From assembly GCA_015068645.1 (NCBI GenBank), contig SVKD01000002.1:1-55732 (forward strand): 55,732 nt of DNA, read 5' to 3'. Shown piece after piece: positions 1 through 55,732 of this stretch (position 1 is the first letter of the stretch; every line of letters starts with the position of its first letter). This stretch comes from Oscillospiraceae bacterium (GTDB lineage: Bacteria > Bacillota > Clostridia > UMGS1840). Below the pieces are notes generated by a model. It was not told where the DNA came from, did not search any database, and saw nothing but the letters and a program-made list of their open reading frames with translations. The position numbers and the translations under genes are program-made.

Positions 1-3000
1 CGGTGAACTTATCCACATTAGCTGCATCGTTTACGGTAATGGTAGCAGTTGCTGCATTACAGTAGAAGTTATCGGTTACGGTAACAGTGTAAGTACCTGC
101 TTTACCGGGTACGGTTACTTTATTGCTTGCATAGCTTCCGCCGTTATTTACGGTAACAGTTGCAGCTTTGATGTACGCACCATTCACAGCAGTAAATAAA
201 TCAGCGAAGTTGAAGGTCTGATTCTGACCAACTGTGTTAACAGTTAAGTTAACGGTTTTGTTGGTTGCAGTCCATTTGGTCTGGTTAGCCGGAGCAGTTA
301 AGGTAACTTTACCGGTTGCGGTGTTACAGTAGTAATTGTCGGTAATGGTAACGGTTACATCGCCGGTGGTGCCGGGGATGGTAACGGTTGCATTTGCCCA
401 ATCAGCAGCGCTAACAGTGGTAGCTTTACCTGCGATGGTAACGGTGATGTTACCGGTTACTACATTGGTTCCTGAGAAGATGTCACCCAGTTTTACGGAA
501 ACTGCTTTTTCATCAATAGATGCTAAAGTATGAGTAACGCTGGGGTTCTTAGCAGTGAATTTGTTAATCGGGTCTGCATCTGCAACGGTTACGGTTGCAG
601 TTGCAGTGTTACAGTAGTAGTTATCGGTGATGGTTACTTTATAAGTACCAGCGCCGGTAAAGGTTACAACATTGTTTGCATAAGCTCCGTCGCCGCCTAC
701 AGTGATAGTTCCTTTAACGTAGCCGTTATCAGTGAACAGTTCATCTAAAGTAGCGGTTACAGTGTTAGAGCCGTATGCTAATTTTTTGGAAACGGTTTTA
801 CCGGTCCATTTATCAACATTAGCGGGTTCTTTTACGGTAACAGTTGCAGTTGCTTTGTTACAGTAGTAGTTATCGGTTGCGGTAATGGTGAAGGTACCGA
901 TTCCGGTAACAGTGATTTTGCCGTCTGCATAAGTTGCACCTTCCACGGTAATGTCTTTTACAACATATTCGGTGTTGGTGTCAAACAGGTCAGCAAAATT
1001 GTAAGTTACGGTGTTTGCTTCGATGGTATCTAAAGTATGAGTGTAAGTTACCGCTTTACCGGTGAATTTATCAACGTTTGCTACATCTTTCACGGTGATG
1101 GTAGCGGTTGCTGCATTACAGTAGAAGTTATCGGTTACGGTTACGGTGTAGGTACCTGCTTTTCCGGGTATGGTAATTACATTGTTTGCGTAAGAACCGC
1201 CGTTGTTAACAGTTACAGTTGCATCTTTGATGATTGCACCTTCAACTGCGGTGAATAAATCTTCAAAGTTTACGGTCTGATCCTGACCAACAGTATTAAC
1301 GGTTAAGTCAACCGTCTTGTTGGTTGCAGTCCATTTATCAACATTAGCGGGTTCTTTTACGGTAACAGTTGCAGTTGCTTCGTTACAGTAGAAATTATCT
1401 GTTGCGGTAATGGTGAAGGTACCGATTCCAGTAACAGTGATTTTGCCGTCTGCATAAGTTGCACCTTCCACGGTAATGTCTTTTACAACATATTCGGTGT
1501 TAGTGTCAAACAGGTCAGCAAAATTGTAAGTTACGGTGTTTGCTTCGATGGTATCTAAAGTATGAGTATAGGTTACAGCTTTACCGGTGAATTTATCAAC
1601 GCTTGCTGCATCTTTCACGGTGATGGTAGCAGTAACAGGGTTACAGTAGAAGTTATCGGTTGCAGTTACGGTGTAGGTACCTGCTTTTCCGGGTACGGTT
1701 ACAACGCCATCTGCAAAGCTTGCTCCGTTATCTACGGTTACGGAAATCGCTTTGATTACTACACCTTCAACTGCGGTGAATAAATCTTCAAAGTTTACGG
1801 TCTGATCCTGACCAACAGTGTTCACAGTTAAGTCGATAGTTTTGTTGGTAGCAGTAAATTTATTTACATTTGCAGGAGCGTTTACGGTAACAGTTGCAGT
1901 TGCAATGTTACAGTAGAAGTTATCGGTTGCGGTAACGGTAATGGTTCCTAAACCGGTAACAGTGATTTTACCGTCTGCATAAGTTGCGCCTTCCACGGTA
2001 ATATCTTCCGCTTTTACATTTGCACCTTCAACGGTGTCAAACAGGTCTGCAAAATTGTAAGTTACAGTGTTTGCTTCGATGGTATCTAAAGTATGGGTAT
2101 AAGTTACAGCTTTACCGGTGAATTTGTCCATCGCAACAGGCGCATTTACAACTACAGTTGCAGTTGCAGTGTTACAATAGAAATTATCGGTAATGGTAAC
2201 ATAGAAGGTACCGGTGCCTGCGAAGGATACTTTACCGTCTGCATAGGTTCCGTCGCCGCCTACGGTTACTTCTTTCACAGTATAACCGTTATTCGTGAAC
2301 AGTTCTTCTAAAGTAGCGGTTACAACACCATCTTCGATTGTGAATAAGGTGTGAGTCAGCGTAACAGCTTTACCGGTGAACTTGTCAACATTTGCAGGTT
2401 CATTTACGGTAATGGTTGCGGTTGCTTCGTTACAGTAGAAGTTATCGGTTGCGGTAACGGTGATGGTGCCTAAGCCTTCCACGGTTACTTTACCGTCTGC
2501 ATAGGTTGCGCCGGTTACGGTAATGTCTTTTACAACATATTCATCGTTGGTATCGAATAAGTCTGCGAAATCAACAGTGTAAACATTGGATTCGATGGTA
2601 TCTAAAGTATGGGTAACTTCAATATCTTTACCAACGAATTTATCTACGTTTGCTGCATCGTTTACGGTAATGGTAGCGGTTGCTGCATTACAGTAGAAGT
2701 TATCGGTGATGGTTACGGTGTAGGTGCCTGCAGTTCCGGGTACAACTACCTGACCATTGATAAAGTTTCCGCCTTCCACGGTAATGGTAGCATTTTTGAT
2801 ATTTGCGCCTTCAATTGCAGTGAATAATTCAGCTACAGTGAAGGTCTGATCCTGACCTGCAGTGTTAACAGTTAAGTCAACAGTCTTGTTGGTTGCAGTC
2901 CATTTATCCACGCTTGCAGGTGCATTTACGGTAACAGTTGCAGTTGCAGTGTTACAATAATAGTTATCGGTTACGGTGATGGTTTTGGTACCGAAACCTT

Positions 3001-3180
3001 CTACGGTGATTTTGCCGTCTGCATAAGTTGCGCCGGTTACGGTGATGTCTTCCATTTTTACAGGAACGCCGCCGATTACGGTAAACAGATCAGCAAAGTC
3101 ATAGGTTACGGTATTTGCTTCCACGGTTTCCAAGGTGTGAGTATAGGTCACATCGTTACCGATAAATTTGTCGATAGAAG
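1..3180 (-). repeat. Twelve tandem ~87-residue Ig-like repeats in the giant protein
   Basis: Each unit ends in a strongly conserved TDN(F/Y)YCN.ATATITV block. Its Cys codon falls at plus-strand 59, 326, 611, 860, 1118, 1385, 1643, 1910, 2174, 2432, 2690 and 2954, so spacing is 249-285 nt, always a multiple of three. Two sub-types roughly alternate: one with TNKTVDLTVNT.GQDQTF and one with GKAVTYTHTLDTIEAN. The beta-rich pattern and length suggest a bacterial Ig-like fold. Confidence 0.85.
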
Positions 3181-5947
3181 GAATGGTTTTGGGAGTGAAG
3201 GTGTAGGTTCTGCCAACCACGTAAGATTCGTTTTCGTTGTTGGGGTTATACATCTTCAGTGCCAGAGTTACTTCTAAGTCGGGGTTAGCAACTAAGAATT
3301 CGGGAGTAAATGCTAAACCACAGTTAAAGTCTTTTACGGAGTTTACGATATCCGCATAAGTCAGTTTTAAGCCACTCTGACCCATGAGAGCTGCTGCAGT
3401 TTCCATGACTCTTACAGGGGTATTTGCCTGCAGAGTTGCATCTTCAAAGGGAACGGATACCCAGTTTTTGCTCCATGCATCATACTGACCGGAGAGGAAA
3501 CCGTCTGCATTGCCGTTTGCATTGAAGGTTGCAGTTTTGTTTACGGTTAATTCGTAATCTGCATACCAATCACCGAACATCAGAAGCTGCTCCTGAGTAG
3601 ATTCGTCTGCTTTGAAGTTTAATGCGAAATCTAAATCAACGCCTTCGATTGCTTCAACGTCCAGTTCAGTAACGGTTGCAGTGGGCTGTTTCCAGGTTCT
3701 GGTGATTGCATCACCGATTACATAGGATTCAGCGGGATTTAAGGGATTGTAGATTCTTAATTCCACGGTAGCGGATACGCCATCGTTTGCTGCTAAGAAC
3801 TCTTTAGAGAAGTTGATACCACAATCAAAATCTTTGATGGTTTCAACGACATCACGATAAGTTGCGCTCATACCTGCGGTTTCTAATACTTTTACAGGTG
3901 CGCCTGCGGTAATTGCTAAATCAGTTGCAGGAAGTTTTACCCATTCTGCTCCGAATTCGTCATACTGACCTAACAGATAACCGTCTTTTTCGCCATTTGC
4001 ATTGAAGGTTGCATTTTTGTTGAAAGTTACTACATAATCTGCAGCCCAGTCACCAAAGGTTGCCAACTGAGATTCGGTTGCTTCGTTTGCTTTGAAGTTC
4101 ATTGCAAAGTCTGCTTCTACATCTAATTTAGTGGTATCTAAGTGAGTAACTTCTGCGGTGGGTAAGGTCCAGCTGAAGGATTTTTCAGCGATGGTGTATG
4201 CTTCGTCGGTAACAGGATTTACGATTACCAGTGCTAAGGATACTTCTAAACCATCATTTGCTTTTAAGTAGCTATCTGCGAAGTTTACGCCACAATCAAA
4301 GTCTTTTACGGTTTCAACTACATCTTTGTAAGTAACGTTCATACCTGCGGTTGCCAATACGTTTACAGGAACGCCTGCTTTCACAGTATAGTCTGCTGCA
4401 GGAATGCTTACAAATTCAGGACCGAATTCGTCATACTGACCAACTAAGTAACCGTCTTTGGTGCCGTTTGCGTTAAAGGTTGCATCTTTGTTGGTAGTAA
4501 ATACAAAGTCTGCTTTCCAATCGCCAAAGGTTGCTACCTGAGATTCGGTTGCTTCGTCTGCTTTGAAGTTTAATGCGAAGTCTGCTTCTGCTACTTTAAT
4601 GTCGGTAACAGTTGCAGTAGGCATGGTAAAGTCGAATGCTTTTTCTGCGATGGTGTATGCTTCGCCGGTAACAGGATTTACGATTACCAGTGCTAAGGAT
4701 ACTTCTAAACCATCATTTGCTTTTAAGTAGCTATCTGCAAAGTTTACGCCGCAGTCGAAATCTTTAATGGTTTCAACTACATCGCGATAAGTAACGTTCA
4801 TGCCAGCGCTTCCCAAAACATTTACGGGAACGCCTGCGGCAACGGTTACGTCCGCTGCGGGAACTTTTACAAATTCAGGACCGAATTCGTCATACTGACC
4901 AACTAAATAACCGTCTTTGGTGCCGTTTGCATTGAAGGTTGCGTCTTTGTTGGTGGTAAATACAAAGTCTGCTTTCCAATCGCCGAAGGTTGCTACCTGA
5001 GATTCGGTTGCTTCGTCTGCTTTGAAGTTTAATGCGAAGTCTGCTTCTGCTACGTCAATTTCGGTAACAGTTGCAGTAGGCATATTAAAGTCAAATGCTT
5101 TTTCTGCGATGGTGTAGGTATTGCCGTTTTCGGGATTTACCAGAACTAATGCGATAGAAACTTCTAAGCCATCATTTGCTTTTAAGTAAGCATCTGCATA
5201 GTCAACACCACAGTCGAAGTCTTTTACGGTTTCAACCACATCACGATAAGTAACATTCAGACCTGCTGCATCCATAATGGATACGGGAGTACCTGCAGTA
5301 ATTGCGAAATCGGTTGCAGGAACTTTTACAAATTCAGGACCGAATTCGTCATACTGACCGATTAAGTAACCGTCTTTAGAGCCATCCTGGTTAAAGATGG
5401 CATCTTTGTTAGTAGTAAATACAAAGTCTGCCTCCCAATCACCGTAGAATGCTAACTGTTCGTCAGTTACTTCGTCTGCTTTGAAGTTTAATGCAAAGTC
5501 TGCATCGGTAGAAATTGCAGTCACGGTTGCAGTGGGAAGTTCTTCTAATAAGTCACGTTCAATGGTGCCCACATTGGTTAAAGGAGCAAGAGTTGCTTCG
5601 TCCCAAGCGAACACTTTCAATAAATCGGTATCGGCTACCGAAATTGCAGAGGTAGTAAAGGTCGCAACTACGCCTGCAGTCATACTAACAGAATCAATAG
5701 ATTCCATTTTTTCAAGTTTACCGGTTTCGATATCGTAATGAGCTACCATTACGCTTGCGGTACCGGTTTTACTTGCAGTGAAGGTCACGTTGGCATAAAG
5801 TTTGTCCACGCCATCCAACTGAGTTGCTACGCTGTTATCTTCAGCATTGTAGAACGCAATTGTACCAAGCTCATTTGCATAAGTTGCAAATGTGAACATG
5901 CTTGCCAACAGGGTCAAAGTGAGAAGAATGCTTAAAAATCTTTTCAC
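1..5947 (-). CDS. Giant exported repeat protein, 5' part (C-terminus outside window)
   Basis: The minus-strand frame stays open from a GTG at 5945-5947 to the left edge, about 1,982 codons with no stop seen. The GTG start is chosen because a good Shine-Dalgarno site (AAAGGAAG) lies 8-9 nt upstream and the first residues, VKRFLSILLTLTLLASMF, form a signal peptide ending near TYA-NE. Residues about 25-135 form a domain ending in a KVFAWDEATLAPL motif that I have seen in other clostridial exported proteins. About 137-923 hold five repeats of roughly 155 residues, and 923 onward at least twelve Ig-like repeats of roughly 87 residues. Likely role: cell-surface or secreted scaffold or adhesin (inference). 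No catalytic motif or anchor is visible; an LPXTG motif or S-layer domains could lie beyond the edge. Composition is rich in T, V, A, D and N, with about one Cys per repeat. Confidence 0.88.
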   Translation of the reverse strand, partial: MKRFLSILLTLTLLASMFTFATYANELGTIAFYNAEDNSVATQLDGVDKLYANVTFTASKTGTASVMVAHYDIETGKLEKMESIDSVSMTAGVVATFTTSAISVADTDLLKVFAWDEATLAPLTNVGTIERDLLEELPTATVTAISTDADFALNFKADEVTDEQLAFYGDWEADFVFTTNKDAIFNQDGSKDGYLIGQYDEFGPEFVKVPATDFAITAGTPVSIMDAAGLNVTYRDVVETVKDFDCGVDYADAYLKANDGLEVSIALVLVNPENGNTYTIAEKAFDFNMPTATVTEIDVAEADFALNFKADEATESQVATFGDWKADFVFTTNKDATFNANGTKDGYLVGQYDEFGPEFVKVPAADVTVAAGVPVNVLGSAGMNVTYRDVVETIKDFDCGVNFADSYLKANDGLEVSLALVIVNPVTGEAYTIAEKAFDFTMPTATVTDIKVAEADFALNFKADEATESQVATFGDWKADFVFTTNKDATFNANGTKDGYLVGQYDEFGPEFVSIPAADYTVKAGVPVNVLATAGMNVTYKDVVETVKDFDCGVNFADSYLKANDGLEVSLALVIVNPVTDEAYTIAEKSFSWTLPTAEVTHLDTTKLDVEADFAMNFKANEATESQLATFGDWAADYVVTFNKNATFNANGEKDGYLLGQYDEFGAEWVKLPATDLAITAGAPVKVLETAGMSATYRDVVETIKDFDCGINFSKEFLAANDGVSATVELRIYNPLNPAESYVIGDAITRTWKQPTATVTELDVEAIEGVDLDFALNFKADESTQEQLLMFGDWYADYELTVNKTATFNANGNADGFLSGQYDAWSKNWVSVPFEDATLQANTPVRVMETAAALMGQSGLKLTYADIVNSVKDFNCGLAFTPEFLVANPDLEVTLALKMYNPNNENESYVVGRTYTFTPKTIPSIDKFIGNDVTYTHTLETVEANTVTYDFADLFTVIGGVPVKMEDITVTGATYADGKITVEGFGTKTITVTDNYYCNTATATVTVNAPASVDKWTATNKTVDLTVNTAGQDQTFTVAELFTAIEGANIKNATITVEGGNFINGQVVVPGTAGTYTVTITDNFYCNAATATITVNDAANVDKFVGKDIEVTHTLDTIESNVYTVDFADLFDTNDEYVVKDITVTGATYADGKVTVEGLGTITVTATDNFYCNEATATITVNEPANVDKFTGKAVTLTHTLFTIEDGVVTATLEELFTNNGYTVKEVTVGGDGTYADGKVSFAGTGTFYVTITDNFYCNTATATVVVNAPVAMDKFTGKAVTYTHTLDTIEANTVTYNFADLFDTVEGANVKAEDITVEGATYADGKITVTGLGTITVTATDNFYCNIATATVTVNAPANVNKFTATNKTIDLTVNTVGQDQTVNFEDLFTAVEGVVIKAISVTVDNGASFADGVVTVPGKAGTYTVTATDNFYCNPVTATITVKDAASVDKFTGKAVTYTHTLDTIEANTVTYNFADLFDTNTEYVVKDITVEGATYADGKITVTGIGTFTITATDNFYCNEATATVTVKEPANVDKWTATNKTVDLTVNTVGQDQTVNFEDLFTAVEGAIIKDATVTVNNGGSYANNVITIPGKAGTYTVTVTDNFYCNAATATITVKDVANVDKFTGKAVTYTHTLDTIEANTVTYNFADLFDTNTEYVVKDITVEGATYADGKITVTGIGTFTITATDNYYCNKATATVTVKEPANVDKWTGKTVSKKLAYGSNTVTATLDELFTDNGYVKGTITVGGDGAYANNVVTFTGAGTYKVTITDNYYCNTATATVTVADADPINKFTAKNPSVTHTLASIDEKAVSVKLGDIFSGTNVVTGNITVTIAGKATTVSAADWANATVTIPGTTGDVTVTITDNYYCNTATGKVTLTAPANQTKWTATNKTVNLTVNTVGQNQTFNFADLFTAVNGAYIKAATVTVNNGGSYASNKVTVPGKAGTYTVTVTDNFYCNAATATITVNDAANVDKFT
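3180..5540 (-). repeat. Five tandem ~155-residue repeats in the giant protein
   Basis: Each unit carries ADFALNFKADE, then W.ADFVFTTNKDATF, then GQYDEFGPEFVKVPA, then TYRDVVET(I/V)KDFDCGV and LVNPE.G..YTIAEKAF. The FDCGV blocks lie near 5215, 4755, 4300, 3820 and 3330. Copies two and three are nearly identical in protein, while the fifth (about 3180-3680) is the most diverged. Confidence 0.85.
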
Positions 5948-6057
5948 CTATGACACTTCCTTTCTTTTTATTTTTTATATATTTGTTTTTTTACAGAATT
6001 GATACCCTGATGCCATAAAGTCACCGCACCAGTATATAATAGTATATTATATACAAT

Positions 6058-6086
6058 ATTTTAGCATTTTCATAAGGTGCTGTCAA
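6058..6086 (-). promoter_or_regulatory. Sigma-A-type promoter of the giant repeat protein
   Basis: On the minus strand TTGACA (6081-6086) and TAAAAT (6058-6063) are 17 nt apart. The predicted leader of about 100 nt before the GTG start is AT-rich, and I recognise no riboswitch in it. Confidence 0.75.
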
Positions 6087-6215
6087 GCATTTTTACTAAA
6101 AAATTACAATTTTATTACAAAATTTTTTAACGTGAAAATCCGCTGATTGCAAGGGATTGTAACAATTTTACAAAACTGTTTGCGCGCTATAGTGCATTCT
6201 AACGAACCTTTTTAT

Positions 6216-6235
6216 TTATCCACAAGTTATACACA
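6216..6235 (+). promoter_or_regulatory. Pair of DnaA-box-like 9-mers
   Basis: TTATCCACA at 6216-6224 and TTATACACA at 6227-6235 both match the TTATNCACA consensus, in direct repeat with 11-bp periodicity. Only two are present and no replication genes are nearby, so this is at most an accessory DnaA site or chance. Confidence 0.35.
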
Positions 6236-6290
6236 TTTTTATGTGCATAACGGACATCACCCCTAAAGCAGATGTCCTGGATAAAAAACA

Positions 6291-6319
6291 AAAAAAGCAA
6301 TGGATAACCATTGCTTTTT
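6291..6319 (-). terminator. Intrinsic terminator-like hairpin
   Basis: GCAATGG-ATAA-CCATTGC has A-runs on its left and T-runs on its right. On the minus strand it is followed by a long T-rich tract, so it could stop leftward read-through from the repeat array before the giant gene promoter. Confidence 0.6.
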
Positions 6320-6346
6320 CGATTACTTTTTTATATTTTGCTGTGC

Positions 6347-6470
6347 AAGGTGAAGAAAAAGGGCATAGAATTTGCAAACTGAACCGAAGGGTTACCTGAA
6401 GCTGTAGTACTGCGTACAGCATAACGGTACAGCGAGAGGTGAAGTTTGCGTTCTATGTTCTTTTTCAAGC
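6347..6470 (+). repeat. Dispersed three-way-junction element, copy A
   Basis: Outer arms GAAAAA/TTTTTC and CATAGAA/TTCTATG pair, followed by GCAAACT (6374-6380) with AGTTTGC (6443-6449). Conserved GA dinucleotides flank the junction on both sides. Arm P2 is the short ACC-GAA-GGGT hairpin. Arm P3 is the long GCTGTAGTAC...GTACAGC hairpin, preceded by TACCTGAA and followed by GAGAGGTGA. There is no coding content. Confidence 0.7.
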
Positions 6471-6482
6471 TATTCGCAACCT

Positions 6483-6622
6483 AAGGTGAAGAAAAATTCG
6501 GCTAAAATGGAGAAACCGAATCGAAACTTGTTTCGATAGTACCCGAAGCCGCAGTACTGCGTACAGCATATTTATGTACGGCGAGTGGTGAGGTTCACGG
6601 ATTGTGCGCTGTTTTTCAAGCC
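6483..6622 (+). repeat. Dispersed three-way-junction element, copy B
   Basis: Same layout as copy A but with different arm sequences. The core stem is AACC/GGTT, P2 is TCGAAAC-TTG-GTTTCGA-like, and P3 is GCCGCAGTAC...GTACGGC. The constant blocks CCGAAGCC and GCGAGTGGTGAGGTT and the ends AAGGTGAAGAAAAA and TTTTTCAAGCC are kept. Confidence 0.7.
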
Positions 6623-6625
6623 GTT

Positions 6626-6776
6626 GTTCAAGGTGAAGAAATCCTCTTCCATCTCAGGCGTAGAGAAAATGGCTCAGAACGGACAAACTGAACCCGCAGG
6701 GATTATCCGAAGCCGTAGTACTGCGTACAGCATATTTGTGTACGGCGAGTGGTGAGGTTCACGGGTCTGCACAACC
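6626..6776 (+). repeat. Dispersed three-way-junction element, copy C (right arm missing)
   Basis: Core AAACT-GA-ACCC-GCA-GGGAT-TATCCGAAGCC, P3 ending GTACGGC, then GAGTGGTGAGGTT. The usual TTTTTCAAGCC right end is absent and copy D starts at once, so C looks truncated by the neighbouring copy. Confidence 0.6.
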
Positions 6777-6975
6777 AAGGTGCAGAAAAAGGGCATAGAA
6801 TTTGCAAACTGAACCGAAGGGTTACCCGAAGGCGTACATCGGTACGCCGAGAGGTGAAGTTTGCAGATAGCAAAAGGCATTCTGATTAAAATTTGTGCCA
6901 ACAAATTTTCACCTTATAAAAGAAAAGACATGGAAAAAATCCATGCCTTTTGCGGTCTATGTTCTTTTTCAAGCC
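6777..6975 (+). repeat. Dispersed three-way-junction element, copy D (split right arm)
   Basis: The left half is almost identical to copy A, with P3 as GGCGTAC/GTACGCC. After AGTTTGC (about 6857-6864) about 85 nt of unrelated sequence follows, including the glnN terminator. The right arm then resumes as TCTATGTTCTTTTTCAAGCC (6956-6975), three bases from the glnN stop codon. Confidence 0.55.
6923..6951 (-). terminator. Terminator after glnN
   Basis: Hairpin CATGGA-loop-TCCATG extended by AAAAG/CTTTT. On the minus strand a CTTTTCTTTT tail follows. It lies about 30 nt after the glnN stop and ends the gltX-glnS-asnA-glnN cluster. Confidence 0.7.
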
Positions 6976-6978
6976 GTC

Positions 6979-9063
6979 CTATACGCTGAAGAGAAGGTCG
7001 CCGTATGAAGGATAAGGCCAGTATGTCTTATCCGTCACTTCTTCCAGCTGGTCGGCAATTTCACGGGCTTCGTTCATAACGGACAGCACGTTTTCGCAGT
7101 AATAACGGGCGATTTCGGCACCGTCGTTCAACGCTTTCACGCCCTGCAGATTTTCGTCTAGACGGTTTACGGTGAAATAGAGCTCGTCGGTTAAAGCGGT
7201 CACTTTTTTAGCGAGTTCCATTTCGTAGGCACCTGCACCCACAGTTGCCGCTTTATTTTGAATAGAAACACACAAATCGCTTGCAAAGCGAGAGCAAGCA
7301 GGCAGGATTTCCTTACGTACCATTTCCAGCATGGTGAGTGCTTCAATATTGATGACTTTGGAGTATCCTTCCAAAAGCACTTCCACACGGGATTCCATTT
7401 CGGTGCGGCTATAGATTTTATGTTTGCCAAATAAGGCAACATTTTCGTCGGTTACGTAGTGAAGCAACGCTTCAGGGGTGGTTTTTAAGTTTAAAAGACC
7501 TCGTTTTTCGGCCTCATCCACCCATTCGTCGGAATAGTTGTTGCCGTTGAAAATAATGCGTTTATGGTTTTTCACCGTTTCCTTGATGATTGCCATTACA
7601 TCGTTTTCAAAATTAGACGACTGTTCCAGACGGTCGGCAAAATCGCAGAGCACATCAGCAACAATGGTATTTAACATAATGTTGGAACCGGAAATAGAGA
7701 ATGCGGAACCAAGCATACGGAATTCAAATTTGTTCCCGGTAAATGCAAAGGGAGAGGTACGGTTACGGTCGGTGGTATCTTTTCTGAATTGAGGCAGAAC
7801 ATCTACCCCACCATCCATTTTTTCCTTTTTGATTTTCTGATAGGGAGTGTCGGTTTCGATAGCTTCCAAAATGGCAGTCAACTCGTCCCCTAAGAAGACA
7901 GACATAATCGCCGGAGGTGCTTCACTGGCGCCCAGACGATGGTCGTTTCCTGCAGATGCAGCGGAAATACGGAGCAAATCCTGGTGTTCGTCCACCGCTT
8001 TGATGACCGCTACCAAGAACAGTAAGAAACGCAGATTATTTTCGGGATATTTGCCCGGATTTAACAGGTTTACTCCTGTGTTGGTGGAAATGGACCAGTT
8101 ATTGTGCTTCCCGCTGCCGTTTACGCCTAAGAATGGTTTTTCGTGAAGCAGGCAAACTAAATTATGCCGTTCCGCCACTTTTTTCATCACTTCCATAGTG
8201 AGCTGATTATGGTCGGTGGCAATATTGGTGGTGGCAAAAATGGGCGCCAACTCGTGCTGAGAGGGAGCCGCTTCATTATGTTTGGTTTTTGCCAATACGC
8301 CCAGTTTCCAGAGTTCTTCGTCCAGCTCTTTCATATAGGCGGAAACACGGGTTTTGATGGCACCAAAATAATGGTCCTCCAATTCCTGACCTTTGGGCGG
8401 TTTGGAACCGAATAAGGTTCTGCCCGTGAAGATTAAGTCAGGACGTTTGTCATACATTTCTTTGTCGATTAAAAAATATTCCTGTTCGGCACCCACAGTG
8501 GTGGTCACAGTGGCATCCAAATCTTCGCCAAACAGTTTCACAATTCTGCCCGCCTGATGGCTGATTACTTTCATGGAACGAAGCAGGGGTGTTTTTTTGT
8601 CTAAAACTTCACCGCTATAGGAATAAAAAGCGGTGGGAATACACAAAGAACCGTCTTTAATAAAGGCATAAGAGGTGGGATCCCAGGAGGTGTAACCTCT
8701 TGCTTCAAAGGTGGAACGAAGTCCGCCTGAGGGAAAGCTTGACGCATCGGGTTCCCCTTTAATCAGCTCTTTCCCCGAAAATTCCATCAGAACTTTACCG
8801 TCCCCTGCGGGCACGATAAAGCTGTCGTGTTTTTCTGCGGTGATACCTGTCATCGGCTGGAACCAGTGGGTATAATGGGTTGCGCCGTGTTCCACAGCCC
8901 AATCCTTCATTGCAGATGCCACCTGATTGGCAACATTTAAGTCCAACGCTTCCCCGTCTTCTAAAGTGTGCTTCAACGCTTCGTACACTTCTTGGGGCAA
9001 ACGAGCCTGCATTTCGGTATCATTAAATACAAAACTGCCGAATAATTCGGGAATATTAGCCAT
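6979..9063 (-). CDS. glnN: Glutamine synthetase, type III
   Basis: Makes glutamine from glutamate, ammonia and ATP in the cytoplasm. The 694 residues match the large type III family rather than the ~450-residue type I. Family-typical blocks include the N-terminal [10 protein letters not shown] and [21 protein letters not shown], the [10 protein letters not shown] block that contributes metal-binding glutamates, and [14 protein letters not shown] and [15 protein letters not shown] near the active site. The ATG at 9061-9063 has a GGAAGAAC ribosome-binding site. It is the last gene of a minus-strand cluster and lies 33 nt after asnA, so ammonia assimilation into both amides is probably co-expressed. 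No glutamine riboswitch or GlnR-type site was seen immediately upstream, and regulation probably acts at the gltX promoter. Confidence 0.96.
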
Positions 9064-9096
9064 AAAAAGTTCTTCCTTTTTTCAGATTTACAAAAA

Positions 9097-10104
9097 TTAT
9101 AACAGATTCATACCGTATTCTTCTGCCTGTTTACGGGTGTTTTTATCCCACACGGATACCTGCACCTCGCCAACGTGTGCTTTTTCCAACAGAAGCATAC
9201 AAAGGCGGCTCTGACCGATACCGCCACCCATAGTTAAAGGCAGAGTACCGTCTAAGAGCATCTGGTGGAAAGGCAAGGTTTTTCTGTCTTCACAGTCTGC
9301 TTTTATCAGCTGTTCTTCCAAAGATTTTTCGTCCACACGGATCCCCATGGAAGAGATTTCCAAAGCGGAATCCAACATGGGATTATAGAAGAGTAAATCC
9401 CCGTTTAATTTCCAGTCATCATAGTCGGGAGCACGGCCGTCGTGCTTTTTGCCCGATTTCAACACATCGCCGATACCGATGATGAATACGGTTTTCTTTT
9501 CTTTAGCGATGGCATTTTCTCTTTCTTTGCCGGTCAGGTCGGGATATAAATCTTCCAATTCCTGAGAGGTGATAAAGGTGACATCACGGTTTAAGGTAAT
9601 GGAAATCGCAGGATAATCTTTTTTGATTTCATCCAAGGTGTCACAGATGGCACCCACGATTTTTCTGACAGTATCTTTTAAGAAATCCACAGTTCTGTCT
9701 TCTTTTGAGATAATGGATTCCCAATCCCACTGATCCACATAGATGGAATGGAGGTTATCCATGGTTTCATCACGACGGATGGCATTCATATCGGTATAAA
9801 TGCCTTCCCCTTTGGAGAACCCGTACTGGTAGAGTGCCAGACGTTTCCATTTTGCCAGAGAATGCACGATTTCCGCCATCCCTTGGGTTTCGGGAATATC
9901 AAAGGTAACGGCACGCTCCACCCCGTTTAAGTTGTCGTTTAAGCCCATACGGGATTCCACGAACAAGGGAGCGGTGACACGTTTTAAATTCAACACTTCC
10001 GCCAGTTTATCCTGAAAAATACGTTTGGTTTTTCCGATAGCGGTCTGGGTTTCGTAAATATTTAATGTTTTGGGATACCACACAGGTTTCATAGTCTGAC
10101 TCAT
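9097..10104 (-). CDS. asnA: Aspartate-ammonia ligase (asparagine synthetase A)
   Basis: Makes asparagine from aspartate and ammonia with ATP hydrolysed to AMP. The fold is related to class II aminoacyl-tRNA synthetases. Its 335 residues match the usual ~330. Recognisable blocks are [21 protein letters not shown] near the N-terminus, QWDWE in the middle and the C-terminal [30 protein letters not shown]. The start at 10102-10104 has an AAGGAGGAAT site 8-9 nt upstream. It lies between glnS and glnN in one orientation, with gaps of 54 and 33 nt, which suggests one transcript for amide amino-acid supply. AsnA uses free ammonia, so it competes with GlnN for the same substrate. Confidence 0.96.
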
Positions 10105-10158
10105 GGGTGGATTCCTCCTTTATTTTGATAGGAAATATCCAAAAAATATTAAAAAATA

Positions 10159-11811
10159 TTAGTTGGGTTTGTAGCTGTCTTTTAAGTTGACGATTAAGTT
10201 AAAGGTGTCGGGGAATTTGCTGTCCTTCTGGAAATAACCGTTACGAACAAACTGGAATTTGTCTTCTAAGGTTGCATCATTTAAGGACGGTTCGCAAATT
10301 GCTTTGCAGATTGCAACAGAATCTTTGTTTAAATAATCGTCGTAGCCTTTGTCTTCGGGCATATCGTTCATATTTTCCAAAGTGAAGAGACGGTCATACA
10401 GACGCACTTCTTTTTCCACGCCGAATTTAGCAGATACCCAATGGATGGTTCCTTTCACTTTTCTGCCGTCGGGAGCGTTGCCGGAAAATGTTTCGGGATC
10501 GTAGGTACAATGGATTTCCACGATATTGCCGTTTTCGTCTTTCACCACATCCTGATACTGGATGAAGTAAGTTCCCATCAGACGCACTTCCCCGCCGGGT
10601 TTTAAACGGTGGAACTTCGGAGGCGGAACCTCTGCAAAGTCGGAGCGTTCGATATAGATTTCACGGGAAATAGGCACTTCACGGTAGGTGGTTTCGGGAT
10701 CCTGAGGATTATCGGGTAATTTGATATATTCCACTTTGTCTTCGGGATAGTTGGTTAATACCACTTTCACCGGATCTAACACAGCCACACGGCGTTTTGC
10801 GGTGGTATTCAATTCGTCACGGATACAAAATTCCAACAGACCGATATCCACCAGGCTGTTTGCTTTGGCAACACCGGAACGTTTTACAAATTCAAAAATG
10901 GAAGAGGGAGTGTAACCACGTCTTCTTAATCCGCATAAGGTGGGCATTCTGGGGTCATCCCAACCGTCCACGATGCCTTCTTCCACCAACTGGCGGAGAT
11001 AACGTTTGCTCATTACGGTGTTGGTCACATTCAGACGAGCAAATTCGTACTGATGAGGCGGCATTTCGAATCCTACATTTTCCACAACCCAGTCATACAA
11101 GGGTCTATGATTTTCAAATTCGATGGAGCATAAGGAATGGGTGATACCTTCCAACGCATCCTGCAGGGGATGTGCATAGTCATATAAGGGATAAATGCAC
11201 CATTTGTTGCCCTGACGGTGATGGTCGGTATGCACGATACGATAAATTGCAGGGTCACGCATATTCATATTGGGAGACGCCATATCAATTTTGGCACGTA
11301 AAGTTTTTTCGCCGTCCTTAAATTCCCCGTTTTTCATCCGTTCAAATAAGTCTAAGTTTTCTTCCACGCTTCTGTCACGGTAGGGAGAGTTTTTACCGGG
11401 AGTGGTTAAGGTACCACGGTATTCTCTCATTTCTTCCGCATTTAAATCGCAGACGTATGCTTTGCCTTTTTTGATCAGTTCGCAGGCAAACTCGTAGCAC
11501 TTATCAAAATAATCGGAGCCGTAGAAGATACCACCGTCGGGAATGGCACCCAGCCATTCTAAATCTTTATAGATTGCCTGCACATATTCGTCATCTTCTT
11601 TGGCAGGGTTGGTATCGTCATAACGCAGGTTAAACTGTCCGCCGTATTTTTTGGCAGTTCCCCAGTTAATCCAGATTGCTTTTGCGGAACCGATATGAAG
11701 GTATCCGTTAGGTTCGGGCGGAAAACGGGTATGGATTTTTTCCACTTTGCCTTCCGCTAAGTCTTTATCAATAATTTCGTGTATGAAATTGCTTTCCATA
11801 ATTTCTGACAT
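10159..11811 (-). CDS. glnS: Glutaminyl-tRNA synthetase
   Basis: Class I synthetase that charges tRNA-Gln directly with glutamine. Its 550 residues compare with ~554 in E. coli. The signature [20 protein letters not shown] contains the HIGH-type motif, and VMSKRYL is the KMSKS-type motif. The blocks [30 protein letters not shown] and the C-terminal beta-barrel region (about 330-545) follow the family order. Many Bacillota make Gln-tRNA-Gln only by GatCAB transamidation, so a direct GlnRS implies that the adjacent GltX can be Glu-specific. The preceding 262 nt carries two dispersed repeats and no clear promoter, so transcription probably comes from gltX. Confidence 0.96.
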
Positions 11812-11863
11812 CTTTTCAATATTCCTTTCCTAAAAAGGTGATTCATTTTATCGTATTCGACAA

Positions 11864-11908
11864 TCCCTCAGTCACTTCGTGACAGCTCCCTTTGCACAAG
11901 GGAGCCTA
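11864..11908 (+). repeat. Dispersed double-hairpin repeat (CCCTCAGTCAC family)
   Basis: GTCAC-TTC-GTGAC is followed by GCTCCCTT-TGCAC-AAGGGAGC, with a T-run just after on the plus strand. A related pair of hairpins is inside the mobile-element-like repeat near 52551-52599. The family resembles repeats I have met in other gut Clostridia. Confidence 0.5.
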
Positions 11909-11950
11909 TCGTTTTTTTGGGGGATATTTTTCAAGCTCTTGCTTTTTTAT

Positions 11951-12074
11951 AGGGTGCAGAAAAACTGATGCAAAATTCGGAAATCGAATCAAGGCAACGC
12001 CTTGACGATCCCGAAGCTGTACCGTGTGTACAGCGAGTGGTGAGATTCACGGATTATGCGCAGTTTTTCAAGCC
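11951..12074 (+). repeat. Dispersed three-way-junction element, copy E
   Basis: Outer arms GAAAAACTG/CAGTTTTTC pair over nine bases. The core stem is AATC/GATT with GA on both sides. P2 is TCAAGGC-AAC-GCCTTGA and P3 is GCTGTAC-CGTGT-GTACAGC, between CCGAA and GAGTGGTGA. The right end TTTTTCAAGCC overlaps the gltX stop region. An extra right-arm remnant (TTTTTCAAGC, about 11926-11935) precedes it. Confidence 0.7.
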
Positions 12075-13708
12075 TACAAAGAAAGACGAGCCTTAACTAA
12101 TTCGTTACCCATTACGCGGAACACTTCATAGGTATCGGGCGTATTCTGACGTCCGCAAATCTGCACGCGAAGAACGGTAGAAACTTGGGCAACATTCCCT
12201 TTAAATGCTTCGGGATTCTTTTTATACTCCTTCATATTGGAAGTGAAGCCGTGTTTTTCGGATAAGTCTTTGATTTTCTGGAACCATTCGTCCTGAGAAT
12301 CATTTTCATCGTAGATTTCTTTGTATTCGGTAATCAAAAGATTTCTGTCTTCTTCCGAAATATTTTCAGGGAACTGATAATCAGGCTGATATAATTCGGG
12401 GAAGAAATAGGAAATGTAGTCCTTGATTTCGGATAATTTCGCAATATCCTTTCTCGGTTTGGGGCCTACACGTCCGATATTTAAAATTTCTAACACTTTT
12501 TCTTTTTGTGCGGTGATAATATGATAAAATTCTTTGTCGAATTCCTCTGTATAGGTTTCCAATAACGCATAAAGTTCGGTATTGGAAAGTTTTGCTAACT
12601 CGTTTTTGGAAACGTCGTCCAGTTTTACCAAATCAAACAGTGCACCGGATACAGACATCTTCTTGGGAGAGAAGGGGAAGTCTCTGTAGGACTTATCGGG
12701 ATTTTGTGCATACCATTCTTCAAAGTTGGAGTTAAGAAGCGTCATCAGGTACACCATCACGCAGTTTACCACGTAACCTTCCTGCTTGTAGAAGGAAAGC
12801 GCCAGCTCGGGGTCTTTTCGTTTGGAAAGTTTACGTTTGGTGGAACCGTCCATCTTCATCAAGGGTGCAATATGCATATATTTGGGAGCTTTTAAGCCAA
12901 CCGCACGATACAGTTGCAGGTGAATGGGCAGGGTTGCAATCCATTCGTCCCCACGGACAACGTGGGTGGTACCCATCAGATAGTCATCCACAACGTGTGC
13001 AAAATGGTAGGTGGGGATTCCGTCGGACTTTAAGATAACAACATCCATATCGTTTTCGGATAATTCCAAGTCCCCTTTTACCAAATCGGTGAATTTGAAT
13101 TTATTGTCAATACTGCCTTCGCTTTTAAAACGGAGCACCCAGGGCATTTTTTTTGCTAATCTCTCTTTGATTTCATCCAAAGTCAGCTCACGGCATTTTG
13201 CCCATTTGCCACGGTACCCTAAGTTATCTTCCTTTTCTGCTTCCTGACGGGCTCTTAAATCGGAAAGCTCGTCCTCGGTGCAAAAGCAAGGATACGCCAT
13301 TCCTTTTTCCACCAAATCTTTGGCAAATGCCTGATAAATTTTGGCACGCTTTCGCTGTCGGTAGGGACCGTAAATCCCTTTTTCTCCCTCTACCAAAGCA
13401 CCTTCGTCAAAGTTTAAGCCAAAGTGAGACAAGCCGTCAATAATCGCCTGCACACCGCCCTCAACTTCACGTTTCTGGTCAGTGTCTTCAATACGAAGAT
13501 AGAAGGTACCGCCGGAAAGATGTGCCAGACGCTCGGAGGTTAAAGCCGCATAGAGGTTTCCCAAATGCATAAAGCCGGTGGGAGAGGGTGCCATACGGGT
13601 CACTTTTTCGCCTTCTTTTAAATCGCGACGGGGATAGGTATTGCTGATTTCTTCTAAGGTGGGAAGAGATGCATCAAACAAAAGTGTTGCCAGAGACTTG
13701 GTATCCAT
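12074..13708 (-). CDS. gltX: Glutamyl-tRNA synthetase
   Basis: Class I synthetase that charges tRNA-Glu. The HIGH-type motif is in RMAPSPTGFMHLGNLYAAL (about residues 38-56), followed by FYLRIEDTDQKREV; the KMSKS-type motif is KRKLSKRKDPELALSF. At 544 residues it is longer than the ~470-490 of many bacterial GluRS and matches a clostridial sub-type with an extended anticodon-binding part. The ATG at 13706-13708 is preceded by a sigma-A promoter. It is first in the minus-strand cluster with glnS, asnA and glnN. With GlnRS present it is probably Glu-specific (inference). The dispersed element E abuts its stop codon. Confidence 0.95.
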   Translation of the reverse strand: MDTKSLATLLFDASLPTLEEISNTYPRRDLKEGEKVTRMAPSPTGFMHLGNLYAALTSERLAHLSGGTFYLRIEDTDQKREVEGGVQAIIDGLSHFGLNFDEGALVEGEKGIYGPYRQRKRAKIYQAFAKDLVEKGMAYPCFCTEDELSDLRARQEAEKEDNLGYRGKWAKCRELTLDEIKERLAKKMPWVLRFKSEGSIDNKFKFTDLVKGDLELSENDMDVVILKSDGIPTYHFAHVVDDYLMGTTHVVRGDEWIATLPIHLQLYRAVGLKAPKYMHIAPLMKMDGSTKRKLSKRKDPELALSFYKQEGYVVNCVMVYLMTLLNSNFEEWYAQNPDKSYRDFPFSPKKMSVSGALFDLVKLDDVSKNELAKLSNTELYALLETYTEEFDKEFYHIITAQKEKVLEILNIGRVGPKPRKDIAKLSEIKDYISYFFPELYQPDYQFPENISEEDRNLLITEYKEIYDENDSQDEWFQKIKDLSEKHGFTSNMKEYKKNPEAFKGNVAQVSTVLRVQICGRQNTPDTYEVFRVMGNELVKARLSL

Positions 13709-13763
13709 AGTGTTGCTCCTTTATTTTACGAGGAAAATTCTTTTCCATTATATAGTATCATAC

Positions 13764-13793
13764 ATTATAACACACAACTACCCGTTTTTTCAA
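13764..13793 (-). promoter_or_regulatory. Promoter of the gltX-glnS-asnA-glnN cluster
   Basis: On the minus strand TTGAAA (13788-13793) and TATAAT (13764-13769) are 18 nt apart, about 55 nt before the gltX start. No T-box leader fits in the short untranslated region. Confidence 0.75.
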
Positions 13794-13864
13794 GTGTTTT
13801 TTTCGTTTTTTTTACCCCTTTTTTATTTTTTTCAAAAAATTTTAAAAAATTTTACAAAAACCCC

Positions 13865-13893
13865 TTTACAAAACACAAGATATATGGTATCAT
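13865..13893 (+). promoter_or_regulatory. nrdJ promoter P1
   Basis: TTTACA (13865-13870) and TATCAT (13888-13893) with a 17-nt spacer. The first NrdR box fills the spacer, as expected for a repressed promoter. Confidence 0.6.
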
Positions 13894-13920
13894 ACTTCTT
13901 GCCAACACAAGATATTGTGT
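13873..13920 (+). promoter_or_regulatory. Tandem NrdR boxes upstream of nrdJ
   Basis: ACACAAGATATATGGT (13873-13888) and ACACAAGATATTGTGT (13905-13920) match the 16-bp NrdR box consensus. Their starts are 32 bp apart, about three helical turns, the usual arrangement for cooperative NrdR binding. The adjacent gene encodes a ribonucleotide reductase, which supports the call. Confidence 0.85.
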
Positions 13921-13948
13921 CAAAAAGCAAGATACCTAAAATTTTGAA

Positions 13949-13983
13949 AAACGCTGAAAATCAATGCAAATCAGCGTTTTTTT
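13949..13983 (+). terminator. Terminator-like hairpin in the nrdJ leader
   Basis: AAACGCTGA (13949-13957) pairs with TCAGCGTTT (13971-13979), followed by a T-run. It lies between P1 and the start codon, so it could attenuate P1 transcripts. It cannot serve gltX, which runs the other way. Confidence 0.6.
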
Positions 13984-14001
13984 CACCCTCTTGGGGGAAT
14001 T

Positions 14002-14030
14002 TTGACACAATGTTTTTTGGAAAATAAAGT
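14002..14030 (+). promoter_or_regulatory. nrdJ candidate promoter P2
   Basis: A perfect TTGACA (14002-14007) with TAAAGT (14025-14030) after 17 nt. It lies beyond the terminator-like hairpin and directly before the ribosome-binding site. Confidence 0.45.
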
Positions 14031-14058
14031 AAAAAATGAAGACAGAAGGGACAAGATT

Positions 14059-16329
14059 ATGGAACAGGAAAGTACGTTTTTTAAAACACAACTCCAAAAA
14101 GACATTTGGGAAAAGAAATATCGTCACAATGGGGAAACCATTGACGGATTTTTCGAAAGAATTTCCGGTGGAAATAAAGATATCATCCCCTTGATGATGG
14201 AAAGAAAATTCCTGCCCGGCGGCAGAATTATTGCTTCCAGAGGATTAGCAAAGGAAGGCAGAAAAATTACCTACTCCAACTGCTATGTCATTTCTCCTCC
14301 GGAAGATAACATTGAAGGCATTTTTGAATGTGCTTCCAAATTGGCAAGAACCTACTCCTACGGCGGCGGTTGCGGTATTGATATCTCTAAACTCTCCCCC
14401 GCAGGTGCTAAAATCAACAACGCGGCAAAAGAAACCACCGGTAGTGTGTCCTTTATGGACTTGTATTCTCTGGTAACCGACTTAATCGGTCAGAGCGGAC
14501 GTCGCGGTGCGCTGATGATTTCCTTAGAATGTAATCATCCTGACCTGCCCCGTTTTATCGACATTAAAAACGACTTGAACAAAGTTACCAAAGCAAACAT
14601 CTCCGTTAGAATCCGTGATGCTTTTATGAAAGCAGTGGAAGAAGATGCAGACTGGGATTTAACCTATACCCGTGAAGCAACCGGTGAAACCATTGTAAAC
14701 ACCGTGAAAGCAAGAGAAATGTTCCAAAAACTTGCGCACAACAACTGGGATATGGCAGAACCCGGCGCATTATTCTGGGACAGAATTGAAAACTGGAACT
14801 TATTAAGCAATGACGATAACTTCCGGTTTGCAGGGGTAAACCCCTGTGCGGAAGAACCCCTGCCGGCTGGCGGAAGCTGTCTGCTTGGTAGCATCAACTT
14901 GTCTGAATTCGTATTAAATCCCTACACCGAAAAAGCAGAATTTGATTTTGATGCGTTCGCAGATGCGGTTGAAAAAGCAGTTATTTACTTAAACGAAGTA
15001 TTAGAAGAAGGCTTGGAATTACATCCCTTGGAAGAGCAGAGAAAGAGCGTAAACGACTGGAAACAGATTGGTCTTGGCATTATGGGCTTGGGCGATTGCT
15101 TAATTAAACTGGGCATTCGTTACGGCTCCACCGCATCTGTTAAAATGTGTGATAAAATCGGCTTCAAAATGGCAGATACCGCTATTTACACCTCTGCAAA
15201 ACTGGCAGAAGAAAAAGGCACCTACCCCTGCTATGATGAAAAAGCGATTTTTGCAAGTGCATATTTTATGGAAAACACTTCCAAACGCACTCGTGACTAT
15301 GTGAAAAAAGTGGGTCTTCGTAACAGTCAGCTGTTGACCATCGCACCCACCGGCTCCATCTCCACCATGCTTGGTATTTCCGGCGGCTTAGAACCCATCT
15401 ACAACATTTCCTACACCAGAAAAACCGAATCCTTACACGGAGAAGAACGTTTCTACACCGTATATACCCCCATCGTAAAAGAAGTGATGGATGCAATGGG
15501 TCTTTCCGAAGGAGACGAGCTTCCCAACTACATTGTTACCGCAATGACCTTAAACTACAGAGAACGTATCAACATGCAGTCTATCTGGCAGAAACATATT
15601 GATGCTTCCATCTCCTCCACCGTAAACGTGCCCGAAGAATTCACCAAAGAAGAGGTGGAAGATTTATACATTTACGCTTGGAAAATGGGCTTAAAGGGTG
15701 TTACCATTTACCGTGATAACTGCAGAAGAACCGGTATTTTATTAAACAAAACCGACTCTGCCGCTCCGGAAAAAGAAGCAACTCATTTTGATGCGATTAA
15801 ACCTATGTCCCGTTCCGAAATCGGTAAAACTTACGGTACCACTTCCAAATACACCACCGCTTGCGGTAATCTGTTTGTTACCATCAACCGTAACCAGAAC
15901 GGTGATATTGTGGAATCCTTTGTAAATACCTCCAAAAACGGTATCTGTAAGTCCAATATTGACGGTATTAACCGTATGATTTCCCTGTCCTTACGAAGCG
16001 GTGTACTGGTTTCTGAAATTATCGACCAGTTAAAGAACATTTCTTGTCCCGCTTGCTTAAGACTGCGCACCAAAGGGGAACGATTAGACGGTCAGAGCTG
16101 TCCCGACATTATTGCAAAGGCTCTGCAGGAAGAATACGAATCCGGCTTCTTCTCCATGAATGCCCATCCTTCCATGCAAAAGGAAGAACCCAAAGCAGAC
16201 ATGACCACCTGTGAAGAAGAAAGCGATTTCGGCAGATTCCCCACCGTTTGTCCCGAATGTAAAACCAGATTAAAGCATGAAGGCGGTTGCGTATCCTGCG
16301 ATAACTGCGGCTGGACCAAATGTAACTAA
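14059..16329 (+). CDS. nrdJ: Ribonucleotide reductase, class II (adenosylcobalamin-dependent)
   Basis: Reduces ribonucleotides to deoxyribonucleotides with a B12-generated radical and no oxygen. The start at 14059 is preferred over an in-frame ATG at 14002 because AGAAGGGAC precedes it by 6 nt; this gives 756 residues. The TYSYGGGCGIDISKLSPAG block and NPCAEEPLPAGGSCLLGSINLSEF (about 259-282; the N.C.E active-site motif) mark the catalytic barrel. About residues 590-680 form a TSCPD-type domain with CGNLFVTI and SCPACLR. The C-terminus CPECKTRL...CVSCDNCGWTKC is a zinc ribbon or redox-active Cys tail. Paired NrdR boxes upstream indicate NrdR repression. No cobalamin riboswitch is seen in the ~160-nt leader. 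Confidence 0.95.
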   Translation: MEQESTFFKTQLQKDIWEKKYRHNGETIDGFFERISGGNKDIIPLMMERKFLPGGRIIASRGLAKEGRKITYSNCYVISPPEDNIEGIFECASKLARTYSYGGGCGIDISKLSPAGAKINNAAKETTGSVSFMDLYSLVTDLIGQSGRRGALMISLECNHPDLPRFIDIKNDLNKVTKANISVRIRDAFMKAVEEDADWDLTYTREATGETIVNTVKAREMFQKLAHNNWDMAEPGALFWDRIENWNLLSNDDNFRFAGVNPCAEEPLPAGGSCLLGSINLSEFVLNPYTEKAEFDFDAFADAVEKAVIYLNEVLEEGLELHPLEEQRKSVNDWKQIGLGIMGLGDCLIKLGIRYGSTASVKMCDKIGFKMADTAIYTSAKLAEEKGTYPCYDEKAIFASAYFMENTSKRTRDYVKKVGLRNSQLLTIAPTGSISTMLGISGGLEPIYNISYTRKTESLHGEERFYTVYTPIVKEVMDAMGLSEGDELPNYIVTAMTLNYRERINMQSIWQKHIDASISSTVNVPEEFTKEEVEDLYIYAWKMGLKGVTIYRDNCRRTGILLNKTDSAAPEKEATHFDAIKPMSRSEIGKTYGTTSKYTTACGNLFVTINRNQNGDIVESFVNTSKNGICKSNIDGINRMISLSLRSGVLVSEIIDQLKNISCPACLRLRTKGERLDGQSCPDIIAKALQEEYESGFFSMNAHPSMQKEEPKADMTTCEEESDFGRFPTVCPECKTRLKHEGGCVSCDNCGWTKCN

Positions 16330-16504
16330 GAGCTTTTTGTGCAGACAACGTAGTTTTGCATTTTAGAAAGCACAATTCATATTTTTCTCTTTTCCCGTCT
16401 TGGTGGCGCATCTTTCGCCATCAGGATGGGGCAAACACTCATAAAAAATCTGACTGCACTTTCCCCGTGCAGTCATTCCTATTTGGGAAAGATTGGAGAA
16501 GCCT
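16330..16504. other. Intergenic stretch with a strong hairpin
   Basis: TGACTGCAC/GTGCAGTCA (16451-16475, 9-bp stem) has GATTTTTT following it on the minus strand only, so it looks like a minus-strand terminator without an obvious minus-strand gene. Nothing else is recognised. Confidence 0.45.
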
Positions 16505-16882
16505 ATGAGATTTTCATTTGGTAAATTTTTTAAAAGCTTTACCTATGCCGCAAAAGGCATTGCAGAAGTATATAAACGAGAACAAAATTTTAAAGTACAT
16601 ACTCTGGCGGCAATGGTAGCGCTGTTTTTGGGGTGGTTTTTTAAAGTCTCCCCTTGGGAATGGTGTTTTCTTGCAGTGGTAATTGCCTTGGTAATGGCTG
16701 CCGAAATGGTAAATACCGCCATGGAAAATCTGTGTGATGTCACCCATCCGGAAAAAAATGAAACCATCCGTGTGGTAAAAGATGTTTCTGCAGGAATGGT
16801 GCTGGTGTGTGCCATTGGCGCTCTCGTTGTTGGAATCGTGATATTCCTGCCAAAAATAATTGCATTTTTGCAAAATTTATGA
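16505..16882 (+). CDS. dgkA: DgkA-family lipid kinase (undecaprenol/diacylglycerol kinase)
   Basis: Small integral-membrane kinase of 125 residues that phosphorylates a lipid alcohol. In Gram-positive bacteria this family mainly makes undecaprenyl phosphate for wall synthesis. The amphipathic N-terminus FKSFTYAAKGIAEVYKREQN is followed by three membrane segments. The signature VMAAEMVNTAMENLCD with conserved Glu and Asn residues, then VKDVSAGMVLV, holds the active-site residues. The ATG at 16505 is preferred over an in-frame TTG at 16493 because GGAG lies 6 nt before it. It is followed by a clear terminator, so it ends its own short unit. Confidence 0.93.
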   Translation: MRFSFGKFFKSFTYAAKGIAEVYKREQNFKVHTLAAMVALFLGWFFKVSPWEWCFLAVVIALVMAAEMVNTAMENLCDVTHPEKNETIRVVKDVSAGMVLVCAIGALVVGIVIFLPKIIAFLQNL

Positions 16883-16890
16883 TAAAATAT

Positions 16891-16923
16891 AAGAGTGACT
16901 ATGCAACGTCACTCTTTTTTGTT
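16891..16923 (+). terminator. Terminator after dgkA
   Basis: AAGAGTGAC-TATGCAAC-GTCACTCTT followed by a T-run. Confidence 0.85.
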
Positions 16924-16956
16924 ATTTTTAACAGCTGTTGCAGAAACAGATAACCG

Positions 16957-17036
16957 ATGTAGGGAAGGGCCTTGGTCCTTCCGCTTGTTCGATTCTTTCG
17001 GTTATTTTCGGCAGGAGCAAGCCCCTGCCCTACCAC
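16957..17036 (+). repeat. Dispersed TGTAGGG-type repeat
   Basis: Starts GATGTAGGGAAGGGCC and ends CCCCTGCCCTACC, with inner hairpins such as AAGGGCC-TTG-GTCCTT. It belongs with the copies at 19314, 19433 and 31569. It fills most of the 260-nt gap before copA. Confidence 0.5.
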
Positions 17037-17144
17037 TCTTTTTGTTATTTTTAATCATTGTTCTTGCATCGGATTTTCGATGCATTTCCGAATAACGCAA
17101 CGGATAAATCTGTTCCCTACAACCCGAAGAAAGGAGTTCTTCCT

Positions 17145-19280
17145 ATGGAAAAAGTAATTTTAAAAATCGGCGGAATGACCTGCGGTGCCTGTTCAGCATA
17201 TCTGCAGAAACAACTGAATAAACAATCAGGCATCCGTGCCAACGTGAATATTGCTACCCATCAGGCAGAAGTGTACTACGATGCCGACACCGTCACCCTC
17301 TCTATGATTGAAAAAATTGTGGTGAAAAGCGGATACAAAGTGGTGGAAGCGGAAGAAAAAAATTATTTGAAACAAAAACTTATCGTGGCGTTATGCTTTG
17401 CAATTCCGTTGTTTTATCTTTGTATGGGGCCTATGGTGGGACTTGCAGGAATTTCGGACCCCTTTTGGAATGTAACCATCCAACTGCTCCTCACCTTACC
17501 TGTGATGGGAGTTGGCTACAAATTCTACACCATTGGTTTTTCCAAACTGTTTCATCTGTCCCCCAATATGGACAGCTTGGTGGCGGTAGGAACCTTAGCC
17601 TCCTTTTTATACAGTTTATACGGTACCGTGATGGTGTGGATGGGAAACGCTCATTTCTCCCACCATTTATATTACGAAAGCACCGCCGTGATTATTGCTC
17701 TGATTCTGTTGGGACGGTTTTTGGAGCATCGCTCCCGGGGAAAAACGGGAGATGCTATTCGTTCCTTAATGGCGCTATCCCCCAAAACCGCCACCGTTCT
17801 TCGTGATGGGGAAGAAATGGTAATCCCCGCAGAAGAAGTGCAAATCGGCGATATTTTAATCGTGAAAGCAGGCGAAAACTTTTCGGTAGACGGCGTGGTG
17901 GTTTTCGGGGAAACCACCGTTAACGAAAGCATGCTTACAGGGGAAAGTCTGCCCGTGGATAAAACCGTTGGCGACACCGTTTACGGCGGAACCACCAACC
18001 AAAACGGATATGTCCGAATAGAAGCAACCAAAGTGGGTGATGCCACGGTGATTTCTCAGATTATCCGTCTGGTGGAAGATGCTTCAGGCACCAAGGCACC
18101 TATTGCCCGTCTTGCCGATGTGATTTCAGGATATTTTGTGCCCACCGTGATTTTGATAGCGCTCATTTCAGCGATAGCGTGGGCTTTATTGGGAAAAGAT
18201 TTTTCATTCTGCTTAAATATTTTTGTGTCGGTGTTGGTAATTGCCTGCCCCTGCGCTTTGGGACTTGCCACTCCCACCGCCATCATTGTGGGAACGGGAA
18301 AAGCGGCAAAGCAAGGAATCTTATTTAAAAATGCCACTGCTTTGGAAACCGCACACAAAATTGATACAGTGGTATTTGATAAAACGGGTACCTTAACCAT
18401 TGGGGAACCTGTGGTGACAGATATCGTGTGCGTCTCTTTATCAGCAGAAGAACTTTTACAAAAAACGGCAGCATTGGAAGCATATTCCGAACATCCCTTA
18501 GGCCGTGCCATCCTGAAAAAATGGGGAGAAAAGCCACTACCCTTAGCAGAAAATTTTCAATCTGTGACGGGACTGGGTATTATGGGAACGATAGACGGAC
18601 AACTTATCAAAATCGGAAACTCAGAATTCGTAAGCGTGCCTGATACCAGCGCTTCTGAGCGTCTTTCCGAAGACGGAAAAACCGTTTTATTTATATCAAT
18701 AGACGGCAATTATGCAGGTTTTATCGCTGTGGCAGACACCGTAAAAGAAACCTCCAAACAAGCGGTCAAAACCTTGAATGAACTGGGCATTGAAACTGTG
18801 ATGCTAACAGGTGACAACGAAAAAACCGCTCAAGCCATTGCCGAAAAATGCGGTATCAAAACCGTGATAGCAAAAGTGCGTCCCGATGAAAAAATGGCAA
18901 AAATCGAGGAATTAAAAGCCAACGGAAAAATTGTTGCCATGGTGGGAGACGGCATCAACGATGCTCCAGCCCTGACCGCTTCCGATATCGGCATCGCCTT
19001 AGGAAACGGCACCGATATTGCTATGGAAAGCGCAGATGTGATTTTGGTAAAAGGCAATCCCGAAGATGTGGCAGAAGCCATTTTATTAGGCAAAAAAACC
19101 ATGAAAACCATCCGTCAGAATCTGTTCTGGGCGTTTTGCTATAACACTTTGGGAATTCCGCTGGCAGCAGGTCTTTTAACACCTTTTGGAATCTTAATGA
19201 ATCCCATGATCGGAGCGTTGGCGATGAGTTTGTCGTCGGTGTCTGTGGTAAGCAATTCCCTTCGTCTTAGTCGAACTTGA
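17145..19280 (+). CDS. copA: Copper-exporting P1B-type ATPase
   Basis: Pumps Cu(I) out of the cell using ATP. The start at 17145 is chosen over an upstream in-frame codon at 17058 because AAAGGAG precedes it; this gives 711 residues. One N-terminal heavy-metal domain has GMTCGAC (Cys13, Cys16). The transmembrane CPC motif is in ACPCALGLATPTA at about 367. The phosphorylated Asp is in DKTGTLT at about 411, SEHPLGRAI is the nucleotide-binding HP motif, and MVGDGINDAPAL is at about 600. The last helices carry YNTLG and MSLSSVSVVSNSLRL, typical of Cu(I) ATPases. A terminator within a dispersed repeat follows. No CopY or CsoR site or copper chaperone gene is adjacent. Confidence 0.95.
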   Translation: MEKVILKIGGMTCGACSAYLQKQLNKQSGIRANVNIATHQAEVYYDADTVTLSMIEKIVVKSGYKVVEAEEKNYLKQKLIVALCFAIPLFYLCMGPMVGLAGISDPFWNVTIQLLLTLPVMGVGYKFYTIGFSKLFHLSPNMDSLVAVGTLASFLYSLYGTVMVWMGNAHFSHHLYYESTAVIIALILLGRFLEHRSRGKTGDAIRSLMALSPKTATVLRDGEEMVIPAEEVQIGDILIVKAGENFSVDGVVVFGETTVNESMLTGESLPVDKTVGDTVYGGTTNQNGYVRIEATKVGDATVISQIIRLVEDASGTKAPIARLADVISGYFVPTVILIALISAIAWALLGKDFSFCLNIFVSVLVIACPCALGLATPTAIIVGTGKAAKQGILFKNATALETAHKIDTVVFDKTGTLTIGEPVVTDIVCVSLSAEELLQKTAALEAYSEHPLGRAILKKWGEKPLPLAENFQSVTGLGIMGTIDGQLIKIGNSEFVSVPDTSASERLSEDGKTVLFISIDGNYAGFIAVADTVKETSKQAVKTLNELGIETVMLTGDNEKTAQAIAEKCGIKTVIAKVRPDEKMAKIEELKANGKIVAMVGDGINDAPALTASDIGIALGNGTDIAMESADVILVKGNPEDVAEAILLGKKTMKTIRQNLFWAFCYNTLGIPLAAGLLTPFGILMNPMIGALAMSLSSVSVVSNSLRLSRT

Positions 19281-19313
19281 TAAAACACGCAGAATCAAAA
19301 ATTGCAAACATCA

Positions 19314-19349
19314 TGTAGGGGACGGTGCCCACACCGTCCCGTTTTTTTT
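19314..19349 (+). terminator. Terminator after copA built from a TGTAGGG repeat
   Basis: TGTAGGG leads into GGGACGGTG-CCCA-CACCGTCCC followed by eight T. The repeat supplies the terminator of copA. Confidence 0.75.
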
Positions 19350-19377
19350 GATATTGTGATTCTTCGTGTTGTGAAAT

Positions 19378-19430
19378 GCCAAAAATACCAAAACTACCAA
19401 AAAACCCAAAAATACCAAAAAAACCAAAAA
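19378..19430. repeat. Low-complexity CCAAAAATA tandem repeat
   Basis: About six imperfect units of 8-10 nt of the form (C)CAAAAATA/CCAAAAAA. It is untranslated and lies between convergent genes. Confidence 0.6.
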
Positions 19431-19432
19431 AT

Positions 19433-19494
19433 CGGACAGATGTAGGCATCTGTCCCTACAAAAAAATGCACAAGAAATTTCTTGTGCATTTTTT
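19433..19494. terminator. TGTAGG-type hairpin and bidirectional terminator
   Basis: GGACAGATGTAGGCATCTGTCC (19434-19455) is a hairpin of the TGTAGGG family, directly followed by AATGCACAAG-AAATT-TCTTGTGCATT with A- and T-runs on either side (19461-19494). The second hairpin can end transcription from both convergent units. Confidence 0.7.
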
Positions 19495-20288
19495 TAATCG
19501 AAATTTAAATTGGTGTAACCGTTTTTGAAGTCGTCCATCTTTAACGAAGAATTTACAATTTTCACCATGGCATAAGGCGTTTTTGGCTCAGGAGTGGTAA
19601 AAATGGCTTTTTGATACCCTTTTCTGGCAAGGAAATCAAGCAAACATGCTGTGGTATGGTCGGTGGGAAAATAGGCTTCCCGAATGTGAGCAGTCTGGCG
19701 GTCGGAATCGGATACTTCCACATAAAAACCGCTGTTTTTGATTTTGTAATACTTCCCTTGGGAGAGATAAAAAGCGGAATCTTCTTCGTTTCTTAAAATC
19801 ACGGTATCAAAAGAATTTGTCCAACTTAAATAGTCAGTATGAAATTCTTCGGGAGCTTCGTAAATTTCGTATTCTAAAGTAGGATTTTTCTCGGGAAACA
19901 ACATTTCTTTTTTCAGATAAAATGCGGTTTGATAACCCAATTTTTCATACATGGAAAACAACGATTCATCAGCAGGCACCAGATAATAGAAATCAATATC
20001 ATTTCCAAAGAAATCTTCCATCTTTTGAAAGATTTCTTTCATATAGCCTTTGCCACGAGCTTCGGGAACAGTACCCACTCCATACACATAAACAGATGAG
20101 TATTCCTTATCAAAAACCCTTGCAGTAAAAGGAATCGCAAACAAAAAACTGGCAATTTCATCTCCATCACGTTTATCAAATACATTGTCTAAACGGTGGG
20201 CAAAAATACGGTCGCAAAACTGAAGATCCTCGGAAAAAATCTGTTGAAAAATTGGTTTATATGCAAGGATATCTTTCTTTTCTGCCAT
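19494..20288 (-). CDS. GNAT-family N-acetyltransferase
   Basis: Probably transfers an acetyl group from acetyl-CoA to an unknown amine; the substrate cannot be read from sequence. 264 residues. The catalytic GNAT core is in the first half: YVYGVGTVPEARGKGYMKEIFQKM (about 69-92) contains the acetyl-CoA-binding R/Q-x-x-G-x-G/A signature as ARGKGY, and SLFSMYEKLGYQTAFYLKKE is the usual C-terminal GNAT strand. The second half resembles the longer Eis-like or two-domain GNATs common in Clostridia. It lies 16 nt after the HAD phosphatase on the same strand, so the two are probably one operon. Confidence 0.85.
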   Translation of the reverse strand: MAEKKDILAYKPIFQQIFSEDLQFCDRIFAHRLDNVFDKRDGDEIASFLFAIPFTARVFDKEYSSVYVYGVGTVPEARGKGYMKEIFQKMEDFFGNDIDFYYLVPADESLFSMYEKLGYQTAFYLKKEMLFPEKNPTLEYEIYEAPEEFHTDYLSWTNSFDTVILRNEEDSAFYLSQGKYYKIKNSGFYVEVSDSDRQTAHIREAYFPTDHTTACLLDFLARKGYQKAIFTTPEPKTPYAMVKIVNSSLKMDDFKNGYTNLNFD

Positions 20289-20304
20289 CAGAATGTTCCT
20301 TTCA

Positions 20305-20958
20305 TTATTTTAATAAATCAAGCAACTCCAAAGGGTTTTCGATGGTGTGATGGGCACCGTTTTCGTCTAATTCCCCTTTGTCACGAAATCCCCACAACAC
20401 GCCAATTGTGAGACAGCCTGCGTTATTTCCCGTTTGCATATCCACATCGCTGTCACCTAAATACACACATTCCGAGGGAGCAATTCCCCAATCGGAAAGC
20501 AAGGTGAAAATCCCTGCAGGATCAGGCTTTTGAGGAAGCCCCGTCTGCTGACCAATCACGTGGGTAAACGGATAATTGCCAAAATATTCTTTCATTAAAC
20601 GCGTCGCACTCACGTGGGGTTTGTTGGTTACCACGCCAAGATGAATTTTTTTAGCAACCAATTCATCAAGCATCTTGACAATGCCATCATAGGGTTTCAC
20701 TTGGTAACTGCAGTATTCCCCGAAAATCTCCCGATACACACGGATAGCTTCTTCTAAATGAACAAGCTTGGTGTCGCCACTGTAAATTAACGCACGCTCC
20801 ACCAGTTTGTCCGCACCGTTTCCTGCAAAAATGCCGTACTGTTTTACGGGAACGGGAGGATATCCAAAATGTTTTAACATGGTGTTGCCTGCCTTAGCAA
20901 TCGACTCCAAAGTGGCAAGCAGCGTGCCATCCAAATCAAAAATTGCACCTTTTATCAT
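20305..20958 (-). CDS. HAD-IA phosphatase, phosphoglycolate phosphatase-like
   Basis: Cytoplasmic phosphatase of 217 residues. Motif I is FDLDGTLLAT (nucleophile Asp at about 8), motif II GVVTNKP, then KPDPAG, and motif IV YLGDSDVDMQTGNNAG. The helical cap after motif I and the size fit the Gph/PgmB-like subfamily; whether it acts on phosphoglycolate, pyrophosphate or a sugar phosphate is not determined. The ATG at 20956-20958 follows a sigma-A promoter. It is first in a two-gene unit with the GNAT enzyme. Confidence 0.9.
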   Translation of the reverse strand: MIKGAIFDLDGTLLATLESIAKAGNTMLKHFGYPPVPVKQYGIFAGNGADKLVERALIYSGDTKLVHLEEAIRVYREIFGEYCSYQVKPYDGIVKMLDELVAKKIHLGVVTNKPHVSATRLMKEYFGNYPFTHVIGQQTGLPQKPDPAGIFTLLSDWGIAPSECVYLGDSDVDMQTGNNAGCLTIGVLWGFRDKGELDENGAHHTIENPLELLDLLK

Positions 20959-20987
20959 AACGATTCTCCTCGATAAATTCTCGATTC

Positions 20988-21016
20988 AGTATATCATTGA
21001 AATAAAAAGATGTCAA
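20988..21016 (-). promoter_or_regulatory. Promoter of the HAD-GNAT unit
   Basis: On the minus strand TTGACA (21011-21016) and TATACT (20988-20993) with a 17-nt spacer, about 30 nt before the start codon. Confidence 0.8.
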
Positions 21017-21158
21017 CCCATAACCCGAAAATGTGCTGTTTTCAATATCTTAGTATCAAAATAAGCTGCAAAACTTCCGTATTTCGCCGCAAATTATGAC
21101 AAAACAGTAACAGAATTCTAACAAAAGAACTACATCAGAAGAGATTTTATAAAATGAC

Positions 21159-21187
21159 TTGTTTTTTTGTAATGAATACGATATACT
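21159..21187 (+). promoter_or_regulatory. Promoter of the Pro/Tyr-tail membrane protein
   Basis: TTGTTT (21159-21164) and TATACT (21182-21187) with a 17-nt spacer, about 55 nt before the start. Confidence 0.55.
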
Positions 21188-21243
21188 GTAATTAACAGGC
21201 CGCAAAGAAATGTCCGGGCGGCATAGGAGAGGAGATATCTTTT

Positions 21244-22008
21244 ATGAGTAAAACAGTACGTTACACACTGATTGTCATCTTCAGTGTTTGTATCCCCGTG
21301 GCATTTCTATTTTTACCGGCTTTCTTCAAAGTGTATATTTATTCTAATTCTACCGAAAGTATATTTTTGTATCGCACCTTAGAAAGCTTAATCGAATACC
21401 CGGATTACCTCTTACAGCTGATTGAATATTCAGAATATAATGTGCTCCTGCAAATGGTAACATTTCTCTTGATCTTATTTGTTTGTTTGCTTTCTTCCAT
21501 TTTTGCTTTGGCAAAAAGTAAGGGCGGCGTCATCGTTACCGCTGCTTTGGGGCTGATCACTACGCTGGCGTTTATCGGCTTTTATCAACAAAACGCATCC
21601 TATTATTATAGTTCAAACATTACTTGCCTGTTAGGCCCCGGTACTGTGCTTGCGTTAGTTTTGCGTATTGTCAACCTGATACTGGCCGCTACAGAAAAAA
21701 CCGAAGTTGCTTTTCCGCCAAGAGCTACCTATCCCACATATCCTACATATCCCGTATATCCAACAAATCCATCAAATCCGACATATCATACCAATCCCAC
21801 ACCCCCCACGTATCCTACAAATCCTGCTCATACACCCAAGCCCACATATCCCAAAACTCCGGCAACTCCTGTAAATCCCCTGCATCACGCTGCACCGATC
21901 CTTGGGGATCCTGTAAAACCGACTGCAAATCATCCCAGTACCATAAACCCCACAATTCAATCGGCGGCTCAATCCGACGACTTAACCTCTAACTGGACGC
22001 AGTTTTAA
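21244..22008 (+). CDS. Membrane protein with Pro/Thr/Tyr-rich tail, function unknown
   Basis: I do not recognise the family. 254 residues, with four predicted membrane segments at about 8-30, 67-90, 95-114 and 128-149. From about 157 to the end there is a low-complexity tail of TYP, YPTNP and NPTP-type units that repeat at three to six residues, ending in DDLTSNWTQF. With four segments the tail and N-terminus are probably both cytoplasmic (inference). Similar tails occur on clostridial membrane proteins of unknown role and may act as flexible or protein-binding stretches. The start at 21244 has GGAGAGGAGA upstream. It is followed after 67 nt by a stalk-domain protein, probably on the same transcript. 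Confidence 0.75.
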   Translation: MSKTVRYTLIVIFSVCIPVAFLFLPAFFKVYIYSNSTESIFLYRTLESLIEYPDYLLQLIEYSEYNVLLQMVTFLLILFVCLLSSIFALAKSKGGVIVTAALGLITTLAFIGFYQQNASYYYSSNITCLLGPGTVLALVLRIVNLILAATEKTEVAFPPRATYPTYPTYPVYPTNPSNPTYHTNPTPPTYPTNPAHTPKPTYPKTPATPVNPLHHAAPILGDPVKPTANHPSTINPTIQSAAQSDDLTSNWTQF

Positions 22009-22032
22009 TGCATAAAAAATTAAAAAATAAAA

Positions 22033-22052
22033 GTGTGTTCTGATAAACACAC
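22033..22052 (+). other. Small hairpin between two genes
   Basis: GTGTGTT-CTGATA-AACACAC. No T-run follows, so it is a possible RNA-processing or stability stem rather than a terminator. Confidence 0.4.
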
Positions 22053-22075
22053 CAATACATTAGGAGGCAACAACT

Positions 22076-22753
22076 ATGAAAGAGCGAATTAAAACATTAC
22101 TGATTGGGATGTTGATCGGCGGAGTGCTGGTTCCCACAACCTATGCTACCGTGGGAACGATCACCAAAGAGCTGTCTTATAACAACATCAAAATCACATT
22201 AAACGGCAGCGAAGTCACCCCCACCGATGCAAGCGGAAATTATGTGGAACCCTTTATTATCGACGGAACCACCTACCTGCCTGTGCGCGGTATCGCAAGT
22301 GCGTTAGATTTGGGCGTGGAATGGAATGGCGAAACCAACACGGTAATGCTTTCCCACGATAAAACTTCCGACGCTCCCTCTGCAGGCGAAATCACCCAAA
22401 AAGGGGATATCATCTACAATATGGACGGTGTAAAAATTACCCTGGCTGACATCCAAATGGAAAATAGCGGTAATTCCTACCGTTTTCTGATAGAAAACTC
22501 CACGGACAATGTGGTTATGTTCTACGGCGGCGACATTTCTGCCAATGATTTTATGATATATGATTACATAAGCGCAAATCTGCAACCTCATAAAAAAGCG
22601 GAGATGCACTTATACATTGACAAAGGAAAATATTCCAACCCCCATATTGATGAAGTGGAAACCATTGAGATTGAAGCATCCTGCTCTTTCCATGAAGAAG
22701 GAACATTGCATCAGGTGAAAGAGAATAAATCCACCATTAAATTAAGCTTTTAG
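22076..22753 (+). CDS. Stalk-domain (copper amine oxidase N-terminal-like) exported protein
   Basis: 225 residues. The first 25 form a signal peptide or membrane anchor (KTLLIGMLIGGVLVPTTYA). Residues about 37-98 match the copper amine oxidase N-terminal or stalk domain: IKITLNGSEVTP, then VEPFIIDGTTYLPVRGIASALDLGVEWNGETNTV. In Bacillota this domain occurs widely on exported proteins and does not imply amine oxidase activity. The remaining ~115 residues are a beta-rich domain I do not recognise. The GGAGG site is 8-9 nt before the ATG. A paralogue is encoded at 46690-47430. Confidence 0.85.
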   Translation: MKERIKTLLIGMLIGGVLVPTTYATVGTITKELSYNNIKITLNGSEVTPTDASGNYVEPFIIDGTTYLPVRGIASALDLGVEWNGETNTVMLSHDKTSDAPSAGEITQKGDIIYNMDGVKITLADIQMENSGNSYRFLIENSTDNVVMFYGGDISANDFMIYDYISANLQPHKKAEMHLYIDKGKYSNPHIDEVETIEIEASCSFHEEGTLHQVKENKSTIKLSF

Positions 22754-22770
22754 TTTTAAAACTAGCCAAC

Positions 22771-22805
22771 AAAAAAATCCCACAACCGAAGTTGTGGGAT
22801 TTTTG
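22771..22805. terminator. Bidirectional terminator between convergent genes
   Basis: ATCCCACAAC-CGAA-GTTGTGGGAT with A-run before and T-run after. It serves the stalk gene on plus and rpsI on minus. Confidence 0.9.
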
Positions 22806-22855
22806 TTTTGCACTTTTTTGGAATCTTGTGAATTCCTTTCGAATTCTTCCAACGA

Positions 22856-23254
22856 TTAACGTTTGGAGAACTGGGGTGCACGACGAGCTGCTTTTAAGCC
22901 GTATTTCTTTCTTTCCTTCATACGAGGATCACGAGTTACGAAGCCGGCTTTTTTCAGGTCGGATTTTAAATCAGCATTGTAGTTGATTAAAGCTCTGGTG
23001 ATACCGTGTCTGATAGCACCTGCCTGACCGGAAACGCCGCCGCCGAATACGTTAACCAAAACGTCGAACTGACCTGCGGTTGCAGTTAAGTTTAAGGGCT
23101 GTCTAACGATTAATTTTAAGGTTTCCAGACCAAAGTAATCGTCAATATCTCTTTTATTGATGATAATGTTACCTTTACCGGGAATCAGACGAACTCTTGC
23201 TACAGAGCTTTTTCTTCTGCCGGTACCAAGATATACTTCTAATTTTTTAGCCAT
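22856..23254 (-). CDS. rpsI: 30S ribosomal protein S9
   Basis: Small-subunit head protein whose C-terminal tail reaches the decoding region. 132 residues. Typical blocks are [40 protein letters not shown] and the basic tail [24 protein letters not shown]. It follows rplM by 17 nt, the conserved rplM-rpsI order, and is read from the promoter before rplM. Confidence 0.98.
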
Positions 23255-23271
23255 ATCTTATATCCTCCCTA

Positions 23272-23703
23272 TTAACCGTTGTATACTTCGGGTTTCTGAG
23301 CTGCATGTTCATGCTCAGTACCTTTGTAAATTCTAACTTTGGTAGCCATTTTTCTGCCCAGAGAGTTGTGGGGCAGCATGCCTTTGATTGCCAGCATCAT
23401 AGCTTTTTCCGGATTTTCAGCCATCAGTTTTTCGTAGGGAACAGCTTTTAAACCGCCGATGTAACCGGTGTGTCTGTAGTAAATTTTGTCTTTCAGTTTG
23501 TTACCGGTTAAAACAGCTTTTTCAGCGTTGATAACGATAACGTGGTCTCCCAGGTCAACGTTGGGAGTGTACTCAGGACGATGTTTACCTCTTAAAATGG
23601 AAGCAACTTTTGCAGCGGTTCTACCTAAAGAAACATCTGCAGCGTCAACAATGTACCATTTAGATTCGGTCTGTCCTGCTTTTGCAAGATAAGTATCTTT
23701 CAT
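23272..23703 (-). CDS. rplM: 50S ribosomal protein L13
   Basis: Large-subunit assembly protein, 143 residues. Recognisable by the N-terminal [27 protein letters not shown], the central [32 protein letters not shown] and the C-terminal [30 protein letters not shown]. The start at 23701-23703 has a GGAGG site. It is first in the rplM-rpsI operon, with its own promoter and a short structured leader. Confidence 0.98.
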
Positions 23704-23751
23704 AAGAAACCTCCGAGTTTATTTTATCTTTATTTTCATCAGTTTTTGGTG

Positions 23752-23769
23752 TCCGTTTTTACGAACGGA
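23752..23769 (-). promoter_or_regulatory. Leader stem-loop of rplM
   Basis: TCCGTT/AACGGA hairpin near the 5' end of the predicted leader. Its position matches that of L13 autoregulatory leaders in other Bacillota, but I cannot confirm the family by eye. Confidence 0.4.
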
Positions 23770-23773
23770 TATC

Positions 23774-23802
23774 ATTATACAAAAAGATTTCCGGTTTGTC
23801 AA
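23774..23802 (-). promoter_or_regulatory. Promoter of rplM-rpsI
   Basis: Perfect sigma-A promoter on the minus strand: TTGACA (23797-23802), 17-nt spacer, TATAAT (23774-23779). Confidence 0.92.
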
Positions 23803-23892
23803 CATCTTTTTTAAATTTTTTTAATCTAAAAATAGTTTTCTTTCGTTTTCTTTCGTTTTCTTTTATTTTCTTCGTTTTTTAAATATGCGATT

Positions 23893-24774
23893 TTACAACG
23901 ATGACTGCAACTTTGTTAAAAAATCAACGGAGTAATCGGGAATTGCTTCCTCGTAAGCCACCACATACCCTGCCAGAATCGATGCTTTTTCCAGACAAAC
24001 AGGCAACGGATGCCCTTGTTTATAATGATACAAAAAGCAGGCACAAAAACTGTCTCCCGCACCAACCGCAGAAACAAACTCCGTTTTTTGTGCAGGAATC
24101 CTGAAAAATCCCTGCTCTTTGTCCCACAAACAAGCACCGTCGGCATCCAGGGTGAAAATGGCAGTTTTGATATGGTAGATTCGGCAAATTTTCTCCAAAG
24201 CACCGGCAATCTCCTCCTCGGTAAGAGAGCTGATGTCCTTTACTAAAAAAAATTCGTCACGGTTCATTTTCACAATGTCGCAAGCAGAAAGCCCCCATTT
24301 GATAAGTTCATCTGTATAATAATGCTGACGCAGATTCATATCAAAGAAGCGAATACCGAAATCCCCCTTTTCCAGCAGAGTTTCACAGGTTTTGCGGGAT
24401 GTTTCGCCACGCAGAGCAAGGGTGCCGAAATAGAATATATCATAGGTTTCAGAAAACACCGAAGTATCCAAAGAAATTTCATCATAACCAAAAAGACCGC
24501 TTAAATCGTAGCAGGGTTCTCCCTTTTGGTAAGTCACATTGCAAACTCCTGTGGGTAAGGTGGGATGTTTGGCAAGAAATCGGGTATCCACGCCGTATTT
24601 TTTTGCAAAAGAAATAGCCTCTTCCCCAAGGTCGTCATCCCCAACGGCACCGTACAGGGCACAGTTCGCCCCCAATTTTGTAAGGTGGGCACAAAAATTA
24701 AAGGGCGCACCTCCGATTTTTTTTGCGGTGGGATAACAGTCAAATAAAATTTCTCCGAATGCAAGTAACTTCAT
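23893..24774 (-). CDS. PfkB-family sugar kinase (fructokinase-like)
   Basis: Phosphorylates a sugar with ATP; the best guess is fructose. The start at 24772-24774 (MKLLAFGEILFDCYP) is chosen because GAGGAAGGA precedes it and the protein then begins at the family's first strand; this gives 293 residues. The N-terminal GEILFD and KKIGGAPFNFCAHLTKLGA hold the sugar-binding glycines. The C-terminal VGAGDSFCACFLYHY (about 236) contains the catalytic Asp of PfkB signature 2. It stands alone, 190 nt upstream of rplM on the same strand, with no sugar transport genes beside it. Confidence 0.88.
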   Translation of the reverse strand: MKLLAFGEILFDCYPTAKKIGGAPFNFCAHLTKLGANCALYGAVGDDDLGEEAISFAKKYGVDTRFLAKHPTLPTGVCNVTYQKGEPCYDLSGLFGYDEISLDTSVFSETYDIFYFGTLALRGETSRKTCETLLEKGDFGIRFFDMNLRQHYYTDELIKWGLSACDIVKMNRDEFFLVKDISSLTEEEIAGALEKICRIYHIKTAIFTLDADGACLWDKEQGFFRIPAQKTEFVSAVGAGDSFCACFLYHYKQGHPLPVCLEKASILAGYVVAYEEAIPDYSVDFLTKLQSSL

Positions 24775-24877
24775 CACGAAAAGTCCTTCCTCTTTTTCAT
24801 TTTTTAAGTATGTATTCATATTATCACGCTTTCTCAAAAGGCGCAACAAAAATTACCAAAAAAAATGACGAAAAATA

Positions 24878-24906
24878 TTTACAAACCAAAGAATATCTGC
24901 TATACT
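24878..24906 (+). promoter_or_regulatory. Promoter of the GH26-like gene
   Basis: TTTACA (24878-24883) and TATACT (24901-24906) with a 17-nt spacer, about 49 nt before the ATG. Confidence 0.7.
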
Positions 24907-24954
24907 GTAAATTGGTATGATGCGAAAACAATTCCAATTTTTAGGAGAATTTTT

Positions 24955-26685
24955 ATGAAAAAGAATATTGTAATTGCTGTGTTACTTTTAATTGTGATGG
25001 TGGGTGCTCTGCTGACGCCCTTGCTGCCTTTGGAAAAGCTGCCGATTCCCAGTCTGCAAGGACCTATGATGAAGATGAAATATAATCTGAATCAACAAGA
25101 ATATACCGAAGGGCTGGACAACATTCTTTCTGTTTCTGCATATCAAGGAAATGTGCTGTTGGCAGATCCCGACGGTGCAGACTTTCTCTACGATGTGAAG
25201 AAAGTGTATGAAACCGAAGATTCCACCCGTGTTGTGGACTTCCCCAACGGATATTACGTGGATTTACCCGGTAAAATCACCCATGATTTCTCCCGTGGAG
25301 AAGGCGGCTCAAAAGTGTATGGTGACGGCTACGAAGCACTGTTTACCAGAGAAGGCTCTCCCTACGAAGATACCTTAAAATACATTGATGAATACATCAA
25401 CAAATACATTGCAAATCCTGCTTATCAACAAGCTAACAATATTACCCTTCACGAAGATACCGTTCGTAACATCAACGGTGCCCCCGTCAGAATTTTATCG
25501 ATGACCAGAAATCCTGCCGAAGGCAGTGATGTGACCTTAAATTCATACAGTATTGCATATATCATGGATCCCAACGGCGGTCAGATTTATCATAGAATGC
25601 TCTTAAAAGCGGAAACCTACGAACCCGAAACTATCAACAAGATTCTTTCCTCTCTGACTGTATTTAACCCCATCGGTAACAATATGACCACCATTCCCAC
25701 CAAAGCGGAATTGCCCGAATGGAACGAAGAAACAGCTGCATTCTACGATGCACTGGTAAACCGTGAGGATGTGCTGTGGGGTGTGTATAACCACAAGCTC
25801 ATCACCGTGGAAGGTATGGCTCCCACTATGGAAGAATTACAGCAGAAGCTGGATTACCGTTTTGAACTTTGTATGGGATACACCTACTTAATGGAAGAAC
25901 CTCCCGTAAAAGGTCTGCAGGAAGCGTATGATGACGGCAAAATTACCGAAATGACCTTGCAGGTCTGCACCATTGACCATATGGCGCTGGATTCTGCCAC
26001 CAACCCCAACTTTGAGGTGATTGACGGTCTTTGGGATGACCAGATCAGAAAATATGCCAGAGCCTTCAAAGAATTCTCCCACCCCATTCTGCTCCGCGTA
26101 AACAATGAAATGAACACCGACTGGTGTACCTACAGTGGCGTTGTGACTTTGCAGGATGCCGATATTTACAAAATGGTATATGGCCGTATCTATGATATTT
26201 TCCAAGAGGAAGGCGTAAATAACGTCATTTGGATTTTCAATCCTCAGTACGGCAACTATCCCCCCGCAAGCTTCAACCACTATATGAACTACTATCCCGG
26301 CAATGACAAGGTGCAGCTTCTGGGCATCACCAAATACAACACCGGCACCTACTACGCAGAAGTGTTCGGTGAAACCTGGGACGATTTTTGCCCCGCTTTT
26401 GATGCATTGAATGCCCTGTATTCTCGGGATTTCCCCGAAGTTCCATGGATTGTAACCGAATTTGCCTCCTCTTCCTACGGCGGCGATAAGGCGGCCTGGA
26501 TGCAGGAAATGTTCACCCATATCGGCGACTATAAAAACATCAAAGCAGCAGTGTGGTTTAACTCCGGAGACCGTGACTACAGAGAAGGTATGCAAGACAT
26601 TATTGCCCGTCCCTACTATCTGGATGAAACTCCCGAAACTCTGGATATGTTCCGTCGGGGCGTGAAAGGCGAATTCTCCAAGTAA
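24955..26685 (+). CDS. Exported glycoside hydrolase, GH26-like
   Basis: 576 residues from the ATG at 24955, which has AGGAGAA upstream. Residues about 4-24 are a single membrane segment or uncleaved signal. Residues 25-290 are an N-terminal region I do not recognise. The C-terminal part (about 300-570) looks like a GH26 TIM barrel: HPILLRVNNEMNTDW (Glu about 384) sits where the acid/base Glu is expected, after the conserved Arg, and WIVTEFASSSYGG (Glu about 501) resembles the nucleophile strand. GH26 enzymes cut beta-mannans or related glucans; the true substrate is unknown. In the acid/base motif the usual His before Glu is Asn (NNEMN instead of NHEMN). Confidence 0.75.
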   Translation: MKKNIVIAVLLLIVMVGALLTPLLPLEKLPIPSLQGPMMKMKYNLNQQEYTEGLDNILSVSAYQGNVLLADPDGADFLYDVKKVYETEDSTRVVDFPNGYYVDLPGKITHDFSRGEGGSKVYGDGYEALFTREGSPYEDTLKYIDEYINKYIANPAYQQANNITLHEDTVRNINGAPVRILSMTRNPAEGSDVTLNSYSIAYIMDPNGGQIYHRMLLKAETYEPETINKILSSLTVFNPIGNNMTTIPTKAELPEWNEETAAFYDALVNREDVLWGVYNHKLITVEGMAPTMEELQQKLDYRFELCMGYTYLMEEPPVKGLQEAYDDGKITEMTLQVCTIDHMALDSATNPNFEVIDGLWDDQIRKYARAFKEFSHPILLRVNNEMNTDWCTYSGVVTLQDADIYKMVYGRIYDIFQEEGVNNVIWIFNPQYGNYPPASFNHYMNYYPGNDKVQLLGITKYNTGTYYAEVFGETWDDFCPAFDALNALYSRDFPEVPWIVTEFASSSYGGDKAAWMQEMFTHIGDYKNIKAAVWFNSGDRDYREGMQDIIARPYYLDETPETLDMFRRGVKGEFSK

Positions 26686-26703
26686 TCATCCGCAACGACC
26701 CCT

Positions 26704-26737
26704 AAAATGAAAGATTTTAAAACAAAACTTTCATTTT
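26704..26737 (+). other. Hairpin after the GH26-like gene
   Basis: AAAATGAAAG/CTTTCATTTT with a 14-nt loop, 18 nt after the stop. The T-run is weak, so this is only a candidate terminator. Confidence 0.45.
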
Positions 26738-26762
26738 GAAACAAAAAACTTTGTAAAATATC

Positions 26763-26791
26763 TTGATTTTTTTCATATAATATAGTAATAT
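26763..26791 (+). promoter_or_regulatory. Promoter of the aminotransferase gene
   Basis: TTGATT (26763-26768) and TAATAT (26786-26791) with a 17-nt spacer; a TATAAT inside the spacer makes the exact -10 uncertain. The predicted leader is about 115 nt. Confidence 0.5.
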
Positions 26792-26913
26792 AAAAGACAG
26801 TGTGAAATTTTTGATATTTTTTCTTTCAAAAATTTTATCAGAAGCAAGTTGACGTATGCCGAAGATGCAAAAAGCACTGCTTCGGTTGCATATTATGGAT
26901 TGGAGAGAATGAA

Positions 26914-28113
26914 ATGGAAATTAAAATCAGTAAAAAAGGCGGCGCAGTTTCCGCGTCTCCTACCTTGGCAATCGATTCCAAATTCAAACAGATGAAAGCA
27001 GACGGTATTGATGCGGTTGGTTTCGGAACCGGTGAACCCGATTTCGATACCCCTGACCATATCAAACAGGCGGCGATTGATGCGTTATCCAAAGGGATGA
27101 CCAAATACACCCCCGCTTCCGGTACTCCTGCCCTAAAGCAGGCAATCGTGCGCAAATTAAAACGGGAAAACAACTTGGATTACGAAGCGAAAAACATCGT
27201 AATTTCCAATGGTGCAAAACATTCTTTAACCAACATCTTTATGGCAATTTGTGATCCCGGGGATGAAGTAATCGTGCCTGCTCCCTACTGGGTAAGCTAT
27301 CCCGAAATGGTGAAGCTGGCAGACGGGGTTCCCGTGATCTTAAACACCACCGAAGAACACGATTTCAAATTCACCGTGGAAGAACTGGCGCAGGTTGTGA
27401 CCGATAAGACCGTTGCGGTAATTTTATGCAGCCCCTCCAATCCCACAGGTTCCGTTTATTCCAAAGAAGAACTGCAAAAAATTGCAGATTTCTGTGTGGC
27501 AAAAAATCTGATTGTGGTTTCCGACGAAGTGTATGAACACTTGATTTACGAAGGTGACACCGTTAGTATTGCCACTTTGGGCGAAGATATCAAAAAACTG
27601 ACTGTTACCGTAAATGCGGTTTCCAAAACTTATGCAATGACCGGTTGGCGTATCGGCTACACCGCTTGTGAAGAAGGTTTGGCAAAGGTAATGGCAAACA
27701 TTCAGTCTCACGCTACCTCCAACCCCAACTCCATCGCGCAGGCAGCAGCTTGTGCGGCGCTGGACGGTTCTTTGGATTGCGTTTACAATATGAAAAAACA
27801 TTTTGAACAGCGCAAAAACTATATGTATGAAAAAATCAATGCAATCCCCGGTTTATCCTGCAGAATGCCCAAAGGTGCGTTCTACATCATGATGAATATT
27901 TCCCAAGTGAAAGGCAAAAAATATGAAGGTGTTACCATTAACACCTCTGATGATTTCTGCTCCTTACTCCTGGAAAAAGAACTGGTAGCACTGGTACCAG
28001 GCTCCGGCTTTGGTGCAGATGATTTCTGCCGTTGGTCTTATGCAACCGGAATGGACAGCATCGAAAAAGGGATGGAGCGCTTAGCACGTTTCGTTTCCAA
28101 TTTAACTGACTAA
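26914..28113 (+). CDS. aspC: Class I aminotransferase, aspartate aminotransferase type
   Basis: PLP-dependent transfer of an amino group between aspartate and 2-oxoglutarate (subgroup I-gamma, as in many Bacillota). 399 residues. Substrate and cofactor blocks in order: GFGTGEPDFDTP, KYTPASGTPALKQAI, SNGAKHSL, PAPYWVSYPEM, CSPSNPTGSVYSKEEL, VVSDEVYEHLIY and NAVSKTYAMTGWRIGY, whose Lys (about 237) binds PLP. The C-terminal KGAFYIMMNIS and SYATG are also typical. A GGAGAG site precedes the ATG. It is a single-gene unit with its own terminator. Prephenate or other specificity cannot be excluded. Confidence 0.9.
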   Translation: MEIKISKKGGAVSASPTLAIDSKFKQMKADGIDAVGFGTGEPDFDTPDHIKQAAIDALSKGMTKYTPASGTPALKQAIVRKLKRENNLDYEAKNIVISNGAKHSLTNIFMAICDPGDEVIVPAPYWVSYPEMVKLADGVPVILNTTEEHDFKFTVEELAQVVTDKTVAVILCSPSNPTGSVYSKEELQKIADFCVAKNLIVVSDEVYEHLIYEGDTVSIATLGEDIKKLTVTVNAVSKTYAMTGWRIGYTACEEGLAKVMANIQSHATSNPNSIAQAAACAALDGSLDCVYNMKKHFEQRKNYMYEKINAIPGLSCRMPKGAFYIMMNISQVKGKKYEGVTINTSDDFCSLLLEKELVALVPGSGFGADDFCRWSYATGMDSIEKGMERLARFVSNLTD

Positions 28114-28121
28114 AAAAATGC

Positions 28122-28160
28122 GGGACAACACCCCCAAAAGTTTGAGGGTGCTGTCCCTTT
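28122..28160 (+). terminator. Terminator after the aminotransferase
   Basis: GGGACA-A-CACCC paired with GGGTG-C-TGTCCC, followed by TTTGTTG. Confidence 0.75.
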
Positions 28161-28296
28161 GTTGTTTTGGCTCTTGCCAAAACAACTCGATATCAATCTT
28201 TTGCGAGATTGATATCATATCGAAAACGAGCAGGTCGAGTTTATATCGAATTTTGCACAGCAAAATATATCGTACACGCAACGCGTGTATATCGAT
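28161..28296 (+). repeat. Left hairpin array of the IVS-type element
   Basis: A run of perfect hairpins: GTTGTTTTGGC/GCCAAAACAAC (28161-28186), GATATCAATC/GATTGATATC (28189-28216), ATTTTGC-ACA-GCAAAAT (28250-28266) and TACACGC-AAC-GCGTGTA (28273-28289). They are separated by TCGATAT/ATATCGA spacers. Confidence 0.7.
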
Positions 28297-28311
28297 AATG
28301 GAGTCGTGAGA

Positions 28312-28656
28312 ATGGAAGAAAAGAAAAATTTATTAAGAGAACAAGCCATTGAGTTAGCAATAGAAATTTCTGATATTTGCGACACTATCAAAGGTTGTTC
28401 GATATATGTGAATCAGTTGTTAAGATGTTCATCTTCCATCGGTGCAAATCTTCACGAAGCAAAATATGCACAAAGCAGGGCTGACTTCATCAACAAATTA
28501 GAAATTGCCTTAAAAGAAAGCTATGAAACAGAATATTGGTTAGAGTTGTTACTTCGAAAAACCAAAATTGATGAGCCCACATACAGAAATTTAGTCAATA
28601 AATGTGGCACAATCAGAAGGAAACTGATTGCATCTGTTACTACAGCTAAAAAATAA
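28312..28656 (+). CDS. Four-helix-bundle protein, 23S rRNA intervening-sequence (IVS) type
   Basis: 114 residues, all predicted helical. The family signatures are AIELAIEISDICD, YVNQLLRCSSSIGANLHEAKYAQSRADFINKLEIALKESYETEYWLELL and the C-terminal basic helix. The family was first described inside 23S rRNA intervening sequences and is related in fold to the Avd accessory protein of diversity-generating retroelements. Its role is unknown; nucleic-acid binding is likely given the charge pattern (inference). The ATG at 28312 has GGAG 8 nt before it. Here it is not in an rRNA gene but in an intergenic cassette of hairpins, between aspC and the polyphosphate kinase gene. Confidence 0.88.
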   Translation: MEEKKNLLREQAIELAIEISDICDTIKGCSIYVNQLLRCSSSIGANLHEAKYAQSRADFINKLEIALKESYETEYWLELLLRKTKIDEPTYRNLVNKCGTIRRKLIASVTTAKK

Positions 28657-28745
28657 TCGATATAAATTCCTGAAGGAATTTTCGATATATCCTAACAGAT
28701 TCGATATGTGCTTCGCACTCGATATGTTTCCTTCGGAAACAAGAT
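28657..28745 (+). repeat. Right hairpin array of the IVS-type element
   Basis: AAATTCC-TGAA-GGAATTT (28664-28681), GTGC-TTC-GCAC (28708-28718) and GTTTCC-TTC-GGAAAC (28726-28740), again separated by TCGATAT spacers. It ends about 50 nt before the next start codon. Confidence 0.7.
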
Positions 28746-28795
28746 ACACCCAACAGACCACTTTGATTAACAACTATGGAAAGCAGGTACCCGCT

Positions 28796-30286
28796 ATGCT
28801 CAAAAAATGTGAAACCCTCACCTTAACCAATGATTCCCCCAAGGAATTAAAAAAGAAGCTGGAAGCTTATCAGGAACGTCTTGCTGCCCTGCAAAGAGAA
28901 GCAAGAGCGCTGGGCATTCCCGTGATTGTGGTAATGGAAGGATGGGGTGCATCAGGGAAAGGTCAACTCATCAACCACTTTATTCTTCCCTTAGATCCCC
29001 GCGGCTTCACCGTGTTTACCATTAAGGATGAAAACGAAGAAGAAAGCCGTTATCCGTTTTTGTGGCGTTTTATCACCAAAACCCCCGCCAAAGGAAGAAT
29101 TGCAATTTTTGACCGCAGCTGGTATCGCAGAGTGTTGAATGACCATATTGATAAAAAGGTAAAAACAGACCGTTTTTATCACGATTTAGACGAAATTAAC
29201 GCTTTTGAAAAGCTGCTCACTGATGACGATAACCTGCTCATCAAGTTCTTTGTTCACATTTCCAAAGAAGAACAGCAGAAGCGTTTAAAAAAACTGATGG
29301 ATTCCAAAGAAACCGCATGGCGTGTTTCCAAGGATGATTTAAAGCACAACAAACAATACGAAAAATACCGTGAAGTGTCTGAAAAAATGATCGAAAAGAC
29401 CGATCGCGAAAATGCTCCTTGGCACTTAATCAATGCCAATGACATTGCTTATGCAACCCTTCGGATTTTTGAGATTTTGATTACCCAACTGGAAAAGAAA
29501 ATTGCCTTAAAGAAAGAGGAATCCAAATCTCCTCGTCCGATTTTAGACCGTCACATTGCCACCAATTACTTGGATTCGGTGGATTTATCCTTAAAATTAG
29601 AGAAAAAAGAATATCAGGAAAAGCTTGCCTACTATCAGGACAAGCTGGAACATCTGCATAACCGCCTGTATATGAAGAAAAAGCCCGTCATCATTGTGTT
29701 TGAAGGATGGGATGCAGGAGGCAAAGGCGGTGCCATCAAACGTTTGACCACAGCCTTAGACCCTCGCGGTTATCAGGTATTCTCCACACCTGCTCCTACC
29801 AAGGAGGAGCTTTCTCACCACTATCTGTGGCGATTCTGGAAGAATTTTCCCAAAACAGGCCATATCGCCATTTTCGACCGCAGTTGGTACGGCAGAGTGA
29901 TGGTGGAAGCGGTGGAAGGGTTCTGCACCCAGCGAGAATATGACCGTGCCTTCTTTGAAATCAACGATATGGAAAAACACTTGGTGGGAAGCGGTATCAC
30001 CGTGATTAAATTCTTCCTGCACATCTCAAAAGATGAGCAATTAAAACGATTCCAAGACCGCAAAGAAAATCCTCAGAAAGCGTGGAAATTAACCGATGAA
30101 GACTTCCGTAACCGTGAAAAATGGGACGATTATCTTTGCACCATTGAAAAAATGATTGATAAAACCCATACCAAAATTGCTCCCTGGCATTTAATTGCAG
30201 GAGACGATAAGCGGTATGCCCGTATCGAAGTGCTTCGGATTATTACCGAAACTCTGGAAGAAGTATTAAAACAAAAAGGAAAATAA
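28796..30286 (+). CDS. pap: Polyphosphate:AMP phosphotransferase (two PPK2 domains)
   Basis: Uses polyphosphate to phosphorylate AMP, and so recycles nucleotides from stored phosphate. 496 residues from the ATG at 28796, chosen because the upstream in-frame part (from 28628) is made of hairpin-array sequence and AGCAGG precedes this ATG. Two PPK2 units: the first with MEGWGASGKGQ (about 48-58) and FDRSWYRRVLND, the second with FEGWDAGGKGG (about 302-311) and FDRSWYGRVMVE. These are the Walker A and B motifs. Each unit ends in APWHLI. Tandem PPK2 is typical of the class II (AMP-specific) group. The IVS-type cassette sits directly upstream, so its original promoter region may have been displaced. 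Confidence 0.92.
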   Translation: MLKKCETLTLTNDSPKELKKKLEAYQERLAALQREARALGIPVIVVMEGWGASGKGQLINHFILPLDPRGFTVFTIKDENEEESRYPFLWRFITKTPAKGRIAIFDRSWYRRVLNDHIDKKVKTDRFYHDLDEINAFEKLLTDDDNLLIKFFVHISKEEQQKRLKKLMDSKETAWRVSKDDLKHNKQYEKYREVSEKMIEKTDRENAPWHLINANDIAYATLRIFEILITQLEKKIALKKEESKSPRPILDRHIATNYLDSVDLSLKLEKKEYQEKLAYYQDKLEHLHNRLYMKKKPVIIVFEGWDAGGKGGAIKRLTTALDPRGYQVFSTPAPTKEELSHHYLWRFWKNFPKTGHIAIFDRSWYGRVMVEAVEGFCTQREYDRAFFEINDMEKHLVGSGITVIKFFLHISKDEQLKRFQDRKENPQKAWKLTDEDFRNREKWDDYLCTIEKMIDKTHTKIAPWHLIAGDDKRYARIEVLRIITETLEEVLKQKGK

Positions 30287-30296
30287 GGAAAAAAAG

Positions 30297-30521
30297 ATGG
30301 AAAAAGAACGAATCACATTTACTCTGCGGGATGGTGAAGATTTTATCACCCTGCAAAATCTTTTAAAGGTGGAAAACATCGTTGCCACCGGCGGCGAAGC
30401 AAAATATGTAATTGTGGACGGACTGGTGCAGGTGAACGGTGAATGTGAAAGCCGTCGCGGCAGAAAGCTCCGTTCCGGTGACGTGGTAACCTTTGAAGAC
30501 TACGAAATCACCGTAGAATAG
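30297..30521 (+). CDS. Small S4-domain RNA-binding protein (YbcJ/YaaA-like)
   Basis: 74 residues that consist of one S4 RNA-binding fold. The signature is LQNLLKVENIVATGGEAKYVIVDGLVQVNGECESRRGRKLRSGDVVTFEDYEI. Members of this family bind RNA, probably in ribosome biogenesis; no partner is known here. It starts 10 nt after the polyphosphate kinase gene and is followed by degV after 22 nt, so all three are likely one transcript. Confidence 0.88.
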   Translation: MEKERITFTLRDGEDFITLQNLLKVENIVATGGEAKYVIVDGLVQVNGECESRRGRKLRSGDVVTFEDYEITVE

Positions 30522-30543
30522 ATGAAGAAAGGACTGCTCCGCT

Positions 30544-31437
30544 ATGGAAACTACCAAAAAAATTAAGTTTATTACCGACTCTGCGGCAGATATCCCAAAA
30601 GAATATGCAAAAGAAAAAAACATTGATGTGTTGCCTTTTCATGTGTATTTAAAACCTCATAACGGGGAAGTGCAGGAATATTTTGACGGCGTGGATATCA
30701 CCTCCGATGAAGTGTTTGCTTTTATGGAAGAAAACAAAGGCAATGTTTCCACTTCTCAGGTAACTGCTTTCACCATTGAGGAATATTTCCGTGAATTAGC
30801 GGCAAAAAATGAATATGACACCTATATTTTCACTTGTATCTCTTCTTTGGGAAGTCCCACCTATAACAATGTGAAAATTGCTTTAAAAAATATGGAAGAA
30901 GACGGCATCAAACTGGATGTGCGTCTGATTGACTCCAAATTCTATACCATTTGTTACTACTACGCAATGCGGGACGGCATCGCCGCTTATGAAAAGGGTG
31001 CCTCTGCTGACGAAGTGGTGAAAATTATTGAAGATTGTTGCCAATCCACCAACATTTTCTTAATGAACGGCACCTTGGAATATTTAAAACGAGGCGGCAG
31101 AATCACAGGCGCATCTGCACTTTTGGGAACCATTCTGGATATCAAACCTATTCTGACGGTGAAAGACGGGTTAATGGCAGCAACTGAAAAAGTGCGCGGT
31201 GTCAAAAAGACAATGAACCGCATTATGGAGCTGGTGAAAGATGCCACCAAAGACGGCGGCTACCGTTATATGATTGTGTATTCCAACAAAGCACAATACT
31301 ACGACGAATTTGTGCAACTGGTGCACGAAAACTTCAAAGGGGCAGAAATCACCGAAAATCAGGTAGGATGTACCGTTGGCGTTCATATTGGACCGGGACT
31401 TGTGGGACTGATGTTCCAGAAGGTTACTAAAATGTGA
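30544..31437 (+). CDS. DegV-family fatty-acid-binding protein
   Basis: 297 residues. DegV (FakB-type) proteins bind a fatty acid and, with the kinase FakA, allow its phosphorylation for lipid synthesis. Recognisable blocks are KFITDSAADIPKEYAKEKNIDVLPFHVYL at the N-terminus, NVSTSQVTAFTIEEYF, then ISSLGSPTYNNVKIAL and the C-terminal VGVHIGPGLVGLMF. No fakA gene is in the window. The stop codon runs straight into a reverse copy of the three-way-junction element. Confidence 0.93.
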   Translation: METTKKIKFITDSAADIPKEYAKEKNIDVLPFHVYLKPHNGEVQEYFDGVDITSDEVFAFMEENKGNVSTSQVTAFTIEEYFRELAAKNEYDTYIFTCISSLGSPTYNNVKIALKNMEEDGIKLDVRLIDSKFYTICYYYAMRDGIAAYEKGASADEVVKIIEDCCQSTNIFLMNGTLEYLKRGGRITGASALLGTILDIKPILTVKDGLMAATEKVRGVKKTMNRIMELVKDATKDGGYRYMIVYSNKAQYYDEFVQLVHENFKGAEITENQVGCTVGVHIGPGLVGLMFQKVTKM

Positions 31438-31549
31438 AAAACAGCACTTAGCGGATGAACCTCACCGCTCGGCGTACACTCGGTACGCCTTCGGGTAATC
31501 CCTTACGGGTTCGGTTTCGACCCTCTGCACTATTTTTCTCATTTTAGCC
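31438..31549 (-). repeat. Dispersed three-way-junction element, copy F (reverse)
   Basis: Read on the minus strand: GAAACC-GA, P2 ACCC-GTAA-GGGAT, TACCCGAA, P3 GGCGTAC-CGAGT-GTACGCC, then GAGCGGTGAGGTTC. Its right end TTTTTCA merges with the degV stop codon. On the degV sense strand it starts right after the stop and ends in TATTTTTCTC. Confidence 0.7.
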
Positions 31550-31568
31550 ATACAAAGTAATTATAGAA

Positions 31569-31651
31569 GTTGTAGGGCGTGACGACTCGGCACGCCGTGG
31601 TTGATTTTAGATACCCATACAACGGGACGATGTGGGCATCGTCCCCCACAA
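31569..31651 (+). repeat. TGTAGGG-type dispersed repeat
   Basis: GTTGTAGGGCGTGACGACTC, then GGCACGCC, and GGGACGATGTGGGCATCGTCC as a hairpin, then CCCACAATG. Same family as 16957 and 19314. Confidence 0.5.
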
Positions 31652-31712
31652 TGCACCCAAAGGGTGCCACCATAATTATTCATTATTCATTATTCATTAT
31701 TCACTATTCATT
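31651..31712 (+). repeat. TTATTCA-arm repeat, right half only
   Basis: GCACCC-AAA-GGGTGC hairpin, CCACC, then ATTATTCATTATTCA-type units repeated to 31712. Only the right terminal arm of the family seen complete at 33745 is present. Confidence 0.6.
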
Positions 31713-31749
31713 CAATAAGGGCTTTCGGCAATGCCGATTGCCCTTATTG
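31713..31749 (+). other. Strong hairpin before uvrB
   Basis: CAATAAGGGC/GCCCTTATTG (10-bp stem) with an inner GGC/GCC pair, 4 nt before the AAAGGAGG site. It could limit or protect the uvrB message. No LexA-type box was recognised. Confidence 0.5.
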
Positions 31750-31770
31750 TATCAGAAAGGAGGTGCCGAT

Positions 31771-33744
31771 ATGAAATTGGAAAAACCGTTCCGCATAGCG
31801 TCTCATATGAAACCAAAGGGAGACCAACCCCAAGCCATTGAAAAATTAAGTGAGGGCATTTTGCAAAATGACAAATACCAGACTTTGCTTGGTGTAACAG
31901 GTTCAGGAAAAACCTTTACCATTGCCAATGTGATCCAAAAGGTGCAAAAACCAACATTGGTTCTGGCTCATAACAAAACTTTAGCCGCTCAGCTTTGTAG
32001 TGAATTTAAAGAATTTTTCCCGGATAATGCGGTGGAATTTTTCGTTTCCTATTATGATTATTATCAACCGGAAGCATATCTTCCCGGCACCGACACTTTC
32101 ATTGAAAAAGATTCTCAGATTAACGACGAAATTGATAAACTCCGTCACGCTGCCACCACTGCTCTGTTTGAGAGAACAGACGTGATCATCGTGGCATCGG
32201 TTTCTTGTATCTACGGCTTGGGTGACCCGGAGGATTACACCGATTTATGTGTGTCTCTCCGCCGTGGGATGGAAAAAGACCGTGACGAAGTGGTAAGAAA
32301 ACTCATTGAAATTCAGTATGAAAGAAATCACATCGACTTTCACAGAGGATGTTTCCGACTAAACGGCGATGTACTGGATATTTTCCCCTCCAACTCCAAC
32401 GAAATGGTGCTAAGAGTAGAATTTTTCGGAGACGAGGTGGAGCGTTTAACCGAAATCAACCCCTTAACAGGAGAAATTTTGGGAGAAAGAGACCACATTT
32501 TTGTGTTCCCTGCTTCTCACTATGCCACCTCTTTTGATAAGATGAAACGTGCCATTAAAACCATCGAAGAAGAATTGCAAGAGAGAATCGCTTTCTTTGA
32601 CGAAAAAGAAAGATGGATAGAAAAACAACGTATCACCGAGCGCACCAATTACGATCTGGAAATGATGGGTGAAATCGGTTTTTGTAAAGGGATTGAAAAC
32701 TATTCCCGCCATATCAGTGGCAGAGAACCCGGCAGTGCTCCCTACACACTGTTAGACTATTTCCCCGACGATTTCTTATTGGTGGTGGACGAATCCCACG
32801 TAACACTTCCTCAGGTAAGAGGAATGTATGCAGGAGACAGAGCCCGAAAAACCTCTTTGGTGGACTACGGCTTCCGTTTGCCCTCGGCATACGATAACCG
32901 TCCCTTGAACTTTGACGAATTTATAGAGCGTATCAATCAGGCAATTTTTGTTTCCGCAACTCCTGCGGATTACGAACGGGAACACTCCACTCGGATTGTG
33001 GAACAGGTGATTCGTCCCACAGGACTGTTGGACCCCGAAATTTTCGTGAAACCCACCACGGGGCAAATTGACGATTTATTATCCGAAATCAACATCCGCA
33101 CCGCCAAAAACGAACGTGTGCTGGTAACGACCCTGACCAAACGAATGGCAGAAGATTTAACCGACTATTTCACCGAGGCAGGTGTTCGTGTGCGGTATCT
33201 TCATTCGGATATTGACACCATGGAACGTATGGAAATCATCCGTGATTTAAGAATGGGTGAATTCGATGTGCTGGTAGGCATTAACCTGCTCCGTGAGGGG
33301 TTGGACTTACCTGAAGTATCCTTAGTTGCCATTTTGGATGCGGACAAAGAGGGCTTCCTGCGAAGCGAAACGTCCCTCATTCAAACCATTGGTCGTGCGG
33401 CAAGAAACGCAGAGGGAACAGTCATTATGTACGCCGATACCCTGACCGATTCTATGGAAAATGCCATCCGTGAAACCAACCGCCGCCGTGACATTCAGAA
33501 AGCCTATAATGAGGCAAACGGCATTGTGCCAGTAACTATCAAAAAAGACATCCGTGCGGTGATTGAAGCAACCAAAAAAGCAGAAATTCCGTCGAAAAAA
33601 GGAAAAACGAAGAAACCGCTGGATGACGGTTATATAGAAACCGAAATTCTCCGCTTAACCGAAGAAATGAACAAAGCCGCTAAGAATCTGGACTTTGAAA
33701 AGGCAGCAGAACTGCGAGATAAGATAAAAGCAATGCGAGATTAA
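31771..33744 (+). CDS. uvrB: Excinuclease ABC subunit B
   Basis: DNA-damage verification helicase of nucleotide excision repair, loaded by UvrA and partner of UvrC. The start at 31771 is set by AAAGGAGGTGCCGAT directly upstream; this gives 657 residues, the normal size. Walker A GVTGSGKT is at 41-48; the beta-hairpin region has [19 protein letters not shown]. The helicase motifs [21 protein letters not shown] and [21 protein letters not shown] follow. The C-terminal UVR domain [24 protein letters not shown] binds UvrC. It is followed by uvrA after a mobile-element-like repeat of 120 nt. uvrC is not in the window. Confidence 0.98.
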
Positions 33745-33864
33745 ATAATAAAGAAGAATGAAGAGTGAAGAATTGCGGTGGGTTGGCAAAGCCAACCATT
33801 CTATGATGCAGCCAAAGGCTGCCACCGAAATTATTCATTATTCACTATTCATGATTCATTCAAC
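33745..33864 (+). repeat. TTATTCA-arm mobile-element-like repeat (complete)
   Basis: The left arm GAATGAAGAGTGAAGAATTG-CGGTGG is complementary to the right arm CCACCG-AAATTATTCATTATTC. The interior has TTGGC-AAA-GCCAA and GCAGCC-AAA-GGCTGC hairpins. There is no coding content. Copies are at 31651, 36711 and 52489. Confidence 0.7.
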
Positions 33865-33882
33865 ACAAAAAGGAAAATTACT

Positions 33883-36705
33883 ATGCGTGACACGATTTAC
33901 ATTAAAGGTGCAAAGGAGCACAACCTAAAAAATATTGATTTAAAAATTCCCAGAGACAAATTGGTGGTCTTTACGGGGGTATCGGGCTCGGGAAAATCGT
34001 CCCTTGCTTTTGATACCATCTATGCAGAGGGGCAGCGGCGTTATGTGGAGTCCCTTTCTTCGTATGCCAGAATGTTTTTGGGGCAGATGGATAAGCCTTC
34101 GGCAGATTTGATTGAGGGGTTGTCTCCTGCCATTTCCATTGACCAGAAGACAACATCTAAAAATCCCCGCTCCACTGTGGGTACGGTGACGGAAATTTAC
34201 GATTATTTAAGACTTTTATATGCAAGAATCGGGATTCCCCATTGTCCCAAATGCGGCAAGGAAATTCACAAGCAGACCATTGATCAGATTGTGGATAAAA
34301 TTCTAAAACTCCCCGAAAAAACAAGAATTGTGATTTTATCTCCCGTTATCCGAGGCAAAAAAGGGGAACATCAGAAAACCTTTGAAAAAGCCAAGAAAAG
34401 CGGTTTTATCCGTGTGCGGGTGGATGGAAACCAATATGATTTATCCGAAGAAATTAAGCTGGATAAAAATATCAAACACACTGTGGAAATCGTGGTGGAC
34501 CGTATGGCGGTGAAAGAGGATATCCGCTCCCGCTTAACCGATTCTTTGGAAACTGCTGTTGGCTTAACAGACGGTCTGGTTACTATTTTGGAACACGACA
34601 CGGGCAAGGAAAACACCTACAGTTTAAATTATTCCTGTCCCGACTGCGATATTTCGGTGGAAGAATTATCTCCCCGTGCCTTTTCCTTTAACAATCCTTT
34701 TGGTGCCTGCCCTGAATGTGGGGGTATCGGGCATCTGATGAAGGTGGATCCTGCCTTGGTGATTGATCCCGATAAGTCTATTTTAGACGGTGCCATCCGT
34801 GGCAGCGGTTGGTATGCGGCAGACAAGTCCGACAGTGTGGCATACACCTTATTGGAAGCGGTTTGCAAACATTACGGCTACTCCATGGTGAAACCTATCG
34901 GCAAACAAGACCCCGCCTTTTTGCAGATGTTACTATATGGAAATGGCGGTGAAAAACTGAAAATCGAATACCAGCGCCGTGGTAACTCAGGAACCTATTA
35001 CAGTGATTTTGAGGGTGTTATTACCAACCTGGAGCGTCGGTATCGGGAAACTTCTTCCTCCTGGATGAGAAGCGAAATTGAATCCTTTATGAGTCAAAAA
35101 CCCTGCCACGTTTGTAAGGGTGCAAGACTGAAGCAGGAAAGCCTGGGGGTAACGGTTGGCGGTATCAACATCTATGAAATGTGCCAAAAGCCCGTGAAAG
35201 AGCTTGTTTTGTTCTTTGATGAACTTACTTTAAGCGAAAAACAAAAAAATATTGCAGAACGTCTCTTAAAAGAAATCAAAGAGCGTCTTGGTTTTTTAGA
35301 TAAAGTAGGTTTAAATTATCTTACTTTGTCTCGCTCTGCAGGTTCCCTGTCAGGCGGGGAAGCACAGAGAATCCGTCTTGCCACTCAGATTGGTTCCTAT
35401 CTGATGGGCGTATTATACATTTTGGATGAACCCAGTATCGGGCTCCACCAAAGAGACAACGAAAAGTTGATTGAAACCCTCATTCGTCTTCGTGATGTGG
35501 GCAATTCCGTCTTGGTGGTGGAACACGACGAAGACACCATCCGTGCTGCAGACTATGTGTTTGACTTCGGTCCCGGTGCGGGGATTCACGGTGGCTACAT
35601 CACCGCAGAGGGGACTCCCGAAGAAATTATGAAGTCCAAAACCTCCTTGACGGGAGACTATTTATCAGGAAGAAAACAGATTCCCGTACCCAAAGAACGT
35701 CGGGAAGGAAACGGCAATTTTTTGGTGATTAAAAACGCCAGACAGAACAATTTAAAAGGAATTGATGTATCTATCCCCTTAGGTTGTATGACCATTGTGA
35801 CAGGGGTATCCGGTTCAGGAAAATCATCTCTTATCAATCAGATTTTATATCAGGAATTATTCCATCACCTAAACGGCGGAAAGAGCCGTGGCGGTTTGCA
35901 CGATTCCATTGAAGGTATGGAGCATCTGGACAAAGTCATCGCCATTGACCAGTCTCCCATCGGCAGAACACCCCGTTCCAATCCTGCCACCTACACAGGC
36001 GTGTTTTCTCTGATTCGTGACTTATTTGCATCCACCAATGACGCCAAAATGAAAGGCTACGGACCGGGACGATTCAGCTTTAACGTGAAGGGCGGACGTT
36101 GCGAAGCCTGCGAGGGTGACGGTATTGTAAAAATTGAAATGCACTTTTTACCCGATGTGTATGTGCCTTGCGACGTGTGTAAGGGCAAGCGCTACAACCG
36201 TGAAACCTTAGAAGTGCGTTACAAAGGCAAAAACATTCACGAAGTTTTAGATATGACCGTGGAAGAAGGTCTTTTGTTCTTCGAAAACATCCCTTCTATC
36301 AAGCGGAAACTGCAGTTATTATATGATGTGGGGCTTTCCTACATTAAGTTAGGGCAACCCTCCACCACCTTATCGGGCGGGGAAGCACAGCGTGTGAAAC
36401 TTGCCACCGAGCTTTCCAAACGTCCCACAGGAAAAACCATCTATATTCTGGACGAACCCACCACAGGTCTTCATTTTGACGACGTGAAAAAGTTGATTGA
36501 TGTGTTAAACCGTTTGTGTGATAGCGGAAACACCATTGTGATTATCGAGCATAACTTAGACGTGATTAAAGTGGGGGACTATCTCATTGATATGGGTCCC
36601 GAAGGGGGCGACGAAGGTGGTACCGTGGTGGCAACGGGTACTCCCGAAGAGGTTAGTAAAGTAGAAGCATCCCATACAGGACGGTTTTTGAAAGAGAAAT
36701 TGTAG
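33883..36705 (+). CDS. uvrA: Excinuclease ABC subunit A
   Basis: ATP-binding damage sensor of nucleotide excision repair. The start at 33883 follows AAAAGGAAAA; upstream in-frame codons belong to the repeat. 940 residues, the normal size. It has two ABC modules: Walker [15 protein letters not shown] (N-terminal) and [13 protein letters not shown] (C-terminal), with signature blocks [17 protein letters not shown] and [17 protein letters not shown]. Zinc-binding Cys pairs are visible as CPKCGKE, CPDCDIS, CPECGG and the C-terminal CEACEGDG...CDVCKGKR. It probably shares transcription with uvrB. No SOS box was recognised before either gene. Confidence 0.98.
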
Positions 36706-36710
36706 GTTCA

Positions 36711-36802
36711 AATGAAGAATTGCGGTGGCACCCTACGGGTGCATTAAAATGCGGGCATTGCCCGCCACCGAAATTATTCACTATTCACTATTACCTATTC
36801 AC
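36711..36802 (+). repeat. TTATTCA-arm mobile-element-like repeat
   Basis: AATGAAGAATTGCGGTGG, interior GCACCC-TAC-GGGTGC and GCGGGC-ATT-GCCCGC hairpins, then CCACCGAAATTATTCACTAT. Same family as 33745. Confidence 0.65.
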
Positions 36803-36803
36803 T

Positions 36804-36834
36804 AAAAAAAGGACTTCCGAAGAAGTCCTTTTTT
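36804..36834. terminator. Bidirectional terminator between uvrA and the GT-C-like gene
   Basis: AAAAAAAGGACTTC-CGAA-GAAGTCCTTTTTT, flanked by A- and T-runs. Nearly the same stem recurs at 39288. Confidence 0.9.
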
Positions 36835-38062
36835 ATATCCAATTATTGTAGACTGCTATGGTTCCAACTAAATTCAAAGCAAATCCAAACATCGCAATGG
36901 GAATCTGGAATTTTTCCAGTTTGTCGTCTTTATCCGTCACCAACAGAATTCCTAAGAAAATATATGCCAAAGAGTCCAGCACATATCGGTTTCCCCATTG
37001 GAAGCCTCCCATGGTTTTATGGGCGGTCAGGCACAAAAGATGCAAAAGAACCGTTACAGGAATTAAAATCCTTACCAAAATATTTTTCTGCGGTTTCTTA
37101 AACAATGATGCCACGGTGTAGATGGCGTAGGAAAGAAATACGGGGATAACTAAATAAAATGCCCAACCGTTAAATTTGGGGAACTGGAACACGCCCTGAG
37201 GGTTCTTTTTGGGCCATAACCATAACAATTTCCAGTTTTCTTTCAGATAATCGAAATGGAACTGCCCTTTTTCGGCTTCGGTAAATTCGGGCAGATAGTT
37301 ATGTCCGAATTCCAAAATATTGCCGAATCGGAAGTAGTTTAACAACATATAGCTTACTGCAATCACGATGGGTGCAATCGCCCATTTCCAGTATTTTTTT
37401 ATCATCATCCCAAAGGTGAGATTCTGTTTTTTCAGTCCCTGATATAAAATCACAAGCAAAATGGGAGCATACAGCGCATTAAAAGGACGGCATCCCACGC
37501 TCATTGCCCAAAAAGCAAGAGACCAGCCACCTTTTCCGCAAACGGCATAATAAATCGCCATCACGGATAAGGTAAAACACAGATTTTGTGCGATAAACCA
37601 TACCCAACCGTTCACGGTAACAAAAATCAGATTGGTACCGATGGTCACAAATAAAGTCCAGAAAATAGCTGATTCGTTGGATTTTTCATAGTGCTTGAGC
37701 AAACGGAATACATAAAAAGCACCCACTAAGCTGACCGCCACCGCAATCCAGCCGTCGGGAGTGTTTTCTCCGAACAGCATGGCAAAGGGAAGCATCACAT
37801 AGGACGGAAAGGGCGGAAAACTGATAAAATGTTTTCCTCCGAAATGTGCAATTTCCAGATGGGAATAATCCTGCCCCAGGTCTAAATGTCCTTCTAACCA
37901 ACGGCACGCCTGCAAGGTGTAGGAATTATAGTTATTTTTCGCCCAGGGCCACTGGCCCGTGAACGCCCAAACCACCCAGTAAGCGGCAAGAATCCCGAAT
38001 GCCACGACCAAAAAAGAAAGCCATTCATCGCGCTTAGATTGTATCAAACTTTTGGATTTCAT
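36833..38062 (-). CDS. Polytopic membrane protein, GT-C glycosyltransferase-like
   Basis: 409 residues with about nine to ten membrane segments. The N-terminal luminal-type loop YNSYTLQACRWLEGHLDLGQDYSHLEIAHF after the first helix has acidic residues in the position of the catalytic loop of GT-C lipid-sugar-dependent transferases (PMT/ArnT/GT87-like), and FPPFPSYVMLPFAMLFG follows. The donor and acceptor are unknown; roles in wall polymer or protein glycosylation are possible (inference). The start at 38060-38062 has AAGGAGA upstream and a sigma-A promoter. It is a single-gene unit; its terminator is shared with uvrA. Confidence 0.7.
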   Translation of the reverse strand: MKSKSLIQSKRDEWLSFLVVAFGILAAYWVVWAFTGQWPWAKNNYNSYTLQACRWLEGHLDLGQDYSHLEIAHFGGKHFISFPPFPSYVMLPFAMLFGENTPDGWIAVAVSLVGAFYVFRLLKHYEKSNESAIFWTLFVTIGTNLIFVTVNGWVWFIAQNLCFTLSVMAIYYAVCGKGGWSLAFWAMSVGCRPFNALYAPILLVILYQGLKKQNLTFGMMIKKYWKWAIAPIVIAVSYMLLNYFRFGNILEFGHNYLPEFTEAEKGQFHFDYLKENWKLLWLWPKKNPQGVFQFPKFNGWAFYLVIPVFLSYAIYTVASLFKKPQKNILVRILIPVTVLLHLLCLTAHKTMGGFQWGNRYVLDSLAYIFLGILLVTDKDDKLEKFQIPIAMFGFALNLVGTIAVYNNWI

Positions 38063-38102
38063 AAAAAATCTCCTTTTGGGAATTTTTAAAATTCACTTCT
38101 TC

Positions 38103-38131
38103 ATTGTAACACATTCCAACAAAAAAGTAAA
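38103..38131 (-). promoter_or_regulatory. Promoter of the GT-C-like gene
   Basis: On the minus strand TTTACT (38126-38131), 17 nt, TACAAT (38103-38108). Confidence 0.65.
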
Positions 38132-38178
38132 TAATTTTGGCAGAAATTCTCTGTCCGTTGTGCTTTCCCCGATTTTTC

Positions 38179-38207
38179 TTGACAATTTTTTTGAAAAAGA
38201 CTATAAT
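38179..38207 (+). promoter_or_regulatory. Promoter of the RCC1-repeat gene
   Basis: TTGACA (38179-38184), 17 nt, TATAAT (38202-38207), about 36 nt before the ATG. Confidence 0.9.
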
Positions 38208-38243
38208 AAACATATCATGTAAATCAAGAAAGAAGGGTTTACG

Positions 38244-39266
38244 ATGGCACAGATTACCTGCAGAAAATGCGGTAAAACTTTTGAAGCAGCAGTCAGTGAT
38301 ATTAAAAAAATACACTGTTTGCATTGTGGTGCTCTGATTAAACCAAGAACTGCTGCCAATCAGCAAAAAAAGAAAAAGAAATATCTGTGGCTGTACCTGA
38401 TTGCAGGAATTTTGTATGCCATTGCCGCGGTTTTAATCATTACGGCAAAACCTTGGGAGAAAGATATTGTTGCAATTGCCGCAGGCTCTTCCCACACAGT
38501 AGCTCTAAAACCGGATGGCACCGTTCTTGCTGTGGGTAGTAACAAGGACGGTGAGTGTAATGTACAAAACTGGACAGACATTGTTGCGATTGACGCAGGT
38601 TGGTTCCTCACAGTAGGACTAAAATCAGACGGCACTGTGGTTGCTGTTGGCGATAATGCATACGGACAGTGCAATGTGGACGATTGGACAGATATTGTAG
38701 CAATTTCTGCAGGTTATGGCCACATAGTAGGACTAAAATCAGATGGCACTGTTGTCGCTGTGGGCGGAATCGAATCCGGAGAGTGTGATGTGAAGAACTG
38801 GTCTAATATTGTGGCGATTTCTGCAGGTTATGTCCACACAGTTGGGCTAAAATCTGATGGCACTGTGGTTGCTGTTGGAACAAACAGTAACGGACAGTGC
38901 AATGTAGAAGATTGGACAGATATTGAAGCAATTTCCGCAGGTCGTTACCACACAGTTGGGCTAAAATCTGATGGCACTGTGGTTGCTGTTGGAACAAACA
39001 GTAACGGACAGTGCAATATAGAAGATTGGACAGATATTGAAGCAATTTCCGCAGGTCGTTACCACACAGTTGGGCTAAAATCTGATGGCACCGTTGTTGC
39101 TGTGAGCGGAACCGCCTACGGAGAGTGTGATGTGGAGGACTGGTCTGATATTGTTGCGATATCTGCAGGGCAAGTCCACACAGTCGGACTAAAATCAGAC
39201 GGAACCGTAGTTGCCATTGGTGATAATGTTTACGGGCAATGCGACGTACAAGATTGGAACAGCTAA
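38244..39266 (+). CDS. Membrane-anchored RCC1-like seven-bladed propeller with zinc ribbon
   Basis: 340 residues. The N-terminal zinc ribbon CRKC (6-9) and CLHC (25-28) is cytoplasmic in style. A Lys run then precedes one membrane segment (about 47-68). Residues about 73-340 hold seven RCC1-type repeats of 38 residues, each with DIVAI.AG..HTVGLKSDGTVVAVG.N.YGQC.V.DW. Seven blades fit one closed propeller, outside the membrane by the positive-inside rule. The function is unknown; a protein-binding platform is a reasonable guess. The blades at 38841-38954 and 38955-39068 are almost identical in DNA, a sign of recent duplication or gene conversion. It has its own promoter and terminator. Confidence 0.85.
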   Translation: MAQITCRKCGKTFEAAVSDIKKIHCLHCGALIKPRTAANQQKKKKKYLWLYLIAGILYAIAAVLIITAKPWEKDIVAIAAGSSHTVALKPDGTVLAVGSNKDGECNVQNWTDIVAIDAGWFLTVGLKSDGTVVAVGDNAYGQCNVDDWTDIVAISAGYGHIVGLKSDGTVVAVGGIESGECDVKNWSNIVAISAGYVHTVGLKSDGTVVAVGTNSNGQCNVEDWTDIEAISAGRYHTVGLKSDGTVVAVGTNSNGQCNIEDWTDIEAISAGRYHTVGLKSDGTVVAVSGTAYGECDVEDWSDIVAISAGQVHTVGLKSDGTVVAIGDNVYGQCDVQDWNS

Positions 39267-39287
39267 AACGAACTAATCCATTACATC

Positions 39288-39320
39288 AAAAAAAGGACTT
39301 CCGTTGAAGTCCTTTTTCTT
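39288..39320. terminator. Bidirectional terminator between RCC1 gene and cysK
   Basis: AAAAAAAGGACTTC-CGTT-GAAGTCCTTTTTC. The stem matches the terminator at 36804. Confidence 0.9.
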
Positions 39321-39334
39321 TTGCATTATAAAAA

Positions 39335-40264
39335 TTATTCGTCAAATAAGGGGGTGGAAAAATAGCGTTCTGCGGTATCGGGTAATACGGTGACTACCGT
39401 TTTGCCTTTGCCCAGCTTTTTCGCCAGCTTGATTGCCGCCGCCACATTGGTTCCCGAAGAAATACCGCACATGATTCCTTCCTTTGCGGCAAGGTCTTTG
39501 GAGGTCTGAATGGCTTCTTCATCCTTTACGATGCAAATATCATCGTAAATATTCTGATTTAAAATAGCGGGAATTAAGCCGTCACCAATGCCCATCTGCA
39601 AATGAGTACCGATGGAACCGCCGGACAAAATTGCCGCATCTTCGGGTTCTACCGCCCAGATAGTCATATCAGGATTCTTCTCTTTTAGGGTTTCGCCGAT
39701 ACCCGTGATGGTGCCGCCGGTACCGATTCCTGAGCAGAATCCGTGAATGGGACCATCTACCTGCTCTAAAATTTCAACGCCGGTGCGTTTTCTCTGAATT
39801 TCCACGTTGGCGGGATTTTCAAACTGCTGGGGAACAAACACGTTGGGGTCTTCTGCCTGCATACGAAGTGCGGTTTTTAAACATTCGTCAATACAGTCCC
39901 CAATGTTGCCTGCATCGTGAACCAGAATCACTTCGGCACCGTAGTGCTTCACTAACTTTCTGCGTTCTTCGCTGACAGAATCAGGCATAATAATTTTGGT
40001 TTTGTAACCTCTTACGGCGCCAACCAAAGCAAGACCGATGCCCTGATTACCGCTGGTGGGTTCCACGATAATGGTGTTCTCATTGATAAGGCCCTTTTCT
40101 TCCGCATCCAAAATCATATTGTAGGCGGTACGGGTTTTGATGGAACCACCCACATTTAAACCCTCAAATTTCACCAATACTTCGGCAGAATCTTCCTCCA
40201 CCATCCGATTGAGGCGGATTAAGGGAGTATTGCCGATAGCATCTAACACAGTGTTATATATCAT
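39335..40264 (-). CDS. cysK: Cysteine synthase-family PLP enzyme
   Basis: Beta-substitution enzyme that most likely makes cysteine from O-acetylserine and sulfide. The start at 40262-40264 (MIYNTVLDAIGNTPLIRL) has AAGGAAAC upstream; this gives 309 residues. PLP Lys43 is in GGSIKTRTAYNM; the substrate loop is TSGNQGIG (70-77) and the phosphate-binding loop GIGTGGTITG. Most CysK proteins have SVKDR where this has SIKTR, so it belongs to a divergent sub-group and another amino-acid substrate is possible. It is a single-gene unit with its own promoter. No serine acetyltransferase gene is adjacent and no CymR-type site was recognised. Confidence 0.88.
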   Translation of the reverse strand: MIYNTVLDAIGNTPLIRLNRMVEEDSAEVLVKFEGLNVGGSIKTRTAYNMILDAEEKGLINENTIIVEPTSGNQGIGLALVGAVRGYKTKIIMPDSVSEERRKLVKHYGAEVILVHDAGNIGDCIDECLKTALRMQAEDPNVFVPQQFENPANVEIQRKRTGVEILEQVDGPIHGFCSGIGTGGTITGIGETLKEKNPDMTIWAVEPEDAAILSGGSIGTHLQMGIGDGLIPAILNQNIYDDICIVKDEEAIQTSKDLAAKEGIMCGISSGTNVAAAIKLAKKLGKGKTVVTVLPDTAERYFSTPLFDE

Positions 40265-40302
40265 AGGTAAGTTTCCTTTCCGAGTTTTCATAAAACGAAT
40301 AT

Positions 40303-40331
40303 ATTGTAACACAATTTTTAAAAAATTTCAA
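40303..40331 (-). promoter_or_regulatory. Promoter of cysK
   Basis: On the minus strand TTGAAA (40326-40331), 17 nt, TACAAT (40303-40308). Confidence 0.75.
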
Positions 40332-40403
40332 TCTTTTTTGGAATATTTTATGAAAATCACCTTATTTTGGTGCTAAAACATGAAAAAATTTCACCATTTC
40401 AAA

Positions 40404-40432
40404 TTGACGGACAGATCCTTTTATGCTATACT
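40404..40432 (+). promoter_or_regulatory. Promoter of the TRIC-type channel gene
   Basis: TTGACG (40404-40409), 17 nt, TATACT (40427-40432). Confidence 0.8.
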
Positions 40433-40491
40433 GATGGAGCATCTTAGGAAGCTTCAGCATAAGATAACAAAAGAAAAGGAGAATCCTTACG

Positions 40492-41136
40492 ATGACTGAT
40501 TTTATAAAATGGATGGAAATTGCAGGAACCGTTGCCTTTGCCATTTCGGGGGCATTGGTTGCCATTGGTGCCAATCTGGATATGTTCGGCGTGGTGTTTG
40601 TGGCGTGCATCACTGCGGTGGGTGGCGGAATTACCCGTGATTTGCTTTTGGGAATTCATCCCCCGTTTATTTTCCAGAATTATGATTGGTGCCTGCTTGC
40701 CATGGCAGTGGCTGTGATTGTGTTTGTATTTGCTTATTTTAATCGCAAACACTTTGAGAAGTTCCGCCATCGGATTGAAAGCATCAATAATATTTTTGAT
40801 GCACTGGGACTTGCCGCCTTCACCGTGACCGGTGCCGAAGTGGCATACACCCAAGGCTTCGGAGAAAACGGCTTTATCGTGGTGGCAATCGGGATGATTA
40901 CTGCGGTAGGTGGCGGCGTTTTTCGAGATATTATCATCAATACCACCCCCTATATATTTAAAAAACATATCTACGCTCTGGCAAGTATTTTTGGAAGTAT
41001 CCTCTACTATATTTGCCGAAAAGCTGTTCTGGCGGAAGCGTGGACGGTTACCCTTGCGGTGACGCTTGTCATAACCATCCGTCTGCTTGCCACCAAATAC
41101 CATTGGAGTTTACCCAAAATTCATATTGAAGAATGA
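40492..41136 (+). CDS. TRIC/UPF0126 family membrane protein
   Basis: 214 residues with seven predicted membrane segments built as two similar halves: FAISGALVAIGANLDMFGVVFVACITAVGGGITRDLLLG and, later, FTVTGAEVAYTQ...IGMITAVGGGVFRDIIIN. The GGG..RD motif in each half is the family signature; prokaryotic TRIC homologues form trimeric potassium-type cation channels. The start at 40492 has AAGGAG upstream. It is a single-gene unit between cysK and a CDF transporter, with its own promoter and terminator. Older annotations call this YicG or YadS-like, and other transport roles are possible. Confidence 0.9.
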   Translation: MTDFIKWMEIAGTVAFAISGALVAIGANLDMFGVVFVACITAVGGGITRDLLLGIHPPFIFQNYDWCLLAMAVAVIVFVFAYFNRKHFEKFRHRIESINNIFDALGLAAFTVTGAEVAYTQGFGENGFIVVAIGMITAVGGGVFRDIIINTTPYIFKKHIYALASIFGSILYYICRKAVLAEAWTVTLAVTLVITIRLLATKYHWSLPKIHIEE

Positions 41137-41137
41137 T

Positions 41138-41170
41138 AAAAAATACTGCGGAAACCCGCAGTATTTTTTT
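41138..41170. terminator. Bidirectional terminator between TRIC and CDF genes
   Basis: AAATACTGCGG-AAAC-CCGCAGTATTT with A- and T-runs on each side. Confidence 0.9.
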
Positions 41171-42068
41171 AATGGTGATGGTGATGATGACAAGTTATTT
41201 CGGGAGCAATCGTACAAGTGGATTCGTGACAATGTTCGTTGGAAGTTTCCAGTTCCAGCGTGACGTGAAAAATTCCTTTTTGATACAACAGTTCTTTCAC
41301 CCTTTTCTTGATTAAAAAGGGTTCTTCCTCGGTAACAAGATGCATGGTTACAAAATGTTGCTGTCCGTCCATCGTCCAAAGATGAATGTGATGCACCTCT
41401 GTGACACTGGGGGTATTCAAAAGCAAATTCCGAATTTGCATAACGCTGATTTCATCGGGAGCTTTTTCCAACAAAATGTGCAAGGCGTTTCTTAGATTTC
41501 TTGCAGCATTGACAATCACAAATACTGCTACCCCAATGGACAATAACGGGTCAATCAACATAAAACCCGTTAGTTTTATTACCACGGCACCCACTAAAAC
41601 CGCAATCCATCCCAAGACATCTTCCATCATATGCAGATTTACCGCTTTTTGATTCACCGAATCCCCACCATGGGTGACATAGGCAGCACAAAAATTGATA
41701 ACAACCCCAATCACAGCAAAGAGAATCATCGCATGACTGTGAATCTGCTGGGGAACAAGCAATCGCTCTACAGCGTGAACCATCACAACCGCAGACCCCA
41801 CCAATAATACCAAACTGCCAAAGAGACCTGCCACCACCGAATAACGGCGGTATCCGTAGGTATAGACCTCATCAGGCTGACGGTTACTTTTCTTCTCCAG
41901 AAAACAGGCAATCCCGATGGTGACGGCATCCCCGAAATCGTGCAGAGCGTCTGAGGCAATTGCCACACTGCCTGTTACAAAACTGCCTACCAGCTCAAAT
42001 ACCGAAAAAAATAGATTCAAAAGGAAAGCCAAAAACATTTTTTTGCTTTCTTTCCCCTTATTTTTCAT
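41169..42068 (-). CDS. CDF-family zinc exporter with C-terminal His6 tail
   Basis: 299 residues. Six membrane segments are followed by a cytoplasmic ferredoxin-like domain. The metal site is H43-D47 (LHDFGD) and H146-D150 (LHMMED), the HD-HD set associated with zinc preference in CzcD-like members. The dimerisation domain has TEVHHIHLWTMDGQQHF. The last residues are ITC followed by six His, and HCHEST lies shortly before, so the tail is probably a metal-sensing or buffering extension. The start at 42066-42068 has GGAGGAAG. It diverges from a TetR-type regulator gene, with a 13-bp palindrome between them. Confidence 0.93.
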   Translation of the reverse strand: MKNKGKESKKMFLAFLLNLFFSVFELVGSFVTGSVAIASDALHDFGDAVTIGIACFLEKKSNRQPDEVYTYGYRRYSVVAGLFGSLVLLVGSAVVMVHAVERLLVPQQIHSHAMILFAVIGVVINFCAAYVTHGGDSVNQKAVNLHMMEDVLGWIAVLVGAVVIKLTGFMLIDPLLSIGVAVFVIVNAARNLRNALHILLEKAPDEISVMQIRNLLLNTPSVTEVHHIHLWTMDGQQHFVTMHLVTEEEPFLIKKRVKELLYQKGIFHVTLELETSNEHCHESTCTIAPEITCHHHHHH

Positions 42069-42106
42069 AATTTACTTCCTCCCCATTGATTTTTTAGTTG
42101 CAATAT

Positions 42107-42119
42107 GATACAATGTATC
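42107..42119. promoter_or_regulatory. Palindromic candidate operator in the CDF promoter
   Basis: GATACA-A-TGTATC overlaps a minus-strand promoter (TTGTTT, 16 nt, TATCAT). A likely site for the divergent TetR-type regulator. Confidence 0.5.
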
Positions 42120-42236
42120 TGTTATAAAACAAAATGTTCTGTAAATAGAATATTCCCTGTTGCGAAAAAATACAACAAGCAACTTTCCAAAAAAATTCAT
42201 TACGGAACAAATCCTTAAAAATGTACGGAGAATCAG

Positions 42237-42788
42237 ATGGACAGACGACAGAAAAAAACAAGAGCCGCTATTTTTCAAGCCTTTACGGAACTATTAGCCC
42301 AAAAAAGCTTTGCCAAAATGACGGTAGAAGAAATTATCACCCGTGCCGACGTGGGACGTGCCACCTTTTATGCCCATTTTGAGACCAAAGAATATCTGCT
42401 AAAGGAGTTTTGCCACGAATTATTTTGTCATATTTTTGATACCGTTTCCCAAACACCGTCCAACCATCAGCATATCTTTTCCTGCGAGGGAAACGATTCG
42501 GTGTTTTTACATCTGATAAAACACCTTGAAAACAACGATAACCACATTTTAAAACTGTTTTCAGGACAGAATCAGGAGCTGTTCTCAGGATATTTCAAGG
42601 AAAATCTTTTTGAGCTTGTGAAAGCCAATCTTTCTTTATTTTCCCATCGAAAAAACGATGCTTTACCACGGGATTTATGGATTTCGCACATTACTGCAAC
42701 CTTTGTAGAAACGCTCAACTGGTGGATGAAAAACGGCAGAAAGGAATCTGCCGAAACCGTGGCGGACTATTTTTATCGGTTGGTATAA
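42237..42788 (+). CDS. TetR/AcrR-family transcriptional regulator
   Basis: 183 residues. The N-terminal helix-turn-helix is KTRAAIFQAFTELLAQKSFAKMTVEEIITRADVGRATFYAHFETKEYLLKEF (about 7-58), a clear TetR_N match. The C-terminal ligand or dimer domain (about 60-180) resembles the TetR_C_33-type group found on many clostridial members. It is divergent from the CDF exporter and ends in its own terminator. It may control that exporter, the EamA transporter after it, or itself (inference). GGAG precedes the ATG. Confidence 0.92.
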   Translation: MDRRQKKTRAAIFQAFTELLAQKSFAKMTVEEIITRADVGRATFYAHFETKEYLLKEFCHELFCHIFDTVSQTPSNHQHIFSCEGNDSVFLHLIKHLENNDNHILKLFSGQNQELFSGYFKENLFELVKANLSLFSHRKNDALPRDLWISHITATFVETLNWWMKNGRKESAETVADYFYRLV

Positions 42789-42820
42789 AAAAACAGCTTC
42801 CAAACGGAAGCTGTTTTTTC
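42787..42820. terminator. Terminator after the TetR gene
   Basis: AAAAAACAGCTTC-CAAACG-GAAGCTGTTTTTT. Confidence 0.9.
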
Positions 42821-42849
42821 AGTTTTTTCGGGGTTTTCAAAAATGTGTC

Positions 42850-42878
42850 TTGACTATTTCGGCAAAAAAAGGTAGAAT
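42850..42878 (+). promoter_or_regulatory. Promoter of the EamA transporter gene
   Basis: TTGACT (42850-42855), 17 nt, TAGAAT (42873-42878). Confidence 0.75.
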
Positions 42879-42914
42879 AGGGAAGTATTTTGTATTTTTA
42901 GGAGATTATCTTAT

Positions 42915-43832
42915 ATGAATTATCAAAACAAATTGAAGGGAAATCTGATTCTTCTGCTCACCGCTTTCATCTGGGGCGTATCCTTTATTGCCCAGTCGGT
43001 TGGGGTGGAGACCATTTCTCCCATAGCGTTTAACGGCATCCGAAGCGTATTGGGCGGATTGGTGTTACTCCCTGTGATATTCTGTTTAGACCGTTCCAAG
43101 AAGAAAAAGGGAATTGCCGTGCAAAAACCGGATAAGACCTTACTGATAGGCGGAATCATCTGCGGGATATGTCTATGTGTGGCAAGCACGTTGCAAACCA
43201 TTGGTATGGTATACACCAGCCCCGGAAAATCCGGTTTTTTAACAGCGCTCTACATGGTAATTGTACCGATTTTAGGACTCTTTATGGGAAAACGCCCCCG
43301 TCCTGTTATTTTGGTATCGGTTCTCATCGCATTATCAGGACTTTATTTAATGTGTATAGACGGCTCGCTAGCCATCAACTTCGGTGATGTGCTGACCATC
43401 TTTTGTGCGGTAGTGTTTGCATTTCACATCCTTGCCATCGACAAATTTTCCCCCAAGGTGGACGGTGTAAAACTGGCTTGCCTGCAGTTTTTTGTGTGCG
43501 GTTTTCTCAATATCATCGCGATGGTATTTTTAAACCAAACACCCACCTTCTCTCAGGTGGTTTCCCTGTGGGCATCCATCGGTTATTCGGGGGTTTTATC
43601 CTGCGGTGTGGCATACACCTTGCAGATTGTGGGGCAAAAGTATACCGACCCCACCTCCGCCTCCATTTTAATGAGCTTAGAATCGGTATTCGCCACTTTG
43701 ACCACTGTCATCTTAGTGGCTTGCGGATGGAATCTGACCGGCGGACAGTTATCTCCCCGTGAACTTTGGGGATGCGTACTGATGTTTGGTGCCATTTTAC
43801 TGGTGCAATTACCCGAAAAATCCAAGAAATAA
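42915..43832 (+). CDS. EamA/DMT-family transporter
   Basis: 305 residues with ten membrane segments in two EamA halves. The first starts LLTAFIWGVSFIAQSVGVETISPIAFNGIRSVLGG and has the KSGFLTALYMVIVPILG turn; the second has YSGVLSCGVAYTLQIVGQKYTDPTSASILMSLESVFATL. Such carriers export amino acids, bases or other metabolites; the substrate is unknown. It has its own promoter and an AGGAG site, and the NhaC promoter follows at once, so it is probably monocistronic. Confidence 0.92.
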   Translation: MNYQNKLKGNLILLLTAFIWGVSFIAQSVGVETISPIAFNGIRSVLGGLVLLPVIFCLDRSKKKKGIAVQKPDKTLLIGGIICGICLCVASTLQTIGMVYTSPGKSGFLTALYMVIVPILGLFMGKRPRPVILVSVLIALSGLYLMCIDGSLAINFGDVLTIFCAVVFAFHILAIDKFSPKVDGVKLACLQFFVCGFLNIIAMVFLNQTPTFSQVVSLWASIGYSGVLSCGVAYTLQIVGQKYTDPTSASILMSLESVFATLTTVILVACGWNLTGGQLSPRELWGCVLMFGAILLVQLPEKSKK

Positions 43833-43841
43833 CGAATTTTC

Positions 43842-43870
43842 TTGACAAATTTTTCCCAATATGGTAACAT
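43842..43870 (+). promoter_or_regulatory. Promoter of the NhaC-type antiporter gene
   Basis: TTGACA (43842-43847), 17 nt, TAACAT (43865-43870), directly after the preceding gene. Confidence 0.8.
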
Positions 43871-43910
43871 TATTCTGCGTATACTTTAAAAATACATAAG
43901 GAGATTTCAA

Positions 43911-45734
43911 ATGAAAAAGAATGTAATCGGAAAAGTGATTGCTGTGCTTTGTCTGATTTGCATTGTTGCAGTTGGTGCTTTTTCTGCAAAAACCACCTCC
44001 GTGGTGGACTGTGCGGACTGTGAAGGCGCAGGCTATACCCATGTGGTAAGCTGTTTGGACTGTAACGGTGAAGGAATCGTGGAAGATGAAGATTGCGGTA
44101 CCTGCGAAGGTGCAGGAACCATAACTTATCTTGCAGGAAGCGCAGATCACATTGCATCAGCTGAAGCTTTAGAAGCTTCTAAAACCACCTGTGAAACTTG
44201 TGCAGGCGAAGGCAGTGTAGCTCCCGACAGCGGCTATTATGCAACCTTTATGGCATTACTGCCTCCCTTGGTTGCGATTGGTTTGGCGTTAATCACCAAA
44301 GAAGTGTATTCCTCTTTATTTGTAGGGATTGTGCTGGGTGGCTTACTGGTAGCCAACTGGAAACCCGTTGCAGGACTGGACTATGTGCTAAATGACGGTA
44401 TTATTTCCGCAGTGTCCGGCACCGCAGGGATCTTCATTTTCTTGGTAATTTTGGGCGCAATGGTTGCTTTAATCAATAAAGCAGGCGGCTCTGCAGCCTT
44501 CGGACGTTGGGCAGAAAAACACATCAAATCCCGTGTTGGTGCAGCGTTTGCAACCTTTATCTTAGGCGTTTTAATCTTTATTGATGACTATTTCAACTGT
44601 CTGACCGTGGGCTCCGTGATGCGTCCCGTAACAGACAGACACAAAATTTCCCGCGCAAAATTTGCATACTTAATTGATGCAACTGCCGCACCCATCTGTA
44701 TGATTGCTCCTGTTTCTTCCTGGGCAGCAGCCGTTTCCGAATTTACCAAAGGAACCGGCTACTCCGGTATTGAACTGTTTGTAAGAGCAATTCCTTACAA
44801 CTTCTATTCGTTATTGACTATCGTATTTATCATCGCCATCACCTTAATGAAATTTGATTACGGCCCCATGAAGCTTCACGAAGCAAATGCCATGGAAAAA
44901 GGGGACTTGTTCACCTCCGGCGCGGAAGAATTTCCCGTAGAAGCTTCCGAAGCAAATCGTAAGGGTAAAGTGATTGACTTAATCTTCCCCATTATTGTGT
45001 TAGTTGTGATTTCTGTAATCGGACTGATTTATGTTGGCGGATTCTTCTCCGGCGAAACCTTTATCAACGCATTCGGTAACACCGATGCAACCGTTGGTCT
45101 TCCCTGGGGTGCAATTATCGCACTGATTGTGACCATCGTATACTTAATGTTAAGAAGAACCGTTACCTTCAAAGAAGCGATGGAATGTATTCCCAAAGGC
45201 TTTAATGCAATGGTTCCCGCAATTTTAATCTTAACTTTTGCAACTGCTTTAAAAAATATGACCGGCTTGCTGGGTGCAGATACCTTTGTGGCAGGCCTGA
45301 TGGACTCCGCTGCTGCAGGCTTATCCGCATTCTTACCCGCAATTATCTTCTTAGTTGCTTGCGTGCTGGCTTTTGCTACCGGTACTTCCTGGGGAACCTT
45401 TGGTATCTTAATCCCCATCGTAACTGCAATGTTCCCCGGCAACAGCGAACTGTTAATCATCGGTATCTCTGCTTGCTTGGCAGGTGCGGTTTGCGGTGAC
45501 CACTGCTCCCCCATTTCCGATACCACCATTATGTCTTCTGCAGGAAGCCAGTCCAACCACTTAAATCACGTGTCCACTCAGATTCCTTATGCGATTACCG
45601 TGGCGCTGATTTCCTTTGTGGTATACCTGATGGCAGCATTTATCCCCAATGCCTGGGTATTACTCCCCATCGGTATTGTGCTGACCATTGCTACATTGGT
45701 TGTAATTAAAAACATAACTGCGAAAAAGCAATAA
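43911..45734 (+). CDS. nhaC: NhaC-family antiporter fused to an N-terminal DnaJ-type zinc-finger domain
   Basis: 607 residues. Residues 5-26 are a signal or first membrane helix. Residues 34-101 carry four CxxCxGxG motifs: CADCEGAG (34-41), CLDCNGEG (48-55), CGTCEGAG (62-69) and CETCAGEG (94-101), the count and pattern of the DnaJ cysteine-rich domain. From about 110 the rest is an NhaC-type Na+/H+ (or amino-acid/ion) antiporter with ten or more helices, including IFIDDYFNCLTVGSVMRPVTDRHKIS, SWAAAVSEF, TGTSWGTFG and VCGDHCSPISDTTIMSSAG, which are typical of the family. The Cys-rich part should lie outside the membrane, unlike cytoplasmic DnaJ (inference from the leading helix). No J-domain is present. 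It has its own promoter and terminator. Confidence 0.9.
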   Translation: MKKNVIGKVIAVLCLICIVAVGAFSAKTTSVVDCADCEGAGYTHVVSCLDCNGEGIVEDEDCGTCEGAGTITYLAGSADHIASAEALEASKTTCETCAGEGSVAPDSGYYATFMALLPPLVAIGLALITKEVYSSLFVGIVLGGLLVANWKPVAGLDYVLNDGIISAVSGTAGIFIFLVILGAMVALINKAGGSAAFGRWAEKHIKSRVGAAFATFILGVLIFIDDYFNCLTVGSVMRPVTDRHKISRAKFAYLIDATAAPICMIAPVSSWAAAVSEFTKGTGYSGIELFVRAIPYNFYSLLTIVFIIAITLMKFDYGPMKLHEANAMEKGDLFTSGAEEFPVEASEANRKGKVIDLIFPIIVLVVISVIGLIYVGGFFSGETFINAFGNTDATVGLPWGAIIALIVTIVYLMLRRTVTFKEAMECIPKGFNAMVPAILILTFATALKNMTGLLGADTFVAGLMDSAAAGLSAFLPAIIFLVACVLAFATGTSWGTFGILIPIVTAMFPGNSELLIIGISACLAGAVCGDHCSPISDTTIMSSAGSQSNHLNHVSTQIPYAITVALISFVVYLMAAFIPNAWVLLPIGIVLTIATLVVIKNITAKKQ

Positions 45735-45754
45735 TCATTTTTAAAACAAACATC

Positions 45755-45790
45755 AAAAAGAGGAACGAATCGGATTCGTTCCTCTTTTTT
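45755..45790 (+). terminator. Terminator after nhaC
   Basis: AAAAAGAGGAACGAATC-GG-ATTCGTTCCTCTTTTTT; very strong stem. Confidence 0.93.
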
Positions 45791-45828
45791 CGTATAAACA
45801 AAAGCTTGTCGGGATAGGCTTATGGTGG

Positions 45829-46440
45829 GTGATATTATTGAAAAAGCTGATGGTTTCGTTCTTGATTCTTTTTGCTGTGATCCTCACCGCTATGATTTTT
45901 GATTATCAAACCAACAACCGCTCCGTTTCGGCAAAGCTTCACACCGTTTTGGTTTCTGTCTATCAGGAAGAAATGTCTTTCACAGCTCCCATTTTGCAAT
46001 ATGATAATCTTTATCTGATGTCGGGAGCCGCCCGCCAAATTGACAATATTTATGAGGGGGCAACTGCCGCCGTAACCTGCAACGGGAAAACTTATCAAGG
46101 GTATCTGTGGCGGCTGGAACCCACCTTTGATAACATTTCCTACGCCACCGTGTCGGTAACAGGGGTAAAAAAGCTCCCGAAAGGAAATGCCACCGCCGTT
46201 ATCAAAGGAAGCATCCGCAGAAATCTAATGTTTATCCCCAAGGAATGTCTCACAACAAATGAGATGGGAGAGGATGCCGTCTTTGTGGTGCAAAACGGTT
46301 ACGCCATGCTTCGCAGGGTAGAATTGGGCACTCTTCCCAAAGAGGGACAACAGCAAATCGTAAACGGTTTATTTCCTGCTGAAAAATTGATTATTTCTCC
46401 CCAAAATATCCGCACGGGTGACAGGGTTTTCTCCCCCTAA
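45829..46440 (+). CDS. Small membrane-anchored adaptor-like (HlyD-like) protein
   Basis: Up to 203 residues. A single N-terminal membrane segment (about 7-23) is followed by a beta-rich exported part. Its second half, with FIPKECLTTNEMGEDAVFVVQNGYAMLRRVELG and QQIVNGLFPAEKLIIS, resembles the C-terminal beta-barrel and membrane-proximal part of HlyD/RND-type adaptors. The coiled coil and lipoyl parts are missing and no transporter gene is beside it, so the role is open. The start is uncertain: GTG at 45829, TTG at 45838 or ATG at 45850. Confidence 0.65.
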   Translation: MILLKKLMVSFLILFAVILTAMIFDYQTNNRSVSAKLHTVLVSVYQEEMSFTAPILQYDNLYLMSGAARQIDNIYEGATAAVTCNGKTYQGYLWRLEPTFDNISYATVSVTGVKKLPKGNATAVIKGSIRRNLMFIPKECLTTNEMGEDAVFVVQNGYAMLRRVELGTLPKEGQQQIVNGLFPAEKLIISPQNIRTGDRVFSP

Positions 46441-46637
46441 TCCCTATTAGGTGAAGTTTTGTCCATAGAGGGCAAACAAAGGGGTTTTTCCACATTTATT
46501 GGGGAAAACTTGTTTTTTTATTGTGGAATAGTTGAGGTTTTTCCGTGATTTTAACCAAATTCCATCGAAAACCCTTGGAAATGCACACTTTTATTTTCAG
46601 GGAATTTTCAAAAAAATTCCACAGTTGTTGTGTAAAC
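46441..46637. other. AT-rich intergenic stretch
   Basis: A short CCTAAT-CCCT-ATTAGG hairpin lies across the preceding stop codon. TTTTCCACA- and TTGTGTAAA-like sequences are present but do not match DnaA boxes well. Nothing else is recognised. Confidence 0.4.
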
Positions 46638-46667
46638 AAAAAACAGCAGATTACTCTGCTGTTTTTT
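46638..46667 (-). terminator. Terminator after the second stalk-domain gene
   Basis: AACAGCAGA-TTAC-TCTGCTGTT with A- and T-runs; usable on both strands. Confidence 0.85.
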
Positions 46668-46689
46668 ATCTGTTTCAGAAAACTTTTTC

Positions 46690-47430
46690 TTAATAATCGG
46701 TGGTAACGATTGCAAAATCTGAAATGGTGGGATAAATATAAGCATACCCAACATTAGAATGTGCCACAACCTCCACCTTTAAAGTGAGTGCATTTGCGGT
46801 TTCAAATTCAAAGGGAATGGGAGCAACATTTTCTCTCATAATGGGAGACTGATACAACAAATTGTCATCTCCGTCGTAAAATTTCACTTGATAATCAGCA
46901 AAATTTCCGGTAGAGTAGGTGGGCGCTAAGAAAGTGCCTCTTACTTTGGTTGCCAAGCCGTTTAACGCATAGGTCACATCATTGCAATACTGATAACCGT
47001 CGGCGGTTTGTTCTTCTGTGGTGAGTTCAAAACCGATATAGTTGGTAACCTCGTTATTGTTTGCACCTGCGCGAAACTCTTTGGGAATATCGCAACCTAA
47101 GTAAGGTTTATCAAATAAATAAACTTCTTTGGCAGCTTTTACCACATCTCCCACATAAACGGTTGCAGTTTCTCCGTCCCAGGTTACGTCTTTGTCAAAT
47201 GCCTGACCTACTGCACGAACGGGCAGATAGGTGGTGCCGTTGTAGATAAAGGGTTCCACCACGTTGCCTGCCACATCTTTCGGAACAACTTCTTCTCCAT
47301 CAATCACCAGTTTCACATTCATATAAACTGCATTGATGGTTTCGGTAATATTTTTGGCAAGAGCGCTTCCGCCTGCCACGGTTGCACCGATTAATACTCC
47401 TGCAACCAAGCCTTGTAATCTTTTTTTCAT
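46690..47430 (-). CDS. Stalk-domain (copper amine oxidase N-terminal-like) exported protein, second copy
   Basis: 246 residues from the ATG at 47428-47430, chosen because GGAGG lies 7 nt before it. The signal peptide is KKRLQGLVAGVLIGATVAGGSALA. Residues about 35-95 are the stalk domain: NVKLVIDGEEVVP, then VEPFIYNGTTYLPVRAVGQAFDKDVTWDGETATVYVGD. The C-terminal ~140 residues are a beta-rich NPCBM-like region with AKEVYLFDKPYLGC and a later LTLKVEVVAHSN. It is related in its first half to the protein at 22076-22753 but differs in its second half. Role unknown; cell-envelope association is likely. Confidence 0.85.
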   Translation of the reverse strand: MKKRLQGLVAGVLIGATVAGGSALAKNITETINAVYMNVKLVIDGEEVVPKDVAGNVVEPFIYNGTTYLPVRAVGQAFDKDVTWDGETATVYVGDVVKAAKEVYLFDKPYLGCDIPKEFRAGANNNEVTNYIGFELTTEEQTADGYQYCNDVTYALNGLATKVRGTFLAPTYSTGNFADYQVKFYDGDDNLLYQSPIMRENVAPIPFEFETANALTLKVEVVAHSNVGYAYIYPTISDFAIVTTDY

Positions 47431-47489
47431 TGTAATTCCTCCAATCAATATTGTGATTTTATCTATTATCTTTTTTTCAACAAAAATAG

Positions 47490-48644
47490 TTATCGTTGCC
47501 CGAAAATAATTTCACAAAAGAGTTTTACACCCACCATCAGGCAATTTTCGTCTATCTGAAATTTGGCATGATGCAAAGGATAGGCACTGTCTTCTCCGCC
47601 TTGGGAACCGATTCTCACGTGTGCTGCAGGAATTTCTTTGGCAAAGAAGGAAAAATCTTCAGCGGCAAAGGTTCGTTTCCCCTCTTTGATTTTTTCGGGA
47701 TAGTCTTCCCCAAACACACGCATCGCTGCAAACAGGTATTCGGTCAACGCCCCTTCATCCTGCAGGCAAGGAGGATATTCCTCCACAGGCAAAAATTCCA
47801 CCGTAATATTCCGTTTGTCAGAAATTTCCTTTACTAAAAGATCCAAAGAATCTAAAATCCGTGTTCTTTGCTCAGGCGATAAGGTACGGATAGTTCCTTT
47901 TAAAGCCGCATCATCGGGGAACACATTATAATAACCATCCGCATTGCAGGCGCAAGCAGAAATCACAGCGTCGGGTTCTTCTTTCCCCAACGCTTCTATC
48001 CCCAAGATACAGTCCGCTAAGGCAGGCAAGGGAGAATTTGCCGATTCGGGAATGGCACCGTGTCCCCCTTTTCCGTGAATTTTTATTTCATATCGGTCGC
48101 AACCGGCAAAGGCAGTGTCACAAAGATATTCGATTTCCCCCACCGGAGTGTCGGGCCACAGGTGGGCACCGAAGATTTTGGTTACTTTCGGGTTCTCCAG
48201 CACGCCTTCTTTGATCATGGGCAAGGCTCCGCCGTCACCTTCTTCGCCGGGCTGAAAAATCAGTTTGACACATTTTTGCAGCATAGATTCGTGTTCTTTT
48301 AAAATTTTAGCAGTCACAAGCAAAATGGCAATATGAGCGTCGTGACCGCAAGCATGCATCATCCCTGTGTGCCGGGATTGATACGAAACTCCTGTTTCTT
48401 CCGAAACGGGAAGACCATCCGTATCCATCCGCAGTGCGATACATTCTTTGGATTCGTCTCCGATGGTACAGACTACTCCTGTTTTGAACACACGTTTTAC
48501 GGTGGTAATACCACAGTTTATCAAAAATTCTTCAATTTTTTCGGCGGTTTTTACTTCCTGATAGCAAATTTCGGGAATCTTATGAAATTCCCGACGAAGA
48601 GAAACCAACTCGTCAAAATATTTATGATAGGAAATGTCTGCCAT
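47490..48644 (-). CDS. M20D-family amidohydrolase
   Basis: Metal-dependent hydrolase of N-acyl amino acids or related amides (hippurate hydrolase/IAA-amino acid hydrolase type). 384 residues. Metal-binding motifs include MHACGHDAHIA near residue 100, FQPGEEGDGG, and the later GAHLWPDTPVG; the C-terminal PLHHAKFQID supplies the last ligand. The inserted dimerisation domain has KIHGKGGHGAIPE. The start at 48642-48644 has GTGAGGTG upstream and a promoter about 30 nt away. It stands alone, so the substrate cannot be inferred from neighbours; peptidoglycan-derived or acetylated amino acids are possible. Confidence 0.92.
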   Translation of the reverse strand: MADISYHKYFDELVSLRREFHKIPEICYQEVKTAEKIEEFLINCGITTVKRVFKTGVVCTIGDESKECIALRMDTDGLPVSEETGVSYQSRHTGMMHACGHDAHIAILLVTAKILKEHESMLQKCVKLIFQPGEEGDGGALPMIKEGVLENPKVTKIFGAHLWPDTPVGEIEYLCDTAFAGCDRYEIKIHGKGGHGAIPESANSPLPALADCILGIEALGKEEPDAVISACACNADGYYNVFPDDAALKGTIRTLSPEQRTRILDSLDLLVKEISDKRNITVEFLPVEEYPPCLQDEGALTEYLFAAMRVFGEDYPEKIKEGKRTFAAEDFSFFAKEIPAAHVRIGSQGGEDSAYPLHHAKFQIDENCLMVGVKLFCEIIFGQR

Positions 48645-48675
48645 AAAAACACCTCACTTATAATACATCAATTTT

Positions 48676-48704
48676 ATGATAGCATATTTTAAAAAATTTG
48701 GCAA
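48676..48704 (-). promoter_or_regulatory. Promoter of the M20D gene
   Basis: On the minus strand TTGCCA (48699-48704), 17 nt, TATCAT (48676-48681). Confidence 0.6.
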
Positions 48705-48826
48705 TTCTTTTGCAACAATTGAAACGAGAATGTAACTTTTTTCCTGTTTTTACAGAGGCAAAATCCACACTTTTATACCCTTTTTGAAAAAAATTACATT
48801 TTTTTGGAAGAAACACGGATTTCCAC

Positions 48827-48855
48827 TTGAAAAATCGGAAGAAATCGTATATAAT
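48827..48855 (+). promoter_or_regulatory. Promoter of the murC operon
   Basis: TTGAAA (48827-48832), 17 nt, TATAAT (48850-48855), about 70 nt before the murC start. Confidence 0.85.
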
Positions 48856-48927
48856 ATAAGATGTATTTTTCCGAGAAGGAAGGGGGAATCTTTCGGATGT
48901 GAATTTTCCGGAAGATGAAAGAAAATT

Positions 48928-50274
48928 ATGTTAGGAAATTTGAAAAACAATCAGATATTTTTTTCCGGCATCGGCGGTGTCAGCATGAACGCTCTTGCCC
49001 TCATTTTAAAGGAAAACGGCTATCAGGTTTCAGGGTCTGACCGTTCCTCCTCCAAAATCACCGACCGGCTGGTAAAGATGGGAATCCCCGTGTTTATCGG
49101 GCAAAAGGCAGAAAACATCACCCCCGATCTGGGTCTGGTGGTAAGAACTGCCGCTGTGCCGATGGATGCTCCCGAAATTGTAAAAGCAATGGAATACGGC
49201 ATCCCCGTCATGGAAAGAAGCACCTTGCTCGGACTTGTGATGAAAAAATATAAGGAACGCATCAACGTGTGCGGTACTCACGGCAAAACCACCACCACCT
49301 CTATGATGGCACTTTGCTTAATGAAAGCAAACAAAAAGCCTACCGTAACCGTAGGCGGTGATTTTCCGCAGATTGACGGAAACCTGTTGCTTGGTACCAA
49401 CGATTATTTTGTATGTGAAGCTTGCGAATATGTGGAAAGCTTTTTGGAATTTTTTCCATCCGCAACCATCCTTTTAAATATTGAAGAAGACCATTTGGAT
49501 TACTATAGAGACATTGCTCATATCCGCTCCGCTTTCCAGAAATTTTCGGATAAAACCGAAAAAATCATGGTGGCAAACGGAGACGATGAAAATGTGCGCC
49601 TTTTGGATTTTTCAGGTACCAACGCCGTATTTTACGGATTGGAATCAGGCGACTATTTGGCAAAAAACGTAGTATTTCATCCCGATCGTACCGAGTATGA
49701 CGTGGTATATCACGACGAAGAATTAGCCCATGTGGTATTAACCGTGGCAGGTGCGCACAATGTGTCTAACTCCTTGGCAGTGTTTGCCCTGTGTCGTGAA
49801 CTGGGCTTACCCAAAGAACCTGTTTTGGAAGCTCTTTATGAATTTGGCGGTGCCAAACGAAGAATGGAATATAAAGGACAGTTTAAAAATATTCCCGTGT
49901 ATGATGATTATGCTCATCATCCCACCGAAATTGAAACCACCATTTCTTCTATCCGCCAGAAAAATCCCAAACGGTTGGTAATGCTCTTCCAGCCCCACAC
50001 CTATACCCGCACCAAAACCTTAAAAGACGATTTTATCCGTGTATTAAAAGAGGTGGATTGCCTCTATATTTCAGATATTTACGCTGCAAGAGAAAAAGAT
50101 CCCGGTGATATTTCCTCCCGTGATTTGTGTGATGCTATTGTCGGCTCTCACTACACGCCTGCTCTCTCTGACGCGGTGATTGAATTAAAAGCCAACCTGC
50201 AAGAAGGCGATATTTTTGTAACCGTTGGTGCAGGTGACGTGTACTTAGCAGGAGAAAATTTGTTGAACAGCTAA
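48928..50274 (+). CDS. murC: UDP-N-acetylmuramate-L-alanine ligase
   Basis: Adds L-alanine to UDP-MurNAc, the first amino acid of the peptidoglycan stem. 448 residues. The N-terminal Rossmann part has FSGIGGVSMNALA (12-24), the ATP loop is CGTHGKTTTTS (115-125), and the central metal and substrate region has NIEEDHLDYYRD. GAKRRMEYKGQ and YDDYAHHPTEIETTI mark the C-terminal domain. The ATG at 48928 has only a weak ribosome-binding site (GGAAG about 14 nt away), so expression may be modest. It is first in a unit with the M42-like protein (17-nt gap) and the radical SAM protein. Confidence 0.97.
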   Translation: MLGNLKNNQIFFSGIGGVSMNALALILKENGYQVSGSDRSSSKITDRLVKMGIPVFIGQKAENITPDLGLVVRTAAVPMDAPEIVKAMEYGIPVMERSTLLGLVMKKYKERINVCGTHGKTTTTSMMALCLMKANKKPTVTVGGDFPQIDGNLLLGTNDYFVCEACEYVESFLEFFPSATILLNIEEDHLDYYRDIAHIRSAFQKFSDKTEKIMVANGDDENVRLLDFSGTNAVFYGLESGDYLAKNVVFHPDRTEYDVVYHDEELAHVVLTVAGAHNVSNSLAVFALCRELGLPKEPVLEALYEFGGAKRRMEYKGQFKNIPVYDDYAHHPTEIETTISSIRQKNPKRLVMLFQPHTYTRTKTLKDDFIRVLKEVDCLYISDIYAAREKDPGDISSRDLCDAIVGSHYTPALSDAVIELKANLQEGDIFVTVGAGDVYLAGENLLNS

Positions 50275-50291
50275 AACTGAGGTGACCCTTT

Positions 50292-51095
50292 ATGAATCAT
50301 CCCGTATACGGTATGGAAAAACCCTATCTTCAAAAAATCGGGGAAGAACTCTCTTCCTATGCTGATGAAATATTGTTTGACGGATTTTCCAACTTAATTG
50401 CCGTAAAGAATCCAAAGCAGAAAACCCTGGTTGCTTTTTCGGCATCTGAGAATGCTTTTTTGGTAAATCAAATCCACGCTGACGGCAAAGAGGGATTTTC
50501 TCCCCTCTTTGAAATTCCCGAATCCCTCTCCAATGAACGGGTTCTTTCCCCAAAAGGTCATCAAGGGATATTGGATGCCAAAGCAAAAACCGTGGAATTT
50601 AAAGGAAAAGAAGCAAAAGATGCACTAAAACCCGGGGATGTGATCTATATAAACCCCACCTGCGAAGCATTTGCAGATTTTTATATCACCAATCAGATTC
50701 CCTATTTTTTGGCACAGATGTTCACGAACTATTTCAAACAGGGAACTGCCAAAGTTTCGGTTGCATTTCTTCGGGAAAAACAAAAAGGTGCTCACGCATT
50801 GGGAATACATTACCCTTGCGAGCAGGCTTATTTTGTGACCTGTGTTGAAAACTTACCCCACGAATTTTGTTTTGTGAAAAAAGAGGGGGACTTTGTGTCC
50901 ACCTTTGATATCCCTGCACTTCCCACCGCAGTTTGCAAGGATTCGGTTTCCACCGCCAACTCCTATTATCTGTCCGGCGGTTGTGCCAATGTGGCAACCT
51001 TAGCTCTGAATATGAAAAAACTGGCAAACGGCAACTTTCAGATTAAAAAAGAAGCCGTGAAACAGTTATTTGCTTTTTTAGAATCACTGAAATAA
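50292..51095 (+). CDS. M42 aminopeptidase-like protein lacking metal-site residues
   Basis: 267 residues. I align it by eye with the M42 (TET/deblocking aminopeptidase) fold. DGFSNLIAVK matches the GN-I-A strand; LVAFSASENAFLVNQIHADG matches the strand that normally reads AHMDEIG..V..I..DG; DAKAKTVEFKGKEAKDALKPGDVIYINP matches DxGA..EEA...G...GD. KVSVAFLREKQKGAHAL matches the strand that normally holds QEEVGLRGA. The metal His and Asp of AHMD are S and E (about 50-53) and the catalytic EE pair is EK, so it is probably inactive. It is 60-80 residues shorter than active M42 enzymes. The murC-linked position suggests an envelope or binding role (inference). GAGGTGA precedes the ATG. Confidence 0.65.
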   Translation: MNHPVYGMEKPYLQKIGEELSSYADEILFDGFSNLIAVKNPKQKTLVAFSASENAFLVNQIHADGKEGFSPLFEIPESLSNERVLSPKGHQGILDAKAKTVEFKGKEAKDALKPGDVIYINPTCEAFADFYITNQIPYFLAQMFTNYFKQGTAKVSVAFLREKQKGAHALGIHYPCEQAYFVTCVENLPHEFCFVKKEGDFVSTFDIPALPTAVCKDSVSTANSYYLSGGCANVATLALNMKKLANGNFQIKKEAVKQLFAFLESLK

Positions 51096-51105
51096 GAGGA
51101 TGACT

Positions 51106-52488
51106 ATGAAACCAAAAAACCTGCTGTTAGTGGGTTTAAACGCCAAGTATTCCCACACGGCGCTGGCTGTGTATTCCATTGGTGCTTACCTGAGCGAAAA
51201 AGGAATTTCAAACACCGTGGCGGAATATTCGGTAAACGACCCTTACGAAAGCGTATTTTATGATATACTGTCACAAAAACCCGATATCATCGGGTTTTCT
51301 GTGTATCTTTGGAATGTGGAAAGAGTCTGCCGTCTGGCAAAGGACTTAAAACTTGCTCTGCCCGACGTAAAAATCTTTTTGGGCGGTCCCGAAGCAGGAT
51401 ACCGAAATTCTTTGGAAAAGGACTTCCCTTTTGCAGACAAAGTGATAACCGGCGAGGGAGAAGCCGCCGTTTATACATATTTAACGGGGAAAGAAACCAC
51501 CGATTCGTTCCCCAACTTACCCTTTCCCTACAAAGCACCTCTAAAGAAAGGGAAAACCATCTATTACGAGGCATCCCGCGGATGCCCCTACCATTGCAGT
51601 TACTGCATTTCCTCTCTGGAAAAGAATCTTCGGTTCAAACCGCTGGAGCAGGTGAAAGAGGAGCTTCGTATTCTGATTCAAGCAGGGGCAACGAAGATTA
51701 AATTCATCGACAGAACCTTTAATGTGAATCCCGATGCCTACGAAATTTTTAAATTTGTGATTGAAGAAGGCGGTAACACAGGCTTCCATTTTGAAATCAA
51801 ACCCGAACTTTTTTCAGAAAAAGATTTCGAGTTGCTAAAAAAAGCGCCGAAGGGACGCATCCAGTTTGAAGCGGGCTTGCAGTCGCTAAACCCCGAAACC
51901 TTAACCGCCATTCACAGAAAAAACGATACCGATATGGCGTTTTCCAACTTAAAGCGGATTCTTGAGATGGGCAATATTCACTTGCATTTGGACTTAATTG
52001 CAGGATTGCCTTTCGAAGATAAAGCGTCTTTTATCCGAGGCTTTAACCAAGTATACCGGCTTCATCCCGATATGTTGCAACTGGGATTTTTAAAGGTGCT
52101 TCACGGTACCCAAATCGGATATGAAGTTGAACAGTACGAAATGAAATATTCCCTCCATCCGCCTTATCAGGTGATTTGTACCAAATGGTTATCTGCCTTT
52201 GATGTGATGGAATTAAAAATAGCAGAAGAAGGACTGGAAACCTTCTCCAACAAGGGCTTTTTCCCCGATGCTATCAGCTATCTTTGGGAAACGGTCGACA
52301 AAACTCCCTACGAGGTGTTTTTATCCTTAGGACAAACCTTATCAAAAAAACCGCCCTTGTCTCACCCTCACTTATTCCGCTTATTCTATGAGTGGTATGT
52401 GGAAAACGGTTTTCAAAATCCCGAGCTGTTTTTAGAAAAATTGCAGTCAGATTTTCGCAGAAAGAATCCCAATAAACCCATGTTTTAA
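51106..52488 (+). CDS. B12-binding-domain radical SAM protein (DUF4080 type)
   Basis: 460 residues. The N-terminal B12-binding-like domain (about 1-130) has LLLVGLNAKYSHTALAVYSIGAYL and IIGFSVYLWNVE, FLGGPEAGYR. The radical SAM core starts with EASRGCPYHCSYCISS, whose CxxxCxxC (about 159-166) binds the iron-sulfur cluster, followed by IKFIDRTFNVNPD and the FEAGLQSLNPETL block. The C-terminal ~90 residues match the DUF4080 region. The substrate is unknown; such proteins modify RNA, peptides or small metabolites. The start at 51106 is preferred to an ATG at 51100 because AGAGGA spacing fits it. It lies 10 nt after the M42-like gene. Confidence 0.9.
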   Translation: MKPKNLLLVGLNAKYSHTALAVYSIGAYLSEKGISNTVAEYSVNDPYESVFYDILSQKPDIIGFSVYLWNVERVCRLAKDLKLALPDVKIFLGGPEAGYRNSLEKDFPFADKVITGEGEAAVYTYLTGKETTDSFPNLPFPYKAPLKKGKTIYYEASRGCPYHCSYCISSLEKNLRFKPLEQVKEELRILIQAGATKIKFIDRTFNVNPDAYEIFKFVIEEGGNTGFHFEIKPELFSEKDFELLKKAPKGRIQFEAGLQSLNPETLTAIHRKNDTDMAFSNLKRILEMGNIHLHLDLIAGLPFEDKASFIRGFNQVYRLHPDMLQLGFLKVLHGTQIGYEVEQYEMKYSLHPPYQVICTKWLSAFDVMELKIAEEGLETFSNKGFFPDAISYLWETVDKTPYEVFLSLGQTLSKKPPLSHPHLFRLFYEWYVENGFQNPELFLEKLQSDFRRKNPNKPMF

Positions 52489-52660
52489 TGAATGAAGAAT
52501 GAATAGTGAATAATGAATAATTATGGTGGTTCAGCCTTGCTGAACATAAAACCCTCTCAGTCAGCCTTGCTGACAGCTCTCCCACAGGGAGAGCCATTTC
52601 ATGCAGCCATCGGCTGCCACCGAAATTATTCACTCTTCATTATTCAATATTCATTATTCT
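52489..52660 (+). repeat. TTATTCA-arm mobile-element-like repeat carrying a nested hairpin repeat
   Basis: The left arm GAATAGTGAATAATGAATAA with GGTGG is complementary to the right arm CCACCGAAATTATTCACTC. Inside are GTTCAGC-CTT-GCTGAAC, CAGTCAGC-CTT-GCTGACAG, CTCTCCC-ACA-GGGAGAG and GCAGCC-ATC-GGCTGC. The middle two resemble the repeat at 11864. Confidence 0.7.
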
Positions 52661-52663
52661 TTT

Positions 52664-52704
52664 GCAAGGCGCAGAAAAATGTGCCATTTATCAAACCATA
52701 CCTT
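52664..52704 (+). repeat. Core-less copy of the three-way-junction element (copy G)
   Basis: AAGGCGCAGAAAAATGTGCC is followed directly by ATTTATCAAACCAT, the two outer ends without the junction core. Confidence 0.5.
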
Positions 52705-52711
52705 ACTCTTT

Positions 52712-52833
52712 CAAGGCGCAGAGAAATGGATGCAAAACAGAGAAACTGAACCCCGAAGGGGGTTACCCGAAGCTGTACCGTGTGTACAGCGAGTGGTGAA
52801 GTTAATCTGTTTAGCGCCATTTATCAAGCCATA
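52712..52833 (+). repeat. Dispersed three-way-junction element, copy H
   Basis: Outer arms AAATGG/CCATTT and AAACAGA/TCTGTTT, core stem AACT/AGTT with GA on both sides, P2 ACCCC-GAAG-GGGGT, P3 GCTGTAC-CGTGT-GTACAGC, then GAGTGGTGAAGTT. It is in the same orientation as the genes, 29 nt before rsmE. Confidence 0.7.
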
Positions 52834-52861
52834 AATTATCCCGAAGGGAGTTTTTTACCTT

Positions 52862-53590
52862 ATGAATCGCTTTTTTACAAACGAACCGATTACAAACAAC
52901 ACCGTCACCTTAACCGATGACGCTGTTCACCATATCAAAAACGTAATAAAATTAACGGAAGGAGAGCAGATTGTTCTTGTAAAAAATAAAAAAGAATTGC
53001 TCTGCCGTATTGACAAAATTGAAAAAAACAGTATAATAGTATATGTGGTGGAAGAATTGGACTCTGATTCTGAACCGCCCTACGAAATCACCTTATTTCA
53101 GGGGATTGCCAAAGGGGACAAGCTGGATTTCATCGTGGAAAAAGCGGTGGAAGCAGGGGTTACGGAAATCGTACCCTTTAAAATGCACCGCTCGATTGCC
53201 AAAATCGAAGGAAAAGATGTGGCAAAAAAAGTGGAACGTTTCCAAAAAATTGCCAAATCCGCTGCGCAACAGTGCGGACGGCTGGTGGTTCCCAAGGTGC
53301 AGGAGCCCAAAACACCCAAGCAGGTGGATTGGGATGCATTTGATTTAAAGCTTCTTTGTTACGAAGATGAAAACAAAACAACGCTAAAAGAAGTTTTAAA
53401 GAAGAATCCCCTTACCAAAGAAACAAAAAAAATTGCGTTGGTAATTGGTCCCGAGGGGGGCATTTCTCCCGAGGAAGTGAGCTTCTTAACGGATGCAGGC
53501 TTTTTATCCGTATCCTTAGGGAAACGAATCCTCAGATGCGAAACGGCTGGCCTTTACGCCTTAGCCAACATCCAGTATGAACTGGACTGA
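52862..53590 (+). CDS. rsmE: 16S rRNA (uracil-1498-N3)-methyltransferase
   Basis: SPOUT-class enzyme that methylates U1498 of 16S rRNA. 242 residues. The N-terminal PUA-like domain has MNRFFTNEPI and AVHHIKNVIKLTEGEQIVLV. The SPOUT domain begins FQGIAKGDKLDFIVEKAVEAGVTEIVPF and has the knot motifs VIGPEGGISPEEV (about 195-207) and LGKRILRCETAGLYAL, which bind S-adenosylmethionine. A GGGAG site lies 11 nt before the ATG. There is no prmA or dnaJ neighbour as in many Bacillota. Confidence 0.96.
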   Translation: MNRFFTNEPITNNTVTLTDDAVHHIKNVIKLTEGEQIVLVKNKKELLCRIDKIEKNSIIVYVVEELDSDSEPPYEITLFQGIAKGDKLDFIVEKAVEAGVTEIVPFKMHRSIAKIEGKDVAKKVERFQKIAKSAAQQCGRLVVPKVQEPKTPKQVDWDAFDLKLLCYEDENKTTLKEVLKKNPLTKETKKIALVIGPEGGISPEEVSFLTDAGFLSVSLGKRILRCETAGLYALANIQYELD

Positions 53591-53635
53591 CATTTGTTTT
53601 TAAAATTATTTTTATAAAGAAGGAGTTTTTTTATT

Positions 53636-54184
53636 ATGAAAAAACAAACAAAACAGGAAAAAATCGCAAAAAAAAATCTGAACACTGCAGAAATCAAACT
53701 GCAGAAAGAAAAGATTGAAAACAGACTGTTAACCATCTTTGCCACCGCTTTAGGCGCAGAAATGCTTTTGATGTATCTGTTTAACTGGTTCCAGACCAAC
53801 AGCAATATGATGAATGTCGCTCGTGGTGCAGCTCACATTTTAATGATTGTGTTCTTAGCACTGGCTGTGTTCACCGCAGTAAAAGGAACTCTGTTAAAGA
53901 AAGCCGATGAAACCGAACGCAGCAAAAAATACTTTAATTGGTTCTATGTGTGCTTAGCATCCTTCTTAGGAACCTTCTTCGTATATCCCACCGAAATCTT
54001 AACTAAAATCTTTGGAATTGACCCCTTAAAATTAACCGACTTTAATAATTTCCACCCCTTCTTAGCAAACAATGGCGTACAGTTCCGTGCAGCACTGTTA
54101 ATGTGCGGTGTTGGTATTTACACCGTTGCAGCTTTCATTATCTACGGCGTAAAAAGTGCGAAACTCGGTAAAATCCAGAAATAA
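53636..54184 (+). CDS. Four-helix membrane protein, function unknown
   Basis: I do not recognise the family. 182 residues. The first 30 are highly charged and helical (KKQTKQEKIAKKNLNTAEIK), probably a short coiled coil in the cytoplasm. Predicted membrane segments are at about 32-51, 63-84, 100-118 and 148-170, so both ends face inside. A conserved-looking loop FFVYPTEILTKIFGIDPLKL lies between segments three and four. AAGAAGGAG precedes the ATG. It lies 45 nt after rsmE and before glyS, and probably shares the rsmE transcript. Confidence 0.75.
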   Translation: MKKQTKQEKIAKKNLNTAEIKLQKEKIENRLLTIFATALGAEMLLMYLFNWFQTNSNMMNVARGAAHILMIVFLALAVFTAVKGTLLKKADETERSKKYFNWFYVCLASFLGTFFVYPTEILTKIFGIDPLKLTDFNNFHPFLANNGVQFRAALLMCGVGIYTVAAFIIYGVKSAKLGKIQK

Positions 54185-54221
54185 AATCTAACCCGCATTT
54201 CAAATTGCGATGGGATTTTAT
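54181..54221 (+). terminator. Terminator-like hairpin before glyS
   Basis: ATAAAATC (54181-54188) pairs with GATTTTAT (54214-54221) around an inner GCA/TGC pair. It overlaps the preceding stop codon. Moderately convincing, and also consistent with partial attenuation. Confidence 0.5.
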
Positions 54222-54271
54222 CATCAAATTTTTAAAAATACAGATCGACCCCCCGAGAAAGGAATTACACA

Positions 54272-55645
54272 ATGTTAAATACTGAAAAAACAATGGAAAA
54301 AATCGTTGCTCTTTGTAAGGGCAGAGGTTTTGTATATTCCGGCTCCGAAATTTACGGCGGCCTCTCCAACACCTGGGATTACGGTCCTTTGGGTGTGGAA
54401 TTTAAAAACAACGTGAAAAAAGCATGGTGGAGAAAATTCGTGCAGGAAAATCCCTACAATGTGGGCCTTGATGCTGCAATTTTAATGAATCCCAAGGTTT
54501 GGGTTGCCAGCGGTCACGTGGGCGGATTCTCCGACCCCTTAATGGACTGTAAGGAATGTAAAACCCGTCACCGTGCAGACAAGCTGATTGAAGACACCGG
54601 TGTTCTGCCTGCAGGCTGGTCCAACGAACAGATGGCACAGTACATTAAAGACAACAACATCGTTTGTCCCAACTGCGGAAAATCCAATTTTACCGAAATC
54701 AGAAAATTCAATCTGATGTTTAAAACCTTCCAGGGCGTTACCGAGGATGCACAGAGCGAACTGTTCCTTCGTCCCGAAACCGCTCAGGGTATCTTTGTAA
54801 ACTTTAAATCCGTGCAGAGAACTTCCCGTAAAAAAGTGCCTTTCGGCGTTTGTCAGATCGGCAAATCCTTCCGTAACGAAATCACTCCCGGTAACTTCGT
54901 GTTCCGTACCCGTGAATTTGAACAGATGGAATTAGAATTCTTCTGCAAACCCGGTACCGACTTAGAATGGTTCGCATACTGGAAAGATTACTGCAAAAAC
55001 TTCCTGTTATCTTTAGGTATCAAAGAAGAAAACTTAAAGCTTCGTGACCACGAGCAGGAAGAATTATCCCACTATTCCAACGCTACCACCGACTTTGAAT
55101 TCTTATTCCCCTTCGGTTGGGGTGAACTGTGGGGCATTGCAGACAGAACCGACTTCGACTTAAAACAGCACAGCGAACACAGTGGCGAAAAAATGGAATA
55201 CATTGACCCTGTGACCAACGAAAGATACATTCCCTACGTTATCGAACCCTCCTTGGGTGCTGACCGTGTGGCATTGGCATTCTTGGTGGATGCATACGAT
55301 GAAGAAGAAGTATCCGAAGGGGATACCCGTGTGGTATTAAGATTACATCCTGCGTTGGCTCCCGTGAAAGCGGCTGTTCTGCCCTTATCCAAAAAACTGT
55401 CTGAACCTGCATTCAAACTGTATGAACAGTTAATTAAAAAATTCCCCTGCGAATTTGACGATGCAGGCTCCATCGGAAAACGTTACAGAAGACAGGACGA
55501 AATCGGTACTCCCTTCTCGATCACCTTTGACTTTGAATCCGAAGAAGATAATTCTGTTACTCTTCGTGACCGAGACACTATGGAACAGATTCGTCTGCCT
55601 ATGGATGAAGTAATTCCCTACATCGAATCCAAACTGGAATTTTAA
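54272..55645 (+). CDS. glyS: Glycyl-tRNA synthetase, single-chain (alpha2) type
   Basis: Class II synthetase that charges tRNA-Gly. 457 residues, the dimeric eukaryote/archaea-like form rather than the alpha/beta GlyQ-GlyS form. The N-terminal [30 protein letters not shown] and [14 protein letters not shown] are signature blocks. Motif 2 is in [25 protein letters not shown] and motif 3 in [22 protein letters not shown]. The C-terminal anticodon-binding domain (about 355-457) has [16 protein letters not shown] and [17 protein letters not shown]. Cys pairs CKECKTRH and CPNCGK suggest a zinc-binding insertion. AGAAAGGA precedes the ATG. No T-box leader is seen in the short upstream gap. Confidence 0.97.
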
Positions 55646-55661
55646 TTTTTAAGACCAAACA

Positions 55662-55697
55662 AAATGGCAAGTGTTTTCTTTGGGACACTTGCCATTT
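55662..55697 (+). terminator. Long hairpin after glyS
   Basis: AAATGGCAAGTGT pairs with ACACTTGCCATTT over 13 bp with a 10-nt loop. No T-run follows, so termination is likely but not certain. The sequence ends 35 nt later with an AGCGGAGG site that may belong to the next gene. Confidence 0.6.
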
Positions 55698-55732
55698 GTG
55701 GCATTATCCCTTGTAATATTAGCGGAGGTATC

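Follow-up and report, generated by a model that had tools for sequence, protein, structure and literature searches.

Integron attC sites lie directly behind a stop codon, vary in sequence while conserving their fold, and have a folded strand that is antisense to the gene. The element described here was found in a stretch of 55,732 nucleotides from an Oscillospiraceae bacterium (contig SVKD01000002.1 of assembly GCA_015068645.1; hereafter the window, meaning this whole stretch) and elsewhere in the same genome. It is also located behind stop codons, with a conserved fold and a folded strand antisense to the gene. Unlike attC sites, however, it does not occur in cassette arrays and its neighbours are resident core genes. 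The candidate attC identity was rejected because no integron integrase scored above the TIGR02249 cut-off in any of 13 carriers; background matches to this model were seen in all control genomes too.

As a rule, dispersed repeats in bacteria are simple palindromes identified by sequence, whereas this element is identified by its shape. REP sequences are simple hairpins of 20-50 nt with a GTAG (or CGTC) foot; the element, by contrast, measures ~103-290 nt, comprises a P2/P3 junction and fixed loops, has no fixed GTAG foot in its alignments, keeps a fixed orientation to the stop codon, and is also present in genomes in which no Y1 transposase was detectable. It nevertheless resembles REP/BIME sequences in its many intergenic copies, its arrays, its structured single strand and its frequent closeness to stop codons (PMC12306157, PMC8266576). 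REPs of E. coli situated within 15 nt of stop codons are reported to stall ribosomes (PMC12306157). The original prediction had found no REP-like match. This holds with regard to the defining features of REP, which the element lacks, but not with regard to copy number, arrays and stop-codon proximity, in which a likeness to REP/BIME and BOX is evident.

Streptococcus BOX elements (boxA-boxB-boxC) are likewise small interspersed repeats for which an RNA fold has been predicted and whose internal modules are optional (PMC3049150). No sequence or fold is known to be common to BOX and the element. The comparison with BOX is made through its published description, whose BOX passages concern another host group and describe no stop-codon lock (PMC3049150). 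SPRITE sequences of S. pneumoniae, which resemble Rho-independent terminators, are similarly dispersed and carry terminator-like hairpins; as described in the corresponding passages of the same source, they consist of a single duplex followed by a U-rich part and, unlike the element, have no three-way junction (PMC3049150). The L17 downstream element, a 3′-UTR motif (Weinberg 2010), is comparable in being a candidate structure 3′ of a coding region whose strand was assigned from G-U pairs (PMC2864571), but it is tied to one gene, whereas the present element has dozens of copies behind unrelated genes. By kind, the element belongs with the dispersed structured repeats (REP/BIME, BOX, SPRITE), and no family was found to include it. 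A search of Rfam 15 with curated and permissive thresholds on both strands returned no family at the gathering threshold and nothing credible, in agreement with the original statement that no named RNA matches. The open-access literature yielded no Clostridia repeat of such a kind. The reading we prefer, to which we assign just under an even chance, is that the element is mobile but non-autonomous, that its recognition depends on how one strand folds, and that copies have settled in the space from the stop codon to the terminator.

The repeat unit is ~120 nt long and occurs in a short form of ~103-138 nt and a long form of up to ~290 nt. A covariance model, R1, was built from 14 copies of the own genome with the structure drawn on copy E, and it identified 66 copies in this genome at E <= 0.1. 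The seven copies initially recognised in the window (A-D in tandem, E, F on the reverse strand, and H) are all present where they had been placed, but they constitute just part of these ~66. Six of the seven were folded singly, with z-scores calculated relative to dinucleotide shuffles. Copy A (6347-6471, plus strand; R1 73.6 bits, fold z -6.1) shows the full fold with a long P3, and 5′ of it the sequence contains a hairpin resembling a bidirectional intrinsic terminator (6290-6319, no strand). Copy B (6483-6622, plus strand; 62.5 bits, z -1.5) has an unformed outer stem with outer arms of two subfamilies. Copy C (6655-6776, plus strand; 26.3 bits, z -0.5) is degraded, and before it lies a fragment repeating the left end of another copy (6630-6643). 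Copy D (6777-6975, plus strand), in which R1 matches the core at 6800-6868, is a long form defined by its inverted repeat and fold: P4 and P5 span 6865-6958, with the P4 arms at 6865-6880 and 6943-6958 and hairpin P5 (~6888-6909) inside. Its 3′ end is located 3 nt before the reverse-complemented stop codon of glnA (gene 6979-9063, minus strand). The 3′ end of copy E (11951-12074, plus strand; 127.5 bits), which serves as the type example, touches the stop codon of an antisense tRNA synthetase gene (12074-13708, minus strand), and that of copy F (31431-31545, minus strand) overlaps the stop codon of an antisense DegV-family gene (30544-31437, plus strand). Copy H (52713-52830, plus strand), identified like copy F by its R1 match and fold, is the exception, being positioned 31 nt before the start of a co-directional gene (52862-53590).

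A fold shared by all copies had been proposed. The drawn fold is indeed the minimum-energy fold, or near it, in copies A, E, F and H (z -5 to -6), but not in copies B and C, whose outer arms are mutually unmatched and which look like hybrids of two subfamilies. Similarly, the four tandem copies A-D exist, although copy D differs in length from the others owing to the extra hairpin pair P4/P5.

In the common fold, a long stem, P1, is interrupted by fixed internal loops and is accompanied by P3 and, optionally, by P2. In the numbering of copy E (11951-12074), a terminal step, G3G4/C123C124, is followed by an internal loop and then by the four segments of P1 (9-17/111-119, 19-22/107-110, 24-29/100-105 and 32-35/94-97), which are interrupted by a bulged A, an A-A opposition and a 2x2 loop. 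The junction residues GAA (36-38) and UGA (91-93) flank the inner region, which contains P2 (39-45/49-55), a CC/GG step (60-61/89-90), a purine-rich internal loop (62-65 opposite 85-88, CGAA/GAGY) and, beyond this loop, P3 (66-72/78-84). P2 is optional rather than a constant part of the fold, since it is missing from some copies, such as C2:62532 and C17:1910. The loop residues are invariant while the flanking helices covary, and the internal loops are the best conserved part of the element. In the long form, which is represented by copy D in the window and is common in other families, P4 and an inner terminator-like hairpin, P5, are inserted between the right-arm halves of P1. Cargo was sought inside this form, which holds hairpin P5 and ~75-140 nt; no gene was found. 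The arms of P1 and P4 consist of A-runs and T-runs, like those of bidirectional terminators.

Covariation was evaluated in three sets of copies, of which the first was aligned with plain MAFFT and the other two were fitted to the model. Among the 14 own-genome copies, 92% of cells pair and 19 pairs are doubly changed, a result reached by none of 500 shuffles. In 96 copies of the genus, 92.9% of cells pair, and double changes were observed in 31 of 38 pairs and in 569 cells, compared with a shuffled mean of 182; again, 0 of 500 shuffles reached the observed value, and sliding the partners by one column left 90-107 double-change cells. The 54 distinct copies from other families show double changes in 32 of the 38 pairs. 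Compensatory changes in four helices had originally been taken as evidence of a selected three-way-junction fold, and alignment of more copies had been suggested as a test. The changes, affecting four or more helices, are far above chance by both the shuffles and the one-column slide, the signal held in the larger sets, and selection on the fold is supported by it.

The outermost terminal pairs covary too, being of GC, AU and UA types; what is preserved is therefore not a fixed terminal sequence. Part of the covariation may originate from arm-to-arm copying in palindromes. Were the element a MITE with terminal inverted repeats mobilised by a DDE transposase, quasipalindrome correction and subfamily mixing would produce the covariation, and the long inverted arms, the many copies and the arm exchange seen in the hybrid copies B, C and C6:60136 would be accounted for. 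We consider this very improbable. The arm ends vary with compensation (GG/CC, AC/GT, TTTGC/GCAAA), whereas the ends recognised by transposases stay constant, and correction between arms would erase precisely the fixed mismatches and internal loops that are best conserved here. A strict orientation to the stop codon is also foreign to MITEs, and no clear target-site duplication accompanies the copies: the longest flanking direct repeat averages 2.96 nt, against 2.33 nt expected, with no fixed length, and the longest of these repeats mostly come from arrays.

With regard to the strand, G-U pairs outnumber A-C pairs, which correspond to G-U pairs on the opposite strand, by 209 to 43 on the given strand in the 96 genus copies and by 132 to 43 in the copies of other families. 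When columns dominated by one type are left out, the ratios are 114:39 and 69:43, respectively. The difference is small in the inner core helices within the genus, which makes the strand assignment good but not decisive. The given strand also has the lower folding energy in 86 of 91 copies, with a mean difference of 6.0 kcal/mol, of which ~3.1 would be expected from composition. The original prediction favoured an RNA read from this strand. The strand is upheld by these data, but the assignment to RNA is not: the strand that folds serves as template for the adjoining gene and has terminators next to it, and folded single-stranded DNA therefore fits equally well. Compensatory changes together with a G-U strand preference are the signs of a structured RNA, and folded single-stranded DNA gives the same ones.

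A structured non-coding RNA made from the fold strand, acting in cis on the gene's 3′ end or in trans and retained for its function, would nonetheless be consistent with the G-U asymmetry, the greater stability of this strand and the purine-rich fixed internal loops, which are typical of RNA. Positions conserved at glnA, degV and gltX agree with it as well, as does an excess of TATAAT sequences beginning 6 or 8 nt 5′ of the element (7 of 92 copies, against ~0.2 expected). However, no -35 signal was found upstream of the copies, and an own promoter was rejected, given that the excess is a weak, -10-like one without a -35. The gene on the 5′ side is co-directional in less than half of the copies, so that such an RNA could not be supplied by read-through, and terminators are present both 5′ of the copies and within P4 of the long form. 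In addition, a housekeeping or regulatory RNA would not usually be distributed so patchily or have ~60 copies following unrelated genes. We regard this explanation as doubtful.

The main regularity, which is new relative to the original prediction, is a lock to the stop codons of antisense genes. In 57 of 61 cases, the 3′ neighbour of an own-genome copy is a gene that runs antisense to the fold. When only the last copy of each array is counted, the 3′ end falls -12 to +15 nt from an antisense stop codon in 76 of 126 cases (own genome 30/46, congeners 21/30, other families 25/50), whereas 6.6% of random intergenic positions do so. Most of the remaining copies in other families cluster 105-145 nt from the stop codon, as would be expected if they are long-form copies with an undetected right end. 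The 5′ flank of the copies is T-rich over ~27 nt and A-rich farther out, a profile characteristic of intrinsic terminators; a hairpin followed by a T-rich stretch is the general context on this side. At C2:62656 and C2:65967, one terminator is common to two facing copies, whose 3′ ends point toward their own genes. This terminator-like flank and the shared terminators indicate that the usual order in the direction of the gene is stop codon, element, terminator. No functional theme was apparent among ~30 adjacent genes, as expected for a dispersing element; they include genes that are usually highly expressed, such as those for EF-Tu, glutamine synthetase, hydrogenase, pyruvate:ferredoxin oxidoreductase and lactate dehydrogenase.

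The exact site, after the stop codon and ahead of the terminator, would also suit a hairpin in the 3′-untranslated region of the mRNA that blocks exonucleases, slows translation termination or aids transcription termination. Highly expressed neighbours such as EF-Tu, the terminator-like A-run/T-run arms of P1 and P4, and the ribosome stalling by E. coli REPs no farther than 15 nt from stop codons (PMC12306157) are in line with this explanation. It is, however, unlikely in our view, since the mRNA strand is the less well kept of the two (88% of pair cells stay paired on it, compared with 93% on the fold strand), and a plain 3′ hairpin requires neither fixed internal loops nor the P3 core.

In most congeners, the glnA, degV and gltX genes are followed by copies, arrays or remnants, often with arms of another subfamily; behind glnA, congener G003 has a remnant only. 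Many copies are therefore old and stably retained, as a host function would also explain. Three other gene ends have copies in one species and none in another, and two of these three are in the window. There, a gene end at 45735-45795 (no strand) has no copy, the stop codon (45732-45734) being followed by a terminator hairpin, whereas copies are present at the orthologous place in congener G001. The uvrB/uvrA interval (33745-33880, no strand) also has no copy, whereas congener G004 has two, in opposite orientation. Such presence and absence between congeners may reflect loss rather than gain. In genome G060, four units of up to ~290 nt, ~95% identical, abut stop codons at unrelated loci, and those with both edges visible occupy the whole interval from one stop codon to another, convergent one. 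One copy is located behind a phage major capsid gene. In some arrays the spacers reproduce several nucleotides from the end of the gene, a sign of tandem duplication, and the combination of arms from different subfamilies was observed in the three hybrid copies mentioned above.

The compensated fold, the fixed loops, the dispersed copies, their presence or absence and the near-identical copies together suggest that the repeat is mobile and is recognised by its shape. Against mobility stand the lack of a clear target-site duplication, the fact that no autonomous partner was found, the old copies kept at glnA, degV and gltX, and the chance that the presence/absence pattern arose by loss. In the mechanism we propose for such a repeat, recognition would depend on how one strand, the one antisense to the adjoining gene, is folded rather than on a terminal sequence: P1 would be closed with the fixed purine-rich loops (GAA/UGA and CGAA/GAGY), and P2, P4 and P5 would be optional. 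A putative enzyme would act on the folded single strand, and copies would be placed between a stop codon and the terminator that follows, with the 3′ end at the stop codon. Arrays would then be built by local tandem duplication, and arms could be swapped by recombination between copies. We infer that what folds is single-stranded DNA, not RNA, and that an enzyme reads it. The stop-codon lock would likewise result from targeting rather than from later selection, the data fitting both. That the element represents a new class of mobile element, in which a multi-helix single-strand fold is recognised by an enzyme other than a Y1, DDE, reverse transcriptase or integron enzyme, at gene 3′ ends and always antisense, is a tentative possibility. 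A mobile repeat of this kind would imply a novel fold-reading enzyme and a novel route by which gene ends are found, while an RNA or mRNA element would amount to a general 3′-end device of a large group of gut bacteria. Whichever reading holds, the R1 model would allow dozens of intergenic sequences that now lack an explanation to be annotated in each genome.

With regard to the enzyme, Y1 transposase, reverse transcriptase and integron integrase are either absent from carriers or uncorrelated with the element. No autonomous partner of the element was found, and a non-exhaustive DDE search revealed no insertion sequence with matching ends. Retrotransposition was rejected because the reverse transcriptase domain RVT_1 is absent from 9 of 13 carriers, including G000. 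RAYT-like genes are present, two in the own genome and single ones in some carriers; all but one of their products score below the cut-off of the NCBIfam model for REP-associated tyrosine transposases. These genes, and the copies situated 60-140 nt behind two of them, could be explained by a REP-type element moved by the resident transposases. We consider this extremely unlikely, and REP/RAYT was rejected as a candidate: Y1_Tnp was not detected in the carriers G006 and G054, which have 6 and 38 copies (other carriers do have this transposase), the RAYT-like genes are paired with a different, GTAG-type hairpin carried in their own reading frame, and the element has no GTAG foot.

The RAYT-like genes at L201:3361-3867, L202:2835-3329, L203:2164-2688 (minus strand) and L204:2516-3034 each hold two inverted GTAG-type REP hairpins in the reading frame (GTAGGGG(A/C)CGA...), and at L201 and L203 the gene starts 3-5 nt after the stop codon of the upstream gene. 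A stray GTAG-type hairpin near copy F (31617-31650, minus strand; GGGGGACGATGCCCACATCGTCCC) apparently belongs to the REP family of these genes.

Each of five genomes of the genus was found to have 32-56 copies, under filters stricter than those of the own-genome count of 66. In a sample of the class, matches at E <= 1e-5 occurred in 33 of 391 genomes, 22 of 222 genera and ~10 families; the distribution is patchy. In a phylum sample of 398 genomes, the own genome was the sole match (0 of 397 others), so that this sample doubles as a specificity control. Phage and plasmid collections gave no match to the element. In IMG/VR, two contigs match the core pattern, one of them with a long form beside another unit. 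On one IMG/VR viral contig (L252:1000-1360), the right end of the preceding unit is located just before a long form, with a 3-nt spacer. The close relatives that share the adjoining gene are metagenome-assembled genomes from the guts of water buffalo and deer, and, by the same gene, the nearest organisms outside the genus are Anaerotruncus-like Oscillospiraceae.

Two other repeats are present in the window. One, at 52490-52665 and 33750-33862, has TGAATAATGAA-like arm units around a GGTGG...CCACC core and is MITE-like; it fills the uvrB/uvrA interval in which G004 carries its two copies of the element. Another, a third repeat family (CCCTC(T)CAGTC...GACAGCTC(T)CCC...GGGAG(A)GCC), occurs at 11865-11905 and 52550-52598 and shares the intergenic spaces of copies E and H. 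At the left of the window, an open reading frame of at least 1982 amino acids (2-5947, minus strand) has a start resembling a secretion signal and many near-identical repeats of two kinds. A Pfam search gave no credible match for it, and judging from these features it probably encodes a surface protein. Finally, the minus strand from 6979 to 13708 encodes a type III glutamine synthetase, an AsnA asparagine synthetase and two adjacent genes of the Glu/Gln-tRNA synthetase family, which by their predicted products form a nitrogen-assimilation cluster on one strand.
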